The notes below the pieces were generated by a model. That model saw only the letters and a program-made list of their open reading frames with translations. It ran no database searches and was not told the DNA's origin. This document shows positions 1 through 64,000 of a DNA stretch of 64,000 nt, piece after piece. The DNA comes from Actinomadura sp. GC306 (GTDB lineage: Bacteria; Actinomycetota; Actinomycetes; Streptosporangiales; Streptosporangiaceae). A program made the translations under genes and the position numbers. The stretch is taken from assembly GCF_004348665.1 (NCBI RefSeq), contig NZ_SMKM01000001.1, positions 62,001 through 126,000 on the forward strand, read 5' to 3'. Each line of letters opens with the position of its first letter. The first letter of the stretch is position 1.

Positions 1-1
1 G

Positions 2-193
2 GTGGTCGTGTGGGCGCCCACCAGGCCGGAGGCGATCGCCCGGATGCGGCGGGCGCTCGCCGAGTTCCGGATCGACGGCGCCGGCGTCCGCACGACGGTG
101 CCGTTCCTGCTGCGGGCGCTCGACCATCCCGACTTCCGGAACGCGGCGCACACCACGGATTTCGCCGCGGGCCTGCTCGACGCGGGCCGTTGA
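2..193 (+). CDS. accC: Biotin carboxylase (acetyl/acyl-CoA carboxylase) C-terminal fragment, cut by window edge
   Basis: Only the last 63 codons are present. They read as the biotin-carboxylase C-terminal domain: the pattern VWAPTRPEAIARMRRAL, then FRIDGAGVRTTVPFL, then LDHPDFRNAAHTTDF is typical of AccC/AccA-type subunits, which carboxylate biotin with ATP and bicarbonate for malonyl-CoA production. The stop is TGA at 191-193. The gene runs into the rmlA-ACP promoter region on the same strand, so it could belong to the polyketide cluster as extender supply, or be a flanking housekeeping gene. The N-terminus, ATP-grasp core and any fused biotin carrier domain lie outside the window. Confidence 0.8.
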   Translation: MVVWAPTRPEAIARMRRALAEFRIDGAGVRTTVPFLLRALDHPDFRNAAHTTDFAAGLLDAGR

Positions 194-288
194 GCGCCGC
201 TCCAACCGCGGTTGAGCGGGGGCCCGGATGCTGAACGGCAGAACTGAAACGGCAGGACTGAACGGCAGGGCAGAACGGCAGGCAATGG
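189..288. promoter_or_regulatory. Heptamer direct repeat and roughly 14-bp repeat array upstream of rmlA-ACP
   Basis: GTTGAGC occurs at 189-195 and again at 211-217, exactly 22 bp apart, the spacing typical of SARP-family operators; the first copy overlaps the accC stop. It is followed by four imperfect units with core CTGAACGGCAG (starting 231, 244, 258, 271; period 13-14 bp). The opposite strand of these units reads CCGTTCAG, a GTTCA-type core. The array ends about 35 bp before the rmlA start, so a role in controlling that gene is likely but inferred. Confidence 0.4.
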
Positions 289-320
289 CACCGGGAAGGG
301 CCGGAGGGGTGACGGGCGTG

Positions 321-1481
321 ATGAAGGGGATCATTCTCGCGGGCGGCTCCGGCACCCGGCTGTACCCGATGACCAGGGTCATCTCCAAGCAGCTGCTGCC
401 GGTCGGCGACAAGCCGATGATCTACTACCCGCTCTCCGTGCTCATGCTCACCGGGATCCGGGACGTCCTGATCATCTCCACCGCCGAGGACGTGCCCCGG
501 TACCGGCGGCTGCTCGGCGACGGATCGGACCTCGGAATGAGCTTCTCCTACGCGGTGCAGGACGAGCCCAGGGGCATCGCGGACGCGCTCGTCATCGCGG
601 CCGGCCACATCGGGAACGAACCGGTCGCGCTCGTCCTCGGCGACAACATCTTCTACGGGGACCCGCTCTCCGAGATACTGCGCGAGCAGGCGCGGAACGT
701 CGACGGCTGCGTCCTTTTCGGCTATCCGGTCAAGGACCCCGAGCGTTTCGGGATCGCGGAGACGGACGCCGGCGGCCGGCTCCTCTCCATCGAGGAGAAG
801 CCCGCCCGGCCCCGCTCGAACCGGGCGGTGACCGGGCTCTACCTCTACGACAACGACGCGGTGGAGATCGCCAGGAATCTGCGCCCGTCGGCGCGCGGCG
901 AACTGGAGATCACCGATGTGAACCGCGCCTACATGGAGCAGGGCAGGGCGCGGCTCGTCGAACTCGCCCGCGGTTTCGCCTGGCTGGACACCGGGACGCC
1001 CGAGGCGCTGCTCGCCGCCAGCCAGTACGTGCTGACCCTGGAGGAACGGCAGGGGCTGCACGTGGCCTGTGTCGAGGAGATCGCCCTGCGCATGGGGTTC
1101 ATCGACGCCGAGACCTGCCACCGGCTCGGCGCCGGGCTGGCCTCGTCGCGATACGGCCAGCACGTCATGACCGTGGCGTGCTCGGAGAGAGCCGACCGGA
1201 AGGAGACGGCATTGAAAGAGCTGACGATCGAGGACCTGAAGCAGATCATGCGCGCGTGCGCGGGTGAGGACGAGTCGGTCGACCACGGCGGCGACATCCT
1301 CGACACCTCGTTCATGGACCTCGGCTACGACTCGCTGGCGCTGCTGGAGGCGACGGCCGTCATCAAGCGCGAGTACGCGGTCGAACTGAGCGACGAGGAC
1401 GCGGACGTGGTGGAGACGCCGCGGACCTTCCTCGGCAAGGTGAACGGCATGCTCGCCGGCCGGCAGGCACTCGGCGCATGA
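321..1481 (+). CDS. rmlA: Glucose-1-phosphate thymidylyltransferase in frame with a C-terminal acyl carrier protein
   Basis: Residues 1 to about 290 are a complete RmlA-type enzyme that makes dTDP-glucose from dTTP and glucose-1-phosphate. The nucleotide loop GGSGTRLYPMT, LVLGDNIFYG, IEEKP and the end SSRYGQHV are all present. No stop follows. The same frame continues into an 89-residue type II PKS acyl carrier protein with DLGYDSLALLE (Ser338 of the fusion is the expected phosphopantetheine site). ATG321 was chosen because MKGIILAGG is the family start; GTG318 or GTG309 with the preceding GGAGG are alternatives. It is either a real RmlA-ACP fusion or two proteins read from one frame through the internal TTG at 1212. 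A hairpin follows the stop. Confidence 0.85.
   Translation: MKGIILAGGSGTRLYPMTRVISKQLLPVGDKPMIYYPLSVLMLTGIRDVLIISTAEDVPRYRRLLGDGSDLGMSFSYAVQDEPRGIADALVIAAGHIGNEPVALVLGDNIFYGDPLSEILREQARNVDGCVLFGYPVKDPERFGIAETDAGGRLLSIEEKPARPRSNRAVTGLYLYDNDAVEIARNLRPSARGELEITDVNRAYMEQGRARLVELARGFAWLDTGTPEALLAASQYVLTLEERQGLHVACVEEIALRMGFIDAETCHRLGAGLASSRYGQHVMTVACSERADRKETALKELTIEDLKQIMRACAGEDESVDHGGDILDTSFMDLGYDSLALLEATAVIKREYAVELSDEDADVVETPRTFLGKVNGMLAGRQALGA
1212..1481 (+). CDS. Type II PKS acyl carrier protein, possible internal start within the rmlA frame
   Basis: TTG1212 is preceded at 6 nt by GGAAGGAG, a near-ideal ribosome site, so an 89-aa free ACP could be made from inside the rmlA frame. The domain has the ACP helices, the Asp-Ser-Leu phosphopantetheinylation motif (DLGYDSLALLE, Ser41) and an acidic helix 3 region (SDEDADVVETP). 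Its normal length argues for use as a stand-alone carrier with KSalpha/KSbeta at 44.8-47.3 kb. No other ACP was found in the window. Whether the free form, the fusion or both exist cannot be told from sequence. Confidence 0.7.
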   Translation: MKELTIEDLKQIMRACAGEDESVDHGGDILDTSFMDLGYDSLALLEATAVIKREYAVELSDEDADVVETPRTFLGKVNGMLAGRQALGA

Positions 1482-1513
1482 CGTAACGGCACCTCGCGCG
1501 CTTCTCCGCGACA

Positions 1514-1548
1514 GGGGGCGGCCGGCCGATGGGCCGGCCGTCCCCTTT
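1514..1548 (+). terminator. GC hairpin after rmlA-ACP
   Basis: Arms GGGGGCGGCCGGCC (1514-1527) and GGCCGGCCGTCCCC (1532-1545) pair over 14 positions with one G-T wobble and a 4-nt loop, followed by TTT. It lies 32 nt after the ACP stop and would separate this unit from the SARP gene. Confidence 0.65.
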
Positions 1549-1588
1549 ACGCGCACCCGGGGGATCGGAAGTGGTACAACTTCGGACG

Positions 1589-1606
1589 CATTCGATGTTC
1601 CGAATG
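1589..1606. promoter_or_regulatory. Inverted repeat in the SARP gene promoter region
   Basis: CATTCG and CGAATG flank a 6-nt spacer (ATGTTC) about 130 bp before the SARP start, in a locally AT-richer stretch. It is a possible operator for the SARP gene; the binding protein is unknown. Confidence 0.25.
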
Positions 1607-1736
1607 GACGTCTTCCGGCTGCCGTAAGCACAACTTAGGTAATTCGATCTTGTCTTCTCAATAGGCGCTGATTAACGTGCCTAAGTGGTCGACGGCCGGT
1701 CGATCCGGCCATTACCTCCGGTCGAGGGAGAATGCG

Positions 1737-3605
1737 ATGGAATTCCGGGTCCTAGGGTCCTTCGAGATCATGCTGGCGGAGGAGAACATCGCGCCGACGG
1801 CGCCTAAGCCGCGGCAGGTCGCCGCCCTGCTCGCGCTGCGCCGCAACTCCGTCGTCCGGACCTCGGAACTCATCGACGAGCTGTGGGAGGACGATCCGCC
1901 GGTCAGCGCGATGACCACCCTGCAGACCTACATCTACAAGCTGCGGAAGATCTTCCAGCGGTGCGGCGCGGGCGAGGTCCTGCAGACGCGGCCCGCCGGG
2001 TACATGCTCGCCGTCCCGGACGAGGACGTCGACCTCCACTGGTTCGAGCAGGCGATCAAGGAGGGGCGTGCGGTCCTGGACCGCGGCGACCCGGTGCGCG
2101 CGGCGGAGATCCTCGCCGACGCGCTCGCCATGTGGCGGGGGCCGGCGCTGGTCGACGTGCTCGCGGGCAACCTGCTGTCGGCGTACGTGGCGCGGCTGGA
2201 GGAGGTGAGGTTCCGGGCGCTCGAACTGCGGATCGAGACCGACCTCAAGGTCGGCCGCCACCTGGAGCTGATCGGCGAGCTGAAGTCCCTGGTGGTCAGG
2301 TATCCGCTGCACGAGGGCTTCCACACGTCGCTGATGACGGCCCTGCACCACTCCGGCCGCCGCTACGAGGCGCTCGACGTCTACCGGACGCTCCGCGGCA
2401 ACCTCGTGGAGCAGCTCGGCCTGGAACCCGGCCGCGAGGCGCGGGAGCTGCACCAGAGCCTGCTCTCCGCGGACGCGCCGGCCCCCTCGGCCCCCTCGTC
2501 CGCCGTAACGGCGCCGGCGCCCGCCCGCGCGCCGGCCGCGGAGCCCGCGGACGACCCGGCGCCCGCGCGGCTGCCCGCGGACCCCGAGATCGCGGGGCGC
2601 GGCACCGACGTGGCGGAGGTCTGCGAGCAGGTCGCGGCGGCGCCGCCGGAGCCGCGCGGCACCGGGCGGCTCACCGTGATCAGCGGGATGCCCGGGGTGG
2701 GGAAGACGGCGCTGGCGGTGCACGCCGCGCACCGGCTCCGCTCCGCGTTCCCGGACGGGCAGCTCTACGCCGACCTCGGCGGGTCGACCGACCGGGCACG
2801 CGATCCCGCCGAGGTCCTGCACGCCTTCCTCCGTGCGCTCGGCTTCCCCGGGCACCAGATCCCGGACGGCCTGCGGGACCGCGGGGCGCTGCTCTCCGCC
2901 GCGGCCGCCGGCCGGGGCCTGCTCATGGTGCTGGACGACGCCGCGTCGGCCGCCCAGGTGCGGCCGCTGCTGCCCGGCGGCCCGCGCTGCGCGGCGGTCG
3001 TCACCAGCCGGCGCAGGCTGGAGGGCCTCGCGGGCGCCCGCAACATCGAGATCGACGTCCTGAACCGGGCGGACGGCATCGAACTGCTCGCCCGCATCGT
3101 CGGCGGCCCCCGCATCCGCCGGGAGCGGGCCGGCGCCGAGCTGCTGGTGGACGCCTGCGACTCGCTGCCGCTGGCGCTGCGCTGCATCGGCGACCGGCTC
3201 GCCGCGATGCCCGGGTATCCGCTGGGCCGCATGGCGGAGGAGCTCACCCGCACGCCCCAGCGCCTCCCGGAGCTGCGGTTCGGCGACCTGGACCTGCGGT
3301 CCAGGTTCGACTCCAGCTACGCGCGGCTCGGCGACCGGGAGCGGGGCGTGTTCGCGCTGCTCAGCATGCTGCCGGCGGAGTTCACCGCCGACACCGCCGC
3401 CGACCTGCTGGGCTGGGACGTCGCCGAGGCCCGGCGGACGCTCGACCACTTCCTGAACCACCACCTGATGCGCTGCGCGCAGGAGGGCGGCGCCGTCCGC
3501 TACCGGTACCCCAAGCTCGCCCGGATGTACGCGCGGGAGCGGCTCACGTCCCTCGTCCAGTCCGGTGCCGGCGAGCCGGCGCGGAGCCCGGCCTCGATGG
3601 CGTGA
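1737..3605 (+). CDS. SARP-family transcriptional activator with NB-ARC domain
   Basis: This 622-aa protein has an OmpR-type winged-helix DNA-binding domain (about 1-90), a bacterial transcriptional activation domain (about 97-245), a Pro/Ala-rich linker (about 247-285), and an NB-ARC ATPase with Walker A GMPGVGKT at 317-324. A winged-helix-like tail ends near 615. It resembles AfsR-type SARPs but lacks the C-terminal TPR half, so it is intermediate in size between small pathway activators and AfsR. ATG1737 is used because MEFRVLGSFE is the usual family start and GAGGGAG precedes it by 7 nt. SARPs switch on antibiotic operons by binding heptamer direct repeats; the GTTCAAC-type repeats across this cluster are plausible targets, by inference. 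Confidence 0.9.
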   Translation: MEFRVLGSFEIMLAEENIAPTAPKPRQVAALLALRRNSVVRTSELIDELWEDDPPVSAMTTLQTYIYKLRKIFQRCGAGEVLQTRPAGYMLAVPDEDVDLHWFEQAIKEGRAVLDRGDPVRAAEILADALAMWRGPALVDVLAGNLLSAYVARLEEVRFRALELRIETDLKVGRHLELIGELKSLVVRYPLHEGFHTSLMTALHHSGRRYEALDVYRTLRGNLVEQLGLEPGREARELHQSLLSADAPAPSAPSSAVTAPAPARAPAAEPADDPAPARLPADPEIAGRGTDVAEVCEQVAAAPPEPRGTGRLTVISGMPGVGKTALAVHAAHRLRSAFPDGQLYADLGGSTDRARDPAEVLHAFLRALGFPGHQIPDGLRDRGALLSAAAAGRGLLMVLDDAASAAQVRPLLPGGPRCAAVVTSRRRLEGLAGARNIEIDVLNRADGIELLARIVGGPRIRRERAGAELLVDACDSLPLALRCIGDRLAAMPGYPLGRMAEELTRTPQRLPELRFGDLDLRSRFDSSYARLGDRERGVFALLSMLPAEFTADTAADLLGWDVAEARRTLDHFLNHHLMRCAQEGGAVRYRYPKLARMYARERLTSLVQSGAGEPARSPASMA

Positions 3606-3653
3606 TCACCGGTGCTCGATCCACCTTCGACCCGGCACCGGCAGCCTCGCGGT

Positions 3654-4652
3654 GTGAGGCTGATAGTCACCGGCGGGGCGGGTTTCATCGGGTCCCATTA
3701 CGTACGGTCGGCGCTCGCCGGGCGGTACCCGGCGCTGCGGGACGCGCACGTGACCGTGCTCGACAAGCTGACCTACGCGGGCAACCTCGCGAACCTCCCC
3801 GCGGACGACCCGCGGCTGACGTTCGTCCACGGCGACGTCTGCGACGCCGGGCTGCTCGGGGACCTGCTGCCCGGCCACGACGCCGTCGTCCACTTCGCCG
3901 CGGAGTCGCACGTGGACCGGTCCGTCTCCGGGTCGGCGCGGTTCATCACCACCAATGTCGAGGGGACGCACACCCTCCTCGAAGGGTGCCTCCGGGCGGG
4001 CGTCCGCCGGTTCGTCCACGTCTCGACCGACGAGGTGTACGGGTCCATCGACGAGGGGACGTGGCCGGAGGGGCACCCCCTGGAGCCGAACTCGCCGTAC
4101 TCGGCGTCCAAGGCGGCCAGCGACCTGATCGTCCGGGCGTTCCACCGGACCCACGGGCTCTCGACGTCGACCACCCGCTGCTCGAACAACTACGGGCCCT
4201 ACCAGCACCCGGAGAAGCTGATCCCGCTGTTCGTGACGAACCTCCTCGACGGGGAGGACGTGCCGCTCTACGGCGACGGGAGGAACGTCCGCGAGTGGCT
4301 CCACGTGGACGACCACTGCCGCGCGGTGCAGGCGGTGCTGGAGCGGGGCCGCCCGGGGGCGACCTACAACGTCGGCGGCGGGGTTGAGCTGTCCAACCTC
4401 GAACTCACCCGCCTGCTGCTCGACGCCTGCGGCGCGGGCTGGGACCGGGTCCGCTTCGTCCCCGACCGCAAGGGCCACGACCAGCGGTACGCCGTGGACG
4501 GGTCGAAGATCGCCGGCGAGCTGGGCTTCCACCCGCGGGTGCCGTTCCTGCGGGGGCTCGCCGAGACGGTGCGCTGGTACGCCGCGAACCGCGCCTGGTG
4601 GGAGCCAGTCAAGCGGCGTCCCGCGGTCGTGGACGCCGGCGCGCGCTCCTGA
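3654..4652 (+). CDS. rmlB: dTDP-glucose 4,6-dehydratase
   Basis: A 332-aa extended short-chain dehydrogenase that converts dTDP-glucose to dTDP-4-keto-6-deoxyglucose, the branch point of deoxysugar pathways. Visible features are the NAD loop GGAGFIGSHYVR at the N-terminus, the catalytic STDEVYG motif (Thr-Asp-Glu), the YSASK Tyr-Lys pair, and the substrate segment SNNYGPYQHPEKLIP. GTG3654 (VRLIVTGG) gives the normal family length; GTG3612 would add 14 residues. It begins 48 bp after the SARP stop on the same strand and supplies the dTDP-sugar route together with RmlA, the 2,3-dehydratase, the 3-ketoreductase and the aminotransferase. Confidence 0.93.
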   Translation: MRLIVTGGAGFIGSHYVRSALAGRYPALRDAHVTVLDKLTYAGNLANLPADDPRLTFVHGDVCDAGLLGDLLPGHDAVVHFAAESHVDRSVSGSARFITTNVEGTHTLLEGCLRAGVRRFVHVSTDEVYGSIDEGTWPEGHPLEPNSPYSASKAASDLIVRAFHRTHGLSTSTTRCSNNYGPYQHPEKLIPLFVTNLLDGEDVPLYGDGRNVREWLHVDDHCRAVQAVLERGRPGATYNVGGGVELSNLELTRLLLDACGAGWDRVRFVPDRKGHDQRYAVDGSKIAGELGFHPRVPFLRGLAETVRWYAANRAWWEPVKRRPAVVDAGARS

Positions 4653-4852
4653 GCGGGCAACCCGAATTCCATTCGTCCCGCCGGCCGGAAGATATATCCG
4701 GCGCAATTGGAAGCGCTCTCGCTGACCTGGGAGAACGGCCGGAATGATCATTATGCGAGGGAATGGGCGCCGTCCCGCCGCCGTCCCGCTGACCTGCGCG
4801 GAAGGCGGCGGAATGCGGTGACCGGGCCTTGATCACGAGGTCACAAGGTGCG

Positions 4853-4885
4853 GTTGAGAACAGCCTTAACGGTCATAACGGTCAT
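4853..4885. promoter_or_regulatory. GTTGAGA element and perfect 9-bp tandem repeat before the sensor kinase
   Basis: GTTGAGA at 4853-4859 resembles the heptamer found in other promoters of the cluster. AACGGTCAT is repeated head to tail without a gap at 4868-4876 and 4877-4885, 65 bp before the chosen kinase start. The rest of the 4653-4949 gap between rmlB and the kinase shows nothing else that could be supported. Confidence 0.35.
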
Positions 4886-4949
4886 AGCGGCTGGCGGAGT
4901 GCAGCGGCTATCGTGCAGGCAAAGACGGACTTCTTGCCCAGGGGACATC

Positions 4950-6104
4950 GTGGCGGAGAGACCTCCCTCGGGGCCGGGGCACCCCGGCCTGGACGCGGCT
5001 TCGCGGCTGGAGACCGATCGGGCCGAGATCGTGGCCGCGTACGAGCGGGTTTTGGACGACCTGGGCGGTCCGGTCGCCGCGGACAAGGCCGCGCGCGGCG
5101 AGCTCGTCGCGAACGCCGAGCGGGTCCTCGCCGACGTCATCGGCAGCCTGCGCGCGGGCACCGTCCAGGTGGGCGAGGGCTCCAAGGCCAGGGTCCCGGA
5201 GCCCAGAGTCCCCGAGCCGAGGGCGCCGGAGCCCGCCGTCCCGGAGCCCGCGGCGCCGCCGGCGGCCGTTTCCAGCGCGCCGGCGCCGGAACCGGTGCGG
5301 ACGGGGGCGGTGTTCTTCGACATCGTCCAGCGGGAGCTGGTCCGCCGACTGGACCCGGGAGAGGAGTCCTTGCCCCTCCTGATGCTCGCCTCCCGTGCTC
5401 TTTACCAAAGCATTACGTGCAGCGGGGGACTGCTCGCCCATGAGGGGTACTTGCGCGACATGCTTCGCGAGGCTCAGGTCGAGGAGAGGTGCCGCATCGG
5501 GCGGGAACTCCACGACCGGGTCGGCATGTGGCTGAGCGCGGCCTACCGCCAGCTCGAACTCTACGATCTCGACAAGAACACCAAGGGCCCCTGCCCGGAG
5601 ACGGAGAAGCGCCTTACCGCGGCCTACGGCGCCGTCCAGGAGGCGATGCGGATTCTGCGCGACATCACCTCCGATCTGCGGTTCTGCGAGTCGTCGAATT
5701 GCCTGGAAAAAGCGCTGCTGACGGCGTTCGAGGCGGTGGCGACCGACGACGCGACCGTCCAGTTGAAGATCAACGGCGACGAGAAGTGGGCCTCGGCCGC
5801 GGTCAAGGACGAGTCGTTCCTGGTCGTCCGGGAGGCCGTCCGGAACGCGGTGGTCCACGGCATGGCCGAGCTGGTCCTGGTGCGCATCGACATCGCGCCG
5901 CACGAGATGCACGTCTACGTCGACGACAACGGGGTCGGCTTCGACCCGGAACGTGCCACGGCCTCGGCCGGTGTGGGCCTGTCCAGCATGCGTGAACGGG
6001 CGGAGCTCGTCGGCGGCACGCTCGTGGTGTCGAGCGCACCGGGGCAGGGCGCGCACGTGGAACTTTCCGTACCGCTTCCAGGAAGCGAGAACGATGCAGC
6101 CTGA
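4950..6104 (+). CDS. Soluble NarL-type sensor histidine kinase
   Basis: A 384-aa kinase with no membrane segment. The N-terminal third is acidic and ends in a PEP-rich linker (about 81-115, repeated xPEPRVPEPRAPEP). A HisKA_3 dimerisation/phosphoacceptor motif RIGRELHDRVG follows (His188). The C-terminal HATPase domain has the N-box REAVRNAVVHG, the G1 box DDNGVGFDP and the G2 box GVGLSSMRERAELVGG. GTG4950 is used because AGGGG lies 6 nt upstream; the frame is open further, to 4848. It overlaps the response-regulator gene by 11 bp, so the two are co-translated partners. The signal is unknown; lack of membrane segments suggests an intracellular cue or a partner protein. Confidence 0.87.
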   Translation: MAERPPSGPGHPGLDAASRLETDRAEIVAAYERVLDDLGGPVAADKAARGELVANAERVLADVIGSLRAGTVQVGEGSKARVPEPRVPEPRAPEPAVPEPAAPPAAVSSAPAPEPVRTGAVFFDIVQRELVRRLDPGEESLPLLMLASRALYQSITCSGGLLAHEGYLRDMLREAQVEERCRIGRELHDRVGMWLSAAYRQLELYDLDKNTKGPCPETEKRLTAAYGAVQEAMRILRDITSDLRFCESSNCLEKALLTAFEAVATDDATVQLKINGDEKWASAAVKDESFLVVREAVRNAVVHGMAELVLVRIDIAPHEMHVYVDDNGVGFDPERATASAGVGLSSMRERAELVGGTLVVSSAPGQGAHVELSVPLPGSENDAA

Positions 6105-6804
6105 CGAATCCAGGACGACCGTCGTGCTCGTGGACGACCACGCCCTCGTCCGGGAGGGCCTGCGGGAGATCCTCGGCTACCAGGGCGACCTGGTCGTCGT
6201 GGGCGAGGCGGGCGACAGCGAGGGGGCCGTGGAGCTCGTCGCGGAGAAGCGCCCCCATGTCGTCCTGCTCGACATCGAGATCCCCGGTGACGACGCCACC
6301 ACCACGGTCGCCCGCATCCGCGAACGGTCGCCGCAGACCGCCGTCCTCATCCTCAGCATGTACGAGGGGCCGCAGCTGCTGCAGAGCCTCCTTGAGGTCG
6401 GCGTGCGGGGCTACCTGCTGAAGAGCGTGACCAAGCAGGAACTGGTGTCGGCGATCCGCAGCGTCCGCTTCGACGAGGACCGCGTCGTCGTCTCGGTCTC
6501 CCGCGCGAGCATCGCCGCGGGAGGCCGGGGCGGCGTGGGCGCGGCGGGGGGACCGGGCGGCCCGGACGACCCGCCGGTGATCCTCTCCGACCGGGAGCGA
6601 GAGGTCATGCAGCTCACCGCCCAGGCGCTGAGCAACCGGCAGATCGCGGCGCGGCTCTCGCTCACCGAGGCGACCGTCAAACGGCACCTCCGCAACATCT
6701 TCGTGAAGCTGGGCGCGGCCTCCCGCATCGACGCGGTCAACAAGGCGGTGGACGCCGCCCTCATCGAGGTGGGGGAGCGGCGCCAGGCGGCGGCGCACCG
6801 CTAG
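6094..6804 (+). CDS. NarL/FixJ-family response regulator
   Basis: A 236-aa regulator. The receiver domain (about 8-125) has the acidic pair VDDH, phospho-acceptor Asp in HVVLLDIEIPGDD and the conserved Lys in YLLKSVT. A Gly/Pro-rich linker follows, then a LuxR-type HTH (LSDREREVMQLTAQALSNRQ, with ATVKRHLRNIFVKLG). It follows and overlaps the histidine kinase gene and is its likely partner. Its stop overlaps the stop of the convergent aldo/keto reductase-like gene. Targets are not known; the tandem repeat in the operon's own upstream region is one candidate. Confidence 0.92.
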   Translation: MQPDESRTTVVLVDDHALVREGLREILGYQGDLVVVGEAGDSEGAVELVAEKRPHVVLLDIEIPGDDATTTVARIRERSPQTAVLILSMYEGPQLLQSLLEVGVRGYLLKSVTKQELVSAIRSVRFDEDRVVVSVSRASIAAGGRGGVGAAGGPGGPDDPPVILSDREREVMQLTAQALSNRQIAARLSLTEATVKRHLRNIFVKLGAASRIDAVNKAVDAALIEVGERRQAAAHR

Positions 6805-7760
6805 CGGGTGCCGCGCCCGGCGATCGACTCGGGCGGGAACAGGGCCGCCAGGTACTCGCACTCGGCGGCGGTGAGCCGTATCCCGGCCGCGGCCGCGTTC
6901 ATCTCCAGGTGCAGCCGGTCGCGGGTGCTCGGCACCGGCGTGATGTCGTCGCCCCGGCACAGCAGCCACGCCAGCGCGAGCCGGGCGAGGCCGAGGTCCC
7001 GGTGCGCGGCCACCTCCTCGGCGGCCTGCAGCAGCCGCAGGTTGGCGGAGAGGTTCTCCGGCCGGAAGCGGGGATCGTCGCGGCGGGCGTCCCCTTCGGC
7101 GAGCCGGCCTGCCGAGTGGACCCGGCCGGTGAGGAAGCCGCGGCCCAGCGGGCGGCAGGCGAAGACCGCGATCCCCCGCTCCCGCGCGGCCGGCAGGCAC
7201 TCGGCCTCGACGCGCCGCTCCCACAGGGAGTACTCGGCGGCGAGCGCGCCGACCGGATGCACGGCGTGGGCACGCCGCAACTGCTCGGCGGAGACGCCCG
7301 ACAGGCCCACCCGCCGGACCTTGCCGGACGCGACGAGGCCGGCGAGCGCGCCCATGCTCTCCTCGACGGGGACGCGGGGGTCGACTCCGGCGAGGTAGTA
7401 GACGTCGATGTGGTCGGTGCCGAGGCGTTCGAGCGAGGCGTCGCAGGACCGCCGGAGGTGCTCGGGCGTCCCGTCGAGCCGCGTCTCCCGCCCGCCGGGG
7501 GACCGCCGGACGCCGCCGCAGGCGGCGATCACGGCCTCGTCCCGGCGGCCGGCGACGGCGCGTCCGGCGAGCCGTTCGGCCCGCTCGGCGCCGGCGCCGG
7601 CCGCCGCGTCGATCAGGGGCACGCCGATGTCCAGCGCGAAGCGGATCGTCTCGATGCCCGCCGCGTCGTCCACCGGGCCGTAGCGTCCGGTCAGGGCGAG
7701 GGTGCCCAATCCGATGCGCGGCGAGGCCGGTCCGGCATCGCCGGGCTTGCTGGCGTGCAT
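6801..7760 (-). CDS. Aldo/keto reductase-fold protein with lost catalytic tetrad
   Basis: A 319-aa protein clearly of aldo/keto reductase fold (GLGTLALTGRYGP, GTDHIDVYYL, VRRVGLSGVS, LAWLLCRGDDITPVPST). In a by-eye alignment only Asp51 of the Asp-Tyr-Lys-His tetrad survives: the Tyr position is Ala56, the Lys position Cys81 and the His position Ala124. Ordinary carbonyl reduction is therefore unlikely. It may act as a lyase, isomerase, binding protein or regulator, or be a decaying gene, although the frame is intact. ATG7760 has GGAGGAG directly before it; longer starts to 7847 exist. It stands alone on the minus strand, divergent from the AraC-type gene. Confidence 0.8.
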   Translation of the reverse strand: MHASKPGDAGPASPRIGLGTLALTGRYGPVDDAAGIETIRFALDIGVPLIDAAAGAGAERAERLAGRAVAGRRDEAVIAACGGVRRSPGGRETRLDGTPEHLRRSCDASLERLGTDHIDVYYLAGVDPRVPVEESMGALAGLVASGKVRRVGLSGVSAEQLRRAHAVHPVGALAAEYSLWERRVEAECLPAARERGIAVFACRPLGRGFLTGRVHSAGRLAEGDARRDDPRFRPENLSANLRLLQAAEEVAAHRDLGLARLALAWLLCRGDDITPVPSTRDRLHLEMNAAAAGIRLTAAECEYLAALFPPESIAGRGTR

Positions 7761-8162
7761 CTCCTCCTGACCAGTCCGTGAAAGGTGTGCTCGCGAGCCG
7801 GCTGCGGGCGCACGTGCAATACCGCCCCGGCCGATCGGCGGCCGCAAATGACATTGTGGCCAAAAGGGTCGCTCTTTGGAAGGAGCTTGCGCGAAGCCGC
7901 TCCTGGAAACCGCCCTGGACCGGTCCGCCTATTGGAGAAGGCATTCAGCGTACTTCCAGGTTCGCGGCACGTCCGGCGGACGGGAACGGGATGCTCGTCG
8001 TGTGACCTGCGCACTTGACCTGGAACCGGGAGGTTGCGACGGGGTGCGCGCCCATCCCGGAAGATCGTGACGGCGAATGGTGACTTCTGTAAAGAATTCC
8101 CCCTTTGTTGGGAGTCCGCGGCCTAGTGCTTCTCTAGCGGGGTGCGATCCCGGAGGGGCACC
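7761..8162. other. 402-bp divergent intergenic region
   Basis: This gap lies between the divergent AKR-fold and AraC-type genes. It is less GC-rich near its right end (around 8085-8110), where a promoter for the AraC-type gene is likely, but no convincing -35/-10 pair can be fixed by eye. No small gene, repeat or RNA was recognised. Confidence 0.4.
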
Positions 8163-8984
8163 ATGACGGCCGGTGGAGAGGCGGTGGCGGGTATGGACAA
8201 AGCAGTCGAAAAGGCGATCGAGTGCATGTGGGAACGGTACAACGAGCCGCTGTCGCTCGCGGAGATGGCGAGCTGCGCAGGGCTCAGCCGCTTCCATTTC
8301 GCCCGCCGATTCCGGGACGAGACCGGAACGACCCCCGGCCGGTTCCTCGCCGCGGTCCGCATCCACCGGGCCGGGCTCCTGCTCCGGGACACCGCGATGA
8401 GCGTCACCGAGGTGGCGTCCGCGGTCGGCTACGGCAGCCCGGGCTCGTTCACGAGCTGCTTCACGGCCGGCGTCGGGCTCCCGCCCGGCCGGTTCCGCCG
8501 GCTGCCGCGGACCGGCGGATTCGAGCCGCCCGGTGCGCGCCCGGCCGGGCGCACCGGTACCGGAGCGGTCGCGGGGACGATCGGCCTGCCGGAGGGCCGC
8601 GGGAACGCGCGCGTGTTCCTGGGCGCCTTCCCGACCCCGGTCCTCCGGCATCCGCCGGTCGCGTGGATGGTCGTCGACGTGCCCAGCGGCCGGCCCGCGT
8701 GCTACCGCCTGGCGGACGTGCCCGAAGGCACCTGGTACCTGCACGCGGTGGGGGAGGCGGACGGGGTGGGGCCCGACCCGTCGTCCCGGCGGCACTCGCT
8801 CGTCGCCAGGAACGACGCGGTGCCGGTGTCCGAGGACGCGGTGACCAGTGCCGCGGTGCGCCTGCACCGCCCGCGGCCGGTGGACCCGCCGGTCCTGCTC
8901 GCCCTGCCCGACCTGGAACCGCCGCCCGCCCTCACCGGAGGCGGCTGCCCCGTGATCGGCTCACACCCGAAGGCGGCCGTCTGA
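8163..8984 (+). CDS. AraC-family regulator with N-terminal HTH
   Basis: A 273-aa protein. Its first 110 residues are a double helix-turn-helix of the AraC/XylS type (PLSLAEMASCAGLSRFHFARRFRDETG, then SVTEVASAVGYGSPGSFTSCF, with the Pro-x-x-Phe-Arg motif). Most AraC proteins carry this at the C-terminus; here it is N-terminal, with about 150 residues of unassigned domain after it. That tail has some likeness to the small effector domains of multidrug regulators but could not be assigned. ATG8163 has GGAGGGG 5 nt upstream. The 3' end overlaps the convergent flavin monooxygenase gene by 24 bp. Its target is unknown. Confidence 0.82.
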   Translation: MTAGGEAVAGMDKAVEKAIECMWERYNEPLSLAEMASCAGLSRFHFARRFRDETGTTPGRFLAAVRIHRAGLLLRDTAMSVTEVASAVGYGSPGSFTSCFTAGVGLPPGRFRRLPRTGGFEPPGARPAGRTGTGAVAGTIGLPEGRGNARVFLGAFPTPVLRHPPVAWMVVDVPSGRPACYRLADVPEGTWYLHAVGEADGVGPDPSSRRHSLVARNDAVPVSEDAVTSAAVRLHRPRPVDPPVLLALPDLEPPPALTGGGCPVIGSHPKAAV

Positions 8985-10448
8985 ACCGCTCGCCGCGGCG
9001 GTCCGGGCGGTGCCGAACCATCGGTTCAGTGCGTGGGTGAGGTCGTCGTGGGTGCCGGGGTGGGTCCAGGCGATGTAGCCGTCTGGGCGGACGAGGGCCG
9101 TGTCGAGGCCGGGGACGAGTGGCTGTGCGGTGGTGACGGTGTCGATGCGGTCGGCATAGGGGCGCGCTTGGTCTGCGAAGGAACCGACGGTGGTGATGAG
9201 CAGGCCGCGGGCGGTGTGGAGCAGGCCGGCGATGCGCGGCCGGGTTCCGTCGGCCAGGGTGAGGCGCTGACCGGGTGGGATGCGCTTGCCGAGCAGCGGA
9301 TGGTCGCCGGGCCCCATGTCGTACCGGATGTCCAGCCCGCTGAGCATCCCCGCGAGGTGCCCGGCCGCGTCCTTGCAGGCCACCAGCTCTCCTAGCACGT
9401 CGCGGACCGGGTCCATCTCCTGGCCGGTGAGCCGCAGCTCGATCGCGGCCGCGGCGTTGCGGGCCAGTTGCCGCCCGATCGGGCGGCGCTCGTCCTGGTA
9501 GGTGTCGAGCAGGCCGCCGGGCGCCCGGCCGGTGACGGTCGCGGCGAGCTTCCAGCCGAGGTTCACCGCGTCCTGCACGCCGACGCTCAGCCCCTGTGCC
9601 ATGGCGGGCGGCTGCACGTGCGCCGCGTCGCCCGCCAGGAACACCCGCCCGCGCCGGTACTCGCCGGCGACCCGGGACGCGTCGGTGAAGCAGCTCAGCC
9701 AGCGGCACCGCCCGTGGTGGATGGACTCCCCGGTGAGCCGCTGCCACGCGTCGGCGAGCTCGGCGTAGGTGAGCGAGCCCCGGTCGCGCGGTGCCATACC
9801 GCGCTCGTGGACGACGACCCGGGTGACGCCGTTCTCCAGGTCCATCGCCAGGACCATGCTGCCGCCCGGGAGGTCCTCGACGATCCGCCGGCGGCGGGTC
9901 TGGATCCCGGTCACGTCCGCCGTGTAGAAACCGCGCGTGGGCGGTGAGCCGGGAAAGGCGATCCCGGTCAGCTTGCGGACGGTGCTCCGGCCCCCGTCGC
10001 AGGCGACCAGGTACGCGGCGGTGTCCGAACCGCGGCCCGCCGGCCCGGCGAAGGAGACCGTCACGCCGTCCGGCGCCTCGTCGAGGCCGGTCACCTCGTA
10101 CCCCCGGCGCACCGGCACCCCGAGCTCGGCCGCCCAGTCCTCCAGCATCCGCTCCGTGCGGTACTGGGAGACGCCCCGGACGCCGGAGTGGTCCTCCTCG
10201 AACATGCCGAGGTCGATCCGCACCCCGCCCAGATGGGCGTCGGCGGACTCCATCTCGCCCAGCCCGGCCAGCAGCCCCCGCTGATCGAAGCACTCGGCGG
10301 TGCGCCTGGTGAAGCCGGCTCCGCGCGACTCGCGCGGCGGGGCGGGCAGCCTCTCGTAGACGACGACGTCCGCGCCGCCCAGGCGGAGTTCGCACGCCGT
10401 CATCAGCCCGACGGGTCCCGCGCCGACGACGACCACGTCCGTTGCCAT
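8961..10448 (-). CDS. Group A FAD-dependent aromatic monooxygenase, copy 1 of a tandem pair
   Basis: A 495-aa PgaE/JadH/RdmE-like hydroxylase. It has the FAD loop VVVVGAGPVGLM, the CDGGRS motif and the second FAD/NADPH motif GDAAHVQPPAMAQGLSVG, then DAVNLGWKLA. A thioredoxin-like C-terminal domain follows. Such enzymes hydroxylate or epoxidise angucyclinone cores using NADPH and oxygen. ATG10448 follows GGAG at 7 nt. It is the downstream member of a two-gene unit with the next flavoprotein (31-bp gap). Its 3' third is nearly identical in DNA to that of the neighbour, pointing to recent duplication or gene conversion. The exact ring position oxidised cannot be read. Confidence 0.88.
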   Translation of the reverse strand: MATDVVVVGAGPVGLMTACELRLGGADVVVYERLPAPPRESRGAGFTRRTAECFDQRGLLAGLGEMESADAHLGGVRIDLGMFEEDHSGVRGVSQYRTERMLEDWAAELGVPVRRGYEVTGLDEAPDGVTVSFAGPAGRGSDTAAYLVACDGGRSTVRKLTGIAFPGSPPTRGFYTADVTGIQTRRRRIVEDLPGGSMVLAMDLENGVTRVVVHERGMAPRDRGSLTYAELADAWQRLTGESIHHGRCRWLSCFTDASRVAGEYRRGRVFLAGDAAHVQPPAMAQGLSVGVQDAVNLGWKLAATVTGRAPGGLLDTYQDERRPIGRQLARNAAAAIELRLTGQEMDPVRDVLGELVACKDAAGHLAGMLSGLDIRYDMGPGDHPLLGKRIPPGQRLTLADGTRPRIAGLLHTARGLLITTVGSFADQARPYADRIDTVTTAQPLVPGLDTALVRPDGYIAWTHPGTHDDLTHALNRWFGTARTAAASGSDGRLRV

Positions 10449-10479
10449 GCTCACTCTCCTGTTCGCTCGGTGCCGCGGC

Positions 10480-11964
10480 TCAACGGCCGGGCTCGTGGGC
10501 GGTGGCCATGGTCCGGGCGGTGCCGAACCAGGCGTTCAGTGCGTGGGCGAGGTCGTTGCGGGTGCCGGGGCGGGTCCAGGCGATGTAGCCGTCTGGGCGG
10601 ATGAGGGCCGTGTCGAGCCCGGGTGCGGCTGGCTGTGTCGTGGTGATGGTGTCGATGCGGTCGGCCCAGGGGCGGGCCTGGTCTGCGAAGGAGCCCTCGG
10701 TGGTGATGAGCAGGCCGCGGGCGGTGTGGAGCAGGCCGGCGATGCGGGGCCGGGTTCCGTCGGCCAGGGGGAGGCGCAGGTCGGGCGGAATGCGCTTGCC
10801 GAGCAGCGGGTGGTCGCCGGCCCCCATGTCGTAGCGGATGCCCAGCCCGCTGATCATTCCGGCGAGGTGCCCGGCCGCGTCCTTGTGCGCGGCGAGCTCG
10901 CCGACCACCTCGCGGACGGGATCGAGATCGTCGTCGCCGAGGTAGAGCATGGTCGCGGCCTGGACGTTGCGCATGAGCTGCCGCCCGATCGGGTGGCGTT
11001 CGGCGTGGTAGGTGTCGAGCAGGCCGCCGGGCGCCCGGCCGGTGACCGTCGCGGCGAGCTTCCAGCCGAGGTTCACCGCGTCCAGGAGCCCCGCGCTGAG
11101 CCCCCACGCGGCCAGCGGCGGTATGGGGTGCGCGGCGTCGCCGGCCAGGAGCACCCGGCCGCGCCGGTACTCCGCGGCGAGCCCGGCCGAGTCGTCGGAG
11201 GCCCACAGCCACAGCGGCCGCGCATGGCGCACGGACTCGCCCGTGAGCCGCTCCCACGAATCGGCGACCTGCGCGAACGTCAGCGCACGAGGATCCGGGC
11301 GTGGCGGCAGGGTCCTGTCGTGGACGACGATCCGGTAGCGCCCTTCCCCCAGCGGGGTGCACAGCACCATGTCGCCGCCCGGAAGGCGTTCGCCGATGGG
11401 ACGCGGCCGGAGCGCCACCCCGGCGATCTCCGCGGTGTACATCCCGCGTGTCGCCTCCCAGCCGGGGGCGGGGATGCCGGCGAGCGCACGGACGGTGCTC
11501 CGCGGCCCGTCGCAGCCGACCAGGTACGCGCCGGTGACCTCCCCGCGGCCCCCCGGCCCGTCGAACGTCACCGTGACGCCGTCCGGTGACTCGCGGAAGC
11601 CGGTCACCTCGCAGCCGCGCCGCACCGGAACGCCCAGCTCGTCCAGCCGAGCCCCGAGCATCTCCTCGGTCCTGGCCTGCGGCAGGCCGAGCACGCCGCT
11701 GTGGTCCTCGTCCAGCATGCCGAGGTCGATCCGGACGCCGCCGAAGTGCCCCATCGGCCCCCACCGGAAGTCGCCGAGCCGGGAGAGCAGCCCGCGCTGG
11801 TCCAGCGACTCGGCGGCCCGCCGGTTGAAGCCGAGCGCGCGGGACTCCCCGGTGGGGCCGGGCAGCCGGTCGAGGACGGTGACGTCCACCCCGCCCAGGC
11901 GCAGCTCGCCGGCCAGCAGCAGGCCGACGGGACCGGCGCCCGCGACTATCACGCCATTGCTCAT
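10480..11964 (-). CDS. Group A FAD-dependent monooxygenase, copy 2, with altered flavin-site motif
   Basis: A 494-aa paralogue of the previous gene. The FAD loop VIVAGAGPVGLLLAGEL and CDGPRS are intact. The conserved segment after GDAAH reads PIPPLAAWGLSAG, where the usual Gln before the Gly-Leu pair is Trp. The first copy keeps Gln there. This position lines the flavin-binding cleft in the family, so activity may be altered: dehydration or redox isomerisation rather than hydroxylation is possible, as inference. It is first in the operon. The upstream divergent region with the SDR gene holds a GTTGAAC element. Confidence 0.85.
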   Translation of the reverse strand: MSNGVIVAGAGPVGLLLAGELRLGGVDVTVLDRLPGPTGESRALGFNRRAAESLDQRGLLSRLGDFRWGPMGHFGGVRIDLGMLDEDHSGVLGLPQARTEEMLGARLDELGVPVRRGCEVTGFRESPDGVTVTFDGPGGRGEVTGAYLVGCDGPRSTVRALAGIPAPGWEATRGMYTAEIAGVALRPRPIGERLPGGDMVLCTPLGEGRYRIVVHDRTLPPRPDPRALTFAQVADSWERLTGESVRHARPLWLWASDDSAGLAAEYRRGRVLLAGDAAHPIPPLAAWGLSAGLLDAVNLGWKLAATVTGRAPGGLLDTYHAERHPIGRQLMRNVQAATMLYLGDDDLDPVREVVGELAAHKDAAGHLAGMISGLGIRYDMGAGDHPLLGKRIPPDLRLPLADGTRPRIAGLLHTARGLLITTEGSFADQARPWADRIDTITTTQPAAPGLDTALIRPDGYIAWTRPGTRNDLAHALNAWFGTARTMATAHEPGR

Positions 11965-12057
11965 TTCTCCGGACCCTCCGCGGGAAGTGGCAAAGGAATT
12001 GATTCGTCAAGTTACGCCGCACCGCGTACGCCTTCAAAATGGCGACTCCGGTACGCG

Positions 12058-12064
12058 GTTGAAC
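12058..12064 (-). promoter_or_regulatory. GTTGAAC element between divergent monooxygenase and SDR genes
   Basis: A single copy of the heptamer recurring in this cluster's promoters sits in the 180-bp region between the minus-strand monooxygenase operon and the plus-strand SDR/aminotransferase operon. It is a candidate SARP half-site, by position and recurrence only. Confidence 0.3.
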
Positions 12065-12144
12065 GTCTCTGGAATGACCCGCCGGGCCGTGGAAGGGTGG
12101 CCGTTCGGGCCTGTCACCGCCGCAAATGGGAAGGGGTTCCGGAC

Positions 12145-12873
12145 GTGTCTGCCGAAAGGATCGCGCTGATCACGGGCGCCAACAAGGGCATCGGATTCGA
12201 GATCGCGCGGCAGCTGGGCGAACAGGGGGCCGCCGTGCTCGTCGGCGCCAGGGACGAGGTGCGCGGCAAGGCGGCGGCCGGCTCGCTGGCGGACCGCGGC
12301 ATCACCGCCGTGCCGCTGCTGATCGACGTCACCGACCCGGTCTCCGCGACCGAGGCGGCGGCGTGGATCGAGCGGCGCCACGGCCGCCTGGACGTCCTGG
12401 TCAACAACGCCGGCATCGCCGGGGGCTTCAGCGGGCCGCCCAGCGCCGCGACCGCCGGCGACCTGCGGGAGGTGTACGAGACCAACGTCTTCGGCGTCGT
12501 GTCCGTCACCAACGCGATGCTGCCGCTGCTGCGCCGGTCGGGGGCCGGGCGGATCGTCAACATGTCCAGCCACGTCGGGTCGCTGACCCTCGGCACCGAC
12601 CCGGATTCCCCGGTCGCGAACGTCAGCATGCTCGCCTACCAGTCCTCGAAGACGGCGCTGAACGCCCTCACGGTGCTGTACGCCAAGGAGCTGGAGGGGA
12701 CACCGGTCAAGGTCAACCTCGCCAACCCCGGGCCGGTCGCCACGGACCTCAACCAGCACCGCGGGCACCTGACCCCCGCGGAGGGCGCGGCGATCGCGGT
12801 CCGGCTGGCGCTGCTCGACGACTCCGGCCCCTCGGGGGCCTCCCTCGCGGAGAACGGGACCGTCCCGTGGTAG
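12145..12873 (+). CDS. Short-chain dehydrogenase/reductase, carbonyl-reductase type
   Basis: A 242-aa classical SDR. It shows the NADPH loop TGANKGIGFEIARQL, the LVNNAGIAGG motif and a catalytic Ser-Tyr-Lys set (NMSSHVG, YQSSK). The ANKGIG start is typical of CBR1/menthone-reductase-like members. GTG12145 has AAGGGG 8 nt upstream. It is the first gene of a two-gene unit with the DegT aminotransferase (26-bp gap). It could reduce a sugar 4-keto intermediate or, like LanV/UrdM-reductase-type enzymes, an angucycline ring carbonyl; the context does not decide. Confidence 0.85.
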   Translation: MSAERIALITGANKGIGFEIARQLGEQGAAVLVGARDEVRGKAAAGSLADRGITAVPLLIDVTDPVSATEAAAWIERRHGRLDVLVNNAGIAGGFSGPPSAATAGDLREVYETNVFGVVSVTNAMLPLLRRSGAGRIVNMSSHVGSLTLGTDPDSPVANVSMLAYQSSKTALNALTVLYAKELEGTPVKVNLANPGPVATDLNQHRGHLTPAEGAAIAVRLALLDDSGPSGASLAENGTVPW

Positions 12874-12899
12874 CCGAGACGGCCCGGAGGAGCCCGGGC

Positions 12900-14120
12900 G
12901 TGAAACGGGGAATCGACGACCTCGCCCTTTTCGGCGGGCCCGCCGCATTCCCGGAACCGCTCTATGTGGGCCGGCCCAGTACGGGCGACCGGTCGCGTTT
13001 CCTGGAACGGCTGAACCGCGCGCTGGACGATATGTGGCTCACCAACGGGACGCTGGTCCGGGAGTTCGAGGACCGCGTGGCGGAAACGGCCGGTGTGCGC
13101 AACTGCGTTGCCACCTGCAACGCGACCGCGGCGCTGCAGCTCCTCTACCTGGCCGCGGGGCTGTCCGGCGAGGTCGTCATGCCCTCGATGACCTACGTGG
13201 CCACCGCGCACGCCGCCCGGATGGCGGGGCTCACCCCCGTGTTCCGCGACATCGACCCCGCGACCGGATGCCTCGACCCCCGGGAGGCGGAGGCCGCGGT
13301 GACCCCCCGCACCGCGGGCGTGGTCGGCGTCCACCTGTGGGGGAGGCCCGCCCCCGTCGCCGAGCTGGAGGAGATCGGGGCAAGGCACGGCCTGCGGGTG
13401 CTCTTCGACGCGGCGCACGCCCTCGGCTGCACCTACCGCGGCCGGCGCGTCGGCGGGTTCGGGGACGCGGAGGTGTTCAGCTTCCACGCGACGAAGGTGG
13501 TGAACAGCTTCGAGGGCGGCGCCGTCGTCACCGACGACGACGGCCTCGCGGGGCACCTCCGGTCGCTGCGCACCTTCGGGTCCGGGCCGGGCGGCCGCAT
13601 CGAGCGCGCGGGAACCAACGCCAAGATGACCGAGGCCGCCGCGGCGATGGGCCTGACCTCGCTGGAGGCGTTCGGCGAGGTCGTCCCGCACAACCGCGAG
13701 AACCACGCCCTCTACCGGGCCGAGCTGCGCGGGGTGGACGGCATCTCGATCGTCCCCTTCGACGAGGCGGAGACCTCCAACCACCAGTACGTCATCGCCA
13801 GGATCGACGAGGCGGGGGCGGGCCTCCACCGCGACCTGCTGATGCGGGTGCTCAAGGCCGAGAACGTCGTCGCGCAGCGCTACTTCTCACCCGCCTGCCA
13901 CCAGGTCGAGCCGTACCGCTCGGAGCGTCCGGTCGAGCTGCCGCACACCGAGCGGCTGGCCGAGCAGGTGCTCGCGCTGCCGACCGGCCCGGCGGTGGAC
14001 GCGGCGGACGTCCGCCGCATCTGCGAGATCGTGCGGTGCGCGACCGCCTCCGGCCGGCAGGTCACCGACCGCGAGCGTCGCTCGGCGGATCCGGTGCCCG
14101 AGGTCTCCGTCAGGCGTTGA
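12900..14120 (+). CDS. DesI-like PLP aminotransferase for dTDP-4-keto sugar
   Basis: A 406-aa DegT/DnrJ/EryC1-family enzyme that transfers an amino group to a keto-sugar nucleotide. The PLP lysine lies in FSFHATKVVNSFEGGAVV and the cofactor Asp in LFDAAHALGC. The whole protein closely follows what I remember of DesI, the C-4 aminotransferase of desosamine biosynthesis (opening LALFGGPAAF, VGRP, then NHQYVIARIDEAGAGLHRDL). C-4 amination of a 2,6-dideoxy-4-keto sugar is therefore the favoured call, giving a 4-amino-2,4,6-trideoxyhexose. GTG12900 has GGAGGAG 8 nt upstream. The stop overlaps the convergent 3-ketoreductase by 11 bp. Confidence 0.88.
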   Translation: MKRGIDDLALFGGPAAFPEPLYVGRPSTGDRSRFLERLNRALDDMWLTNGTLVREFEDRVAETAGVRNCVATCNATAALQLLYLAAGLSGEVVMPSMTYVATAHAARMAGLTPVFRDIDPATGCLDPREAEAAVTPRTAGVVGVHLWGRPAPVAELEEIGARHGLRVLFDAAHALGCTYRGRRVGGFGDAEVFSFHATKVVNSFEGGAVVTDDDGLAGHLRSLRTFGSGPGGRIERAGTNAKMTEAAAAMGLTSLEAFGEVVPHNRENHALYRAELRGVDGISIVPFDEAETSNHQYVIARIDEAGAGLHRDLLMRVLKAENVVAQRYFSPACHQVEPYRSERPVELPHTERLAEQVLALPTGPAVDAADVRRICEIVRCATASGRQVTDRERRSADPVPEVSVRR

Positions 14121-15090
14121 CGAGTCTCGCCTTGGCGCGCACCTTGTCGACCAGTTCGGCCTGACGTGTGATCGCCTCGGCGTGCGGGGCGCAGTCCGCG
14201 TTCTGGAGGATCGACCGGGCGAAGTACTCGGTGACGTTCCGGAACTGGTGGTCCGCCGGAACGGGCGGTTCCTCGGTCCCTCCCGCGGATTCGAGCCGGA
14301 TCAGCGGCCGCTGGTCCGGCGGCGGGGTGAACGCGCGGTCCACCGAGAGCAGGCCCCGGTCGCCCCAGAGCGAGTACCGGGACCGGTAGGCGTGCTCGAA
14401 CCCGAAGGACAGCTCGGCCGTGGTGCCCGACGGCGCGGCCAGCAGGGCGTGACCGGCCACGTCGATCCCCCTGGCCGGGTCCATGCGCAGCACCGAGCCG
14501 ACGACGTCCAGCTCGGGGCCGAGGAAATGGGACGCGGCGCGGATGGGGTAGCCGCCCACGTCCAGCAGGGCGCCGCCGCCCAGCGCGCGGCTGTACCGGA
14601 TGTCCGACGCGTCCCGCGGGGGGATGCCGAAGCGCGCGGTGAACACCCGTAGCGCGCCGATCCGTCCTTCGGCGACGAGTTCGCCGACCCGCCGGTGCTG
14701 GCCGTGGTGCAGGAACATGTAGTTCTCCATCAGCCACAGGCCGGCCGTCCTCGCCTGGTCGACCAGCGCGACGGCGGTGGCGTGGTCGCAGGCGAGGGGC
14801 TTCTCCGCGAGGACGTGCTTGCCCGCGGCGAGCGCCCGGGCCGTCCAGTGCGCGTGCAGGGCCGCCGGCAGCGGGATGTACACCGCGTCGACGTCGGCCC
14901 GTTCGAGCAGGCCGTCGTACCCGTCGGCCGCGGCGCAGCCGAACCGCCTGGCGACGGCGGGCGCCTTGGCCGGATCGCGGCTCGCGACGGCCGCCAGCTC
15001 GATGTTCGCGGCCTCCTTCATCGCGGGCATGACCTTGCGTAGCGCGATGTCCGCGCACCCCAGGACTCCCATGCGCACCACGGATCGCAT
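14110..15090 (-). CDS. NDP-hexose 3-ketoreductase, Gfo/Idh/MocA family
   Basis: A 326-aa oxidoreductase like KijD10/TylC1-type enzymes. It reduces the 3-keto group produced by the 2,3-dehydratase, giving a 2,6-dideoxy-4-ketohexose. The N-terminal Rossmann domain (MGVLGCADIALRKVMPAM) is followed by the Lys-Pro signature in HVLAEKPLACD. The C-terminal domain has the sugar-pocket segment LLDVGGYPIRAAS. The gene is alone on the minus strand, ending inside the aminotransferase gene end. With RmlA, RmlB, the 2,3-dehydratase and the DesI-like aminotransferase it completes a short 2-deoxy-4-amino sugar route. No 5-epimerase or N-methyltransferase gene was seen. Confidence 0.87.
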   Translation of the reverse strand: MRSVVRMGVLGCADIALRKVMPAMKEAANIELAAVASRDPAKAPAVARRFGCAAADGYDGLLERADVDAVYIPLPAALHAHWTARALAAGKHVLAEKPLACDHATAVALVDQARTAGLWLMENYMFLHHGQHRRVGELVAEGRIGALRVFTARFGIPPRDASDIRYSRALGGGALLDVGGYPIRAASHFLGPELDVVGSVLRMDPARGIDVAGHALLAAPSGTTAELSFGFEHAYRSRYSLWGDRGLLSVDRAFTPPPDQRPLIRLESAGGTEEPPVPADHQFRNVTEYFARSILQNADCAPHAEAITRQAELVDKVRAKARLVNA

Positions 15091-15140
15091 GCGGATCGCC
15101 GCCTCCGGTCGTCGGGTCGCGGGCGCCTGCCGGGCGTCGT

Positions 15141-15204
15141 CCGGACGGTTCAGGCCGGACGGTTCAGGCCGGACGGTTCAGGCCGGACGGTTCAGGCCGG
15201 ACGG
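15141..15204. repeat. 14-bp tandem repeat, four copies plus a partial
   Basis: CCGGACGGTTCAGG is repeated exactly at 15141, 15155, 15169 and 15183, with CCGGACGG again at 15197. Each unit carries GTTCAGG. The stop codon of the methyltransferase-like gene (15192-15194) falls inside the last full unit, so the array forms the 3' end of that gene. Confidence 0.9.
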
Positions 15205-16178
15205 CATTCGACGATGTAGCGGCCGGACGGCGCGTCCCCGGACGCCGTGACCGCCAGGCCCGCCTTCGCCGCGAGCGCGGCGAACTGGTCGAGGTTCCGT
15301 GTCCGCCCGCCGGTCAGCATCATGACCATCAGGCCGCCCCTGGGGGGTGCTCCGCCGGGGGAGACGCCGCCGTCCACGACGACGCGGCCGTGCGGGGCCG
15401 CCGCCTCGGCGCACCGGGCGAGCAGCGCGGCCGCCTCCTCGTCGGGCCAGTCCAGGAGCAGCCGCGTGAGGAGGTAGACGTCCGCGCCGCGGGGGAGCGG
15501 GTCGAAGAAGCTCTGCCCGCTGACGGTGACGCGGTCCGCCACGCCCGCGGCCGCGAAGATCTCGGCGGAGCGGGCCACCGTGCGGGGCAGGTCCACGAGC
15601 GTGCCGCGCACGTGGGGATGGGCCTGCAGGGTCTGGGCCAGCATCGCGCCGGCCCCGCCGCCGACGTCCACGACGTGGTGGACGTCCGCCCAGCCGTCAC
15701 CGACCAGGGCCGCCGGGTCCGGGACGTCGCGGCCGCCGTTGCTCATCTGCGCGTCGTAGCTGGCCGAGAGGCCGGGGTCGGCGTCCAGGTCCTCCCAGTA
15801 CGGGCGTCCGAAGACCTCCTGGTAGCTCGGCCTGCCCGTGCGGACGGTGGACAGCAGGCCGCTCCACACGCCGGCGACCCGGCCGCCCCAGCCGTCGAGA
15901 TCAAGGTTGCCGCGCACCGGGCCGGGGCCGACCAGGGCGCGGGACGCCTCGTTGAGCGCGAACTCCCCTTCGGCGGGCTCCTCGAAGACGCCCTTGTCCA
16001 CGAGGCGGCGCAGCACGCGGGCCAGCGACTCGGCGTCGCAGCCCGCCTCCCGGGCCAGGTCGCCGATCTGCGTGACGCCGCGGGCCAGGTGCCCGGCGAC
16101 GTCCAGGGTCACCGCCACGCGCAGGCACCAGGGGGTCGCCAAGTCGCTCAGCGCCCAGAGATCCACCTTGTCCGGCAC
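15192..16178 (-). CDS. O-methyltransferase-fold enzyme lacking the catalytic histidine
   Basis: A 328-aa protein of the DnrK/TcmN-type small-molecule O-methyltransferase family. It has an N-terminal dimerisation/winged-helix domain and a Rossmann SAM site (VVDVGGGAGAML, about 170-179). In the usual catalytic motif Leu-His-Asp-Trp it reads LLLDWPDEE, placing Leu242 where the general-base His belongs. Ordinary O-methylation is thus doubtful. Family members with altered chemistry are known, such as RdmB hydroxylase and, from memory, the SAM-independent glutamylhydrazine transferase AlpH of kinamycin. That makes this a candidate for hydrazine attachment, by inference. It is flanked on both sides by 14-bp tandem arrays. 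Confidence 0.8.
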   Translation of the reverse strand: MPDKVDLWALSDLATPWCLRVAVTLDVAGHLARGVTQIGDLAREAGCDAESLARVLRRLVDKGVFEEPAEGEFALNEASRALVGPGPVRGNLDLDGWGGRVAGVWSGLLSTVRTGRPSYQEVFGRPYWEDLDADPGLSASYDAQMSNGGRDVPDPAALVGDGWADVHHVVDVGGGAGAMLAQTLQAHPHVRGTLVDLPRTVARSAEIFAAAGVADRVTVSGQSFFDPLPRGADVYLLTRLLLDWPDEEAAALLARCAEAAAPHGRVVVDGGVSPGGAPPRGGLMVMMLTGGRTRNLDQFAALAAKAGLAVTASGDAPSGRYIVECRPA

Positions 16179-16209
16179 GTGCCACCTCCATGGCTCATGA
16201 GATGCCGAG

Positions 16210-16293
16210 CCCGTGCTCGACCGCCCGTGTTCGACCGCCCGTGTTCGACCGCCCGTGTTCGACCGCCCGTGCTGGACGGCCCGTGTTCGAGTG
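16210..16293. repeat. 14-bp tandem repeat, six copies
   Basis: The unit CCCGTGTTCGACCG begins at 16210 (one change), 16224, 16238, 16252, 16266 (changed) and 16280 (changed). Each unit carries GTTCGAC or a close form. The array lies directly upstream of the minus-strand methyltransferase-like gene (start 16178) and is followed at 16307-16313 by GTTGAAC. It may be a multi-site operator or replication-slippage DNA. Confidence 0.9.
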
Positions 16294-16323
16294 CGCGGGC
16301 TCGCCGGTTGAACGGGGCCGCCG

Positions 16324-16935
16324 CTACTTGGCGGACACCCAGACGAAGCCGTCCGGGTCGGTGAACGGCCCGGCGTCGCCGCCGATCCGGATGCGGTGCG
16401 AGCCGCTGCCCTCGGGGTCGATCCCGGCGACCTTCGCGAGGCCGCGGCGCTTGTAGAGCGAGAGCTTGAGCGGGCTTTCGGGCGTGGCGAACTCGACGTA
16501 CTTGCGGCCGTAGCTCTTGGCGACCTCGAAGCCCTGGTCGACGTAGAAATGCTTGCTCGCTGCCACGTCCTCGACCCCGAGCTGGAGCACGGTCTCGTCG
16601 ATGTCGCGGGAGGCGGGGCCGGAGTCCTTCTTGGACTGGGACGCGACGGTCCAGACGGTCCCGTCGGGGGCCTGGACGACGCCGCCGTAGCCCCAGAGGG
16701 ACTTCTTGGCCGGCTTCAGCGAGGTGGCGCCGGCCTTGAGAAAGGCGTCGACGACGGCGTCGGCGTCGGCCGGCTGGGACACGATGAGCGACATCGTGAA
16801 CCCGCGGAAACCGCTCGTCGCCGCGTCCGACGCCTCCAGACGCAGGTATTTGTCCATATCGAGGGCGGATGCGTAGAAACGCTCGGCGGCCGCTGTGTCG
16901 GCCACCTCTAGAGTGACGAATTCGACGGAAGCCAT
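16324..16935 (-). CDS. Two-domain VOC (glyoxalase/bleomycin-resistance fold) protein
   Basis: A 203-aa protein made of two vicinal-oxygen-chelate halves (about 1-95 and 105-203). Recognisable strands are FVTLEVADTAAAERFYASAL and LQLGVEDVAASKHFYVDQGF, the latter opening the second half. Related proteins are dioxygenases, lyases or drug-binding resistance proteins. Metal-ligand residues are not obvious, so binding or sequestration of the product is as likely as catalysis. ATG16935 was chosen from the domain start; upstream in-frame codons exist. It lies between the methyltransferase-like gene and the glycosyltransferase gene, all on the minus strand. Confidence 0.72.
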   Translation of the reverse strand: MASVEFVTLEVADTAAAERFYASALDMDKYLRLEASDAATSGFRGFTMSLIVSQPADADAVVDAFLKAGATSLKPAKKSLWGYGGVVQAPDGTVWTVASQSKKDSGPASRDIDETVLQLGVEDVAASKHFYVDQGFEVAKSYGRKYVEFATPESPLKLSLYKRRGLAKVAGIDPEGSGSHRIRIGGDAGPFTDPDGFVWVSAK

Positions 16936-17109
16936 GCCGCCCATGCTAGGTGCGTTCACCGGCCCGTGCTTCTCCAATCCTGATCGGGCGGCGCGATTCG
17001 CGTCCCGCGGCCCGGCATCGTCTCCGGCGGAAGTGCTGGTCATAGGCGAGATCATCCGTATCGCGAAAGTTGGAGATCTTTTTAAGGATCGGATGGCGTT
17101 CAACAATGC

Positions 17110-18267
17110 CTATGCGGCGGCGAGCGCCTCCATCGTGCGGACCACCTCGGCGGGCGTCGCGAGCGCGGCGTTCTCCGCCGCGAGGGCCCGCGCCCGCAGC
17201 GCGTACCGCGGCTCGGACAGGACCTCCCGGCACCCGGCGGCGAACGCCGCGGCCACGTCCGCGTCGGACGCGTGCCGTGCGGGCGGCACCGTCAGCGCGG
17301 CGCCGTAACCGGTCAGCGCCCGCGCGATGGCCCTGGTGTGGGTGTTCGGCGGGTGGATCAGCTGCGGCGCTCCCGCGGCCAGGGCCGTCATGGCGGTGGT
17401 GGCGCCCCCGTGGTTCACGACGAGGTCGCAGGTCGGGGCCACCGCGTCCAGCGGCATCCAGCCGACGCGGACGCCGGCCCCGCCGGCCTCGGCGCGGAAC
17501 TCCCCGGCCGCCTTCCCGGGCGCCGCGACGAGCACCTCCGCGCCGTCGGCGGCCAGCTCCGCCACCAGGAGCCGCAGCGCGGCGGCGGAGAGCATGCGGT
17601 AGTGGCCGCCCGAGGTGATCAGCACGCGCCGGCGGCCGGGGGAACGGGTGTACATCCACCGCTCCAGGCGGCGCTGCGGGTTGCTCGGGATCCAGCGCAT
17701 CGCCCACCCGTCCGGGGCGTCCGGCGGCCGGAGGGACGGCGGGCACGCCTCGACGAACAGCGCCGGATCCGGCAGCCCCGCCAGCCCCAGCCGCTCCAGC
17801 TCGGGCCGGAGCCCCTCCTCGGCGCCCGGGTCGACCTCCCGCGTGGGGACGCCGAGGTACTCGGAGTGCCGGACGTAGGGCACCTTGAGCCGGGTGGCGA
17901 GCAGCCCCGCCGCGAAGCTCATCGAGCCGCCGACGACCAGGTCGGGAGGCCAGTCGCCGGCCAGCTCCTGCAGCGGGCCGAGCGCGGCGGCCGCCATCCG
18001 GGCGAAGCCCCGGCCCGTGCCGAGCATCTCCTCCCGCAGATCGTCGGGATCCTGTGCGGCGTTCCGCGCGGGGCCGTTCATCACGAAGTGCCGGGTCGGC
18101 TCAGGCATGATCGAGACCGCCGGGATCTGCGTGGCGGCCGCGAACTCCATGAGCGGCTCGTTGGCGGCCAGGAGGACCTCGTGCCCCGCGTTCCGCACGG
18201 CCGTGGCGAGCGGCGCGACGGCGTAGACGGTCACCTGGCTGCCGACCGGGGTGAACAAGAACCTCAT
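17110..18267 (-). CDS. Glycosyltransferase, GT1 family (antibiotic type)
   Basis: A 385-aa GT-B fold enzyme. The N-terminal acceptor domain starts MRFLFTPVGSQVTVYAVAPLA. The C-terminal donor domain has VLITSGGHYR, the ADGAEVLVAAP strand and the nucleotide-sugar motif with CDLVVNHGGATTAMTALAAGAPQLIHPP. This is the UrdGT2/DesVII class that attaches dTDP-deoxysugars to polyketides. It is the only glycosyltransferase seen in the window and would use the 4-amino-2,4,6-trideoxy sugar. No DesVIII/EryCII-like helper was seen. ATG18267 follows AGGTGCC; TTG18279 is an alternative. The upstream region is shared with the divergent 2,3-dehydratase and contains GTTCAAC. Confidence 0.9.
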   Translation of the reverse strand: MRFLFTPVGSQVTVYAVAPLATAVRNAGHEVLLAANEPLMEFAAATQIPAVSIMPEPTRHFVMNGPARNAAQDPDDLREEMLGTGRGFARMAAAALGPLQELAGDWPPDLVVGGSMSFAAGLLATRLKVPYVRHSEYLGVPTREVDPGAEEGLRPELERLGLAGLPDPALFVEACPPSLRPPDAPDGWAMRWIPSNPQRRLERWMYTRSPGRRRVLITSGGHYRMLSAAALRLLVAELAADGAEVLVAAPGKAAGEFRAEAGGAGVRVGWMPLDAVAPTCDLVVNHGGATTAMTALAAGAPQLIHPPNTHTRAIARALTGYGAALTVPPARHASDADVAAAFAAGCREVLSEPRYALRARALAAENAALATPAEVVRTMEALAAA

Positions 18268-18378
18268 GGCACCTCGCAAGTCTCGGGTAGCGGCCTGCTC
18301 GTGGCCCGTCCGATTATGCGGGAGCCCCCGGCCGTCGCCATAAAGGTCGCGTCACGGAATTCGTCCTTTCCCCGGCGC

Positions 18379-18406
18379 GTTCAACCGCGCATGTCGGCAG
18401 TCGAAC
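18379..18406. promoter_or_regulatory. GTTCAAC element between glycosyltransferase and 2,3-dehydratase genes
   Basis: GTTCAAC at 18379-18385 is followed by GTCGAAC at 18400-18406, an imperfect opposite-facing copy 21 bp on. It is the cluster-wide heptamer in the 288-bp divergent region 18268-18555. The rest of that region shows no gene. Confidence 0.3.
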
Positions 18407-18555
18407 GTCCGCGACCACTGTGCGCGCCATGGCGCATTATGAAATGTGCCCGGAAACGGCCCGTCTCGTTAACCTGAACCGGCCCGGCCGGACCCGCCAT
18501 CGCGACTCCAATGATTGGTGCCGGTGCCCGAACCGAGGAGGAACGGTGATCCGCC

Positions 18556-19935
18556 ATGACCGCAGGGCTGCTGCTGAGGCCGCGCTCTGGTGCGGCGACC
18601 GCTGACCGGCTGGCCCGCTCCGCCGCCGCCGCGGAGGGCGCCGGCATGGTCACCGGCGACGTGCCCGCCTGGCTCGGCTCCCGCAGGCGGGCGCACGCTG
18701 CCCGGGTACGGCGCATCCCCTTCGCGGAGCTCGACGGCTGGTCGTTCGAGGCCGGCACCGGCGACCTGCGGCACCGCAGCGGGCGGTTCTTCTCGGTCGA
18801 GGGCCTGCACGTCACCCGGCCGGACGGGGAGTGGCGGCAGCCCATCATCGTGCAACCGGAGATCGGCATCCTCGGAATCCTGGCCAAGGAGTTCGGCGGA
18901 GTCCTCCATTTCCTGATGCAGGCCAAGATGGAGCCCGGGAACCCGAACCTGGTGCAGCTCTCCCCGACCGTGCAGGCCACCCGGAGCAACTACACCAAGG
19001 CGCACGGCGGGGCGACGGTCCGCTACCTGGAGCACTTCCTCCGTCCCGACCCCGACCAAGTGCTCACCGACGTGCTCCAGTCCGAGCACGGCTCGTGGTT
19101 CCACCGCAAGCGCAACCGCAACATGATCGTCGAAGCGGCCGGGGACGTGCCGGACCACGACGACTTCCGCTGGCTCACCCTCGGCCAGCTCGGCGCGCTG
19201 CTGCACGAGGACAACCTGGTGAACATGGACGCGCGCACCGTGCTGGGCAGCGCGCCGATGACGCATCCCGAGCGGACCGCGCTGACGCCGGACGACGGCC
19301 TGCTGTCCTGGTTCACCGGAGAGCGGGCCCGCCGGGACGTCGACGCCCGCCGCATCCCCCTGCGCGAGGCGACCGGCTGGCACCGCGACGCCGACTCCGT
19401 CCACCGCGCGGACGGCAGGTTCTTCCGGGTGGTCGCCGTCGCGGTCGAGGGCTCCGCCCGCGAGGTGTCCAGCTGGACCCAGCCCCTCTTCGAGCCCGCC
19501 GGCCGCGGCATCGTCGGGTTCGCGTACCGCAGGTTCGGCGGCGTCCCGCACGTCCTCGTGCACGCCCGCGTCGAAGGCGGGTTCCTCGACACCGCCGAGC
19601 TCGGGCCGACCGTGCAGTACACGCCGGAGAACTACGCCCACCTGCCTCCGGCGGAGCGGCCGCCGTTCCTCGACCTGATGCTCGGCATGCCGCCCGCCCG
19701 CATCCGCTACGCGGCGGTCCACTCGGAGGAGGGCGGCCGGTTCCGCGACGCCGAGAGCCGCTACCTGATCGCCGAGACCGACGAGTCGACGACCCCCGCC
19801 GCGGCCCCGCCCGGCTACCAGTGGGTCACCCCGGGGCAGCTGAACCGGCTGGCCCGGCACAGCCACTACGTCAACGTGCAGGCCCGGACCCTGCTGGCCG
19901 TCCTCAACACGCACCCGGCCGGAGGCCCTGTTTGA
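18556..19935 (+). CDS. NDP-hexose 2,3-dehydratase
   Basis: A 459-aa member of the TylX3/EvaA/SpnO family, which removes the C-2 hydroxyl of a dTDP-4-keto-6-deoxy sugar in the first step of 2-deoxygenation. The protein is an internal duplication typical of the family: each half has a REAT/RRIP start, RFF(S/R)V, a (W)xQP(I/L) segment, GxLxFxxxxFGGxxHxLxxAxxEPG-like cores and LxPTVQxTxxNY. ATG18556 is the first start after an in-frame stop. The strong GAGGAGG lies 14 nt away and is better spaced for an out-of-frame GTG at 18546. The stop overlaps the ABC transporter start. Confidence 0.92.
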   Translation: MTAGLLLRPRSGAATADRLARSAAAAEGAGMVTGDVPAWLGSRRRAHAARVRRIPFAELDGWSFEAGTGDLRHRSGRFFSVEGLHVTRPDGEWRQPIIVQPEIGILGILAKEFGGVLHFLMQAKMEPGNPNLVQLSPTVQATRSNYTKAHGGATVRYLEHFLRPDPDQVLTDVLQSEHGSWFHRKRNRNMIVEAAGDVPDHDDFRWLTLGQLGALLHEDNLVNMDARTVLGSAPMTHPERTALTPDDGLLSWFTGERARRDVDARRIPLREATGWHRDADSVHRADGRFFRVVAVAVEGSAREVSSWTQPLFEPAGRGIVGFAYRRFGGVPHVLVHARVEGGFLDTAELGPTVQYTPENYAHLPPAERPPFLDLMLGMPPARIRYAAVHSEEGGRFRDAESRYLIAETDESTTPAAAPPGYQWVTPGQLNRLARHSHYVNVQARTLLAVLNTHPAGGPV

Positions 19936-21719
19936 GCTCCCCAGAGACCGGAACCCCGCTGGCCCGCGTGCCGCTGCGGCGCGTCCTCGGACTGTTCCGG
20001 CCGTACCGGCTGAACCTGCTGTCCGTGGGCGCCCTCGTGGTCGCCTCGTCGCTCGTCTCCCTGGTCAACCCGTTCCTGATCCGGGAGGTCGTGGACGTGG
20101 CCCTGCCCGAGGGGCGGACGGGCCTGCTGACGGTGCTGGCGATCGGCATGATCGTCGTGTCGGTCGCCAACAGCGTGTTCGGCGTCCTGCAGAGCTACAT
20201 CTCCACCAAGGTCGGCCAGCGCGTCATGCACGACCTGCGCACCGCCGTCTACCGGCACCTGCAGCGCATGTCGCTGGCGTTCTTCACCCGGACCCGCACC
20301 GGCGAGGTGCAGTCGCGCATCGCCAACGACATCGGCGGCATGCAGGCCACCGTGACGACCACCGCGACCACGCTGGTGTCCAACCTGACCACGGTGATCG
20401 CCACGGTGGCCGCCATGCTCGTCCTCGACTGGCGCCTCGCCCTCGCGTCGCTCGCAATGATGCCGTTCTTCGGCTGGCTCAGCCGCCGCATCGGGACCGA
20501 GCGCCGCCGCATCACCCGCGACCGGCAGCGGCAGCTCGCGGCGGTCTCCTCGATCGTCCAGGAGTCGCTGTCGGTGAGCGGCATCCTGCTCAGCCACACG
20601 ATGGGCCGCTCACGGTCGCTGAACGACACCTTCGCGGCCGAATCGGGCAAGGTGGCCGACCTGGAGGTCCGGTCCAGCATGGCGGGACGCTGGAGCCAGT
20701 CGTGGATCCAGATCGTCATGTCCTCGATGCCGGCCCTGACCTACTGGGCGGCCGGGCTCGCGGGCCCCGGCTCGACGATCTCCATCGGCACGGTCGTGGC
20801 GTTCACCACCCTGCAGCTGAACCTGTTCCGCCCGATGGTCCAGCTCCTGGACGTCGGGGTCGAGATGCAGGCGTCGCTCGAACTGTTCGACCGCATCTTC
20901 GAGTACCTGGACCTGCCGGTCGACATCCCCGAGCCGGCGCACCCGGTCGCCCCGGCGGCGCCGCGCGGGGACCTGCGGCTGCGGGACGTCTCCTTCTCCT
21001 ACGCCGGTGCCGACCGGCCCACGCTCAGCGGCATCGACGTGACCGTCCCCGCCGGGCACAGCCTCGCGATCGTCGGCGAGACCGGGGCCGGCAAGACCAC
21101 GCTCAGCTACCTCATCCCCAGGCTGTACGACGCGACGTCGGGGCGCGTCACGATCGACGGGGTGGACGTGCGACGGATGTCCGCCGCCACGCTCGCCACC
21201 ACGGTCGGGGTGGTGTCCCAGGAGATCCACCTGTTCCACGCGACGGTCGCCGAGAACCTGCGCTTCGCCAAGCCCGGCGCGACCGACGAGGAGCTCGTCG
21301 CCGCCGCGGAGGTCGCGCAGATCCACGACCACATCATGTCGCTGCCGCACGGCTACGAGGCCGTGATCGGGGAGCGCGGCTACCGGCTGTCCGGCGGGGA
21401 GAAGCAGCGCCTCGCGATCGCCCGCGCCGTGCTGCGCGACCCGCGCATCCTCGTGCTGGACGAGGCCACCAGCGCCCTCGACACGCACACCGAACGGGCC
21501 GTCCTGGAGGCCATCGAGGCGGTGAGCGCGGGCCGCACCACGATCATGATCGCGCACCGGCTGTCCACGATCCGGGAGGCCGACGAGATCATCGTGCTGG
21601 ACGCGGGCGAGATCGTCGAGCGCGGCACCCACGCCGAGCTGCTCGGCCGCCGCGGCCGCTACGCGGCGCTGGTCGAGCGCGACGTCGACATCTTCGAGCC
21701 CGCCGCCCGGACCCCCTGA
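19932..21719 (+). CDS. ABC exporter, fused membrane and ATPase half-transporter
   Basis: A 595-aa type IV exporter half. The membrane domain of about six helices spans roughly 25-310. The ATPase domain has Walker A GETGAGKT, signature LSGGEKQR and Walker B ILVLDEATSALD, with the following His in IMIAHRLST. It probably works as a homodimer and exports the pathway product or confers self-resistance. The proposed start is TTG19932, overlapping the 2,3-dehydratase stop, with GGAGG 6 nt upstream, so translation is coupled. A bidirectional hairpin follows. Confidence 0.9.
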   Translation: MSSPETGTPLARVPLRRVLGLFRPYRLNLLSVGALVVASSLVSLVNPFLIREVVDVALPEGRTGLLTVLAIGMIVVSVANSVFGVLQSYISTKVGQRVMHDLRTAVYRHLQRMSLAFFTRTRTGEVQSRIANDIGGMQATVTTTATTLVSNLTTVIATVAAMLVLDWRLALASLAMMPFFGWLSRRIGTERRRITRDRQRQLAAVSSIVQESLSVSGILLSHTMGRSRSLNDTFAAESGKVADLEVRSSMAGRWSQSWIQIVMSSMPALTYWAAGLAGPGSTISIGTVVAFTTLQLNLFRPMVQLLDVGVEMQASLELFDRIFEYLDLPVDIPEPAHPVAPAAPRGDLRLRDVSFSYAGADRPTLSGIDVTVPAGHSLAIVGETGAGKTTLSYLIPRLYDATSGRVTIDGVDVRRMSAATLATTVGVVSQEIHLFHATVAENLRFAKPGATDEELVAAAEVAQIHDHIMSLPHGYEAVIGERGYRLSGGEKQRLAIARAVLRDPRILVLDEATSALDTHTERAVLEAIEAVSAGRTTIMIAHRLSTIREADEIIVLDAGEIVERGTHAELLGRRGRYAALVERDVDIFEPAARTP

Positions 21720-21775
21720 CGCGGCCCTGCCCGGCCGGCCCTGCCGGCCAGCCGTGCCCGGCCGGAGCCGACGAA

Positions 21776-21806
21776 GGCCGCGACGCCGTTTCCGGTCGTC
21801 GCGGCC
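21776..21806. terminator. Hairpin between convergent ABC transporter and methyltransferase genes
   Basis: GGCCGCGAC (21776-21784) pairs with GTCGCGGCC (21798-21806) around a 13-nt loop. It sits in the 109-bp gap between two gene ends and would serve both strands. Confidence 0.6.
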
Positions 21807-21828
21807 TCGTGCGGCCCCGCGGCGCGGG

Positions 21829-22881
21829 TCAGCGGGCGAACTCCAGGATCGAGCGTCCCGACTCGGTGGGAATGGTGCCGCGCAGCGAGAGCCCCGCGCC
21901 GGCCGCGAGCGCGCGGTACTCGTCCAGCGAGCGCTCCCGGCCGCCGATGACGGACAGCATCCGCAGGTCCATGGCGGTGGTCATCGGCGAGTTCCCCTGG
22001 TCGGCGACGAGCTGCTCGATGACCAGCACCCGGCCCGACGGGCCCGCGGTCTCGGCCGCCTCGGCGCAGCGGCGCAAGATCGTCCGGGCGTCCTCGTCGT
22101 CCCAGTCGTGGAGGACCCGCGACAGGACGTAGACGTCACCGCCGGGCGGCAGGGTGGCGAAGAAGCTCGCCGAGGAGAAGTCGCAGCGGTCGGCGAGACC
22201 CGCCGCTTCGAGGTCGCGCCGCCCCGTCTCGACGACGGACGGCAGATCGACGAGCGTCCCGCGCAGGGCGGGGTGCTTGGCGAGCAGGGCGGCCAGGAGC
22301 GTGCCCGTCCCGCCTCCGACGTCCACGACGCCGCGCACGCCCGACCAGTCGTAGGCGGTGGTGACCTCGTCGGCCACCAGCGAGACCTGCGCCGCCATCA
22401 GCGCGTCGAAGGCCCGGCCGCGCTCGGGGTCGGCCTCCAGGTCGGCCCAGAACGTCCGCCCGAACATGTCCTCGTAGACGGGCCGCCCGGTGCGCGCGAC
22501 CTGGAGCATCCCCGACAGCGCCATGTCGGAGCGCCCCAGCCCGCCGTCCATGTCCAGCCAGTGCCGCATGCCCCCGCCGGAGGGGTCGGTGAGCAGCGGG
22601 CGGGACAGCTCGGTCAGCGCGTACTCTCCCGGTTCCGGCTGCGCGAACACACCCTTGGCGACGAGGTGCCGCAGCAGCCGTTCCAGGGCGGCCGGGTCGG
22701 CCCCGCACCGCTGGGCGAGCTCGGCCGCGCTCCCGGCGCCCTCGTCGATCAGATCGGCCAGCCGCAGCGTGGCGGCGACCCGGATGGCGTACGGCGTTAT
22801 CAGGTCGGACAGCGCCCGCAGCCTCTGCACGTTCCCTGTGTGCGCTCCGCCGCCCGGAGGGCCGCCTCGTCCAGCGCTCAT
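21829..22881 (-). CDS. SAM-dependent O-methyltransferase
   Basis: A 350-aa DnrK/TcmN-type enzyme. It has an N-terminal dimerisation domain (about 20-110), the SAM motif VVDVGGGTGTLL, the LVDLPSVVE segment, and the complete catalytic motif SRVLHDWDDEDA with the general-base His. It probably methylates a phenolic or enolic hydroxyl of the polyketide or the sugar. ATG22881 has GGGAGG 8 nt upstream; GTG22887 is possible. It sits 39 bp downstream of the protoporphyrinogen-oxidase-like gene on the same strand, so the two likely share a transcript. Confidence 0.88.
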   Translation of the reverse strand: MSAGRGGPPGGGAHTGNVQRLRALSDLITPYAIRVAATLRLADLIDEGAGSAAELAQRCGADPAALERLLRHLVAKGVFAQPEPGEYALTELSRPLLTDPSGGGMRHWLDMDGGLGRSDMALSGMLQVARTGRPVYEDMFGRTFWADLEADPERGRAFDALMAAQVSLVADEVTTAYDWSGVRGVVDVGGGTGTLLAALLAKHPALRGTLVDLPSVVETGRRDLEAAGLADRCDFSSASFFATLPPGGDVYVLSRVLHDWDDEDARTILRRCAEAAETAGPSGRVLVIEQLVADQGNSPMTTAMDLRMLSVIGGRERSLDEYRALAAGAGLSLRGTIPTESGRSILEFAR

Positions 22882-22920
22882 GCTCACTACCTCCCGCCTT
22901 TCGGCTACCGGTGTCGCGGG

Positions 22921-24405
22921 TCACGCGCCGCGCGCTTCGGCGGCGCTGCCGAGATGGGTGAGGACCTGCTGGGCGGCCTTGCGGCCGGTGTTCATGCACT
23001 GGCCGATCCCCACTCCCTCGTACGCGGCGCCGCAGACCGCGAGCCCCGGCTGCACGGCGAGCCGGCTGCGGATCTGCTTGGACCGGGCGGGGTGGCCGAC
23101 GGTGTACTGGGGGAACGCCCGCTCCCACCGGTTCACCCGGGTGGCCACGGGCGCACCGGCCGCCCCGGTGGCCTCGGCGAGTTCGCCGGCCGCCAGCGCG
23201 GCGAGGTCGGCGTCGTCGCGCTCCAGCAGGTCCCGCGCGTCGACGCCGCCCGCCTGGCAGCGCACGATCTCCACGTCGCCGGCCATGTGCCGCCACTTCA
23301 CCGACGAGAACGTGACGGACCGGACCGTCCGCCCGTCGACCGCCGGTACCCGGTAGCCGGCCAGGCCGCCGTCGCCGGGCCCGCCGCGGAACGTCCCGCG
23401 CGGGTAGGCCAGCGTGATCATCACCGCGTCGGCGTACGGGATCCCGGCCAGCCCGGTGCAGGCCGCGCCGGTTTCAGGGAGCCCGGCCAGCAGGGCGCCC
23501 GCGGGGCCCGCCGGAACCGCGAGGATGACCGCGTCGGCGGCGATCTCCTCCCGCCCAGCGGCCGAGTCCGCCGTCAGCCGCCAGCCGTGCCCGTCCCGCG
23601 CCAGCCCGGTCACCTTCGTCCCGGTCCGCAGCGCGGCTCCCGGGGAGGCGGCCAGGACGGCGTCGGCCATCACGCCGGGCAGCGCGCCCATCCCGCCGAC
23701 GAGCGTGCCCAGCCCGTTGTGCAGCTCGGGCACGTTCGAGCCGGGGGAGGGGACTAGCATGCCCGCCGCGTCGGCTAGCGACGGGCGCTTGCGCGACGCC
23801 ATCGCCAGCGGCGGCAGCGTGGCCTCGAACGACAGCTCCGCCGCGCGGCCGGCGCACATCTCGTGGACGAACGGATCGATCAGCCGGTCCACGACCTCCT
23901 GGCCGAACCGCGCCGCGACGTACTCGCCGACCGCCACGTCCCCGTTCCGGTTCGTCGCGGGAAGCTCGCGGTCCTTCCGCGCGCGGGCGACGCCCTCGTC
24001 CGACAGCACGCCCGACCGGGCGAGCTCGTCCAGGTCCGAGGGCACGCTCATGAAGTGACCGCCGGGCAGCGGCCACATGCCGCCCCGGGTCCAGGTCGCC
24101 ACGGCGGTGTTGCCGGCGGACACGAGCCGCTCGCCCAGCGCCGTCCGGCCGATCAGCCATTCGGTCTTCGGACGCCACACCGCCTCGGCGCCCTCGTCCA
24201 CCGCGACGCCCGCGACCTCCGACACGGACAGCTGCCCGCCCAGCCGGGACGACGCCTCGCACAGCGTCAGCCGCACCGGCTCGTCGCGCAGCAGGAACGC
24301 CGCGGACAGGCCGGCGATCCCACCGCCGACGATCACGACGTGCGGCACGTCCGACGTTCTGTCGCGGGCGGGACGCCGCCCGGTGCCCGTTTTCTGATCG
24401 ACCAT
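22921..24405 (-). CDS. Protoporphyrinogen-oxidase-like FAD enzyme
   Basis: A 494-aa flavoprotein of the HemY/CgoX (flavin amine oxidase) superfamily. It has the FAD loop VVIVGGGIAGLSAAFLL, the glutamate hand-off CEASSRLGGQ, the mid-domain PFVHEMCAGRAAELSFEATLP, and the C-terminal FAD motif CGAAYEGVGIGQCMNTGRKAA. Housekeeping versions oxidise (copro)porphyrinogen for heme. Here the gene lies between a methyltransferase and the hydrazine cassette, away from other heme genes. A dedicated role, such as oxidising a nitrogen-bearing or polyketide intermediate, is an inference; a displaced heme enzyme is the alternative. ATG24405 has GAGGGAG 8 nt upstream. Confidence 0.8.
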   Translation of the reverse strand: MVDQKTGTGRRPARDRTSDVPHVVIVGGGIAGLSAAFLLRDEPVRLTLCEASSRLGGQLSVSEVAGVAVDEGAEAVWRPKTEWLIGRTALGERLVSAGNTAVATWTRGGMWPLPGGHFMSVPSDLDELARSGVLSDEGVARARKDRELPATNRNGDVAVGEYVAARFGQEVVDRLIDPFVHEMCAGRAAELSFEATLPPLAMASRKRPSLADAAGMLVPSPGSNVPELHNGLGTLVGGMGALPGVMADAVLAASPGAALRTGTKVTGLARDGHGWRLTADSAAGREEIAADAVILAVPAGPAGALLAGLPETGAACTGLAGIPYADAVMITLAYPRGTFRGGPGDGGLAGYRVPAVDGRTVRSVTFSSVKWRHMAGDVEIVRCQAGGVDARDLLERDDADLAALAAGELAEATGAAGAPVATRVNRWERAFPQYTVGHPARSKQIRSRLAVQPGLAVCGAAYEGVGIGQCMNTGRKAAQQVLTHLGSAAEARGA

Positions 24406-24534
24406 CACGCACACTCCCTCGAATTGCTCGGAACCGCGTCGGCACACCGTGGCACCACCGCCCATAACGCCGGTCGAGCGCTGGTGGACAAGGGGCCTGT
24501 TCCGCCCCGCCGTGAAAGGCCCGGCGCCGTCCGG

Positions 24535-24936
24535 TCAGGGGTTCAGCACCCAGGCGGATTCGTGCCGGGTGAAGCCGATGTGCGGGTAGTAGTCCGCCGC
24601 GGCGGGTGCCGACAGAAGCACGATCTTGGCCTGCGGCGCCTCTTTCCGCGTCGCGTCGATCAGCGCCCTTCCGATACCGGATCGCTGGTGCGCGCGGCGG
24701 ACCGCGATATCGGACAGGTAGGTCACGTAGGAGAAGTCGGAGACGCTTCGTGCGATGCCAACGAGTTCCCCGTCGATGCGGCAGGTCACGACGAGGTTGG
24801 CGTTGCGCACCATCGCCGCCATGCGCCCGGTGTCCGCCACCGGCCGGCGGTCGCCGAGGCCCGAGGACCGGTAGACGTCCAGGACGTCATCCAGGTCAAG
24901 TGCGGTGCCGTTCTCACGCTGGATGTCCCATGTCAC
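24535..24936 (-). CDS. GNAT N-acetyltransferase of the hydrazine cassette
   Basis: A small 133-aa acetyltransferase. The acetyl-CoA pyrophosphate loop is RSGIGRALIDATRK, with the preceding strand SDIAVRRAHQ and the end LSAPAAADYYPHIGF. In fosfazinomycin and kinamycin, as I recall, an enzyme of this class (FzmQ type) acetylates a hydrazino acid so that acetylhydrazine can be released. GTG24936 has GGAG 7 nt upstream and overlaps the end of the lyase gene by 23 bp, so the two are tightly coupled. The substrate is inferred from the neighbours. Confidence 0.8.
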   Translation of the reverse strand: MTWDIQRENGTALDLDDVLDVYRSSGLGDRRPVADTGRMAAMVRNANLVVTCRIDGELVGIARSVSDFSYVTYLSDIAVRRAHQRSGIGRALIDATRKEAPQAKIVLLSAPAAADYYPHIGFTRHESAWVLNP

Positions 24937-26206
24937 GGAGCATCTCCAATCGTTTGAGGATGACGTCGTGGTGGACGAGGAAGCGCTCCGGCTCCAGCGG
25001 CCCGGCGTCGATTCCCTGCTCCCTGAGCCGGGCGTCGAGCGTCTCGCCGGAGTCGAGCGCGCCGTTCGCGGCCGTCTGAACCGCCCGGTAGGCGTGCTCC
25101 CGCTCGGTGCCGGCCGCCAGCAGGCCGGCCAGCACCGCCGAGCTGTACGCCAGGCCACCGGTCCCGTCGATCGCGCCGCGCATCCGCTCCGGGAAGATGT
25201 CGAGGGCCTCCACCAGGTCCGCGGCGCAGATGGCCTGGTAGTGGGCGACGGTCATCGCGTCCGGCAGGACGACCCGCTCCACCGACGAGTGGGACAGGTC
25301 CCGCTCGTGCCAGAGCGCGACGTTCTCCAGCATCGTGCCCGCGTACCCGCGGAGCAGCCGGGCGAGCCCGACCAGGCGCTCGCTGCCCGTCGGGTTGCGC
25401 TTGTGCGGCATGGCGCTCGACCCCTGGTAACCGGCCGTCCGGCTCTCCTCCACCTCGCGGACCTCGCTGCGCGACAGCAGCCGCACCTCGGTGGCGATCT
25501 GCTCGACGCAGGCGCCGAGCGCCGCCGCCGCCTGCACCAGCTGCGCGTGCCGGTCGCGGGCGACGACCTGGCTGGGCGCGGACTCCGCGCCGAGGCCGAG
25601 CTCCCCGCACACGTACTTCTCGACGAAGGGGTCGATCAGGGCGTAGGTCCCGACGGAGCCGGAGATCGTGCCCACCGCGACCTCGTCCCGCGCTGCGCGC
25701 AGGCGCCGCATCGCCCGGTCGATCGCGAAGGCGAACCCGGCGAGCTTGTGGCCGAACGTCGTGGGCTCCGCGTGCATCCCGTGGGTCCGCCCGATGCACA
25801 CCGTGTCCCAGTGCTCGGCCGCCCGCTCCGCCAGCACCCCGCGGAGCCGCGCCACCGCGTCGAGCAGCAGGTCGCAGGCGCGGGCGAGGGTGTGGCCGAG
25901 GGCCGTGTCGACGAGGTCGTAGCTCGTCATGCCGAGGTGCACCCACCGGGCGGAGTCGTCGGGGATGTCCTCGCAGAAGGCCGTGAGGAAGGAGAGGACC
26001 TCGTGGTCGCGCTCGCGTTCGATCTCCGCCACGCGCTCCGCGGCCGGCACCCGGGCGCCGCGGATGTCCGCCAGCGCCTCCGGCGGGACGCGGCCGAGCA
26101 GTGTCTGCGCCTGGGACGCCAGGAGCTCCACCTTGGCCCAGGTCTCATAGCGGGCCTGGTCCGACCAGAGCTCCGCCATCTCGGGCAATGAATAGCGGGC
26201 TATCAT
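24914..26206 (-). CDS. Adenylosuccinate-lyase-like enzyme of the hydrazine cassette
   Basis: A 430-aa fumarase/aspartase superfamily protein. Catalytic features are intact: GRTHGMHAEPTTFG with the His, and the mobile signature loop SSAMPHKRNPTGSERL with the Ser. It looks like PurB, but its neighbours (acetyltransferase, amidase, glutamine-synthetase-like ligase) match the set in which, from memory, FzmR/KinM-type lyases remove fumarate from N-acetylhydrazinosuccinate to give acetylhydrazine. A true purine enzyme is less likely here. ATG26206 is the first start; the divergent amidase gene and a pair of GTTGAAC repeats lie upstream. Confidence 0.82.
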   Translation of the reverse strand: MIARYSLPEMAELWSDQARYETWAKVELLASQAQTLLGRVPPEALADIRGARVPAAERVAEIERERDHEVLSFLTAFCEDIPDDSARWVHLGMTSYDLVDTALGHTLARACDLLLDAVARLRGVLAERAAEHWDTVCIGRTHGMHAEPTTFGHKLAGFAFAIDRAMRRLRAARDEVAVGTISGSVGTYALIDPFVEKYVCGELGLGAESAPSQVVARDRHAQLVQAAAALGACVEQIATEVRLLSRSEVREVEESRTAGYQGSSAMPHKRNPTGSERLVGLARLLRGYAGTMLENVALWHERDLSHSSVERVVLPDAMTVAHYQAICAADLVEALDIFPERMRGAIDGTGGLAYSSAVLAGLLAAGTEREHAYRAVQTAANGALDSGETLDARLREQGIDAGPLEPERFLVHHDVILKRLEMLRDMGHPA

Positions 26207-26299
26207 CTCCGTCGTCCTTCCGCGGGGACGTGTACAGCGGCTTTCAGTGTCCTCCCCGGATTCTTCCGGACGCCTTTGTTCAGCTGCTTGTTTTCAGCA

Positions 26300-26326
26300 G
26301 TTGAACGCCGCCGTCCAGAGTTGAAC
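26300..26326 (-). promoter_or_regulatory. Paired GTTGAAC direct repeat in the divergent cassette promoter
   Basis: GTTGAAC occurs at 26300-26306 and 26320-26326, 20 bp apart, in the 208-bp gap between the divergent lyase/acetyltransferase and amidase/ligase/ferredoxin operons. It is a candidate SARP binding site that could fire both operons. The rest of the gap shows nothing clear. Confidence 0.45.
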
Positions 26327-26414
26327 GGATTCTTCTCCGAGATTGCTCCATAGGGCTGCGGTCTTGGCGAGCCGTTACTTGCACGAGCTTTGGCGCGTGC
26401 CATGTAGTGGTGAT

Positions 26415-27833
26415 GTGTCAGTTTCAACGGCCACCAGAAATCATCGGCGGAAATGCCGTGGCATTCCCGAGACGAGGGAGCTGTTCCTGCGGGGCCATGC
26501 CACGGTCGCCGAGCATGTGGAGAGCGTCCTCGACGCCATCCGCGAAACGGACGCGGAACTGGGCGCGTTCGTCGCGGTCGCGGGGGACGGCGCGCTGCGC
26601 GAGGCCGAGGCGGCGGACCGGCTCATCGCGGAGCGCGGCGCGGCGGCCTTCCGCGGCCGGCCGCTGCTCGGCGTGCCGGTGTCGGTGAAGGACCTCGTCC
26701 AGACCCGTGACCTCCCGACCCGGCGGGGGTCGCTGCTGCCGAACCCCCGCCCCGCCGCGGACGCCCCCGCCGTCGCCCGCCTCCGCGCGGCGGGGGCGAT
26801 CGTGGTCGGCAAGACCGCCACGTCGGAGTTCGGCTGGAGCGCGAGCACGGTGGGCCGGCTCGCCGGCCCCACCCGCAACCCCTGGGACCGGAGCAGATCG
26901 GCCGGGGGCTCCAGCGGCGGGTCCGCCGCCGCGGTGGCGGCGGGGCTGTGCACCGCGTCGATCGGCACCGACGGCGCGGGGTCGGTCCGCATCCCCGCCG
27001 CGTTCTGCGGCGTGGTCGGGTTCAAGCCGTCCTTCGGCCGGATCCCCTATGTGCCGCCCTGCGCCGATCGCCTGGCGCACGTCGGGCCGCTCGCGCGGAG
27101 CGTGGCCGACGCCGCCGAGCTCACCGCGGTGCTCGCCGGCCCCGACCACCGCGACCCGGACTCGGTGCCCGGCCCGCCCCGGCTCGCGGCACCACCCGTC
27201 CCGCTGCGGATCGGCTGGACCGAGTTCCCCGGGACGTCCGGCGAGGTCCGCCGCGTCACCGAGGGCGCCCTGCCGGTGCTCACCGGGCAGGGGCATCGCG
27301 TCGACCGCATCGAAGTCCCGTTCCCCGACCCGTACGCGGCGCTCGTGGACGTCCTCGCGGTCTCCGAGGCGACCGGCACCGCGCCGGAGGACGAGCCGTG
27401 GTGCGACGAGGGCCGGGCCGCGCTCGTCCGGTACGGGCGTTCCCTGAGCGGCACCGCGGTCGTGCGCGCCGAGGAGACCCGGACGGCACTGCGGGCGGCG
27501 CTCGCCTCGGTGATGGCGGACTACGACCTCCTGGCCATGGCGACCGTCCCCGCCGAGCCGTTCGCCGCCGGCGCGATCGCCCCGGCCTGGGCCGCCGACC
27601 CGGACGACCTGCTCTGGCTGGCCTGGTCGCCCGCCACCTACCCCTTCAACATCACCGGCCAGCCCGCCCTGACCCTGCCCGCCGGCGTCACGTCTAGCGG
27701 GCTCCCGGCCGGGCTGCAGCTGGTGGGCCGGGTCGGCGCCGACGACCTGGTGCTCTCGGCCGCCGCCCGGATCGAGGCGGGACTCGGCCGCGGCGCGGCG
27801 CCCGACCCGGAAACGAAGGAGGAACGATCATGA
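26415..27833 (+). CDS. Amidase (amidase signature family)
   Basis: About 472 aa. The catalytic Ser-cisSer-Lys set is visible: Lys in LLGVPVSVKDLVQ, and the glycine-rich GGSSGGSAAAVAAGL with both serines, followed by DGAGSVRIPAAFCGVVGFKPS. In the hydrazine cassette it may remove the acetyl group from a glutamyl-acetylhydrazide, or hydrolyse glutamine-type amides; the exact step is inferred from neighbours. The start is uncertain: the frame is open from 26343 without a good ribosome site, and GTG26415 is a compromise. The stop overlaps the ligase ATG (ATGA), so translation is coupled. Confidence 0.83.
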   Translation: MSVSTATRNHRRKCRGIPETRELFLRGHATVAEHVESVLDAIRETDAELGAFVAVAGDGALREAEAADRLIAERGAAAFRGRPLLGVPVSVKDLVQTRDLPTRRGSLLPNPRPAADAPAVARLRAAGAIVVGKTATSEFGWSASTVGRLAGPTRNPWDRSRSAGGSSGGSAAAVAAGLCTASIGTDGAGSVRIPAAFCGVVGFKPSFGRIPYVPPCADRLAHVGPLARSVADAAELTAVLAGPDHRDPDSVPGPPRLAAPPVPLRIGWTEFPGTSGEVRRVTEGALPVLTGQGHRVDRIEVPFPDPYAALVDVLAVSEATGTAPEDEPWCDEGRAALVRYGRSLSGTAVVRAEETRTALRAALASVMADYDLLAMATVPAEPFAAGAIAPAWAADPDDLLWLAWSPATYPFNITGQPALTLPAGVTSSGLPAGLQLVGRVGADDLVLSAAARIEAGLGRGAAPDPETKEERS

Positions 27834-29326
27834 AATCCAGGCCATGGTCCCTGCACGGCGAGGAGGGCGGCGTCGGGTCCCCGGCGTTCGTGGCCGAGCA
27901 CGGGCTCTGGGACGACCGCCAGGCCGCCGCCGCCGAGCGGGTCGAGGCGGAACTGGACGAGGTCGACCTCGTCCGGGTCGCGTTCTGCGACCCGCACGGG
28001 CTCGCCCGCTCCAAGACCGTGCCCGCGAACGTCTTCCGCGCCGTGCTGCGCAACGGCATGGACTTCAGCGCCGGGCCGCTGGTCTTCGACACCGGCCACG
28101 CCGTCGCCGTCGACATCCTCGCCGACACCGGCGTGGGGGTCGGCGAGCTGCTCGGCGCGGGCGACTTCGTGCTCGTCCCGGACCCCCGCACGTTCCAGGT
28201 GCTGCCCGGCCCGGGGCCGCGGACCGCCTGGGTGCTCGGGAACGAGTACCTGCGCGACGGCTCCCCGCACCCGCTCGCCTCCCGCGACGTCCTGCGCCGG
28301 GTCTGCGCCCGGTACGCCGAGCACGACCTCGCCGCGGTCATCGGGCTGGAGGTCGAGTGGTACCTCACCCGGCCGACGGGCGGGCCGCCCGGCAACGCGG
28401 GCAACGGCTTCGGCCGGCAGGGGCCCGCCCCGGCGGTGGAGGCCGTGAACCCCGGCTACCAGTTCAACCTGGACGCCCACTACGACTCGGTGGCGGACGT
28501 CGCGGACCCGCTGGCCGCGCTGCTCGTCGCGCTCGGCCTCCCGCTGCGCTCGATGGAGCACGAGTCCGGCCCGGGACAGCTCGAAACCACCTTCGGCCCG
28601 ATGCTGGCCCTGGACGCGGCCGACGCGATGCTGCTCTTCCGCACCCAGGTCAAGCGGTTCTGCCGGCGGCGCGGCACGCACGCCTCCTTCATGACGCTGC
28701 CCCGCCTCGACGGCTTCGACTCCAGCGGCTGGCACCTGCACCAGTCCGTCACGAGCACCAAGACCGGCCGCAACGTGTTCGCCGCCGGCGCCGGCGCGCT
28801 CGACGTGATCTCACCCGAGGGGGAGTCCTACGTCGCGGGCCTGCTGGCGCACGCCCGCGACCTGTGCCTGCCCAGCGTCCCGACCGTGAACGGCTACCGG
28901 CGGCTGGCGCCGGAGTTCTCGCTGTCCCCGACCTCGGTCGACTGGCGCTTCGAGGACCGCACCGCGATGGTGCGGGTGCTCAGCGGCGGCGCCGCGACGC
29001 ACGTCGAGAACCGCATCGGGGAGTCGTGCGCCAACCCGTACCTGTCCATCGCGGCCCAGCTCCACGCGGGCCTGGAGGGGCTGGCCGCCGGGGACCGGCC
29101 CGGCCGGGCCGCGTATCCCGCCCTGCCGGGCTCGCTGCGCGAGGCCCTGGACGCCTTCGCCGCGAGCGGCCCCGCGGAGAGCCTTTTCGGCAAGCCGCTC
29201 AAGACCTGCCTGACGATGCTGAAGGAAAGCGAGGTGTCGCGATTCGAGGAATGGTGTGCGGCGCACCGCCCCGCCACCGGAGAAGTGACCGAATGGGAGC
29301 ACCGCGAATACTTCGGTGCCTACTGA
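27830..29326 (+). CDS. Glutamine-synthetase-like ligase of the hydrazine cassette
   Basis: A 498-aa GS-fold ligase. Metal-site glutamates appear in GLEVEWYL and in HESGPGQLETTF, and the ATP-site motif is GWHLHQS. The region that in true GS reads KRLVPGYEAP and carries NRS here reads RRLAPEFSLSPTSVDWRFEDRT, so the ammonia/glutamate pocket is changed. This suits a ligase joining glutamate to another nitrogen nucleophile. In the kinamycin and fosfazinomycin routes, from memory, this step makes glutamyl-acetylhydrazide. ATG27830 overlaps the amidase stop and has GGAGG upstream. Substrate use is inferred, not shown. Confidence 0.87.
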   Translation: MKSRPWSLHGEEGGVGSPAFVAEHGLWDDRQAAAAERVEAELDEVDLVRVAFCDPHGLARSKTVPANVFRAVLRNGMDFSAGPLVFDTGHAVAVDILADTGVGVGELLGAGDFVLVPDPRTFQVLPGPGPRTAWVLGNEYLRDGSPHPLASRDVLRRVCARYAEHDLAAVIGLEVEWYLTRPTGGPPGNAGNGFGRQGPAPAVEAVNPGYQFNLDAHYDSVADVADPLAALLVALGLPLRSMEHESGPGQLETTFGPMLALDAADAMLLFRTQVKRFCRRRGTHASFMTLPRLDGFDSSGWHLHQSVTSTKTGRNVFAAGAGALDVISPEGESYVAGLLAHARDLCLPSVPTVNGYRRLAPEFSLSPTSVDWRFEDRTAMVRVLSGGAATHVENRIGESCANPYLSIAAQLHAGLEGLAAGDRPGRAAYPALPGSLREALDAFAASGPAESLFGKPLKTCLTMLKESEVSRFEEWCAAHRPATGEVTEWEHREYFGAY

Positions 29327-29369
29327 ACGAACCGCAGCAACCCCACCGGGAAGCCGAGGTGAGCACGAC

Positions 29370-29726
29370 ATGCCATGGGCGAAGGAGACGACCGCCGTGG
29401 CGGACGCCGGGCGCGCCGAGCGGATCGCGCAGCGGTCCCGCGACGCGAACTGGAAGAAGCCGCCGCGCCGCATCGAGACATCGGAATGCATCACGTGCGA
29501 CCTGTGTCGGCGCAACTGCCCGCCCGAGTTCGGGGCGATATTCGACCGGGGGCTCGACGTCGTCATCGTCCCGGAACTGTGCTCGGGCTGCCCGGTCTGC
29601 GTGATGGTCTGCCCGGTCGACTGCATCTACGTGGACGAGGAATGGACGCCCACCCCGGAACAGCTCTGGGACCACGTCGGCCTGACGGCCGGAGGGGGAA
29701 GCGATGACCCTGCCCGCGACGCCTGA
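29370..29726 (+). CDS. Double [4Fe-4S] ferredoxin
   Basis: A 118-aa ferredoxin with two complete cluster motifs, CITCDLCRRNCP and CSGCPVCVMVCPVDC, separated by about 30 residues, plus an N-terminal basic extension (about 1-35). It presumably passes low-potential electrons to an enzyme in the same operon. Its gene overlaps the start of the 627-aa unknown protein by 23 bp, which makes that protein the likely partner. ATG29370 lies 43 bp after the ligase stop. A dedicated reductase was not found in the window. Confidence 0.9.
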   Translation: MPWAKETTAVADAGRAERIAQRSRDANWKKPPRRIETSECITCDLCRRNCPPEFGAIFDRGLDVVIVPELCSGCPVCVMVCPVDCIYVDEEWTPTPEQLWDHVGLTAGGGSDDPARDA

Positions 29727-31587
29727 CGGAAGGCGGTCCCGCAAGGCCGCGCTGGCGGAGGCGCGGCAGAGCCGCCGCCCCAGCAGGCTCGGCCGGCGCG
29801 CGGGGACCGCGGCCGGGCCGGACCACCCGCTGCCGGACGACGCCGGGTTCCCCGGGCTCCTGCGGCGGACCTGGCGGCGGGCGGCCGCCGAACCGGACCT
29901 GTCGTCGGCCATGGACACGCTGCTCACGCTCGCCGGGCACGTCCCGGCGGACGTCCAGCTGCGGGCGCTGCCCGCGGCGGAGGAGTGCGCGCTGAAGGTC
30001 CTGTCCGGCCGGTCGTGGCGGGCACCGGGCCGCGGCGCCGCGCCCGCGCCCGGCGCCCCGGCGGCGTTCCTCGGCGAGATCGGGCTGAACACCAGCGGCC
30101 GCGTCGTCGTGCGCGTCCCCTCGAAGCCGCCGCTGGCGGGGGAGGAGGACCTCGTCGGCGGTGTGCTGCGCGTCCCGTGGACCGACCGCGACCTCGCGCT
30201 CTACCGGGCCGAGCTCGCCGGCGCCGCCGCGCGGCTGCGCGGCTCGGCCGCCGACTGCCGCGCGTGGCTGGCCGCGGCCGGGCCGGACGGCCGCCGGGAC
30301 ATGCTGGAGGACCTGAAGGAGGCGGCCCTCCGGACGGCGCCGTTCGTGCTGTACTCCGGCGACCGCCGGTACACGAACTTCCGCGACCGGAACACGCTGG
30401 CGGGCAAGACGCTGTGGCCCGGCCATCCGGACTGCGCGCTGAGCAGCCTCACGACGGTTCCGCTGGAGCTGTGGTCGGACAGCGACGTCCTGATGGTGGC
30501 GTGCCTCACGCTGCTGGTGCGGTCCGCCGGATTCGCCCGGATCGAGGAGGCCAACGGGACGCAGCTCACGGTCGACCACGTCGCCTCCCTCCTGGAGCGG
30601 ACGCGCGCGGCGTACAACGCGGTCCCCGGCGGCCGCCCGGTGCCGCCCGCCGCCTCGGCCTCGGTGGCCGAACTCGGCGACCTGGCGGCGGCGATCGCCC
30701 GCCGGCGCCGCGAGATCACCGGGCGGGGGGCCCGGCTCTACCGCGAGATCCACGGCCCGCTGATGCACAAGGTCGAGCGGGTCGCCGGCCCGCCCGGCGG
30801 CGAGGCCCGGGAACTGGAGGACGACCTCTGCGGGCGCCTGCGCGAGCGGCTCCCGGTCTCCGGCGGCACCCTCGCGGAACTGGGCGCCTCGCTGGACGCG
30901 TCGCCCGGCTGGCTGGCCGGGCCGCACGGCGCCCACCGGACGGGCCTCGAGTCCCTGGTGCACGAGACCGTCCGCGCGGCGACGGCGGCGTTCGACGCCG
31001 ACTTCGCGATGAGCCGCGGCATGCGGTCGCTGACCGCGCTGACCGCGGCGCTGCGCGCCGGGGACTGGCCCGGGATCACCGCCTGGGATCTGCCGCACTT
31101 CTTCTGCTGCGTGGTGCCCGCGCCGGAGGCCCGGCGGTACTTCGGGGACTCGGCCGCGCGCACGGCCGACGCCGCGTGGGCCATGTCCGCGCGGATGCAG
31201 TACAACTCGTGGCACTTCCTCGCCGGCAACCTCCCGAAGGTCCCCGAGGTCGCGGCCCGGGACTACTTCGTCCCGCCCACGATCCCGGACGTCGCGTACT
31301 ACTCCGACCAGCACCACCACGGCCACGTCGCCGCCAAGGTGCGCTTCACCGTCCGCAGCCCGCAGCCGGTGCGGGTGCTGGACCGGACGTTCGACGGGTT
31401 CGTCGACCTGCGGCTGCTCCGCTGCGAGGGGCTGCCGTACGGGGAGCAGGACCTGCTGGCCGCCGACCGCGTCTCCGGCTTCATCGCGAAGGCCACGGGC
31501 CTCGCGGCGGAGCTCGTCGCGCGCGGCGCGGACATCGAGGTCACCGCCTTCGACAGCCGGTGGCACTGGGACCGCATCGCCGGATGA
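29704..31587 (+). CDS. Large protein of unknown family, partner of the ferredoxin
   Basis: A 627-aa protein with no nucleotide-binding loop, cysteine cluster, signal peptide or clear membrane helix. It is rich in Arg and Ala at the N-terminus (1-60) and well structured afterwards. Possible ligand motifs are WDLPHFFCC, the aromatic run MQYNSWHFLAGNLPK, and the histidine-rich YYSDQHHHGHVAAKVRF near residue 535. ATG29704 has GGAGGGGGA close upstream and overlaps the ferredoxin gene, so the proteins are coupled. I recall a large unannotated protein alongside these genes in diazofluorene clusters but cannot verify it. A metal-dependent redox role, perhaps in nitrogen-nitrogen bond formation, is only a hypothesis. 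A strong palindromic terminator follows. Confidence 0.85.
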   Translation: MTLPATPDGRRSRKAALAEARQSRRPSRLGRRAGTAAGPDHPLPDDAGFPGLLRRTWRRAAAEPDLSSAMDTLLTLAGHVPADVQLRALPAAEECALKVLSGRSWRAPGRGAAPAPGAPAAFLGEIGLNTSGRVVVRVPSKPPLAGEEDLVGGVLRVPWTDRDLALYRAELAGAAARLRGSAADCRAWLAAAGPDGRRDMLEDLKEAALRTAPFVLYSGDRRYTNFRDRNTLAGKTLWPGHPDCALSSLTTVPLELWSDSDVLMVACLTLLVRSAGFARIEEANGTQLTVDHVASLLERTRAAYNAVPGGRPVPPAASASVAELGDLAAAIARRRREITGRGARLYREIHGPLMHKVERVAGPPGGEARELEDDLCGRLRERLPVSGGTLAELGASLDASPGWLAGPHGAHRTGLESLVHETVRAATAAFDADFAMSRGMRSLTALTAALRAGDWPGITAWDLPHFFCCVVPAPEARRYFGDSAARTADAAWAMSARMQYNSWHFLAGNLPKVPEVAARDYFVPPTIPDVAYYSDQHHHGHVAAKVRFTVRSPQPVRVLDRTFDGFVDLRLLRCEGLPYGEQDLLAADRVSGFIAKATGLAAELVARGADIEVTAFDSRWHWDRIAG

Positions 31588-31590
31588 GAG

Positions 31591-31630
31591 ACGCTCGCGG
31601 CCCCCGCCGATCGGCGGGGGCCGCGAGCGT
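31591..31630. terminator. Perfect 40-nt palindrome, bidirectional terminator
   Basis: Two perfectly complementary 20-nt arms (31591-31610 and 31611-31630) meet without a spacer at a central CGATCG. It lies just after the 627-aa protein gene and just before the end of the convergent ABM oxygenase gene, so it should stop transcription from both sides. Confidence 0.85.
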
Positions 31631-31645
31631 TCGCGCACCGGTGGG

Positions 31646-32383
31646 TCAGGCCATCGCGGGCTCCGACGCGGAGCGGCTGTGGACGACGCGGTAGCCGTTC
31701 CAGTCGTGCTCGGTCGTCAGCGAGTTCCGCTTCTCCTGCGTCTTCCGGCGCGCGGCGGGCTGCTCGTCCTCGGCCGTCGCGCGGAACGCGTCGTAGGACT
31801 CCTTGCCGTCCCACTGCGAGTAGACGACGACGAAGTCGTTGTCCCTGCCGACGGTCGAGAGGCCGCCGCGGTCGAGGCCGCGCGACCGGATGCCCCGCAG
31901 CACGCTCTGCGAGCGGTAGCCGGGCGTGTCCACCAGCCAGTCGTGGGACGACCCGACCACGGCGATCAGCTCGTCCTGGTCGGCGGGGTCCACACCGAGG
32001 ACTTCGAGGACCGTGTAGTCCGCGCGGCCGGGGGAGACCTCGGTGACGTCGCCCTGGGACGGGTGGCGCCGGCTCAGCTCGACCTCGGTCTGCATCAGCC
32101 GGACATAGGTGGTGATCTCCTCGAAGACCGGCACCGTGCGGTGCTTGAACTCGGCCCCGGCGTAGCGCGACTCCAGGTCCTCCTTGCCGCGCCACTGGAT
32201 GAAGTTCGCGGTGCCCGGCTGGTCCTCGCCGCGGTGCACGGTGCTGGAGATCCAGCCGGGGAACGCCGCCGTGTCGACGATCGCGCGCATCTCGCTGACC
32301 AGCCGGTCCACCTGCGCGTGCGTCTCCGTCCGGAACAGGTTGACGACCGTCAGGTACCCGTCCTCGGAATTGATGAATGGCAT
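31646..32383 (-). CDS. Two-domain ABM-fold oxygenase, candidate angucycline B-ring cleaving enzyme
   Basis: A 245-aa protein with two antibiotic-biosynthesis-monooxygenase (ferredoxin-like) domains. Domain 1 (about 1-105) has LTVVNLFRTETHAQVDRLV and GTANFIQWRGKEDLESRY; domain 2 (about 120-225) has YTVLEVLGVDPADQDELIAVV and FVVVYSQWDGKESYDAF. Size and double-domain layout fit the AlpJ/JadG/GilOII/FlsG oxygenases, which open the B-ring of dehydrorabelomycin with reduced flavin, as I recall. This is the strongest single hint of an atypical angucycline. ATG32383 starts MPFINSEDGYL. It is the last gene of a minus-strand operon with two flavin monooxygenases, the aromatase and a methyltransferase. 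Confidence 0.78.
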   Translation of the reverse strand: MPFINSEDGYLTVVNLFRTETHAQVDRLVSEMRAIVDTAAFPGWISSTVHRGEDQPGTANFIQWRGKEDLESRYAGAEFKHRTVPVFEEITTYVRLMQTEVELSRRHPSQGDVTEVSPGRADYTVLEVLGVDPADQDELIAVVGSSHDWLVDTPGYRSQSVLRGIRSRGLDRGGLSTVGRDNDFVVVYSQWDGKESYDAFRATAEDEQPAARRKTQEKRNSLTTEHDWNGYRVVHSRSASEPAMA

Positions 32384-32412
32384 GTTCGACCTCACGTTCT
32401 CGGTTGCGGTTG

Positions 32413-33939
32413 CTACGGCCGGGCGCCTGCCGCTGCGGGCGCCGCGGCCCGGCGGCCCTCCTGCGGCCGGCCGAACCAGCGGGTGAGGGCGTCCGGCAGG
32501 CCGGCCGCCCGGGAGCCGCCGGAGCCGATCCAGGCGAGGTGACCGTCCGGCCGGACCAGCGCGGCCTCGACGCCGGCGAGCGCGCCCTCGGAGGGCACGG
32601 CTGCGGTGACGACGTCGGTCCGGTCCGTCCACGGCTCGGCCGCGGCGCGTAGCTCGCCGTCGTCGCGCAGGTCGAGGAGGATGCCGCGGCCCTTGTGCAG
32701 GAGCCGGAAGGCGCTCTCCGTCCCGGCCGGTCCGGAGCCGCCCGCGAGCCGCACGTCCGGCAGCCGCCGCCCGGCGAGCGGATGGTCGTCCTGCCCGACG
32801 TCGTAGCGGATGTCCAGGCCGGTGACCATGCCGACCAGCCGCCGCTGCACCTCCTCGTACTCCAGCAGCTCGGTGAGCACCTCCCGCATGGGGTTCATGT
32901 CGTCGGCCCCGAGGTACAGGGTGCGCTGGGCGAGGGTGTTGTTAAGGATGCCGGCGGCCACGGGATGCCGTTCGGAGTGGTAGGTGTCGAGCAGGTCGCC
33001 GGGCGCGTGGCCGTTGAGGACGGCGCCGAGCTTCCAGCCGAGGTTCATGGCGTCGCCGATGCCCGCGCTCATCCCCTGGGCGCCGATCGGCAGGTGGATG
33101 TGCGCGGCGTCGCCGAGCAGGAACACCCGCCCCCGGCGGTACTCCGCCGCCTGGCGGCTCGAATCGGTCGTGTAGCTCGTCCACAGCGGACGGGCGCCGC
33201 CGATGTCCTCGCCGGTCAGCCGCTGCCAGGCGGCGGCGATCTCGCCGAAGCCCGGGGGGCCGTCGCCCTGCCGCTCCATCCCGCGCTCGTACAGGATGAC
33301 GCGGCGGGCCTCCGGTCCCAGCGGCAGCACCATCACCATCCCGCCGGGGACGCGCTCCCCGGCGAACCGGGGCCGCAGCGGGCAGTCCGTCACGTCGGCG
33401 AACCACAGCTCCACGGTCGGGTCGGTGCCGGGGAAGCCGATGCCGGTGAGCTTGCGGACGGTGCTGCGCGCCCCGTCGCAGCCCGCCGCGTAGCGGGCGC
33501 GGAGGCGATCGGGGCCGGCCGGTGTCGCCACGTCCACGGTGACGCCGCCGTCGTCCGCGGTGAGCCCGACGACCTCGTGCTCCCGCCGGATCTCGGCGCC
33601 GAGCCCGGTGGCCCACTCCGCGAGCACCTCCTCGGTGCGCGACTGGGGGATGCCCCGCGCCCCGTAGGAACCGCCCTCGACCACCTGGAAGTCGATGGGC
33701 AGCCCGCCGAAATGGCCGAACGGGATGGTCTGCACGTCGCCGAATCGGGACAGCAGCCCCCGCTGGTCGAACTCCTCGATGGCGCGGGCCGAGAAACCGA
33801 GCGCGCGTGACTGCCGCATCGGCTCGGCCAGCAGCTCCAGGACGACCGTCCGGACGCCCGCCAGGCGCAGTTCCCCGGCCAGCATCAGCCCGGCGGGGCC
33901 CGCCCCCACGATGACGACGTCCGCGTCGAAGCCCTCCAT
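32413..33939 (-). CDS. Group A FAD-dependent monooxygenase, angucycline type
   Basis: A 508-aa PgaE/JadH-like enzyme. The FAD loop VVIVGAGPAGLMLAGEL, CDGARSTVRK and GDAAHIHLPIGAQGMSAG followed by DAMNLGWKLG are all canonical, and a thioredoxin-like C-terminal domain is present. It probably hydroxylates or dehydrates the early angucyclinone, for instance at C-12, before the ABM oxygenase acts; the two genes are adjacent. ATG33939 was chosen from the family start (MEGFDADVVIVGAG). Stretches near the N-terminus (GLLSRFG, GHFGG) match the other flavoproteins here, showing common descent. Confidence 0.88.
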   Translation of the reverse strand: MEGFDADVVIVGAGPAGLMLAGELRLAGVRTVVLELLAEPMRQSRALGFSARAIEEFDQRGLLSRFGDVQTIPFGHFGGLPIDFQVVEGGSYGARGIPQSRTEEVLAEWATGLGAEIRREHEVVGLTADDGGVTVDVATPAGPDRLRARYAAGCDGARSTVRKLTGIGFPGTDPTVELWFADVTDCPLRPRFAGERVPGGMVMVLPLGPEARRVILYERGMERQGDGPPGFGEIAAAWQRLTGEDIGGARPLWTSYTTDSSRQAAEYRRGRVFLLGDAAHIHLPIGAQGMSAGIGDAMNLGWKLGAVLNGHAPGDLLDTYHSERHPVAAGILNNTLAQRTLYLGADDMNPMREVLTELLEYEEVQRRLVGMVTGLDIRYDVGQDDHPLAGRRLPDVRLAGGSGPAGTESAFRLLHKGRGILLDLRDDGELRAAAEPWTDRTDVVTAAVPSEGALAGVEAALVRPDGHLAWIGSGGSRAAGLPDALTRWFGRPQEGRRAAAPAAAGARP

Positions 33940-33980
33940 GTCTCCGTCCACCTTCCGTGCGCTCTGGCGTTCCGGTCGCG

Positions 33981-34934
33981 TCACGAGGCCGCCCGCCTTC
34001 CGGCGCCCTCGGCGTACTCCTTGGCGAGCCGCAGGGTGGCCGTGCTGTTGCCGCTCAGGGCGTTCCGGACGAACTCCTGCGCGGCCCCCACGTCCGCGTC
34101 GTCGCCGAGCACCTCGGGGATGCGCTCGGTGTTGATCCGCACGGTGTGCCGCGATGTCACCGACACCCCGCCGTCGTGCCGCTCGATGATCCAGCGCCCC
34201 GTGTGCAGGGCGAGCAGCGCGGGCAGGACGGTCTGCTTGTACGCGATGCCCGTGTACGGCCGGCACACCCGCACGGACCGCGTGGTGTGCACCTGCCCGT
34301 CCTTGGTCCGCGTGTCCATTTCGAGGATCTGCAGCCCGGGGGTGTCCTCCTCCAGCGACACCCTGGCGACGTGGGGGAGGCGCCGCGTCCAGAGCCGGGC
34401 CTCGTTGAGGAAGTCGTAGACGTCCTCGACACGGCCGTCGACGGTCACCGTGTCGTCGAAGGTGACGAGGCCGTCCGGCCCGGTGGCCTCCGCGCTCTCC
34501 CTGAGCGCGCGCAGCTCCGACTCGCTGTTGCGGTCGACCGCCCGGCTGATCCAGTCGAGGTCGGCGGTCTCGCCGCTCGCCGCGAAGAAGTCGTGGAGCA
34601 GGCGCACCCGGCAGGCGGTCCCGGACACGGGCTCCACCACCCATTCGCCGCCCATGCCGCCCACCGGGGGCTGGGACCGCTCCTGGCGGAACGAGACGCT
34701 CATGCGCTCCGGGTCGTGCTCGCGCCGGGACGTCCACGTCTTGGCGGTGCCGTTCGCGGTCGCCCAGAGCCGGATCAGCTCCGAGTTCCCGTCCCGCTCC
34801 ACGCATTCGGCGTGCACGGTCGGCGGGAAGATCTGCGGCCAGCCGCCGACGTCCGCGATCATCGCGTACACCTGCCCGGCCGGAGCGGCGATCTGGACCT
34901 CGTGTTCCGTCTCACGCATCGTGCTCGTGGTCAC
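33981..34934 (-). CDS. Didomain aromatase/cyclase
   Basis: A 317-aa protein with two START-like (Polyket_cyc) domains. The first (about 8-150) has HEVQIAAPAGQVYAMIADVGGWPQIFPP and the second (about 160-310) has TVTVDGRVEDVYDFLNEARLWTRRLPHV. Didomain enzymes of the ActVII/JadD type dehydrate and aromatise the first ring after C-9 ketoreduction of a decaketide. This is what an angucycline pathway needs, together with the ketoreductase and the TcmI-like cyclase. GTG34934 has GAGGAG 7 nt upstream. It lies between two flavin monooxygenase genes in the same operon. Confidence 0.93.
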   Translation of the reverse strand: MTTSTMRETEHEVQIAAPAGQVYAMIADVGGWPQIFPPTVHAECVERDGNSELIRLWATANGTAKTWTSRREHDPERMSVSFRQERSQPPVGGMGGEWVVEPVSGTACRVRLLHDFFAASGETADLDWISRAVDRNSESELRALRESAEATGPDGLVTFDDTVTVDGRVEDVYDFLNEARLWTRRLPHVARVSLEEDTPGLQILEMDTRTKDGQVHTTRSVRVCRPYTGIAYKQTVLPALLALHTGRWIIERHDGGVSVTSRHTVRINTERIPEVLGDDADVGAAQEFVRNALSGNSTATLRLAKEYAEGAGRRAAS

Positions 34935-34981
34935 GTTCGTTCTCCTCTGGGTTCGGAAGCGTCCGGTCGCGGCGGGGGCGC

Positions 34982-36508
34982 CTAGCGGGCGGACGCCGGC
35001 ACTCGGACGTCGTGGTCCTTGCGGGCCGCGCCGAACCAGCGCCGCAGGGCGCCGGCGAGGTCGCCCCCGTCCGGCGCGGCCCAGGCGACGTATCCGTCGG
35101 CGCGCAGGAGCACCGACTCGGTCGGCGCGCCGCCCTCCTCCGGCCCGGCCGGGAAGTCCCGCACCTCGGCCACGTCGACGCGGTCCGCCCAGCGGGCCGC
35201 GGTCCGGGCGGTCCCGCCCGAGGCGTCCGCGGTGATCAGGACGCCGCGCGCCGGGTGCAGCAGCCGGGCGATCCGGTCGCGGCCCCCGCCGGCGAGCCGC
35301 AGCTCCCGGTCGGGCATCCGCCCGCCCAGCAGCGGGTGCCGCCCCGGCACGCCCATGTCGTAGCGGACGTCGAATCCGCTCACCATGCCGATCAGGTGCC
35401 GCGCCACCTCGGGGATCGTGCTGAGTTCTCCCATGACGTTGCGCAGCGGCTCGACCTTGTCGTCGTTCAGGTTGAGCGTCCCTTGGGCGAGGGTGTTGAG
35501 CAGGACCCGCGCGCCCACCGGGTGGCGTTCGGCGTGGTAGGTGTCCAGCAGCCCCTCGGGGGCCCGGCCGGTGACGGTCGCGGCGAGCTTCCAGCCGAGG
35601 TTGAAGGCGTCCTGCGCGCCGACGCTGAGCCCCTGCCCGCCCGCGGGCAGGTGGATGTGCGCGGCGTCCCCGGCCAGCAGCACCCGGCCGCGGCGGTACT
35701 CGGTGACCTGGCGGGTGGCGTCGGTGAAGCTGCTCACCCAGCGCGCCTCGCCGTGGTGGATCGACTCGCCGGTCAGCCGCCGCCACGCGTCGGCGAGCTC
35801 GGTGAACCCGACCTGGCGGCCGGTGAACGTCACCTGGTCGCCCTCGTCCGGCGGGCTCTCGTTCTCGCACACGATGACGCGGGTGTAGCCGTGCTCCAGC
35901 GGCGCCGCCATCACCATGCCGTCCGGCAGCAGCTCGCCGATCCGCCGGGGCCTGATGTCGCAGCCCCTGACGTCCGCGAGGAACATCTCGCGGGTCGCGT
36001 CGGCCCCGGCGAAGTCGAAGCCCGCGAGCCGCCGGACGGTGCTCCGCCCGCCGTCGCAGCCCACCAGGTACCGGGCGGAGCACTCCTCGGGGCCGTCCGG
36101 CCCCCGGACGGTCGCGGTCACGCCGTCCTCCGCGGCGTCCAGCCCGGTGAGCTCGCGGCCGCGGCGCACGTCCGCGCCCAGCTCCCGCGCCCACCCTTCG
36201 AGCATCTCCTCGATCTTGTACTGGGGCGCGTTGCGGACGCCGAAGTGCGCGCCCTCCAGCAGCCCGTAGTCGATCGGGACGCCGCCGAAGTGCCCCCGCC
36301 TGGTGATCTCGGGGTTCTCCAGCCGGCCGAGGAGCCCGCGCTGGTGGAACATCTCGGTGGCGCGCGCGGTGAAGCCGATGCCGCGCGACTGCCAGCCCCG
36401 CTCGGTCTCCCGCTCGACGACGACGACCTCGGCGCCGCCGAGGCGGAGTTCGCCGGCGAGCGTCAACCCGGTGGGCCCGGCGCCGACAACGATCACGTCG
36501 GTTTGCAT
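34982..36508 (-). CDS. Group A FAD-dependent monooxygenase, canonical PgaE/JadH type
   Basis: A 508-aa hydroxylase with textbook motifs: VIVVGAGPTGLTLAGEL, CDGGRSTVRR, GDAAHIHLPAGGQGLSVG followed by DAFNLGWKLA, and a C-terminal thioredoxin-like domain. Of the five flavoproteins here it looks closest to the standard angucycline oxygenases, which act at C-12/C-12b. ATG36508 gives the standard start. It is followed downstream (47-bp gap) by the aromatase gene and preceded by a methyltransferase gene, all on one minus-strand operon. Confidence 0.9.
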   Translation of the reverse strand: MQTDVIVVGAGPTGLTLAGELRLGGAEVVVVERETERGWQSRGIGFTARATEMFHQRGLLGRLENPEITRRGHFGGVPIDYGLLEGAHFGVRNAPQYKIEEMLEGWARELGADVRRGRELTGLDAAEDGVTATVRGPDGPEECSARYLVGCDGGRSTVRRLAGFDFAGADATREMFLADVRGCDIRPRRIGELLPDGMVMAAPLEHGYTRVIVCENESPPDEGDQVTFTGRQVGFTELADAWRRLTGESIHHGEARWVSSFTDATRQVTEYRRGRVLLAGDAAHIHLPAGGQGLSVGAQDAFNLGWKLAATVTGRAPEGLLDTYHAERHPVGARVLLNTLAQGTLNLNDDKVEPLRNVMGELSTIPEVARHLIGMVSGFDVRYDMGVPGRHPLLGGRMPDRELRLAGGGRDRIARLLHPARGVLITADASGGTARTAARWADRVDVAEVRDFPAGPEEGGAPTESVLLRADGYVAWAAPDGGDLAGALRRWFGAARKDHDVRVPASAR

Positions 36509-36556
36509 TGTCCGTCCTCAGCTTCGAGTGGGCGTGCCGGCCGCTTGCGCCGGCCT

Positions 36557-37585
36557 TCAGGCGGGGACGGCCTCGACGATCGAGACCGGGCACGTGGTGG
36601 GGACGACCCCGGTGACCTCCAGGCCGGCCTTGGCGAACAGCTCGCCGTACTGCGGCAGCGTCCGCTCCTTCGCGCCGAGCAGGAGCAGCAGCCACAGGTC
36701 GATGACGTTGCCGATGTGCCGCTCGTTGCCGTCGCCGAGCACGTACTCGACCAGCAGGAGCCTGCCGCCGGGGGCGATGGCGTCCCGCACGTTCCGCAGG
36801 ACCGCGAGGCACTCGGGCTCCGGGAAGTCGTGCAGGACGTGCTTGAGCACGTAGGCGTCGGCGCCCGCCGGCAGCGCGCCGAAGCCGCTGCCGTGCTCGA
36901 TGGCGGCCCGGTCCGCGACGCCGGCGGCCTCGAACACCGCCGCGGCGTCCGCGGACGCCGCCTCGGACTCGACCAGCACGCCCCGGGACCCCGGCGCCTG
37001 CGCGAGGATCCCGGCGAGCAGGCCGCCGCGCCCGCCGTTGACGTCCACGATCGTGCGGAACCGCGAGAAGTCGTAGGCCGCCAGCACCGGCTCGGTCTCC
37101 GAGGCGGAGATGCTGCCCATGCCCTGGAAGAACACGGCGGCGTACTCGGGGTGGGAGCCGAGGAACTCGTAGGCGCCCATGCCCCGCAGCTTCGGCAGGT
37201 TGGCCTCGCCCGAGCGCACGGAGGCGAGCAGGTGCCCCCAGTCCTCCCAGAGCAGCGGATGGCCCATCAGGACGGCCATGCCGCGCATCGAGTCGGGCGC
37301 GTCCTCGCGCAGCGCCTCGGCCATGGGGGTGAGCGCGAACCGGCCGCCGGGCTCGACGGCGAACACCGAGTGGCCCGACAGCATGCGCAGCAGCCGGTGC
37401 GTCGCCTCGGGATCGCTGCCCACCCGCCCGGCTATCTCCGCAGCGGTCAGCGGTCCGTCGCCGAGGACGTCGGCGATGCCGAGCTTCGCCGCGGCCGAGA
37501 GCGCCTGGGTGACCACCGCGCCCTGGATCAGGTCGAGCAGCGAGTACGCGGCGGATTGGTCCCGCACCGTGGGCAATGCGGACAT
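36557..37585 (-). CDS. O-methyltransferase-fold enzyme with altered SAM loop
   Basis: A 342-aa DnrK/TcmN-type protein. The catalytic motif KHVLHDFPEPE keeps the His. The SAM loop, usually Asp-Val-Gly-Gly-Gly, reads TIVDVNGGRGGLLAGIL, with Asn in place of the first Gly and an added Arg. That may weaken SAM binding or signal a non-methylating role. It heads the minus-strand operon with the core oxygenases and aromatase, and its ATG37585 has AGGAGG at 6 nt. With the His-less relative at 15-16 kb it is one of two candidates for an AlpH-like hydrazine-coupling enzyme, by inference. Confidence 0.82.
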   Translation of the reverse strand: MSALPTVRDQSAAYSLLDLIQGAVVTQALSAAAKLGIADVLGDGPLTAAEIAGRVGSDPEATHRLLRMLSGHSVFAVEPGGRFALTPMAEALREDAPDSMRGMAVLMGHPLLWEDWGHLLASVRSGEANLPKLRGMGAYEFLGSHPEYAAVFFQGMGSISASETEPVLAAYDFSRFRTIVDVNGGRGGLLAGILAQAPGSRGVLVESEAASADAAAVFEAAGVADRAAIEHGSGFGALPAGADAYVLKHVLHDFPEPECLAVLRNVRDAIAPGGRLLLVEYVLGDGNERHIGNVIDLWLLLLLGAKERTLPQYGELFAKAGLEVTGVVPTTCPVSIVEAVPA

Positions 37586-37664
37586 GTTCGCCTCCTGGAT
37601 CGGTAGCCTCTGCCACCCGACGATAGGTTCGCGTTTTTTATGGCCGCAACATTCTTCGGGCCGT

Positions 37665-37709
37665 GTTCAACCGGGGTGCGTTCAACCGGAAGAATGGTTC
37701 CAGTTGAAC
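37665..37709. promoter_or_regulatory. Three GTTCAAC/GTTGAAC elements in the central divergent promoter
   Basis: GTTCAAC occurs at 37665-37671 and 37680-37686 (15 bp apart) and the reverse form GTTGAAC at 37703-37709. The 211-bp gap separates the minus-strand methyltransferase/oxygenase/aromatase operon from the plus-strand ketoreductase/cyclase operon. It is the densest group of this heptamer in the window and a candidate activator site for the core polyketide genes. Confidence 0.5.
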
Positions 37710-37796
37710 TGGGAGCAAATCAATCCACGCTCGACCGAGATTAGTGGGCACCATGCGACGCTGCCGTGGCAAAAGTTCTACGAAGGGATACGCGGA

Positions 37797-38582
37797 ATGG
37801 CGGACAATGGACATCGGGTCGCGCTGATCACCGGCGGGACCAGCGGGATCGGCCTGGCGGTCGCCGAGAACCTCGCGGCCCGCGGCTGCAAGGTCTTCAT
37901 CGGCGCGCGCACCGCGGCGGACGTCGACGAGACGGTCGGCAAGCTCCGGTCGAACGGCCACGAGGCCGCCGGTGCGGCCGCGGACGTCCGGCGGCCCGAG
38001 GACGCCGCGCGCCTCGTCGGCGCCGCCGTGGAGCGGTACGGGCACATCGACGTCCTGGTGAACAACGCCGGCCGCAGCGGCGGCGGCGTCACGGCGGACA
38101 TCGCCGACGAGCTCTGGTACGACGTCATCGACACCAACCTGAACAGCGTCTTCCTCATGACGCGGGAGGTGCTCCGGTCGGGGGGGCTGCTCGAACGCGG
38201 CCGGGGCCGGATCATCAACATCGCGTCCACCGGCGGCAAGCAGGGCGTGGTGCTCGGCGCCCCCTACTCCGCCTCCAAGCACGGCGTCATCGGCTTCACC
38301 AAGGCGCTCGGCCTCGAACTCGCCAAGACCGGCGTCACCGTCAACGCCGTCTGCCCCGGCTACGTCGAGACGCCGATGGCGGAGCGGGTGCGGCAGGGGT
38401 ACGCCGCGCACTTCGACACCACCGAGAAGGAGATCCTGGAGCGTTTCGAGGCGAAGATCCCGCTCGGCCGCTACAGCACCCCCGAAGAGGTCGCCGGCCT
38501 CGTGGAATACCTGGTCGGCGACGCCGCCGCGCCTGTGACGGCGCAGGCGATCAACGTCTGCGGCGGACTCGGGAACTACTGA
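37797..38582 (+). CDS. Type II PKS C-9 ketoreductase (ActIII-like)
   Basis: A 261-aa SDR closely resembling ActIII-type ketoreductases, which reduce the C-9 ketone of the nascent polyketide. It has the NADPH loop TGGTSGIGLAVAENLAARG, NNAGRSGGGVT, a catalytic Ser in INIASTGGKQG, YSASK, and the family stretch VNAVCPGYVETPMAERVR. ATG37797 starts MADNGHRVALITGG. It is followed 41 bp later by the cyclase gene on the same strand and shares the upstream repeat-rich promoter with the oxygenase operon. Confidence 0.95.
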   Translation: MADNGHRVALITGGTSGIGLAVAENLAARGCKVFIGARTAADVDETVGKLRSNGHEAAGAAADVRRPEDAARLVGAAVERYGHIDVLVNNAGRSGGGVTADIADELWYDVIDTNLNSVFLMTREVLRSGGLLERGRGRIINIASTGGKQGVVLGAPYSASKHGVIGFTKALGLELAKTGVTVNAVCPGYVETPMAERVRQGYAAHFDTTEKEILERFEAKIPLGRYSTPEEVAGLVEYLVGDAAAPVTAQAINVCGGLGNY

Positions 38583-38623
38583 GGCCGCATCCCTCGACTC
38601 CCCAGTAAGGCGGTAGAACGCAT

Positions 38624-38953
38624 ATGCGGAGCACCCTGATCGTCGCGCGGATGGAACCGCGGTGGCAGCCGGACGTCGCGCAGTTGTTCGGCGCGTTCGA
38701 CCGGACCGACATGCCGCACCGCATGGGCACCCGGCGCCGGGAACTGTTCACCTACCAGGGCCTGTACTTCCACCTGCAGGACTTCGACGACGAGCACGGC
38801 GGCGACCGGATCCTCCAGGCGCGGAACGACCCCCGCTTCATCAGGATCAGCGACGACCTGAAGGGCCGCGTCGAGCCCTACGACCCGCTGACCTGGCGCT
38901 CGCCGGCCGACGCCATGGCGACCCGGTTCTACCACTGGGAGCCGGACGGCTGA
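38624..38953 (+). CDS. TcmI/JadI-family polyketide cyclase
   Basis: A 109-aa single-domain cyclase of the TcmI type. The hallmarks are RSTLIVARMEPRWQPDVAQLF at the N-terminus, LFTYQGLYFHLQDF in the middle and the C-terminal segment AMATRFYHWEP. These small proteins close the later rings of decaketides; JadI-like members direct angucycline folding. The gene follows the ketoreductase in the same operon and ends before a strong bidirectional hairpin. Confidence 0.93.
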   Translation: MRSTLIVARMEPRWQPDVAQLFGAFDRTDMPHRMGTRRRELFTYQGLYFHLQDFDDEHGGDRILQARNDPRFIRISDDLKGRVEPYDPLTWRSPADAMATRFYHWEPDG

Positions 38954-38975
38954 CGGCCGCGGAAGCGGGCACGAC

Positions 38976-39010
38976 GTGACCCGCGGGCGCGCGCGGCGCC
39001 CGCGGGTCAC
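38976..39010. terminator. Bidirectional hairpin after the cyclase gene
   Basis: GTGACCCGCGGGCGC (38976-38990) and its exact complement (38996-39010) enclose a 5-nt loop. It sits between the ends of the convergent cyclase and alpha/beta-hydrolase genes. Confidence 0.85.
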
Positions 39011-39028
39011 CTCTCGTCCGGGCGCGGA

Positions 39029-39805
39029 TCAGGTCGTGGCGAACCCGGCCAGGACCCGGCCGAGGATGTCCATCTCGATCCGGTGCCACGAACCGGGGAG
39101 CTGCATCCCCCAGCCGCAGGGCAGCGCCTCCGCGGTCTCCCGCGCCGCCGCGCGCAGCCAGTCGCCGGTGTTCTCGCTGTTGACGACGAGCGCGGGCGTC
39201 CGCAGGGCGGCCAGCCGCCGCACCGGGACCTCGAAGTCGCCGCAGATGGCCGTGTCGTAGAGGAGCGTGTGGGCGTTGGCCTCGTTGGTCGCCCACAGCG
39301 GCGTCCGCCGCCAGTCCGCGATCATCTCCGGGCTCAGCCCCATCATCTCGGTGAGGAAGTACTCCGCGGCCTCCCCGCGCCTGCCGTCCTCCACCAGCGT
39401 GCGGAGGGCCTCCATGAAGCCGGCCGGCGGCTTCGGGTGCCCGCCGACCCGGTAGAACGGCTCGTGCAGCCCGAGCTTGGTGATCGGGACGCCGGCCAGC
39501 GCCGCCTCGATCGCCAGGTTCGCCCCGCAGGACCCGGCGAACACCACCGCCTCGCCGCCGGCCTCGTCGATGACCGCCGCCAGGTCCTCGATCTCCCGCT
39601 CGACGGCGTAGCCGGGCGCGTCCCCGCTCTCGCCGCGCCCCCGGCGGTCGTAGACGTGGACGGTGCAGTGCGGTGCCAGCTCGGGCACCAGCGAATCGAA
39701 GATCGTGTGGTCGCGGAACGCTCCGTTGAGCAGCACGATCGGCGGGCCGTGCCCCGACTTCTCGTAGGCGATCGTCGTGCCGTCCCGTGAAACGACCTTG
39801 CGCAT
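39029..39805 (-). CDS. Alpha/beta-fold hydrolase
   Basis: A 258-aa hydrolase. The oxyanion region is PIVLLNGAFRDHTIFD, the DRRGRGESG strand is present, the nucleophile elbow is VFAGSCGANLA (Ser, with Ala in place of the first Gly), and the catalytic His is in LPGSWHRIEMD. Relatives in angucycline clusters include hydrolases and, in kinamycin/lomaiviticin, epoxide hydrolases (Alp1U/Lom6, from memory). Those use Asp as nucleophile; a Ser here argues against epoxide opening and for ester or thioester hydrolysis. ATG39805 has GAGGAGG 4 nt upstream. It is the last gene of a three-gene minus-strand unit. Confidence 0.85.
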   Translation of the reverse strand: MRKVVSRDGTTIAYEKSGHGPPIVLLNGAFRDHTIFDSLVPELAPHCTVHVYDRRGRGESGDAPGYAVEREIEDLAAVIDEAGGEAVVFAGSCGANLAIEAALAGVPITKLGLHEPFYRVGGHPKPPAGFMEALRTLVEDGRRGEAAEYFLTEMMGLSPEMIADWRRTPLWATNEANAHTLLYDTAICGDFEVPVRRLAALRTPALVVNSENTGDWLRAAARETAEALPCGWGMQLPGSWHRIEMDILGRVLAGFATT

Positions 39806-39858
39806 GACGCCTCCTCGTGGCGAATGGTGGTGTCCGTGTCCGAATTTCCGGCGGGTCG

Positions 39859-41655
39859 CTACCGAGGTGCGTGGTCGTGGTGCAGGACGCGGGACAGCGC
39901 GTCCGCCAGAACGCCGGACGGGTCCTCGCTGCCGTCCGTGCAGCGCCAGGCCACGTGGTTGTCGGGGCGCACCAGCACGGCTCCTTCGTCGCTCATCTGC
40001 CGGACGGCCGCCCACCGCCCGTCGACGTCGGCGTATTCGGCGCCGTCCCCGATGCGGGCCGTGGAGATCGGTATGGAGAACTTCTCCGCCACCTGGGCCG
40101 CCGCCTCGCACCACGGCGACCCCGCCGGGCCGGTGAGCAGCGCGAAGCCGCAGCCGGGCCCGGCCAGGTCGTGGGTCGACAGCCGCCGCCCGCCGTGGTC
40201 GAGCCAGGCGTGCGGCAGCCGGTGCCCGGGGCGGGTCGTGGGCCGGTACACGTCGCGCAGCGGCTCGCGGGCCGGGGGCGGGACGCCGTCCGGGCCGACC
40301 GCCCCGTCCTCGTAGGCGAAGCCGATCTCCAGGTCGTGCGCCTGGTAGCCGCCGCGGGCGGTGGCGAACATCTCCGCGGCCCGCGCCCGCTCGGCCGCAC
40401 CGAGGGGCGACGGGTCGAAGTACGCGGCGAACATCCGCTCGCGGCGCTCGGGCGGGGTGGTCGCGCCGAGGCCGATGGCACCGAGGATCGCCTGGTTGTG
40501 GGCGGCCGCGGACAGCGCCCAGTCGATGTTGTGCGCGCCCACCGGCCGCCGCTCCGCCTCGTAGGAGTCGAGCAGGCCGTCGGGTGCGCGTCCGCTGAGC
40601 ACCGCGGCCAGCTTCCAGGCGAGGTTGTGCGCGTCCTGGACGCCGCTGTTCAGGCCGAGGCCGACGGTCGGCGGCTGGCGGTGCGCGGCGTCCCCGGCGA
40701 ACAGCACGCGCCCCCGGCGGTAGCCGTCGGCGAGGAGCCCCTGGACGGTCCAGGACGTCACGCCCAGCAGCTCCGGGTCCAGGTCCGGCAGGCCGAGCAC
40801 CTCGCGGATCCTGGAGACGATCGCGTCCTCGTCCGGGCCGGCCGCCTCGTCCGGGGGGAGGTGGAAGTGCATGACCCACTCCTCGCAGCGCTTCCCCCAG
40901 GTCGGCCCCATCTCGAAGAGGTTGCTGAACAGCCCCGGGTCGTAGGGGTTGAGGAAGTGGGTCATGTGCGCGCCCTCGCGCCACCACGGCGACAGGTCCG
41001 CGGCGAAGTACACGGTGGTGATCCGCCGCAGCGCGGGACGGCCCCGCATCTCCACGCCGAGCGCGGGGCCGAGCGTGCGGCCGCCGTCGGCCGCGATGAC
41101 GTACCGGGCCGTCACCTCGGTGGTCGCGCCGGTCGCGGTGTCGCGGACGGTGGCGACGACGCGGCCGCCCTCGTCCGTGAGGCCGGCGAGCTCGCGACCG
41201 AACAGGACGCGCCCGGGATTGCGCCGCTCCGCGTGGCGGCGCAGGATCGGCTCCAGCCGGCTCTGCGGCAGCCTGGCCGGCAGGACGGGCCCGGCCGCCG
41301 CGTAGCGCTCGCGCAGCACGCCGCCGCCGAAGCCGTCCATCTCGTGGATCATCCGGCCGTCCAGCGGCCGGTCGCCGGCCAGCGAGGTCAGCCAGCGCAC
41401 CTTGGCGAACGACTCGACCGGCGCCGCCTGCTCGGCCACCGCCTCGTAGAGCCCGTGCTGGCGCAGGATCTCCATGGTGCGCTGGTTGTGGTAGTGCGCC
41501 TTCGGGATCGCCGACGTGCCCGCGTGCCGTTCCACCAGCAGGTGGCCGACGCCGTGGTCGGAGCAGAAGACGGACGCGGCCAGGCCGCACCCCCCGCCGC
41601 CGACGATCAGGACCGGGACCTCGACCGCGTCCGTGCCCGTCCCCTTCTCCGCCAT
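39859..41655 (-). CDS. FAD-dependent aromatic hydroxylase, phenol-hydroxylase/TfdB class
   Basis: A 598-aa flavoprotein of a different branch from the four PgaE-like enzymes. It has the FAD loop PVLIVGGGGCGLAASVF, VERHAGTSAIPKAHYHNQRTMEIL typical of the phenol-hydroxylase/TfdB class, ADGGRT, GDAAHRQPPTVGLGLNSG, DAHNLAWKLAAVL, and a C-terminal thioredoxin-like domain. Such enzymes perform late hydroxylation, quinone formation or ring cleavage. ATG41655 starts MAEKGTGTDAVEVPVLIVGG. It lies 8 bp after the sulfotransferase-like gene and 53 bp before the hydrolase gene in the same operon. Confidence 0.87.
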   Translation of the reverse strand: MAEKGTGTDAVEVPVLIVGGGGCGLAASVFCSDHGVGHLLVERHAGTSAIPKAHYHNQRTMEILRQHGLYEAVAEQAAPVESFAKVRWLTSLAGDRPLDGRMIHEMDGFGGGVLRERYAAAGPVLPARLPQSRLEPILRRHAERRNPGRVLFGRELAGLTDEGGRVVATVRDTATGATTEVTARYVIAADGGRTLGPALGVEMRGRPALRRITTVYFAADLSPWWREGAHMTHFLNPYDPGLFSNLFEMGPTWGKRCEEWVMHFHLPPDEAAGPDEDAIVSRIREVLGLPDLDPELLGVTSWTVQGLLADGYRRGRVLFAGDAAHRQPPTVGLGLNSGVQDAHNLAWKLAAVLSGRAPDGLLDSYEAERRPVGAHNIDWALSAAAHNQAILGAIGLGATTPPERRERMFAAYFDPSPLGAAERARAAEMFATARGGYQAHDLEIGFAYEDGAVGPDGVPPPAREPLRDVYRPTTRPGHRLPHAWLDHGGRRLSTHDLAGPGCGFALLTGPAGSPWCEAAAQVAEKFSIPISTARIGDGAEYADVDGRWAAVRQMSDEGAVLVRPDNHVAWRCTDGSEDPSGVLADALSRVLHHDHAPR

Positions 41656-41663
41656 TGCGGGTC

Positions 41664-42311
41664 TCACCGGGCTCCGCCGGCCGCCTGCGCGAGCCGCTCG
41701 CGCATGGCCGCGGTGTCGTTGGCGTGCGGGAAGGGGGTCTCGGGGACGTCGGTGCCCAGGAACTCGCACAGCGGTTCCCAGCCCTGCTTCACGTCGTAGA
41801 CGAGAAGCCTGCCCGTGTCGAAGCCCTCCACGACGTCCTGGTTGTGCCGGTGGAAGACCTCGATGGCGTGGTCCTTGTCGGAGAAGCGTCCGCCGAAAAG
41901 GCCGTCCCAGACCATGGTGCTCGTCACGCGGTAGATCCGGGCGGGCATGGAGCGCGGGTCCGGCCGCTTCGACTCGTTCATGAGGACGAACTGGTAGAGC
42001 GTGTCGTAGGTGCTCTGGTACCAGCGCTCGGCGTCCCGCACCGTGAGGATCATCTTCGCCTCGGGGAACGCCTCGGCCATTTCCCGGTAGTAGACGGCCG
42101 GGGGGCCGTCCACGGCCGATGTGTAGCCGTCGAAAAGCGCGTTCCAATCAGGGCGCTGCCCCTCGCAGACGACCTTTTCCCACTGCGCGAGGCGCGCTTC
42201 GTCGCCGGTGACGTCGAACATATGGAAGCACGGCCCGTAACCCAGTCGCTCCAAGGCCACTTTCAGCGACGTCGTACCGGTCCGGCCCAGGCCGGCATTG
42301 AAGAGTTTCAT
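41664..42311 (-). CDS. P-loop sulfotransferase-family protein
   Basis: A 215-aa protein whose start, KLFNAGLGRTGTTSLKVALERLG, is the phosphosulfate-type P-loop of the Sulfotransfer_4 family. Further conserved parts are FPEAKMILTVRDAERWYQST, then the helical DHAIEVFHRHNQDV, and the LLVYDVKQGWEPLCEFLG segment. Members are often called sulfotransferases, but the actual reaction is rarely known. It is first in the operon with the TfdB-like hydroxylase and the hydrolase, so a tailoring role is likely. ATG42311 has AAGGGA about 11 nt upstream. GTTC-type repeats lie in its promoter region. Confidence 0.8.
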   Translation of the reverse strand: MKLFNAGLGRTGTTSLKVALERLGYGPCFHMFDVTGDEARLAQWEKVVCEGQRPDWNALFDGYTSAVDGPPAVYYREMAEAFPEAKMILTVRDAERWYQSTYDTLYQFVLMNESKRPDPRSMPARIYRVTSTMVWDGLFGGRFSDKDHAIEVFHRHNQDVVEGFDTGRLLVYDVKQGWEPLCEFLGTDVPETPFPHANDTAAMRERLAQAAGGAR

Positions 42312-42377
42312 CGCGTCGATTTCCCTTCGGTCGTCGATGGCGCGAACCGCATGGCACAGCACCCTGCGTCCGGAATG

Positions 42378-42408
42378 GTTCCGGCCGCAATGTTCCGGCG
42401 GTGTTCAA
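42378..42408 (+). promoter_or_regulatory. GTTCCGG/GTTCCGG/GTTCAAG series before the sulfotransferase-like operon
   Basis: Three GTTC-type heptamers start at 42378, 42392 and 42403, spaced 14 and 11 bp. They lie 67-97 bp upstream of the minus-strand operon start. Form and position fit the other candidate activator sites of this cluster. Confidence 0.35.
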
Positions 42409-42422
42409 GGGAGCGGCGGCGG

Positions 42423-43151
42423 TCACACGGAAGCGCGTGCGGCGGCATCGGCGAGGGCGCGGTAGAGCCGGTCGTCTTCGGTGTGCCCGGCCTCCCATTG
42501 CACGCCGACCGCGAACGCCCGGCCCGCGACCTCCACCGCTTCGATCACTCCGTCCGGTGCCCACGCGGTCGGGACGAGGCCCGTGCCGATCCGGTCGATC
42601 GCCTGATGGTGGTGGCAGACGATCTCGGCCGGGCCCGCACCGAGGATTCCGGCGATCCGGCTCCCGGGCTCCAGTTCCAGGCGGTGCCGGCCGAGGCCGA
42701 ACGCCCCGGTCTCCGGGCAGTGGCCGTCGTTGCCGGTGACCTCGGGGAGGTGCTGGTGCAGCGTCCCTCCGCGGAGCACGTTGAGCAGCTGCATGCCGCG
42801 GCAGATGGCGAGGACGGGCAGCCCGGCGCCGAGCGCCCTGTCGACCAGTGCCAGCTCGGCCGCGTCGACGGCCGGGTCGGCTCCCCGGGTCATGGGATGC
42901 GGGCCGCCCCCGTACAGCGACGGGTCCACGTCCGGGCCGCCCGGGACCAGCAGGCCGTCGAGGCGGTCGAGGACGTGCCCGGTACCCGGCAGCGGCGGGA
43001 CCAGCACGGGGGTGCAGCCCGCGGCGGCGAGCCGTTCCACATGCGGCTGGAACGCCAGGCTGACGGTCATCTCACCGCCCTGCAGCGTGACCGGGGCCGT
43101 CCGGGCGCAGATCCCGATCACCAGGCGCATTCGGTCGAGCGTTCTGTCCAT
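42423..43151 (-). CDS. Class I glutamine amidotransferase-like gamma-glutamyl hydrolase (PuuD/peptidase C26 type)
   Basis: A 242-aa enzyme. The nucleophile Cys lies in LAICRGMQLLNVLRGGTLHQHL, the oxyanion/entry motif is LLVPGGPDVDPSLYGG, and the catalytic His-x-Glu follows in FAVGVQWEAGHTEDD; HHHQAIDRIG lines the pocket. PuuD-type enzymes hydrolyse gamma-glutamyl amides. In a pathway that may carry hydrazine on glutamate, this could free the hydrazine nitrogen after attachment to the polyketide, which is an inference from context. ATG43151 is the likely start; ATG43130 (MRLVIGICA) is an alternative. It is transcribed alone, divergent from the ParB-like regulator. Confidence 0.87.
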   Translation of the reverse strand: MDRTLDRMRLVIGICARTAPVTLQGGEMTVSLAFQPHVERLAAAGCTPVLVPPLPGTGHVLDRLDGLLVPGGPDVDPSLYGGGPHPMTRGADPAVDAAELALVDRALGAGLPVLAICRGMQLLNVLRGGTLHQHLPEVTGNDGHCPETGAFGLGRHRLELEPGSRIAGILGAGPAEIVCHHHQAIDRIGTGLVPTAWAPDGVIEAVEVAGRAFAVGVQWEAGHTEDDRLYRALADAAARASV

Positions 43152-43262
43152 GGCCGGCCCCGTCCTTTCGCACCTTCCCGGATGACCGTCATCGAGGAAT
43201 GCCACCGAACGAAAGCACGCTCGTGCCGCGGACGAACAGAACACGCCTGCCCGGGCCCGGTG

Positions 43263-43269
43263 GTTCAAC
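43263..43269 (+). promoter_or_regulatory. GTTCAAC element between amidotransferase-like and ParB-like genes
   Basis: One copy of the cluster heptamer lies in the 257-bp divergent gap 43152-43408, which otherwise shows no gene or clear promoter. Confidence 0.3.
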
Positions 43270-43408
43270 CGAGGAGAACGCGCGGATGAACGCGCACCAG
43301 CGGTAGTGCATCGCCGGTCCAGGGAGCGTCCATCCGCCGTCGACCGCGCCTAAAGGCCGCCTTGCCAGAGTCGTCCGGGTACGGCAGCAGCAGGGAGGAG
43401 CACCGGGC

Positions 43409-44584
43409 ATGGCTGGTGGCAATGGACAGGCTCTCCTGGCCGCGGGCGGTGCCGGGTTCGCCGGGCCCGGGGCCGGCGACCCGGCCGCCGACACCGCGCA
43501 GGCGGACGGCCTGAATCTGCGGAACTTCGAGAGGCTTCCCGCCTGCGAGGTGTCGGTCGGCGCGTTGTCGCCGGGGCCGGGCCTCCGCCGGAGCGGGACG
43601 GACCCCGCGCACGTCCACCTCCTGGCCGACGCGTCCGGCGCCGCGGAACTGCCGCCCCTGCTGGTGCAGCAGGACGGCTGGCGGGTCATCGACGGCCTGC
43701 ACCGGCTGGAGGCCGCCAAGCTGCGCGGCGACGGCAGCGTCAAGGCCCGCTTCGTCGACTGCACCGACTCCGAGGCGCTCGTCCTGGCGATGAAGGCCAA
43801 CAGCGCGCACGGGCTGCCGCTGTCGAAGGCCGACCGCGTCTTCGGCGCCGAGAACGTCCTGGCCGCCCACCCCGACTGGTCCGACCGGGCCATCGCCACC
43901 ATCACCGGGCTGAGCGCGAAGACGATCGCGTCGCTGCGCGGCCGGTCGGCGGCCGGCGCCGGGCCCGGCGACAAGCGCCTCGGCCGCGACGGGAAGCGGC
44001 GGCCGGTCACCCCCGGGGAGGGCAGGCTCCGCGCCGCCGAGTACATCAGCGCCCACCCCGACGCCCCGCTCCGGCAGGTCGCGCGGGAGACCGACGTGTC
44101 GCTCGGAACGGTCCACGACGTCCGGGCGCGGCTGCGCCGGGGCGTGCACCCGGAGCGCAACGGCCACCGGCCCCCCGCCGCGCCGCCCGCGCCCAGGCCC
44201 GGCCCCCGCGCCGTCGGCCGGGTCGCCGTCGAGGACGCCGCAGCGGAACCGCCCGGAGCCGGCGCGTGTGGCGACGGCACGCCCGACAACAGCACGCCCG
44301 ACAACAGCACGCCACTGCGCCGCAGGAACCACACCGACCTGCCGCCCTCCTGGCCGCAGGTCGTCGCCAAGATGGCCAACGACCCGGCCGTCCGCTACAC
44401 CGACAGCGGCAAGGAATTCCTCCGCTGGATGTCGCTGCACGCGGCCGATCCCCAGCGGTGGCGGGAATTCCTCAATACCGTGCCGGCGCACTGGCAGACG
44501 GTCATCGCCCCCATGGCGGAGGCGATCAGCCAGGAATGGAGCCTGTTCGCCCAGCAGCTCAGGAACCGGCAGGAGACGGCCTAG
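43409..44584 (+). CDS. ParB/StrR-like DNA-binding regulator
   Basis: A 391-aa protein. It has a ParB-type N-terminal domain (about 35-135) with LLVQQDGWRVIDGLHRLEAAKL, then DCTDSEALVLAMKANSAHGLPLSKADR. A helix-turn-helix follows (SDRAIATITGLSAKTIASLRGR), then a second helical repeat. A Pro-rich linker (about 245-300, including PDNSTPDNSTP) leads to a C-terminal helical domain ending QQLRNRQETA. StrR, NovG and similar proteins of this build activate antibiotic genes. It sits directly upstream of the small protein and the KS pair, so control of the minimal PKS is likely. ATG43409 has GGAG 8 nt upstream. Confidence 0.82.
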   Translation: MAGGNGQALLAAGGAGFAGPGAGDPAADTAQADGLNLRNFERLPACEVSVGALSPGPGLRRSGTDPAHVHLLADASGAAELPPLLVQQDGWRVIDGLHRLEAAKLRGDGSVKARFVDCTDSEALVLAMKANSAHGLPLSKADRVFGAENVLAAHPDWSDRAIATITGLSAKTIASLRGRSAAGAGPGDKRLGRDGKRRPVTPGEGRLRAAEYISAHPDAPLRQVARETDVSLGTVHDVRARLRRGVHPERNGHRPPAAPPAPRPGPRAVGRVAVEDAAAEPPGAGACGDGTPDNSTPDNSTPLRRRNHTDLPPSWPQVVAKMANDPAVRYTDSGKEFLRWMSLHAADPQRWREFLNTVPAHWQTVIAPMAEAISQEWSLFAQQLRNRQETA

Positions 44585-44618
44585 CGGCCGGACCGATGCC
44601 GGAGAAGGGAACGCCAGG

Positions 44619-44774
44619 GTGAAACGGGCGTGGTTGATGTCCGCCGTGCGATCGGTTCTGCGTCGTCTCGACCGTGAACTGATCTGGGTCGGCTGGATGT
44701 ACTGGCCTTTCGTCTGGGACGAGTACTACGGCGAGAACCCGGAGAACGATCCGCGCAGGACGGAAGGGCTGTGA
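44619..44774 (+). CDS. Small aromatic-rich protein upstream of KSalpha
   Basis: A 51-aa protein of unknown family with a basic N-terminal helix ([20 protein letters not shown]), an aromatic stretch ([17 protein letters not shown]) and an acidic tail ([13 protein letters not shown]). GTG44619 has GGAGAAGGGA upstream. It lies between the ParB-like gene (34-bp gap) and KSalpha (28-bp gap), so it is probably in the PKS transcript. It might bind the PKS or a membrane, or be a small regulator. Coding status is supported by spacing, ribosome site and codon use only. Confidence 0.6.
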
Positions 44775-44776
44775 CG

Positions 44777-44806
44777 ATGAATCTCTACCGCTGGGAGTCC
44801 GCATGA
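44777..44806 (+). other. Nine-residue upstream reading frame ending in the KSalpha start
   Basis: ATG44777 opens MNLYRWESA and stops with a TGA that overlaps the KSalpha ATG (ATGA). It lacks a strong ribosome site. It could couple KSalpha translation to upstream translation, or be chance. Confidence 0.25.
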
Positions 44807-46074
44807 CCGGCCGACGAGTAGTGATCACGGGAATGGGGGTGCTGGCGCCGGGCGGAATAGGGGTGAAGAACTTCTGGGACCTGCTCAGCACGGGCCGGAC
44901 GGCGACCAGGGGGATCACCTTCTTCGACCCGTCGGCGTTCCGTTCCCGGATCGCGGCCGAGGCGGACTTCGACCCCTGGCTGCACGGCCTCGGCCCGCAG
45001 GAGACGCGGCGCATGGACCGGGCGGCGCAGTTCGCCGTCGTCGCGGCCCGGGAGGCGATGGCCGACAGCGGCCTCGACCCCGGGTCCGCCGAGCCGCACC
45101 GCATAGGTGTCGCCATCGGCACCGCCGTGGGCGCCACCATGGCCCTCGACGAGGAGTACCGGGTGGTCAGCGACGGCGGCCGGCTCGACCTCGTCGACCA
45201 TGAGTACGCCGTCCCGCACCTGTACGACTACTTCGTGCCGAGCTCCTTCGCGGCGGAGGTCGCCTGGTCGGCCGGCGCCGAGGGCCCCGCCACCGTGGTC
45301 TCGACCGGCTGCACCTCCGGGCTGGACTCGGTCGCCTACGCGGCCGGGCTGATCCGCGACGGCTCCGCCGACGTGATGATCACCGGCGCCACGGACGCGC
45401 CCATCTCGCCGATCACGGTCGCGTGCTTCGACGCGATCAAGGCGACGTCGCCGCGCAACGACGACCCCGCGCACGCGTCCCGGCCCTTCGACCGCACCCG
45501 CAACGGCTTCGTGCTCGGCGAGGGCGCCGCGGTCTTCGTGCTGGAGGAGCTGGCCGCGGCGCGCCGCCGCGGCGCCCGCCTGTACGCCGAGATCGCCGGC
45601 TACGCCTCCCGCTGCAACGCCTTCCACATGACCGGGCTGCGGCCGGACGGCAGGGAGATGGCGGAGGCCATCCGGGCGGCGCTGGCCGACGCGCGGACCA
45701 ACCCCGAGGACGTCGACTACATCAACGCCCACGGCTCCGGGACCAAGCAGAACGACCGGCACGAAACGGCCGCGTTCAAGCGCGGCCTCGGGGAGCACGC
45801 CCGCCGCACGCCCGTCAGCTCGATCAAGTCGATGGTCGGCCATTCGCTCGGCGCGATCGGCTCGATCGAGATCGCGGCGTCGGTCCTGGCCATGGAGAAC
45901 GACGCGGTGCCGCCGACGGCCAACCTGCACGAGCCCGACCCGGAATGCGACCTCGACTACGTGCCGCTCACCGCGCGCGACTGGCGGACCGACACGGTGC
46001 TGACGGTCGGCAGCGGGTTCGGCGGCTTCCAGAGCGCGATGGTCCTCGCCCGTCCCGGCCGGAGCACGGCATGA
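44803..46074 (+). CDS. Type II PKS ketosynthase alpha (KSalpha)
   Basis: A 423-aa condensing enzyme. The active-site Cys170 lies in [13 protein letters not shown], and the two catalytic histidines are in [15 protein letters not shown] and [11 protein letters not shown]. With KSbeta it condenses malonyl units on the ACP to build the poly-beta-ketone chain. ATG44803 follows GGGAG at 6 nt. The stop overlaps the KSbeta ATG, so the two are made in equal amounts. Unusually, no ACP gene follows; the only ACP seen is on the RmlA frame near the left end of the window. Confidence 0.98.
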
Positions 46075-47294
46075 CGGCGCGGGCGGTGGTGACGGGCATC
46101 GGCGTCGTGGCGCCCAACGGGTTCGGAGCGGCCGACTACTGGACCGCCACCTGCCGGGGGCGGAGCGGCATCGGCCGCATCACGCGGTTCGACCCGCGGA
46201 AGTATCCGGCGCAGCTCGCCGGGGAGGTCTCCGGGTTCGACCCCGGGGAGCACATCCCGAGCAGGCTCATCCCGCAGACCGACCGCATGACGCAGCTCGC
46301 CCTCGTGGGCGCGGAGCACGCGCTCGCCGGCGCCGGGGTCGACGCGGCCGGCCTGCCGGAGTTCGACGCGGGCGTGGTGACCGCGAGCACCTGCGGCGGT
46401 TTCGAGTTCGGCCAGCGGGAGCTGCAGAACCTCTGGAGCAAGGGCGGCGAGTACGTCAGCGCGTACCAGTCCTTCGCGTGGTTCTACGCGGTCAACACGG
46501 GCCAGATCTCGATCCGGCACGGCATGCGGGGCCCCGGCGGCGTGCTGGTCGGCGACCAGGCGGGCGGCCTGGACGCCATCGCGCACGCCCGCCGCCACGT
46601 CCGCGGCGGCACCGGCCTGATCCTGTCCGGCGGGTTCGACGCCCCGCTCTGCTCGTGGGGGTGGGCGGCGCAGCTCGCCGGGGGACGGCTGAGCACCGCC
46701 CGCCGGCCGGAACGCGCCTACCTGCCGTTCGACGCCGATGCCGCCGGGCACGTGCCGGGCGAGGGCGGCGGCCTGCTGGCCGTCGAGAACGCCGACGCCG
46801 CGCGGCGGCGCGGCGTCACCCGGGTGTACGGGGAGATCTGCGGATACGGGTCCACGTTCGACCCGAGGCCGGGCAGCGGACGCCCGCCGACGCTGCGCAA
46901 GGCGATCGAGATCGCGCTGGACGACGCCGGCGTGGCCCCGGGCGGCGTCGACGTCGTGTTCGCCGACGCCGCCGCCGTCCCAGAACTCGACCGCGCCGAG
47001 GCGGCGGCGATCACCGGCGTGTTCGGAGCCCGCGGGGTCCCGGTCACCGCGCCCAAGACCATGACGGGGCGGCTCGGCTCGGGGGCGGCTCCGCTGGACG
47101 TCGCCACGGCCTTCCTGTCCATGCGCGAGGGACTGATACCGCCGACGGCGAACGTCACCCTCTCGCCCGAGTACGACATCGACCTGGTGACCGCGGAGCC
47201 GCGGCCCGCGCCGGTGGGCACGGCCGTCGTCCTCGCGCGCGGGCAGGGCGGGTTCAACTCCGCGATCGTCCTGCGCTCGGCCGACTGGAACTGA
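46071..47294 (+). CDS. Type II PKS chain length factor (KSbeta)
   Basis: A 407-aa KS-fold protein in which the active-site Cys is replaced by Gln ([13 protein letters not shown], Gln163), the hallmark of chain length factors. The fold is otherwise complete ([19 protein letters not shown] at the N-terminus, GFNSAIVLR at the C-terminus). KSbeta sets chain length and primes by decarboxylation of malonyl-ACP. The other cyclases here fit a decaketide, but length cannot be read directly. The gene ends 13 bp from the end of the convergent VOC-like gene. Confidence 0.97.
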
Positions 47295-47307
47295 CCGCGA
47301 CCGGGGT

Positions 47308-47769
47308 TCAGGCGGCCGCCGACTCCGCGGAGAGGTCGATGCGCCAGGAGACGCCGTAGCGGTCGGTCACCCACGCGAACCTCGGGCTGAAGCCGTAGTC
47401 GCGGGCCGGCAGGTGCACCTCGCCGCCTTCGGTGAGGGCCGCGTAGAGCCTGTCGAAGTCCTCCACCGAGTCGCGCTGTACGTAGATCGTCATGGCGGGG
47501 GTGAAGCGGAACTCGTGCCAGGGCATGAGGTCGCGCAGGTGGCTGTCCGGTGGCGGGGTGTTGCTGCAGACGAGCCGCTGGCCCGCGAGTTGGAAGATCC
47601 CGTACTGCAGGGCGCCCTCGTCCCACCCGGCGTCCTCGGCGCGGGCGCGGATGACCTGGAGGACCTCACCGTCCTCGAACAGGGACGTGTAGTAGTTCAT
47701 CGCCTCCTCGGCGTTCCCGTGGAACATCAGGAAGACGGAGAGCTTCTGCGTGCTCGGCTCGGATGTCAT
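47308..47769 (-). CDS. PhnB/3-dmu-9_3-mt type VOC-fold protein
   Basis: A 153-aa single-domain protein of the PhnB/3-demethylubiquinone-methyltransferase-like VOC fold. It begins KLSVFLMFHGNAEEAMNYYTSLF and ends FAWVTDRYGVSWRIDL, both typical of the family. Function in this family is poorly defined. ATG47769 has GAGGGGA 6 nt upstream. Directly behind its start lie three copies of a 14-bp repeat. It marks the right end of the cluster, converging on KSbeta. Confidence 0.78.
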   Translation of the reverse strand: MTSEPSTQKLSVFLMFHGNAEEAMNYYTSLFEDGEVLQVIRARAEDAGWDEGALQYGIFQLAGQRLVCSNTPPPDSHLRDLMPWHEFRFTPAMTIYVQRDSVEDFDRLYAALTEGGEVHLPARDYGFSPRFAWVTDRYGVSWRIDLSAESAAA

Positions 47770-47780
47770 GGCCGTCCCCT

Positions 47781-47822
47781 CGGTGCTTGAAGGCCGGTGC
47801 TTGAAGGCCGGTGCTCGAAGGG
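47781..47822. repeat. 14-bp tandem repeat, three copies, upstream of the VOC-like gene
   Basis: CGGTGCTTGAAGGC is repeated at 47781 and 47795, and with two changes at 47809. The opposite strand carries CTTCAAG. It lies 12 bp before the VOC-like gene start. The remaining gap to 48120 is noticeably AT-richer and probably holds the promoter of the lectin-like gene; nothing else was recognised. Confidence 0.85.
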
Positions 47823-48120
47823 CATCAGCATCGCGGCGGCCGCTCTCCACCCGGTCCAGCCTTGCTCGACCCGCGGACGACCCTGCTTCGTAAAAGGCCG
47901 TTTCTGTGGAGAAAGTGCGATTTCTGGTTAATGTGGCCCAGGGTCGCCAGAACGCCCTGACGTGGTGTCGTGCTGACCAAACAATGGTGTGCCACGCATT
48001 GTTGTAATGATCTGGCGTGAAAGCCGCTATCAGCCCGAAAAAGTATGGTGCTCGCCGTGGCCGCGTGTTCCTATGAATTCAGCAGGGAGAGCGCGTCGAG
48101 CCGAAAGGGACGAATTGAAG

Positions 48121-49191
48121 ATGAGACGTGGGTTGACCGGTGTCATGGCGGTCCTGGGGGCCGTAGCGGCCGTCGCGTCGGCCGGAAGCGTCTCGGCGGC
48201 CCACCGGGCGCCGGGATCGGTCCTGTTCGAGGAGTCGTTCACCAGGGCCACCGCGGACTCGCGGCTGATCGGGTACGGGGCGGCGTGCCTGACCGGCGCG
48301 CGGCGCGGGGGCCCCGTCCAGGAGGCCGCCAACCATCCGCTCGGCGGATGCCACCCCGACCCGGCCGGGCCCGTGCCGCCGACCGGCGCGGCACCCCACG
48401 GATACCTCCAGCTCACCGACGCCCACGACGAGGAGACCGGCGCCGTCATGTTCGACACGCCGATCCCGGCGGCGAACGGCGTGCGGGTGACCTTCGAGCA
48501 GTGGCAGTACGGCAACACCACGCGGACCGCGGCGGACGGGATCTCCTTCTTCCTCACCGACGGGGCCCGGCGGCTCACCACGCCCGGCGCATTCGGGGGA
48601 AGCCTCGGCTACGCCCAGAAATCGCCGGACGGCAGGGCGGACGGCCAGATCATCCCGGGAGTCGACGGCGGCTACCTCGGTATCGGCCTCGACGTGCTGG
48701 GCAACTACTTCGGCGACGGGGAAAGGCGCGGGAACGGCTGCGCGCGGCGCTCCCCGGCCGGGACGCGCTGGCCGGCCCCCGTCCCCGGCCCCAACGTCGT
48801 GACCGCCCGCGGGCCGGGCGACGGCATCGAGGGGTACTGCTTCCTCGCCGCCACGACGGGCGACCGCGCGAACGGCGGCCGCTGGTCGTCGACGCTTCCC
48901 GGGTCGCTCAACGGGGACCTGCGCGAGATGCCCGCCGGCGTGTCGGCGCGGCGGGCCGAGACCCTGCTGGAGCCGGTGAAGCGGGTCGTCCGCGTCTCGG
49001 TCCCGCCCGGGTCCGGCGCGGAGGCGACGGTCGACATCGACTTCCGGAACGGGAAGGGCTTCCAGCGGGTGCTGCGGTTCCACGTCCCGCGGCCCCTTCC
49101 GGACACGGTCAAGTTCGGGTTCGCCGCGTCCACGGGGCCGTTCACCGACGTGCACCTCATCCGCGAGCTGACCGTGCGCACCATCCGCTGA
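48121..49191 (+). CDS. Secreted L-type-lectin-like protein
   Basis: A 356-aa exported protein. Residues 1-27 form a signal peptide (MRRGLTGVMAVLGAVAAVASAGSVSA, then AHRAP). The mature part resembles bacterial legume-lectin-like (LamG/concanavalin fold) domains: FEESFTRATADSRLIGYGAACL, FEQWQYGNTTRTAADGISFFLTDG, GGYLGIGLDVLGNYFGDG, and the C-terminal VKFGFAASTGPFTDVHLIREL. It probably binds carbohydrate outside the cell. ATG48121 is the likely start; TTG48115 is possible. It stands alone between the polyketide cluster and the catabolic island and shows no tie to either. Confidence 0.8.
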   Translation: MRRGLTGVMAVLGAVAAVASAGSVSAAHRAPGSVLFEESFTRATADSRLIGYGAACLTGARRGGPVQEAANHPLGGCHPDPAGPVPPTGAAPHGYLQLTDAHDEETGAVMFDTPIPAANGVRVTFEQWQYGNTTRTAADGISFFLTDGARRLTTPGAFGGSLGYAQKSPDGRADGQIIPGVDGGYLGIGLDVLGNYFGDGERRGNGCARRSPAGTRWPAPVPGPNVVTARGPGDGIEGYCFLAATTGDRANGGRWSSTLPGSLNGDLREMPAGVSARRAETLLEPVKRVVRVSVPPGSGAEATVDIDFRNGKGFQRVLRFHVPRPLPDTVKFGFAASTGPFTDVHLIRELTVRTIR

Positions 49192-49199
49192 CCGAGGGC

Positions 49200-50417
49200 T
49201 CAGGGCACGGGCTGCAGCCAGGGGGCGAGGCGGCCGCGGAGCTCCGCATCGTCGAGGGAGAAGGCGGCGGCGGTGTACCGGTGCGTGCCCTTGGCGGTGC
49301 GGGGATGGGCCGCGTGGTACCGCTCGGTGAGCGCGGCGGGATCGCCGGGGGACAGGCCGGCGGCGTCGTAGATGCGCCGCAGGACGGCGGGCGTGTCCCG
49401 GACGAGGTCGTCGTAGGCGACGTCCAGGAGCGTGACCGAGCCGGCCTCGGGGGAGTGGCGGAAGGCGTGCGCGCGGCGGAGCCACAGCTCGGTCTGGCCG
49501 GCCTGGAAGCGGCCGACGTCGGCGGGGTCCACGTCGTCGCTGTAGGTCGAGCGGAACACGGAGAAGAGGCTGGCGCCCGAGGCGACCGTCTGGACGATGT
49601 CGCGGTGCAGGAAGATGACGACGGCACCCGGGAAGGCCGCGGCGAGGCTCGGCAGCTCGGCGGTGTGGGCGGGGGCCTTGAGGACCCAGCGGCGGCCGTC
49701 GGCGGCGTCGAGGGTGTCCAGGACGTGCCGGTAGTCCAGGTAGGTGCCGGTGAGGTCCTGCCCGGCGAGCCACCGGCTGTAGCCGTCCAGGCGGACGGTG
49801 GCGCTCGCGCCCCAGTTGCGGAACCCGGAGTTCATCGCGACGACGCACTCCTCGGGCAGGCGCGGGCCGTGGTCGTGGACGGCGGCCAGGCCCGGGTTGA
49901 GCAGGTCCAGCAGGTCGCTGGCCGCCGCGCCCGCCTCGATGAGCTCCTCGCGCCGCTCCGCGGAGGCCCCGGCGAACTTCCAGGGCATCGCGAGCTCGGC
50001 GGGCAGCGGGGCGCGCAGCCGGGGGTCGGAGGCCAGCAGCCGGAACAGGAAGGTCGTCCCGGTGCGCCAGCCCCCGGTGATGACGAGGGGCGGCCGGCCG
50101 AGCGGCCGGCCGGCGCGCGGGAGGCGGTTCATCGCGAGGCGGGCGCGCAGCCCGGCGACGGCGGTGCCGCGGACCATGCGGGTGCCGACGGCGTTGAGGC
50201 GGCCGTCCTCGCGCGCCGAGGCCAGGTAGTGGCCGAGCCCGGTGCGCCAGGACGCGGGGTCCCCGAGCCCCGCCGGGTCGCCGCCGCGCAGCGCCGCGGT
50301 GACGACGGCGTCGGGGTCGAGGACGTAGGCGTCAGGGTTGGCCGCGCGGTCGGCCTCGGCCGCGGCGTAGACCGCCTCGGCCTGCGGGGTGCGCGGGGCA
50401 GGGCGCCAGGTCGTCAC
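49200..50417 (-). CDS. Sulfotransferase-family protein (Sulfotransfer_3 type)
   Basis: A 405-aa P-loop protein. The 5'-phosphosulfate loop is PPLVITGGWRTGTTFLFRLL, and the 3'-phosphate region is AAAFPGAVVIFLHRDIVQTVAS. Actinobacterial genes of this type often lie in steroid or fatty-acid catabolic loci, where their activity is unproven. GTG50417 has GGGGAG 6 nt upstream. Its start overlaps the end of the DUF1214 gene by 4 bp, so the two form an operon. Transfer of sulfate to a sterol-like hydroxyl is possible but inferred. Confidence 0.83.
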   Translation of the reverse strand: MTTWRPAPRTPQAEAVYAAAEADRAANPDAYVLDPDAVVTAALRGGDPAGLGDPASWRTGLGHYLASAREDGRLNAVGTRMVRGTAVAGLRARLAMNRLPRAGRPLGRPPLVITGGWRTGTTFLFRLLASDPRLRAPLPAELAMPWKFAGASAERREELIEAGAAASDLLDLLNPGLAAVHDHGPRLPEECVVAMNSGFRNWGASATVRLDGYSRWLAGQDLTGTYLDYRHVLDTLDAADGRRWVLKAPAHTAELPSLAAAFPGAVVIFLHRDIVQTVASGASLFSVFRSTYSDDVDPADVGRFQAGQTELWLRRAHAFRHSPEAGSVTLLDVAYDDLVRDTPAVLRRIYDAAGLSPGDPAALTERYHAAHPRTAKGTHRYTAAAFSLDDAELRGRLAPWLQPVP

Positions 50418-51529
50418 GAGTCGCTCCCCACCTGGTCGATTCGCCGGACGTGGACGCGCGGCAGCGGCGGCGCGTGCTCGGCGTGGAGCCAGCGCAGCAC
50501 GATCAGCCCGGACGGACGGCCCTCGGTGTCGAGCCAGTCGCCGCCGGGCGGCAGGGCGTCCGGCCGCCGCGCGGCCAGGACGAGCCGGTAGCGGCCGTCG
50601 CGGAGGGCGGCGTTGCCGCCGGTCCGCGACACCGGCCGGTGCCGGTGGTCGAGGGAGTTGAGGTGCCTGCTGTAGAGCAGGGCGTTCCAGTGGCGGCACG
50701 GGACGGTCTCGCCCTCGACGACGAGCGCCTCGTCCGGGCCGAGCCGCCAGGCGCCGCGCTGGTAGTGGATGCCGGGCTCGGTGTAGGCGGCGCCGCCGGC
50801 CATCTCCGCCCAGTGGTGCACGGCGTTGGGTTCGACCTGGCCGTCGACCGCCGCGAACACGGCGGGCATCGCCTGGACGGTCCCCGCGAGCCGCCGCAGC
50901 CGGTGCCGGAACCGCGCCGCGTCGATCGGCGGCGGGGCTTCGGGCGGCGTGACCGGCTCGATCGCGCACCGGCCGGGGCGGTCGCGGGCGACGTCGTCGT
51001 GGAAGTTGCGGACCCACAGCTGCCCGTTGCCCTCGGGCAGCGGCAGCCACGGCCCCGCCGGCGGCCGTTCCCCGCCGACGAGCAGGGAGAACTCGCCGGC
51101 GGAATCGGTCGGGAGCTCGTCGCCGTCGATGCGGGACGCGGCCTCCGCCCCGCCGCCGGACGCGGTGTAGGCGGTGATCGAGGTGTAGACGGCGTCCCCG
51201 GAGTGGCCGGTGATCCGGTACTGCCGGTCGCCCCGCACGTCGGCGACCCAGTAGCGGGTGTCGGGGTTGTCCATGAAGAACTTCTGCCGCCAGCCGTTGA
51301 ACGGGACCAGCTCGGGCAGCTCGCGGTCGACCTCGAAGCGGGCCAGCTGGTTGTGCAGGCCGCGCAGCAGCGCGCGGTAGCCGTCGGCGCGCTCGTCCTC
51401 GGACAGGCGGGGGTCGTCGAGGTGCCGCCCGGCGGCCGACATCGCGTCCACGACCTCGGCCCAGGCCCGAGCCTCCGGTGTCGCGGGGCCGGCGTGCTCG
51501 CTAGGGGCGGCGCCGTCCGTCGTGCCCAT
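50414..51529 (-). CDS. DUF1214-family protein
   Basis: A 371-aa protein with the DUF1214 signature region (about 275-355: DEALVVEGETVPCRHWNALLYSRHLNSLD, and GRYRLVLAARRPDALP). The function of the family is unknown. The N-terminal 90 residues include FNGWRQKFFMDNPDTRYWVADV, common to actinobacterial members. It is cotranscribed with the sulfotransferase-like gene. ATG51529 faces a 200-bp divergent region, shared with the SnoaL-like gene, that holds a CGACGTCG palindrome, so it probably belongs to the catabolic regulon. Confidence 0.75.
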   Translation of the reverse strand: MGTTDGAAPSEHAGPATPEARAWAEVVDAMSAAGRHLDDPRLSEDERADGYRALLRGLHNQLARFEVDRELPELVPFNGWRQKFFMDNPDTRYWVADVRGDRQYRITGHSGDAVYTSITAYTASGGGAEAASRIDGDELPTDSAGEFSLLVGGERPPAGPWLPLPEGNGQLWVRNFHDDVARDRPGRCAIEPVTPPEAPPPIDAARFRHRLRRLAGTVQAMPAVFAAVDGQVEPNAVHHWAEMAGGAAYTEPGIHYQRGAWRLGPDEALVVEGETVPCRHWNALLYSRHLNSLDHRHRPVSRTGGNAALRDGRYRLVLAARRPDALPPGGDWLDTEGRPSGLIVLRWLHAEHAPPLPRVHVRRIDQVGSDS

Positions 51530-51624
51530 CGCTCGCCCTCACTCCCATCCGGCCCGGGGCCACCGGAGAAAGTGCCAACTTACCAACCGGCCCGTCCCGC
51601 CCCGCGCCGGGGGCGTTAGGTGGT

Positions 51625-51636
51625 TTCGACGTCGAA
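51625..51636. promoter_or_regulatory. CGACGTCG palindrome between DUF1214 and SnoaL-like genes
   Basis: TTCGACGTCGAA is a perfect 12-bp palindrome in the divergent promoter region 51530-51729. The same core appears in four other intergenic sites of the catabolic island, including before the tetR gene. Confidence 0.5.
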
Positions 51637-51729
51637 GTCGAGTTAGGATCGAGGGGCGCGCGGGCGGAACGGCCGCGTGCGGGCGGGCCGTTGCGGCGCG
51701 CATCCCGACTACTGCCGAGGGGGTCGAGC

Positions 51730-52173
51730 GTGGACGGTGCACGCATCGCCGACATCATCGAGATCGAACAGCTGCTCGCGCGGTACGCGGCCGGCATGAC
51801 GATGGACGACGTGGACGCGGTCCTCGCCGTGTTCGCGCCGGGCGGCACCTACAGCGCCTTCGGGGAGAAGTACGGGACCGCCGACTTCCCCTCGCTCATG
51901 GCCGCCGCGCCCAAGGGGGTGTTCTCCGTGAGCACCCCGGCGATCGAGTTCGACGGCGACGACTCCGCGACGGGCGTGCAGCCCCTCTGCTTCGTCGCCC
52001 AGGCCGACCACTCGATGCGGATCGGCTACTACACCGACGCCTACCGGCGGACGCCGGACGGGTGGCGGCTGCACACCCGGGCCATGACGTTCCTGCGCCG
52101 CGACGGCTCCCGCGACTCCGGCCGCCCGCACGACCCCCGGCGCCCGGCGCCCGGGCAGACGTCCGCGAACTGA
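51730..52173 (+). CDS. SnoaL-like (NTF2-fold) protein
   Basis: A 147-aa protein of the SnoaL_4/NTF2 fold. It has an N-terminal helix pair IEIEQLLARYAAGMTMDDVDAVLAVFAPGG and the strand set GYYTDAYRRTPDGWRLHTRAMTFL. Such proteins in catabolic loci act as isomerases, hydratases or cyclases on acyl-CoA or steroid substrates. GTG51730 has GAGGGGG 6 nt upstream. It heads an operon with two acyl-CoA dehydrogenase subunits (2-bp gap to the next gene). No catalytic residues can be named with confidence. Confidence 0.8.
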   Translation: MDGARIADIIEIEQLLARYAAGMTMDDVDAVLAVFAPGGTYSAFGEKYGTADFPSLMAAAPKGVFSVSTPAIEFDGDDSATGVQPLCFVAQADHSMRIGYYTDAYRRTPDGWRLHTRAMTFLRRDGSRDSGRPHDPRRPAPGQTSAN

Positions 52174-52175
52174 GC

Positions 52176-53306
52176 ATGGACCTGCAGGAGTTCCGCGCCG
52201 GCCTGGACCGCTGGCTCGACGAGCACGGGGCCGGGCTCGTCCTCCCGCACGGCCCGGACGTCACGCTCGACACGGAGATGGAGCACCTCGCCAAGGTCAA
52301 GCGCCTGGCGTACGACGCGGGCTGGATGCGCTGGGGCTGGCCGGAGCGCGTGGGAGGGCTCGGGGGCTCCACGCTCATGCGGGCCTACCTCGGTGAGGCA
52401 CTGGCGTCCCGCGACCTGATCGAGCCGGGCATCTACTCCATGACGGAGGTGCTCGCGCCGACCATGATCGAGTTCGCGCGCCCGGAGCTGGCGGCGGAGA
52501 TGGTCCCGCGGCTGCTGCGCGGCGACGAGACGTGGTGCCAGGGGTTCTCCGAGCCGAGCACCGGCAGCAACCTGGGCTCGCTGGCGTGCCGCGCCCGCCC
52601 GGACGGTGACGACTGGCTCGTCAGCGGCCAGAAGGTGTGGACGAGCCTGGCGCAGTACGCCCAGCGCTGCGTCCTGCTGACCCGGACCGGCTCCCCGGAG
52701 TCGGGCCACCGGGGCATCACCGCCCTGTTCGTCGACATGGACTCGCCCGGGATCACGGTCCGCCCCATCGAGGCGATGCACGGGCGGGACGAGTTCTGCG
52801 AGGTGTTCTTCGACGAGGTGCGCGTCCCGGGCGACCGCAGGCTGGGCGAGGTCGACGGCGGCTGGGCCGTCGCGATGGACCTGCTGCCCTACGAGCGGAG
52901 CACCTCGCTGTGGCACCGCGGCGCGTTCCTGCGGCAGCGGCTGGAGCACCTGCTCGCCTCCCCGTCCGGTGCGGCGCTCGACCCCGACGCCCTCGGCGAG
53001 GCGGCCCAGCTGGCGTTCGCGTTCCACGCCCGGTCCCGGTCCACGCAGTACCGGATGGCGGGCGGCGAGCGGCTCGGCGCGGAGACCTCGGTCGACAAGG
53101 TCCTGCTCGCGACCACCGAGCAGGCGGTGTACGACCTGGTCGCGGACGCCGCGGCGGAGGCCATCGCGCTGGGCGACGACCCGGACGGGACGCGCTGGCG
53201 CACCGAGTTCCTGTACTCGCGCGCGGCCACGATCTACGGCGGCAGCGCCGAGATCCAGCGCAACATCATCGCGCGCCGCCTGCTCGACCTGGGAGTGGAC
53301 CGATGA
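52176..53306 (+). CDS. Acyl-CoA dehydrogenase, alpha-type subunit
   Basis: A 376-aa FAD acyl-CoA dehydrogenase. Conserved parts are WCQGFSEPSTGSNLGSL (flavin/substrate loop), GQKVWTSLAQYA, and the C-terminal IYGGSAEIQRNIIARRLL. Together with the next, shorter gene it looks like the alpha2beta2 enzymes of steroid side-chain catabolism (ChsE/FadE pairs). ATG52176 lies 2 bp after the SnoaL-like stop. The partner's ATG overlaps this stop. The substrate is probably a ring-bearing acyl-CoA, inferred from the pairing and neighbours. Confidence 0.88.
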   Translation: MDLQEFRAGLDRWLDEHGAGLVLPHGPDVTLDTEMEHLAKVKRLAYDAGWMRWGWPERVGGLGGSTLMRAYLGEALASRDLIEPGIYSMTEVLAPTMIEFARPELAAEMVPRLLRGDETWCQGFSEPSTGSNLGSLACRARPDGDDWLVSGQKVWTSLAQYAQRCVLLTRTGSPESGHRGITALFVDMDSPGITVRPIEAMHGRDEFCEVFFDEVRVPGDRRLGEVDGGWAVAMDLLPYERSTSLWHRGAFLRQRLEHLLASPSGAALDPDALGEAAQLAFAFHARSRSTQYRMAGGERLGAETSVDKVLLATTEQAVYDLVADAAAEAIALGDDPDGTRWRTEFLYSRAATIYGGSAEIQRNIIARRLLDLGVDR

Positions 53307-54280
53307 TCGACGCCGAGACCGCCGAACTGCTGGGGGAGAGCCTGCGCCGCGCCTTCGAGAAGGGCGCCGCAGCGCCGGCCGACGCCGCGCTGGACGAGGT
53401 CGGCTGGTGCGAGGCACTGGCGGCCGAGGGCGTCTCCGTCGTGCCGCTGCTGTTCGCCGAGCAGGGGGCCGCGAACGCGGCCTCCGGCGCGCTGGACGAC
53501 CTGCTGACGGCCATGCTCGGGCTCCCGCCCGGCAGGGACACGGCGTTCGTCCTGCCGGAGTTCGGCGGCGGGACGGCGCCCGGCTCGGTCCGGGACGGCG
53601 CCCTCGCGGTGCGCGGCCTCGGCACCGTCCGGATGGCGGCGGCCGGCCGGGCGGTGGTGGTCACCGAGGAGCACCGGGCGGTCGTCGTGGAGGCGGCGGG
53701 CCTGCGGGTGCGGCCGGTCGAGGGCATCGATCCGCGGCTCGGCCTGGTCAGGGTCGAGGCCACCGGCCTTCCCGTTGACGCCGAGCAGGCCACCGAGGCC
53801 GGGTGGGCGGAGGCACTGGCCGCGGGCCGGCTGGCACTGGCCGCCGAGGCGGCCGGCGCGAGCCGCACGATGCTCCGGCTCGCCCGGGAGCACGCCGTGA
53901 CCCGCGTCCAGTTCGGCCGGCCGATCGGCTCGTTCCAGGCCGTCCGGCACCGGCTCGCCGAGTGCCTCGTGGCGATCGAGAGCGCCGAAGCGGCCCTCGC
54001 CGCCGCCGTCGAGATGGCGGACGGGCGGTGGCCCGCACAGGTGCCCCCGGTGCCGGCCGCGATCGCGAAGGCGCTCGCCGGGCGGCACGCGCGCACGGTG
54101 GCGCGGCACTGCCAGCAGGTGCTCGCCGGCGTGGGATTCACCGGCGAGCACGACTTCCACCACCACTTCCGCCGCGTCCTCGCGCTCGACGGGCTCCTCG
54201 GCGACGCCCGGACCCTGACCCGCGAGCTCGGCGAGGAGATGCTGCGCGGCCGCCGGCTGCCGGCGGTGCCGCCCCTGTGA
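53303..54280 (+). CDS. Acyl-CoA dehydrogenase, short beta-type subunit
   Basis: A 325-aa acyl-CoA-dehydrogenase-like protein with an eroded N-terminal half and a conserved C-terminal helical domain (HAVTRVQFGRPIGSFQAVRHRLAECLVAIESAEAAL). It lacks the middle FAD/substrate loop (Ser-Glu-Pro type) seen in its partner, which fits the role of non-catalytic partner subunit. ATG53303 overlaps the partner's stop (ATGA), supporting a stable heteromer. A strong hairpin follows. Confidence 0.85.
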   Translation: MIDAETAELLGESLRRAFEKGAAAPADAALDEVGWCEALAAEGVSVVPLLFAEQGAANAASGALDDLLTAMLGLPPGRDTAFVLPEFGGGTAPGSVRDGALAVRGLGTVRMAAAGRAVVVTEEHRAVVVEAAGLRVRPVEGIDPRLGLVRVEATGLPVDAEQATEAGWAEALAAGRLALAAEAAGASRTMLRLAREHAVTRVQFGRPIGSFQAVRHRLAECLVAIESAEAALAAAVEMADGRWPAQVPPVPAAIAKALAGRHARTVARHCQQVLAGVGFTGEHDFHHHFRRVLALDGLLGDARTLTRELGEEMLRGRRLPAVPPL

Positions 54281-54307
54281 CACGGGTGCTGTAACACGGG
54301 CCGAAAC

Positions 54308-54347
54308 GCCGATGGCCTCCCGTCCACATGGGCGGGAGGCCATCGGC
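54308..54347. terminator. Bidirectional hairpin between convergent operons
   Basis: GCCGATGGCCTCCCG (54308-54322) pairs perfectly with 54333-54347 around a 10-nt loop, between the beta-subunit gene and the convergent enoyl-CoA hydratase gene. Confidence 0.85.
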
Positions 54348-54358
54348 ATTGGAACCCG

Positions 54359-55156
54359 TCAGGCGTCGTCGCGCTTGGACAGCTGCCTGTCCAGGGTCTT
54401 GCGCAGCTCCGGCGACAGGAACGAGCGGTCCTCCGCGGCGATCGCGAAGTCGAGGGTGGCGAGCACCGCGCGCTCCAGATGGAGGTTCAGGATCCGCTTG
54501 GTGTCCTCCAGCGCCCGGCGCGGCATCGCGGCGAGCTTGCGCGCGCACTCCAGGGCCGCGGGCATCACCTCGTCGCCGGGGCGGACGTGGTTGGCCAGCC
54601 CGATCTCCGCCGCCCGGCGCGCACTGATCCGCTCACCGGTCAGCGCGTACTCCTTCGCCAGCTGCAGGCTGGTCAGCAGCGGCCAGGTCACCGGCCCCCC
54701 GTCCGCGGCGACGAGCCCGACCATGACGTGCGGGTCGGCGAGGTGGGCGCTCTCGGCCATGAACACGATGTCGGACAGCGCCACCAGGCTGCAGCCGAGG
54801 CCGACCGCCGGGCCGTTGACCGCGGCGACGATCGGCAGCCGGCACTGCACCATCCCGGTGACGATGCGGCGCGCGTCGGCGAGCGTCTGCCGCCGCAGGC
54901 CGTCGTCCTTGGTGAGCTCGTCGATGTAGCCGAAGTCGCCGCCGGCCGAGAACGCCCGCCCGGCGCCGGTGAGCACGACCGCGCGGGCGTCGTCGTCCGC
55001 GTCGAGCTGCGGGAACAGCGCCCCGAGGCCCTCGTGCAGGGCGTGGTTCGTCGCGTTGAGCCGCTCGGGGCGGTTCAGCGTCACGATCCGGATCGGCCCG
55101 TCGGCGGTGACGGTGATCTCCTCGGGCAGGTCGTAGCGACCGTCGGGGCCGGTCAT
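54359..55156 (-). CDS. Enoyl-CoA hydratase/isomerase
   Basis: A 265-aa crotonase-fold enzyme. The oxyanion-hole strands are GRAFSAGGDFGYID and NGPAVGLGCSLVALSDIVFM, with the acidic segment AADGGPVTWPLL further on. It hydrates the double bond made by an acyl-CoA dehydrogenase, or isomerises it. ATG55156 overlaps the stop of the upstream acyl-CoA dehydrogenase gene (ATGA), so it is the last gene of a three-gene minus-strand operon. The pair plus hydratase give consecutive beta-oxidation steps. Confidence 0.88.
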   Translation of the reverse strand: MTGPDGRYDLPEEITVTADGPIRIVTLNRPERLNATNHALHEGLGALFPQLDADDDARAVVLTGAGRAFSAGGDFGYIDELTKDDGLRRQTLADARRIVTGMVQCRLPIVAAVNGPAVGLGCSLVALSDIVFMAESAHLADPHVMVGLVAADGGPVTWPLLTSLQLAKEYALTGERISARRAAEIGLANHVRPGDEVMPAALECARKLAAMPRRALEDTKRILNLHLERAVLATLDFAIAAEDRSFLSPELRKTLDRQLSKRDDA

Positions 55157-56283
55157 GACGCCGGCAGCCCGAGGATGCGGGTCGCCACCAGGTTGCGCTG
55201 GATCTGCGACGTCCCGCCCATGACGCTCTGCGCCCGGCTGTAGAGATACATCTTCAGCCACGTGTCCTCCTCGATCCCGGCGGTCCGCTCGCTGACGCCC
55301 AGCGCGGCGTGCCCGACGGCCTGTTCGACCCATGTCATCAGCAGCTTGTCCACCGAGCCCTCGGGGCCGTGCGAGACGCCGTCGAGCCGGTCGGAGAGCC
55401 GGCGGCACACGTGCAGCCGCAGCATCTCCGCCTCGACGACCGCCCACGCGACGTCGCGGACGTTCTCGCTGGAGTAGCGCTCCGGCTCCGCGCGCAGCCG
55501 CTCCACCAGCTCGTTCACGGCCTTGCCGTACCGCGCGACGTAACCCAGCTCGCCCGGCTCGCGCTCGTGGCTGACCACGGTCATCGCGAGCCGCCAGCCC
55601 TCGCCCGGCTCGCCGATCATGTCGGCCGCGCGGGCGACCGCGCCGTCGAAGACGACCTCGCCGAACTCCCGGGTGATCCCGTTGACCATCTTGAGCGGCC
55701 GCTGCTCGACGCCCGGCTGGTCCATCGGGACGGCGAACGCCGACAGCCCGCGGTGCTTGGGCGCGTCCGGGTCGGTCCGCGCCAGCACCAGGCACCAGGC
55801 CGCGCTGTCGGAGTAGCTCGTCCAGACCTTGTGCCCGGTGATCACGTACTCGTCGCCGCGGCGCTCCGCGCGGGTGCGCAGCGACGCGAGGTCCGACCCG
55901 GCGTCCGGTTCGCTGAACCCCTGGCACCAGCGGTCGCGCCCGTTGACGATGCCGGGCAGGAACCGGCGCCTGACGTCGTCGTTCCCGTGCCGCAGCAGTC
56001 CCTGCACCAGGTAGCCGAGGCTCGGGCGCGGGGGAGCGCCGGCCGCGGCCAGCTCCTCGTCGACGATCGCCTCGTACACGCTCGGCAGCCCCTGGCCGCC
56101 GATCTCCTCCGGCCAGGACAGCGCGAAGAAGCCGGCGTCGTAGAGGGCCTGGTGCCAGGGCGCCTGCCCGTCCCAGTACGCGTCGGACGTCGAGGACGCC
56201 GGGAGACCCGGGTTGTTCTCGGCGAGCCAGGCCCGCAGCCGCGTGCGGAACGCGGCCTCCTCCGGGGAGTCAGCGAAGTCCAC
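55153..56283 (-). CDS. Acyl-CoA dehydrogenase, alpha-type subunit (second pair)
   Basis: A 376-aa enzyme with an intact substrate/FAD loop (WCQGFSEPDAGSDLASL), GHKVWTSYSDSA and the C-terminal VMGGTSQIQRNLVATRIL. It is about as long as the alpha subunit at 52-53 kb and also stands next to a shorter partner, so it is probably the catalytic half of a second heteromeric dehydrogenase. GTG56283 has GGAGG upstream and overlaps the partner gene end by 14 bp. Confidence 0.88.
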   Translation of the reverse strand: MDFADSPEEAAFRTRLRAWLAENNPGLPASSTSDAYWDGQAPWHQALYDAGFFALSWPEEIGGQGLPSVYEAIVDEELAAAGAPPRPSLGYLVQGLLRHGNDDVRRRFLPGIVNGRDRWCQGFSEPDAGSDLASLRTRAERRGDEYVITGHKVWTSYSDSAAWCLVLARTDPDAPKHRGLSAFAVPMDQPGVEQRPLKMVNGITREFGEVVFDGAVARAADMIGEPGEGWRLAMTVVSHEREPGELGYVARYGKAVNELVERLRAEPERYSSENVRDVAWAVVEAEMLRLHVCRRLSDRLDGVSHGPEGSVDKLLMTWVEQAVGHAALGVSERTAGIEEDTWLKMYLYSRAQSVMGGTSQIQRNLVATRILGLPAS

Positions 56284-57313
56284 CGGGCACGCCTCCGATC
56301 TTGCGGCGGGCGGCGACCCGGTCCAGGTGCGCGCCGACGCCGCCGAGCAGTTGGGTCGAGAAGAGCGCTCGCCGCAGGTAGACGTGCGCGAGGCACTCCC
56401 AGGTGTTGCCGATGCCGCCGTGTACCTGGATGGCGGTCTCGCACACCGCGCGGGCGGCGCGGGCGCAGTACGCCTTCGCGATCGCCGCCGCGTCCAGCGC
56501 CTCACCCGGCGGGAGGGTGTCGGCCGCCCAGGCGGCGTGCAGCGCGACGCTCCGCGAGCCCTCCACCGAGACGTGCGCGTCGGCGAGCATGTGCTGGACG
56601 CTCTGGAACGAGCCGATCGCCGTGCCGTACTGCTCCCGGACGCTCGCGTACGAGCACGCCAGCTCGACCGCGCCGCGCATCGTCCCGACGAGGTCGGCGC
56701 AGGTGAGCGCGACGACGAAGGCCGTCCAGCCCTCGATGTCCGCGGGGGTGAGGGGGGTCTGGACACCGGACGGGCGAAGGGCCGGCGGCCCGGCGATCCC
56801 GGCGGCCGGGCGGGTGAGGTCGCGCGCCGGCGTCGCGCCGTCCACCGGGACGGTGACCAGCGCGTGGCCGCCATCGGCCACCGCGAGCGCCAGGGCGGAC
56901 ACGCCGCCGTGGACGTCGACCGCGGTGCCCGAGCAGGGCGCGCCCGCGCCCGCGGTGACGGCGAGGCCGGACAGGTCGGGGGTGAGCAGCACGGTCTCGG
57001 GCTCCGCGGCGGGCGGCGCGGCCGCCAGCCGGCGCAGCTCGGCGGCCAGCGTCGGGCCGAGGAACGGGGCGTCGGCGAGGCCGCGGCCGAGTTCCTCCGC
57101 CACGATCGCGGTCTCGACCGCGGACGCGAGCGGCCGGTCCCCGTCGCCGGGGGTGCGCAGCTCGCGCCAGCCGGTGGCCGCGAGCGCGGTGTCCAGCTTG
57201 GCGGCCCGCGCGGTGTCGCCGAGCTCGGCGACCGACTTCGGGCCGAGGTCGCCGGCGAGCCGGGCGGCGGCGTCGCGCAGCGCCTGCTGCTCCGGGGAGA
57301 GACGGACGTCCAT
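56270..57313 (-). CDS. Acyl-CoA dehydrogenase, short partner subunit (second pair)
   Basis: A 347-aa acyl-CoA-dehydrogenase-like protein. The N-terminal helical domain is present (VRLSPEQQALRDAAARLAGDL), the middle beta domain is shortened, and the C-terminal domain is clear (YASVREQYGTAIGSFQSVQHMLADAHV, AIQVHGGIGNTWE). It probably pairs with the downstream alpha-type subunit, whose start it overlaps. ATG57313 faces a 271-bp divergent region with the CoA ligase gene, where a TGACGTCGATGTCA operator lies. Confidence 0.86.
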   Translation of the reverse strand: MDVRLSPEQQALRDAAARLAGDLGPKSVAELGDTARAAKLDTALAATGWRELRTPGDGDRPLASAVETAIVAEELGRGLADAPFLGPTLAAELRRLAAAPPAAEPETVLLTPDLSGLAVTAGAGAPCSGTAVDVHGGVSALALAVADGGHALVTVPVDGATPARDLTRPAAGIAGPPALRPSGVQTPLTPADIEGWTAFVVALTCADLVGTMRGAVELACSYASVREQYGTAIGSFQSVQHMLADAHVSVEGSRSVALHAAWAADTLPPGEALDAAAIAKAYCARAARAVCETAIQVHGGIGNTWECLAHVYLRRALFSTQLLGGVGAHLDRVAARRKIGGVPGGLR

Positions 57314-57514
57314 CAGCGGTCACATCGCAGGGGGAGGGCGGAGCGGCCCCGGCCCGGCGGCCGCGGCGGCGCGGCCGCGGCGGGGGCGTCCGCGGTGGGT
57401 TCGGTCATTTCGATCATGTACCGGCAACCTCGGAAGAAGACGCGCCGGGACCGGTGACCAGGCCGCCGGCGCGGACGTTGCGAGCGATTTACACTTCTAG
57501 ATAAAAGTCTATAC

Positions 57515-57528
57515 TGACGTCGATGTCA
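57515..57528. promoter_or_regulatory. TGACGTCGATGTCA operator overlapping a TTGACA box
   Basis: A near-perfect palindrome in the divergent region between acyl-CoA dehydrogenase and CoA ligase genes. On the minus strand it overlaps TTGACA, a consensus -35 box, and is followed by TATAGA. The flanking context TCTATACTGAC is repeated at the second operator near 62190, which supports a shared, repressed promoter. Confidence 0.5.
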
Positions 57529-57584
57529 ATCACGGTGTGCGCGCCGGGCCACCGGGCCGGCGGGCGACAGAGCGGAGTTGCCGC

Positions 57585-59177
57585 ATGAACAACAGCGTCG
57601 GGCCGGCCTGGCCGAGCATCGCGGCCATGACCGCGTCGGCCGCGGAGCGCTTCCCGGACCGCACCGCGGTCGTGGACGGCGCCGAGCGCGTCTCCTACGA
57701 GCGGCTCTACGCGGAGGCCCGCGGGTTCGGGGCCGCGCTGGTCGCCGCGGGGGTCGCACCGGGCGACCGCGTCGGCATCTGGGCGTACAACTGCCGCGAG
57801 TGGATCGTCGCGCTGCTCGGGCTGTACCAGGCCGGGGCGGTGCTGGTCCCCGTCAACACCCGGTTCAAAGGGCGGGAGGCCGCCGACATCCTGTGCCGCG
57901 CCGAGGTCAAGGTCCTGGTGACGGTGACGGACTTCCTCGGCAACGACTACGTCGCGATGCTCGACGGCACCGGCGAGCCCCTGCCCGCTCTGCACACCGT
58001 CGTCATCGCGAGGGGCGGGCCGTCCGGGAACGGCGTGCCGTGGGACGACTTCCTCGCGCGCGTCACCGCCGGAGACCTGGCGGAGGTCGACCGCCGCAGG
58101 GCGGCGCTCGGCCCGGACGACCCGTCGGACGTGCTGTTCACGTCCGGGACGACCGGCACGCCGAAGGGCGTGCTGATGAACCACCGCCAGACGATGGGCG
58201 TGGGCACCGACTGGGTGGCCATGACCGGCCTGTCGGCCGGTGACCGCTACGTGATGGTCAACCCCTTCTTCCACATGTTCGGCTTCAAGGGCGGCATCCT
58301 CGCCTGCGTCGCCGCGGGGGCCACGATGCTCCCGCAGCCGACGCTGGACGTGGACCGGGTGCTCGGGCAGGTCGCCGCCGAGAAGGTCACCGTCCTGCCC
58401 GGCCCGCCGGCGCTGTACCACGCGATCCTGGAGCACCCCGGCCGGGAGCGGTACGACCTGGCGAGCCTGCGCGTCGCGGTGACCGGGGCGGCCGACATCC
58501 CGGTCGAGCTCATCCGGCGGGTGCGCGACGAGCTGCCGTTCTCGGCCATCATCACCGGCTACGGCCTCAGCGAGGCGGGCACGGCCAGCTCCACCGCGCC
58601 CGGCGACGACCCGGAGACCACCGCCACGACCGTGGGCCGGCCCCGGCCCGGCTTCGAGATCCGCGTCCTCGACGCGTCCGGCGCCGAGGCGGCGCGGGGC
58701 GAGGTCGGCGAGATCGTGCTGCGCGGCCCCACCACGATGGTCGGCTACCTGGACGACCCCGGCGCCACGGAGGCGGTCCTCTCCGCCGACGGCTGGCTGC
58801 GCACCGGCGACCTCGGGAGCCTCGACGAGCGCGGGTGCCTGCGCATCGCCGGGCGCTCCAAGGACATGTTCATCGTCGGCGGGTTCAACGCCTACCCCGC
58901 GGAGATCGAGGCGATGCTGCTCGAACACCCGGGCGTCCGGCAGGCGGCGGTCATCGGCGTCCCCGACGCGCGCCTCGGCCAGGTGGGCATGGCCTTCATC
59001 GTGCCGCGGGCGCCCGGCCTCGCCGAGGCCGACGTCATCGCCTGGTGCCGGGACCGGATGGCCAACTACAAGGTCCCGCGCTCGGTCCGGCTGATCGACG
59101 AGCTGCCGCTCACCGAGAGCGGGAAGGTGCGCAAGACCGCGCTGGAGGCGCGGGCCGCCGCCGAGCGCTCCGGCTGA
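57585..59177 (+). CDS. FadD3-like acyl-CoA ligase
   Basis: A 530-aa adenylate-forming ligase. The ATP loop is FTSGTTGTPKGVL. Other landmarks are NPFFHMFGFKGGILACVAAGATMLPQPT, GYGLSEAG, the hinge GWLRTGDLG, and the catalytic Lys region LTESGKVRKTAL. The stretch around FFHMFGFKGGILAC closely follows what I remember of mycobacterial FadD3, which activates the steroid CD-ring acid HIP, so a steroid or terpenoid acid is the favoured substrate. ATG57585 starts the gene, which is divergent from the dehydrogenase operon. The next gene downstream has its own operator. Confidence 0.87.
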   Translation: MNNSVGPAWPSIAAMTASAAERFPDRTAVVDGAERVSYERLYAEARGFGAALVAAGVAPGDRVGIWAYNCREWIVALLGLYQAGAVLVPVNTRFKGREAADILCRAEVKVLVTVTDFLGNDYVAMLDGTGEPLPALHTVVIARGGPSGNGVPWDDFLARVTAGDLAEVDRRRAALGPDDPSDVLFTSGTTGTPKGVLMNHRQTMGVGTDWVAMTGLSAGDRYVMVNPFFHMFGFKGGILACVAAGATMLPQPTLDVDRVLGQVAAEKVTVLPGPPALYHAILEHPGRERYDLASLRVAVTGAADIPVELIRRVRDELPFSAIITGYGLSEAGTASSTAPGDDPETTATTVGRPRPGFEIRVLDASGAEAARGEVGEIVLRGPTTMVGYLDDPGATEAVLSADGWLRTGDLGSLDERGCLRIAGRSKDMFIVGGFNAYPAEIEAMLLEHPGVRQAAVIGVPDARLGQVGMAFIVPRAPGLAEADVIAWCRDRMANYKVPRSVRLIDELPLTESGKVRKTALEARAAAERSG

Positions 59178-59198
59178 TCCGCCGGCCGTCCTCTATCG

Positions 59199-59214
59199 AC
59201 ATCGACGTCGATGT
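59199..59214. promoter_or_regulatory. Perfect 16-bp CGACGTCG-centred palindrome
   Basis: ACATCGACGTCGATGT is a perfect palindrome 41 bp before the acyl-CoA dehydrogenase gene starting at 59255 and just after the CoA ligase gene. It is the best example of the catabolic operator in the window. Confidence 0.6.
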
Positions 59215-59254
59215 AATACCTCACTCACTAGGCCGACACGGAAGGTGCGCGGAC

Positions 59255-60409
59255 ATGGAAGAACACGACCTTGAGCCGATGCTGGAGGCGGTCCGGGAGT
59301 TCGTCCGCAAGGAGGTCATCCCGCGCGAGGCGGAGATCGACGAGAAGGACGAGGTCCCGGCGGTCCTGCGCGAGACGGCGAAGCACATGGGGCTGTTCGG
59401 CTTCACGATCCCGGAGGAGTACGGCGGGCTCGGGCTCGGCATCGTCGACCAGTGCCGGCTGCTGATCGAGATCGGGTACACCACTCCCGCGCTGCGCTCG
59501 ATGTTCAGCACGAACGTGGGCATCGCCGGGCACGTGATCATGGACGGCGGGACACCGGAGCAGAAGGCCGAGTGGCTGCCGAAGCTGGCCTCCGGCGAGG
59601 CCGTCGCGTCGTTCGCGCTGACCGAGCCGGACGCCGGGTCCGACCCGGGCGACCTGCGGACGAGCGCCGTCCGCGACGGCGGGGAGTGGGTCCTCAACGG
59701 CGTCAAGCGGTACATCACCAACGCGCCGATCGCCGACGTGTTCATGGTGTTCGCCCGGACCGACCCGGACGCGAAGTCGTCGCGGGGCATCTCCACCTTC
59801 ATCGTCCCGGCCGGGACCCCCGGGCTGACGGTCGGGCCGCGCGACCACAAGATGGGGCAGTTCGGCGCCTGGACGGCCGACGTGATCCTCGACGACGTGC
59901 GGGTCCCGGCCGACGCCGTCGTGGGCGGGGACGGAGGCGTCGACACCGGGTTCCTGACCGCGATGCGCAGCCTGGCCAACGGGCGGCTGCTGCTCGCCGC
60001 CGCCTGCGTGGGGATGTCCCAGCGGCTCGTGGACGAGTCGGTGCGGTTCGCGTCCGAGCGCACCCAGGGCGGCCGGCCCATCGCGTCCCACCAGCTGGTC
60101 CAGGCGATGATCGCGGAGTCGGTCACCGAGACGATGGCGGCCCGCAGCCTCGTGCTGGACGCCGCCCGCTCCTACGCCGACGGCTCGGACCGCCGCACCG
60201 CCCCCGCCGCCGCCAAGTACTTCTGCAGCGAGGTCGTCGGGCGGGTCGCCGACCGCGCCGTCCAGGTGCACGGCGGCGCCGGGTACATGCGCTCGGTCGC
60301 GGTCGAGCGGTTCTACCGCGACGCGCGGCTGTTCCGCATCTACGAGGGCACCAGCCAGATCCAGCAGCTGATCATCGCCCGGCAGACGCTCGGGGCGGCC
60401 GCGGGCTGA
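59255..60409 (+). CDS. Acyl-CoA dehydrogenase, homomeric short/medium-chain type
   Basis: A 384-aa complete acyl-CoA dehydrogenase. Conserved parts are SFALTEPDAGSDPGDL, YITNAPIADVFMVFA, and the C-terminal VQVHGGAGYMRSVAVERFYRDARLFRIYEGTSQIQ with the catalytic Glu in the YEGTS motif. Unlike the two pairs nearby it stands alone and should be a homotetramer. ATG59255 begins MEEHDLEPML. It has its own upstream operator and ends near a small hairpin facing the thiolase gene. Confidence 0.92.
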   Translation: MEEHDLEPMLEAVREFVRKEVIPREAEIDEKDEVPAVLRETAKHMGLFGFTIPEEYGGLGLGIVDQCRLLIEIGYTTPALRSMFSTNVGIAGHVIMDGGTPEQKAEWLPKLASGEAVASFALTEPDAGSDPGDLRTSAVRDGGEWVLNGVKRYITNAPIADVFMVFARTDPDAKSSRGISTFIVPAGTPGLTVGPRDHKMGQFGAWTADVILDDVRVPADAVVGGDGGVDTGFLTAMRSLANGRLLLAAACVGMSQRLVDESVRFASERTQGGRPIASHQLVQAMIAESVTETMAARSLVLDAARSYADGSDRRTAPAAAKYFCSEVVGRVADRAVQVHGGAGYMRSVAVERFYRDARLFRIYEGTSQIQQLIIARQTLGAAAG

Positions 60410-60416
60410 CGCCCAC

Positions 60417-60433
60417 GGCCGCCCCGGGCGGTC
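60417..60433. terminator. Small hairpin between convergent dehydrogenase and thiolase genes
   Basis: GGCCGCCC and GGGCGGTC form an 8-bp stem with one wobble pair in the 37-bp gap between gene ends. It is short, so termination here is uncertain. Confidence 0.35.
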
Positions 60434-60446
60434 GTCGCGGTCTTCC

Positions 60447-61598
60447 TCAGGTGGACAGGACGGAGACCGCGGCGACGCCGGGCGCCCCGTAGAGCTGGGC
60501 GACGCCGACCCGCGGCTCGCCCGGCACCTGGCGGTCACCCGCCCGGCCGCGCATCTGCAGCACCAGCTCCCGGACCTGCCGCAGGCCCGACGCGCCGACC
60601 GGCTCGCCGTTGGCGATCAGGCCGCCGTCGGTGTTCACGGGCAGCCGGCCCCCGATCTCCGTGGCGCCGGAGGCGATCAGCTCGTTCTGCTCGCCGTCCG
60701 CGCACAGCCCGACCTCGGCCAGGTGGATGACCTCGGCACCGGCGTCGGTGTCCTGGAGCTGGGCGATCGCGACGTCCGCCGGGTCGACCCCCGCCGCCTC
60801 GAACGCGGCCCGCGCGGCGTCCACGGTCGGCGCCGGAACGTGGTCGGCCGAGGTGGACGCGGACGGGGTGTGCACCTCGAACGCGCCGTAGCGCCGCGTC
60901 CGGGTGGCGACGCTGCGCAGGTAGACCGGCTTGTCGGTGTACCGGTGCGCCACGTCGGCGCTGCACACGACCAGTGCCGCCGCCCCCTCGTTCGGGCTGC
61001 AGAACATGTACTGCGTCAGCGGGTAGTTCACCATCCGCGCGCCGAGGATCTTGTCGGCGGGCATCGGCGTCCGGCGGTGGGCGTTGGGGTTGAGGGCGCC
61101 GTTGCGGTAGTTCTTCTCCGCGACCGCGGCGAGCGTCTCGTGGGTGATCCCATGGTCGTGCATGTAGCGGTTGATCTTCATGCCGAAGAACTTCGGGGTG
61201 AGGAACAGCCCCATCTCGCCGTACCAGGGCGGGCAGGCGTAGTCCTCGGGCTCGGCCGTGAAGGCGCCCGGGTCGTGCTTGTCCACGCCGAGGATCAGGC
61301 CGAGCTCGTGCTCGCCCTGCCCGATCGTCTGCCGGGCGAGGGCGAGCGCGCTCCCGGCGGTCGCGCACCCGTTGTAGACGTTGGTGAACTGGACGCCGGT
61401 CAGCCCCAGCTCGGCGACGACGGCGTCCGGCTGGTCGACCTCGTAGCTGCCGCCCACGGCGAACTGCATGTCGGCCCAGTTGAGGCCGGCGTCGGCCAGG
61501 GCGTCCCGGGCCGCCTCGGCGGCGATGGCCAGGGCGGGCTTGCCGGGGAACCGGCCGAACCGGTGGATGCCGACTCCGATGATCGCGACGTCAGGCAC
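60447..61598 (-). CDS. Ltp2/SCP2-like thiolase-fold enzyme
   Basis: A 383-aa thiolase-like protein of the lipid-transfer (SCP-x/Ltp) class. It has VYNGCATAGSALALA with the nucleophile-type Cys, and MFCSPNEGAAALVVCS. In sterol degradation such enzymes pair with a DUF35 protein and cleave branched side chains by retro-aldol reaction (Ltp2-DUF35). That fits here because the upstream gene is a DUF35 protein overlapping by 8 bp. GTG61598 starts VPDVAIIGVG. Ordinary thiolysis is the alternative. Confidence 0.87.
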   Translation of the reverse strand: MPDVAIIGVGIHRFGRFPGKPALAIAAEAARDALADAGLNWADMQFAVGGSYEVDQPDAVVAELGLTGVQFTNVYNGCATAGSALALARQTIGQGEHELGLILGVDKHDPGAFTAEPEDYACPPWYGEMGLFLTPKFFGMKINRYMHDHGITHETLAAVAEKNYRNGALNPNAHRRTPMPADKILGARMVNYPLTQYMFCSPNEGAAALVVCSADVAHRYTDKPVYLRSVATRTRRYGAFEVHTPSASTSADHVPAPTVDAARAAFEAAGVDPADVAIAQLQDTDAGAEVIHLAEVGLCADGEQNELIASGATEIGGRLPVNTDGGLIANGEPVGASGLRQVRELVLQMRGRAGDRQVPGEPRVGVAQLYGAPGVAAVSVLST

Positions 61599-62064
61599 GG
61601 CCGGCCTCGCCGGTGCTGCGCAGGGACACGGGCTGGTCTCCTTCGTCGGGGGTGAAAGCGAACGTGACGATCTCGCGGCCGTCCTCGTCGGTGCGGAACG
61701 GCATGGTGACGAGCCGCATCGGCATGCCGATGGACGGCCCGTCCTCGGGGCAGCCGACGAGGATGCTCTCGACGCGCAGCTGCCCGGGAAGCTCGACCAC
61801 CCCGACGAACCAGGGCTCGAACGGGTCGTTGGCCGCGAACTGCCCGTTGAACGGCGCCTTCGGCAGGAAGCCCTGGGACGTCCACGTCCAGAGGGTGCCG
61901 GTCCGCTCCAGCAGCGTGCGCTCGACGGCGGTGGCGCCGCACCGCGGACAGCCGTTGCGGAGCGGGAACACGTGCGCGCCGCACGCGGTGCAGCTGCCGC
62001 CGATCAGGCGCGGTTCGTCGTCGGGCCAGGTGAACAGATCATCGGCGATGGGGACCGGCGGCAT
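61591..62064 (-). CDS. DUF35 OB-fold/zinc-ribbon partner of the thiolase
   Basis: A 157-aa protein. An N-terminal rubredoxin-like zinc ribbon (CTACGAHVFPLRNGCPRCG, four Cys) is followed by an OB-fold domain (TLWTWTSQGFLPKAP, FVGVVELPGQLRVESILVGCP). DUF35 proteins bind and stabilise Ltp-type thiolases and hydratases acting on steroid acyl-CoAs. It is first in a two-gene operon with the thiolase. ATG62064 has AGGAGA upstream, and an operator with the same context as that at 57515 lies about 125 bp upstream. Confidence 0.87.
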   Translation of the reverse strand: MPPVPIADDLFTWPDDEPRLIGGSCTACGAHVFPLRNGCPRCGATAVERTLLERTGTLWTWTSQGFLPKAPFNGQFAANDPFEPWFVGVVELPGQLRVESILVGCPEDGPSIGMPMRLVTMPFRTDEDGREIVTFAFTPDEGDQPVSLRSTGEAGRA

Positions 62065-62188
62065 CTCTTCTCCTTGGTATCCCCGCTCTGCGCGGGAGGG
62101 TGAGGCGGGGCGCCGGGCCGGCGGGACGCCGTCCCCGGCCGCGGCCGGGCGTGCCGCGCCGGGCCGCGCGCGCGGTTTCACTCTATAC

Positions 62189-62202
62189 TGACTTCGACAT
62201 CA
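62189..62202. promoter_or_regulatory. TGACTTCGACATCA operator upstream of the DUF35-thiolase operon
   Basis: An imperfect palindrome in the context TCTATACTGACTTCGACATCA, almost the same as the site at 57515. On the minus strand TATAGA follows it and may be the -10 box of the DUF35 promoter. Confidence 0.45.
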
Positions 62203-62277
62203 AAAAAAGTATGACGAGAGTCCGCGGCGGGGAAGGGGCGGCGTTGACCGCCGTCCCGGTGCGCCGGACTCCGGCGG

Positions 62278-62292
62278 TATCGACGTCGGATC
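62278..62292. promoter_or_regulatory. CGACGTCG site between DUF35 and tetR genes
   Basis: TCGACGTCGGA contains the 8-bp palindrome CGACGTCG, about 140 bp before the tetR start. It is a weaker copy of the catabolic operator. Confidence 0.35.
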
Positions 62293-62397
62293 ACGGCTAG
62301 ACTCCCGTTCGCCGGACCGGCGGGGAGCCGCGACGGGCGAGCGCGGGCGGCGCGGCCCCCGGCGGCGTTGGACGTCCGCCGGGTCCGGCGTTATGTT

Positions 62398-62409
62398 TCC
62401 GACGTCGGA
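62398..62409. promoter_or_regulatory. TCCGACGTCGGA palindrome just before tetR
   Basis: A perfect 12-bp palindrome ending 20 bp before the tetR ATG, in the position expected for autorepression. Confidence 0.55.
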
Positions 62410-62429
62410 TTCATGGTTTGGAGGACAGG

Positions 62430-63077
62430 ATGGACGCAGAACCGCGCTCGGCGAAGGGCCGCCGGACACGGGCCCGCCTCTTCGAGGCCGGCAAGGTCGT
62501 GTTCGAGCGCGACGGCTTCCTCCAGGCGCGGATCACCGACATCGCGGCCGAGGCGAGCGTCTCCCACGGGTCGTTCTACCACTACTTCGACTCCAAGGAG
62601 TCCCTCTTCCGCGAGATCGCCGAGGAGGTCGAGGTCCGACTCGTCTCGATGGACGACATCGCGCAGGACCTCGGCGAGGACGCCGGCCCCATCGCCCGCA
62701 TCCGCGCCGCCAACAAGGCGTACCTCACCGCGTACCGCAAGGAGGCGCGGATCATGCGGGTGATCGAGGAGGTCAGCCGCTACGACGACGACGTCCGCAA
62801 GGTCCGCGCCAAGCGCGACGACTACCTGGCCGCCCGCCTGGAGTCGGCGATCGAGCGCCTCCAGGCGGAGGGGCTCGCCGACAAGCGGATCGACAAGCGG
62901 TACGCGGCCACCGCGCTCGGCGGCATGGTCGCGAAGTTCGCCGAGATGATGTTCATCGGCGGCGCGCAGTTCGACATGCAGGGCGCGGTCGAGCAGCTGA
63001 CCCTGCTGTGGGCCAACGCGCTCGGCCTGAGTCCGGAGGCCGACGAGAAGGCCCGCACCCGGACCGGGGCCGCCTGA
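62430..63077 (+). CDS. TetR-family regulator of the catabolic island
   Basis: A 215-aa TetR repressor. The N-terminal helix-turn-helix is ITDIAAEASVSHGSFYHYFDSKESLF, followed by an all-helical ligand domain ending near residue 200. ATG62430 has GGAGG 5 nt upstream. A perfect CGACGTCG palindrome lies just before it, and the same core occurs at promoters throughout this region. It therefore probably represses itself and the surrounding acyl-CoA genes until a CoA-ester ligand binds, as FadR- or KstR-like TetR proteins do; this is inference. Confidence 0.88.
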   Translation: MDAEPRSAKGRRTRARLFEAGKVVFERDGFLQARITDIAAEASVSHGSFYHYFDSKESLFREIAEEVEVRLVSMDDIAQDLGEDAGPIARIRAANKAYLTAYRKEARIMRVIEEVSRYDDDVRKVRAKRDDYLAARLESAIERLQAEGLADKRIDKRYAATALGGMVAKFAEMMFIGGAQFDMQGAVEQLTLLWANALGLSPEADEKARTRTGAA

Positions 63078-63109
63078 GGCCGGCGCCGCGGCTCCGCCGG
63101 ACGCCGGCC
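63078..63109. terminator. Hairpin between convergent tetR and thiolase genes
   Basis: GGCCGGCG (63078-63085) pairs with CGCCGGCC (63102-63109) around a 16-nt loop in the 49-bp gap between gene ends. Confidence 0.5.
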
Positions 63110-63126
63110 CGTCCCCTTCTCCCGCG

Positions 63127-64000
63127 CTACGCGGGCACGCGCTCGAAGACCGCGGCGATGCCCTGCCCGCCGCCGACGCACAGCGTCTCCAGCCCGTACC
63201 GGGCCTCCCGCCGCTCCATCTCGTGCAGCAGCGTCGCCACGATCCGCGCGCCGGTCGCCCCCACCGGGTGCCCGAGGGAGATCCCCGACCCGTTGACGTT
63301 GAGCCGGTCGAAGTCGGCGGCGCCGAAGCCCCACTCCCGCGTCACCGCCAGCGCCTGCGCCGCGAACGCCTCGTTCAGCTCGATGAGGTCGATGTCGGCC
63401 AGCGTGAGGCCCGCGGCGTCGAGCGCCCGCCGCGTCGCCGGCACCGGCCCGATGCCCATGCGCTCCGGCTCGACCCCGGCGAGCGCGGTGGACACCACCC
63501 GCGCGAGGGGCCGCAGCCCGTTGGCCTCGGCGAACTCGGGCGTCGTCACCAGGCACGCGGCGGCGCCGTCGTTCTGGCCGCTGGCGTTGCCCGCGGTCAC
63601 CGTCGCCTCCGGGTCCTGCCCGCCCATCACCGGCCGGAGGGCGGCGAGCGCCTCGCGGGAGATGTCGCGGCGCGGGTGCTCGTCGGTGTCGACCACCACC
63701 TCGCCCTTCTTCGTGCTGATCCGGACGGGGACGATCTCGTCGGCGAACGCCCCGCGGTCCTGCGCGTCGAGGGCCCTGCGCTGCGACTGGTAGGCGAGGT
63801 CGTCCTGCTCCTCCCGCCCGATGGCGTACTCCCGCCGCAGGTTCTCGGCCGTTTCGAGCATGCCGCCCGGCACCGGGTGGAACCGCCCGCCGGCGGTCGA
63901 CCGGCCGCGGGTGAGGGTGTCGGTGAGCGTGATGTCGCCGGCGCGCGAGCCCCAGCGCGCGGTCAGCGAGTAGTGCGGCGCCTGCGACATGTTCTCCGCA
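63127..64000 (-). CDS. Acetyl-CoA C-acyltransferase (thiolase), N-terminus beyond window
   Basis: The C-terminal 290 or so residues of a thiolase are present. Visible are the start of the middle region AENMSQAPHYSL, TAGNASGQNDGAA, ELNEAFAAQALAVTREW, the catalytic His in NVNGSGISLGHPVGATGAR, and the catalytic Cys in ETLCVGGGQGIAAVFE. The nucleophile Cys near residue 90 lies outside the window. It cleaves 3-ketoacyl-CoA with CoA, completing beta-oxidation for this island. The gene converges on tetR. The internal ATG at 63990 is not the true start, because the frame runs on to the edge. Confidence 0.92.
   Translation of the reverse strand, partial: AENMSQAPHYSLTARWGSRAGDITLTDTLTRGRSTAGGRFHPVPGGMLETAENLRREYAIGREEQDDLAYQSQRRALDAQDRGAFADEIVPVRISTKKGEVVVDTDEHPRRDISREALAALRPVMGGQDPEATVTAGNASGQNDGAAACLVTTPEFAEANGLRPLARVVSTALAGVEPERMGIGPVPATRRALDAAGLTLADIDLIELNEAFAAQALAVTREWGFGAADFDRLNVNGSGISLGHPVGATGARIVATLLHEMERREARYGLETLCVGGGQGIAAVFERVPA

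Follow-up and report, generated by a model that had tools for sequence, protein, structure and literature searches.

A probable lomaiviticin-type diazobenzofluorene gene cluster in Actinomadura sp. GC306

Kinamycin and lomaiviticin are DNA-cutting anticancer compounds; diazofluorenes are rare and are very potent DNA-damaging antitumour agents. The kinamycin cluster of Streptomyces (kin/alp), compared here by sequence for AlpH alone (PDB accession no. 8h3t) and otherwise by description, resembles the locus reported here in its six-gene hydrazine cassette, AlpH, AlpJ and a predicted acetate starter. Deoxyaminosugar and glycosyltransferase genes, unneeded for kinamycin, set the present locus apart from it. 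According to literature descriptions, the fluostatin (fls) and nenestatin (nes) clusters of Micromonospora are alike in cassette and benzofluorene core genes. The main products of the fluostatin cluster carry no diazo group (PMC6470958), and Alp1W, found in kin, lom and nes, is absent from fls (PMC10477347). The fosfazinomycin cassette (fzmN-R) comprises five homologous enzymes whose reactions have been demonstrated (PMC6133997, PMC12154649); it differs in serving a phosphonate product, with no polyketide synthase (PKS) and no in-cluster ferredoxin.

The window analysed is a stretch of 64,000 nucleotides of Actinomadura sp. GC306 (contig NZ_SMKM01000001.1, positions 62,001 to 126,000). All six of the kinamycin/lomaiviticin hydrazine cassette genes were identified at positions 24535-31587. 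A complete gene set for N-N bond formation beside genes for a sugar-decorated polyketide suggests that the strain probably makes a kinamycin/lomaiviticin relative. Judged on its genes, the locus is very likely a lomaiviticin-type diazobenzofluorene cluster, its product probably acetate-primed and bearing one 4-aminosugar.

A close counterpart is the lomaiviticin-type locus of Salinispora vitiensis DSM 45548 (lom, to which all lom identities below refer), with which most genes of the cluster are common at 55-84% identity (cassette 70-79%, AlpH orthologue 74-75%, oxygenases 66-73%). The cluster spans about 51 kb, from the accDA operon, which lies upstream of the window, to 47769. Unlike lom, it possesses an accDA-bccp-accC operon, an RmlA-ACP fusion and a different gene order, while genes for an LnmK-type acyltransferase/decarboxylase, an acyltransferase, a second acyl carrier protein (ACP), a second glycosyltransferase, a 3,5-epimerase, an NmrA protein and a DUF3050 protein are lacking. 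In both Salinispora and A. fibrosa, the DUF3050 gene sits between genes of the cassette. The LnmK-type starter enzyme (Lom62; PF18238), present in S. vitiensis, is absent from the whole Actinomadura genome. An uncharacterised cluster in Actinomadura livida JCM 3387 is syntenic over about 47 kb, spanning the whole cluster and beyond, mostly at 82-96% identity per protein; the A. livida stretch examined contains no equivalents of the genes at 49200-51529. A frameshift in A. livida fzmP is only apparent, produced by consecutive N characters in its assembled sequence.

The hydrazine cassette and its nitrite supply

The first-pass annotation of this DNA had described clustered GNAT, adenylosuccinate-lyase-like, amidase, glutamine-synthetase-like and ferredoxin genes, and all five were found where it had placed them, their coding frames showing strong codon bias. 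The FzmQ/KinN-like GNAT (24535-24936, reverse strand; Pfam Acetyltransf) shares 69-90% identity with cassette GNATs. Its gene encodes 133 amino acids and overlaps the lyase gene where the latter ends; a 207-residue ORF reaching 25158 is only the longest frame. The FzmR/KinM-like enzyme of the adenylosuccinate lyase family (24914-26206, reverse strand; TIGR00928, 393 bits) is followed on the forward strand by an FzmO/KinK-like amidase (26517-27833, start codon uncertain within 26343-26517; PF01425, E=1.7e-98; 59-89% identity to cassette amidases), an FzmN/KinL-like ligase of the glutamine synthetase family (27830-29326; PF00120) and a KinI/Lom30-like 2[4Fe-4S] ferredoxin (29370-29726; Pfam Fer4; 58-96% identity to cassette ferredoxins). 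The ferredoxin possesses an N-terminal extension and two four-cysteine motifs (Cys 40, 43, 46, 50 and 71, 74, 77, 81).

The sixth gene (29704-31587, forward strand), left unnamed in the first-pass annotation, encodes a protein of 627 amino acids that is predicted to be the key enzyme, a heme hydrazine synthase homologous to FzmP/KinJ/Lom29. This family of heme N-N synthases was reportedly first described in 2025. Profile searches gave no Pfam or NCBIfam match for the protein, and a PDB sequence search returned nothing relevant. Nine pocket residues of KinJ known from the literature (K356, C468, R497, M498, N501, H504, H541, R551 and R570) occur at identical positions and are invariant across 26 homologues. 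In an AF2 model (pLDDT 87) the predicted C-terminal domain agrees with a GAF-like fold (Z about 11).

Since the families concerned are common when judged by Pfam alone, the genes might be housekeeping or unrelated ones (PurB, GlnA, a GatA-like amidase) brought together by coincidence, a reading to which we assign a negligible probability. In trees, named in the first-pass annotation as a check that could refute its reading, the lyase joins the cassette FzmR proteins (branch support 97/98), apart from PurB, and the ligase falls among FzmN proteins of other cassettes, apart from GlnA (support 88, with paralogues on long branches), which rules out a housekeeping identity for both. The genome holds separate housekeeping copies: the lyase is 44% identical to the PurB of this genome, and the ligase at most 35% identical to its four other glutamine synthetase paralogues. 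The six-gene set is kept in dozens of loci, and FzmN, FzmO, FzmR and AlpH co-occur within 10 kb flanks in 33 of 79 named loci bearing an FzmP relative, so that the grouping is not due to chance. The ligase, amidase, heme protein, GNAT and PurB-like lyase that define FzmN-R/KinI-N cassettes thus stand together here. The trees and the conserved KinJ pocket also support the first-pass reading of the set as a source of acetylhydrazine and a glutamyl-hydrazide.

For nitrite, kin/alp encodes Alp2F/2G. No nitrosuccinate lyase (CreDE/FzmLM-type supply) scored above the curated NCBIfam cut-off of 650 bits in a profile search of the Actinomadura genome; the model works, as the cut-off was exceeded in four of 20 related genomes. 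The best-scoring protein, at 453 bits, was rejected and assigned as PcaB, because its gene adjoins pcaGH and pcaC/pcaD-like genes of a pca operon. Most KinJ genomes likewise have no assigned nitrite source (PMC12154649).

Polyketide, tailoring and sugar genes

The cassette had been said to lie between type II PKS genes, which proved accurate: it is followed by oxygenase, aromatase and cyclase genes and by those for KS-alpha (44803-46074, forward strand; assigned by sequence; 71% lom) and KS-beta, the chain length factor (46071-47294, forward strand; ketoacyl-synt domains; 62% lom), while an ACP ends the ORF at 318-1481. The proposed AlpJ-like oxygenase is also present, at 31646-32383 (reverse strand), as a putative B-ring-cleaving enzyme of the AlpJ/JadG family (ABM Pfam; 220 bits to the anthrone-oxidase-like 5f9p; 70% lom). 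It is followed, on the same strand, by two FAD-dependent aromatic hydroxylases (32413-33939, FAD-binding sequence, 73% lom; 34982-36508, 69% lom) flanking an aromatase/cyclase (33981-34934; PF03364/PF10604; 71% lom). A polyketide ketoreductase (37797-38582; adh_short; 84% lom) and a second polyketide cyclase (38624-38953; PF04673, E=7e-40) are encoded on the forward strand. Further reverse-strand genes encode an FAD-dependent oxygenase (39859-41655; PF01494; 66% lom), a class I glutamine-amidotransferase-like peptidase C26 that is a candidate counterpart of Alp1W (42423-43151; PF07722, E=7e-53; 60% lom), two FAD-dependent oxygenases that are candidate A-ring enzymes (8961-10448, PF01494, and 10480-11964; 71% and 68% to the lom pair) and a protoporphyrinogen-oxidase (PPOX)-like flavoenzyme common to lom (22921-24405; PF01593; 59% lom).

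The O-methyltransferase-like protein at 36557-37585 (reverse strand) is an AlpH orthologue, its best PDB match being AlpH (8h3t, 379 bits), ahead of the next (226 bits) by 153 bits. The catalytic residues K266, H267, H270 and D271 of AlpH are kept as KHVLHD (KHxxHD). The SAM motif is degenerate, DVNGGRG replacing DxGxGxG with loss of the glycine motif; Phe241 is lost as well, and Gly occupies the Leu252 position. Conserved catalytic residues with loss of the SAM motif and Phe241 mark hydrazine-coupling AlpH proteins.

The suggested C-4 aminosugar route is supported by a probable sugar C-4 aminotransferase (12900-14120, forward strand; DegT; 70% lom), whose best PDB match is 2po3 (518 bits vs 185 for the next). 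The set, which parallels the 4-aminosugar pathway of lom, also includes an RmlB dTDP-glucose 4,6-dehydratase (3654-4652, forward strand; PF16363; 65% lom), a putative GFO/IDH/MocA sugar 3-ketoreductase (14110-15090, reverse strand; PF01408; 68% lom) and an NDP-hexose 2,3-dehydratase (18556-19935, forward strand; PF03559, E=9e-157; 71% lom). No N-methyltransferase or 5-epimerase was recognised. The glycosyltransferase at 17110-18267 (reverse strand; EryCIII-like domains; 56% lom) is the only one recognised, vs two in S. vitiensis. With the AlpJ-like oxygenase and the AlpH orthologue, the aminotransferase backs the earlier prediction of a glycosylated diazofluorene.

What may be the most unusual feature of the locus is the ORF at 318-1481 (forward strand), in which RmlA, a glucose-1-phosphate thymidylyltransferase (PF00483), is fused in frame with a PKS ACP (PF00550), the only type II PKS ACP found for the cluster. 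The ORF contains an internal start codon (TTG, 1212), preceded by AAGGAG at a distance of 6 nt, and the ACP serine codon at 1332. An assembly or frameshift artefact is ruled out by the same single ORF in five Actinomadura genomes, with internal ribosome site and start codon preserved; the A. livida cluster also has the fusion. Literature searches covering few subscription journals returned no report of such a fusion. We give about even chances to the proposal that this one gene yields both the fusion and a free ACP, coupling carrier and deoxysugar supply, in the making of an acetate-primed diazobenzofluorene that carries one 4-aminosugar.

Proposed pathway and product

The analysis establishes gene identities, phylogeny, synteny and conserved residues directly; with enzyme functions taken from PMC6133997, PMC10477347 and PMC12154649, we infer the reactions in this organism, the sequence in which the late steps occur and the end product as follows. 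The heme protein and ferredoxin would convert nitrite and L-aspartate to hydrazinosuccinate, which the GNAT would acetylate and the lyase then split to acetylhydrazine and fumarate. The ligase would couple acetylhydrazine with the side chain of glutamate, and the amidase would remove the acetyl group from the glutamyl-acetylhydrazide to give L-glutamylhydrazide. Alongside this, dehydrorabelomycin would be formed by the type II PKS together with the ketoreductase, aromatase and cyclases, and its ring B would be contracted by the AlpJ-like oxygenase and a flavoenzyme. The AlpH orthologue would then couple glutamylhydrazide to the benzofluorene, and the diazo group would be finished by flavoenzymes and the C26 hydrolase, which may strip the glutamyl carrier. 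RmlA, RmlB, the 2,3-dehydratase, the 3-ketoreductase and the C-4 aminotransferase would supply one 4-amino-2,4,6-trideoxyhexose for attachment by the single glycosyltransferase.

Could the product be lomaiviticin itself, or a dimer differing only in its sugars? The cassette, PKS, A-ring oxygenase, aminosugar, sulfotransferase-like and PPOX-like genes common to the Salinispora locus speak for this, but we consider it improbable. Lomaiviticins are built on a propionyl starter (PMC7247197), and lomaiviticins A-E bear oleandrose plus an aminosugar (PMC11857394), whereas the LnmK-type enzyme is missing and, by identity and Pfam, the cluster shows no homologue of the acyltransferase, the 3,5-epimerase, the NmrA protein or the additional ACP and glycosyltransferase of lom. 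The absence of propionate-starter, second glycosyltransferase and NmrA genes makes an acetate-primed, singly glycosylated diazobenzofluorene the probable product. Given the fluostatin precedent (PMC6470958), possession of the cassette need not lead to a diazo compound as end product, and a glycosylated benzofluorene without diazo as main product, with N-N compounds minor, is a somewhat less remote prospect than lomaiviticin itself, though still unlikely. Against it stand the C26/Alp1W-type gene of the window, a type absent from fls (PMC10477347), and a five-protein tree (quick mode) placing the window locus with lom-type loci, in which M. rosaria fls was too fragmentary to place. No description of the favoured compound, acetate-primed and bearing one 4-aminosugar, was found in the literature, nor was any diazobenzofluorene from Actinomadura, in searches covering few subscription journals.

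From the trees and synteny emerges a compact set of Actinomadura clusters of the lomaiviticin type, whose starter and sugar genes are simpler. If the proposal for the RmlA-ACP gene is true, the gene would be an unusual means of tying together two supplies within type II PKS biosynthesis. The Actinomadura clusters offer a natural test of which lom genes a propionyl starter, a second sugar and dimerisation each require.

The hydrazine cassette

Five genes of a hydrazine cassette were named in the first-pass annotation: those of a GNAT protein (24535-24936), a PurB-family lyase (24914-26206), an amidase (26517-27833), a glutamine-synthetase-family ligase (27830-29326) and a ferredoxin (29370-29726). 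It missed the sixth, encoding a 627-aa protein (29704-31587) with no match to any Pfam or NCBIfam model, which is the central member of the set. Five genes are common to fosfazinomycin and kinamycin, assigned as ligase (FzmN/KinL), amidase (FzmO/KinK), GNAT (FzmQ/KinN) and lyase (FzmR/KinM), with FzmP/KinJ then hypothetical (PMC6133997). KinJ/FzmP was shown in 2025 to be a heme protein that, with the ferredoxin KinI, joins nitrite and aspartate to form hydrazinosuccinate (PMC12154649). The KinJ residues discussed in that work (K356, C468, R497, M498, N501, H504, H541, R551 and R570) are found at identical positions in the 627-aa protein, and all nine are invariant in 26 of its relatives, down to 26% identity. 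Its AlphaFold model (pLDDT 87) possesses a C-terminal GAF fold, as reported for KinJ (PMC12154649); the Z of about 11, over some 150-160 residues, is by itself only moderate evidence for this likeness. The ferredoxin is of the KinI type: it carries an N-terminal extension and two motifs of four cysteines each. Distant FzmP relatives (26-38%) occur in Bacillus glycinifermentans, an Ardenticatenaceae MAG and Hydrogenophilus (loci L083, L092 and L097), with the remaining cassette genes not found in their flanks.

Grouping of the lyase and ligase with housekeeping PurB and GlnA would have counted against the first-pass reading. The genome carries its own PurB (contig C15) and four other glutamine-synthetase-like proteins. 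The lyase nests within a clade of cassette lyases (support 97/98), sharing 65-93% identity with these versus 43-46% with Actinomadura-type PurBs; the ligase groups with cassette ligases, its genomic paralogues being at most 35% identical. As both cluster with cassette enzymes, apart from these paralogues, the housekeeping reading was rejected.

No nitrosuccinate lyase scored above the curated cut-off in the genome; the model was positive in four of 20 related genomes, and in one of these about 6 kb or less separates the hit from the cassette lyase. Such a lack is not unusual, as most KinJ genomes lack CreDE genes (PMC12154649).

Predicted polyketide coupling and amino sugar

AlpH is an O-methyltransferase-like protein whose coupling of glutamylhydrazide with the benzofluorene needs no SAM (PMC10477347). 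Of three genes of this family in the window (at 15192, 21829 and 36557), the product of 36557-37585 matches AlpH (8h3t) with 379 bits (next PDB sequence, 226). It retains AlpH K266, H267, H270 and D271; the SAM motif DxGxGxG is replaced by DVNGGRG, and a glycine occupies the L252/F241 position. An AlpJ-family candidate (31646-32383) and a C26/Alp1W-type gene (42423-43151) were also identified. A protoporphyrinogen-oxidase-like flavoenzyme gene (22921-24405) adjoins the cassette; among compared loci it occurs only in the lomaiviticin-type locus and in Actinomadura clusters with the RmlA-ACP fusion. The proposed C-4 amino sugar is supported by the aminotransferase, which among PDB entries matches 2po3 best; this entry, titled '4-dehydrase', we take to be CalS13, a sugar 4-aminotransferase.

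RmlA-ACP fusion and cluster extent

In this draft genome (554 contigs, completeness 99.8%), whose nearest relatives are Actinomadura, a codon-usage gene caller yields a densely packed cluster that spans 318 to about 47769. Its first gene (318-1481) encodes RmlA, a short linker and a complete PKS ACP, the sole ACP of its type found in the genome, whereas in Salinispora these are two separate genes. The single open frame occurs in 5/65 Actinomadura genomes, which form one clade where placed in a five-protein tree. The old ACP start, an internal codon at 1212, is TTG in four of the five and ATG in one, and in all five a Shine-Dalgarno sequence, AAGGAG or CAGGAGG, precedes it by about six bases; of the leucine codons used by genes of the window, 0.94% are TTG. 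A free ACP may thus still be translated from within the fused gene, and probably both forms are made.

An accDA-bccp-accC-like (acetyl-CoA carboxylase) set, named by visual inspection of the sequence and conserved in Actinomadura livida JCM 3387, lies upstream (about -3343 to 193 in window coordinates, on contig C111), ORF 2-193 being the tail of its accC-like gene, and runs directly into the fusion gene; it probably supplies malonyl-CoA. The block beside the cluster (51730-63990), with acyl-CoA dehydrogenase, acyl-CoA ligase, thiolase-like and enoyl-CoA hydratase genes, is also kept in A. livida and is therefore probably ordinary lipid or steroid catabolism.

Comparison with lomaiviticin-type loci

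A scan with an FzmP alignment collected 79 named loci, 33 of which also have FzmN, FzmO, FzmR and AlpH within the fetched flanks. The genome behind locus L074, labelled Rhodococcus rhodnii NRRL B-16535, measures 12.4 Mb, and in the trees the locus falls with Kibdelosporangium; the species name may be wrong. In the five-protein tree the window pairs with A. livida (91%), with A. rudentiformis and A. fibrosa next, in a group also containing Salinispora loci; the window and A. livida clusters are syntenic from end to end.

The Salinispora vitiensis DSM 45548 locus is taken as lomaiviticin-type because, besides the Lom29-35 gene set, it possesses an LnmK-type gene, a second ACP and an acyltransferase. 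We take Lom62 to be LnmK-like. In S. pacifica the LnmK-type gene would be Lom62 (PMC7247197); the Lom29-35 set is described in PMC6470958. This locus has nearly all of the window's genes, including the sugar genes for RmlB, a 2,3-dehydratase, a 3-ketoreductase, a 4-aminotransferase and a glycosyltransferase. Unlike the window, it also encodes (Pfam names) LnmK-type, acyltransferase, second ACP, second glycosyltransferase, 3,5-epimerase fragment, NmrA, Rieske and DUF3050 proteins; the LnmK-type and DUF3050 genes are absent from the window's whole genome. The heme-oxygenase-like DUF3050 gene adjoins the ligase gene in the lomaiviticin-type locus and A. fibrosa (L174:6700-7494 and L206) and is missing in A. 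livida. Given the missing genes, we infer an acetate starter and one sugar per monomer, perhaps with no enzymatic dimerisation.

The cassette is confirmed, and the proposed N-N bonded, glycosylated diazofluorene-type cluster is supported; gene content, residues, phylogeny and synteny are observed here, and all reactions in Actinomadura sp. GC306, and the product, are predicted. The cluster is most likely a lomaiviticin-type diazobenzofluorene cluster whose starter and sugar genes form a simpler set.
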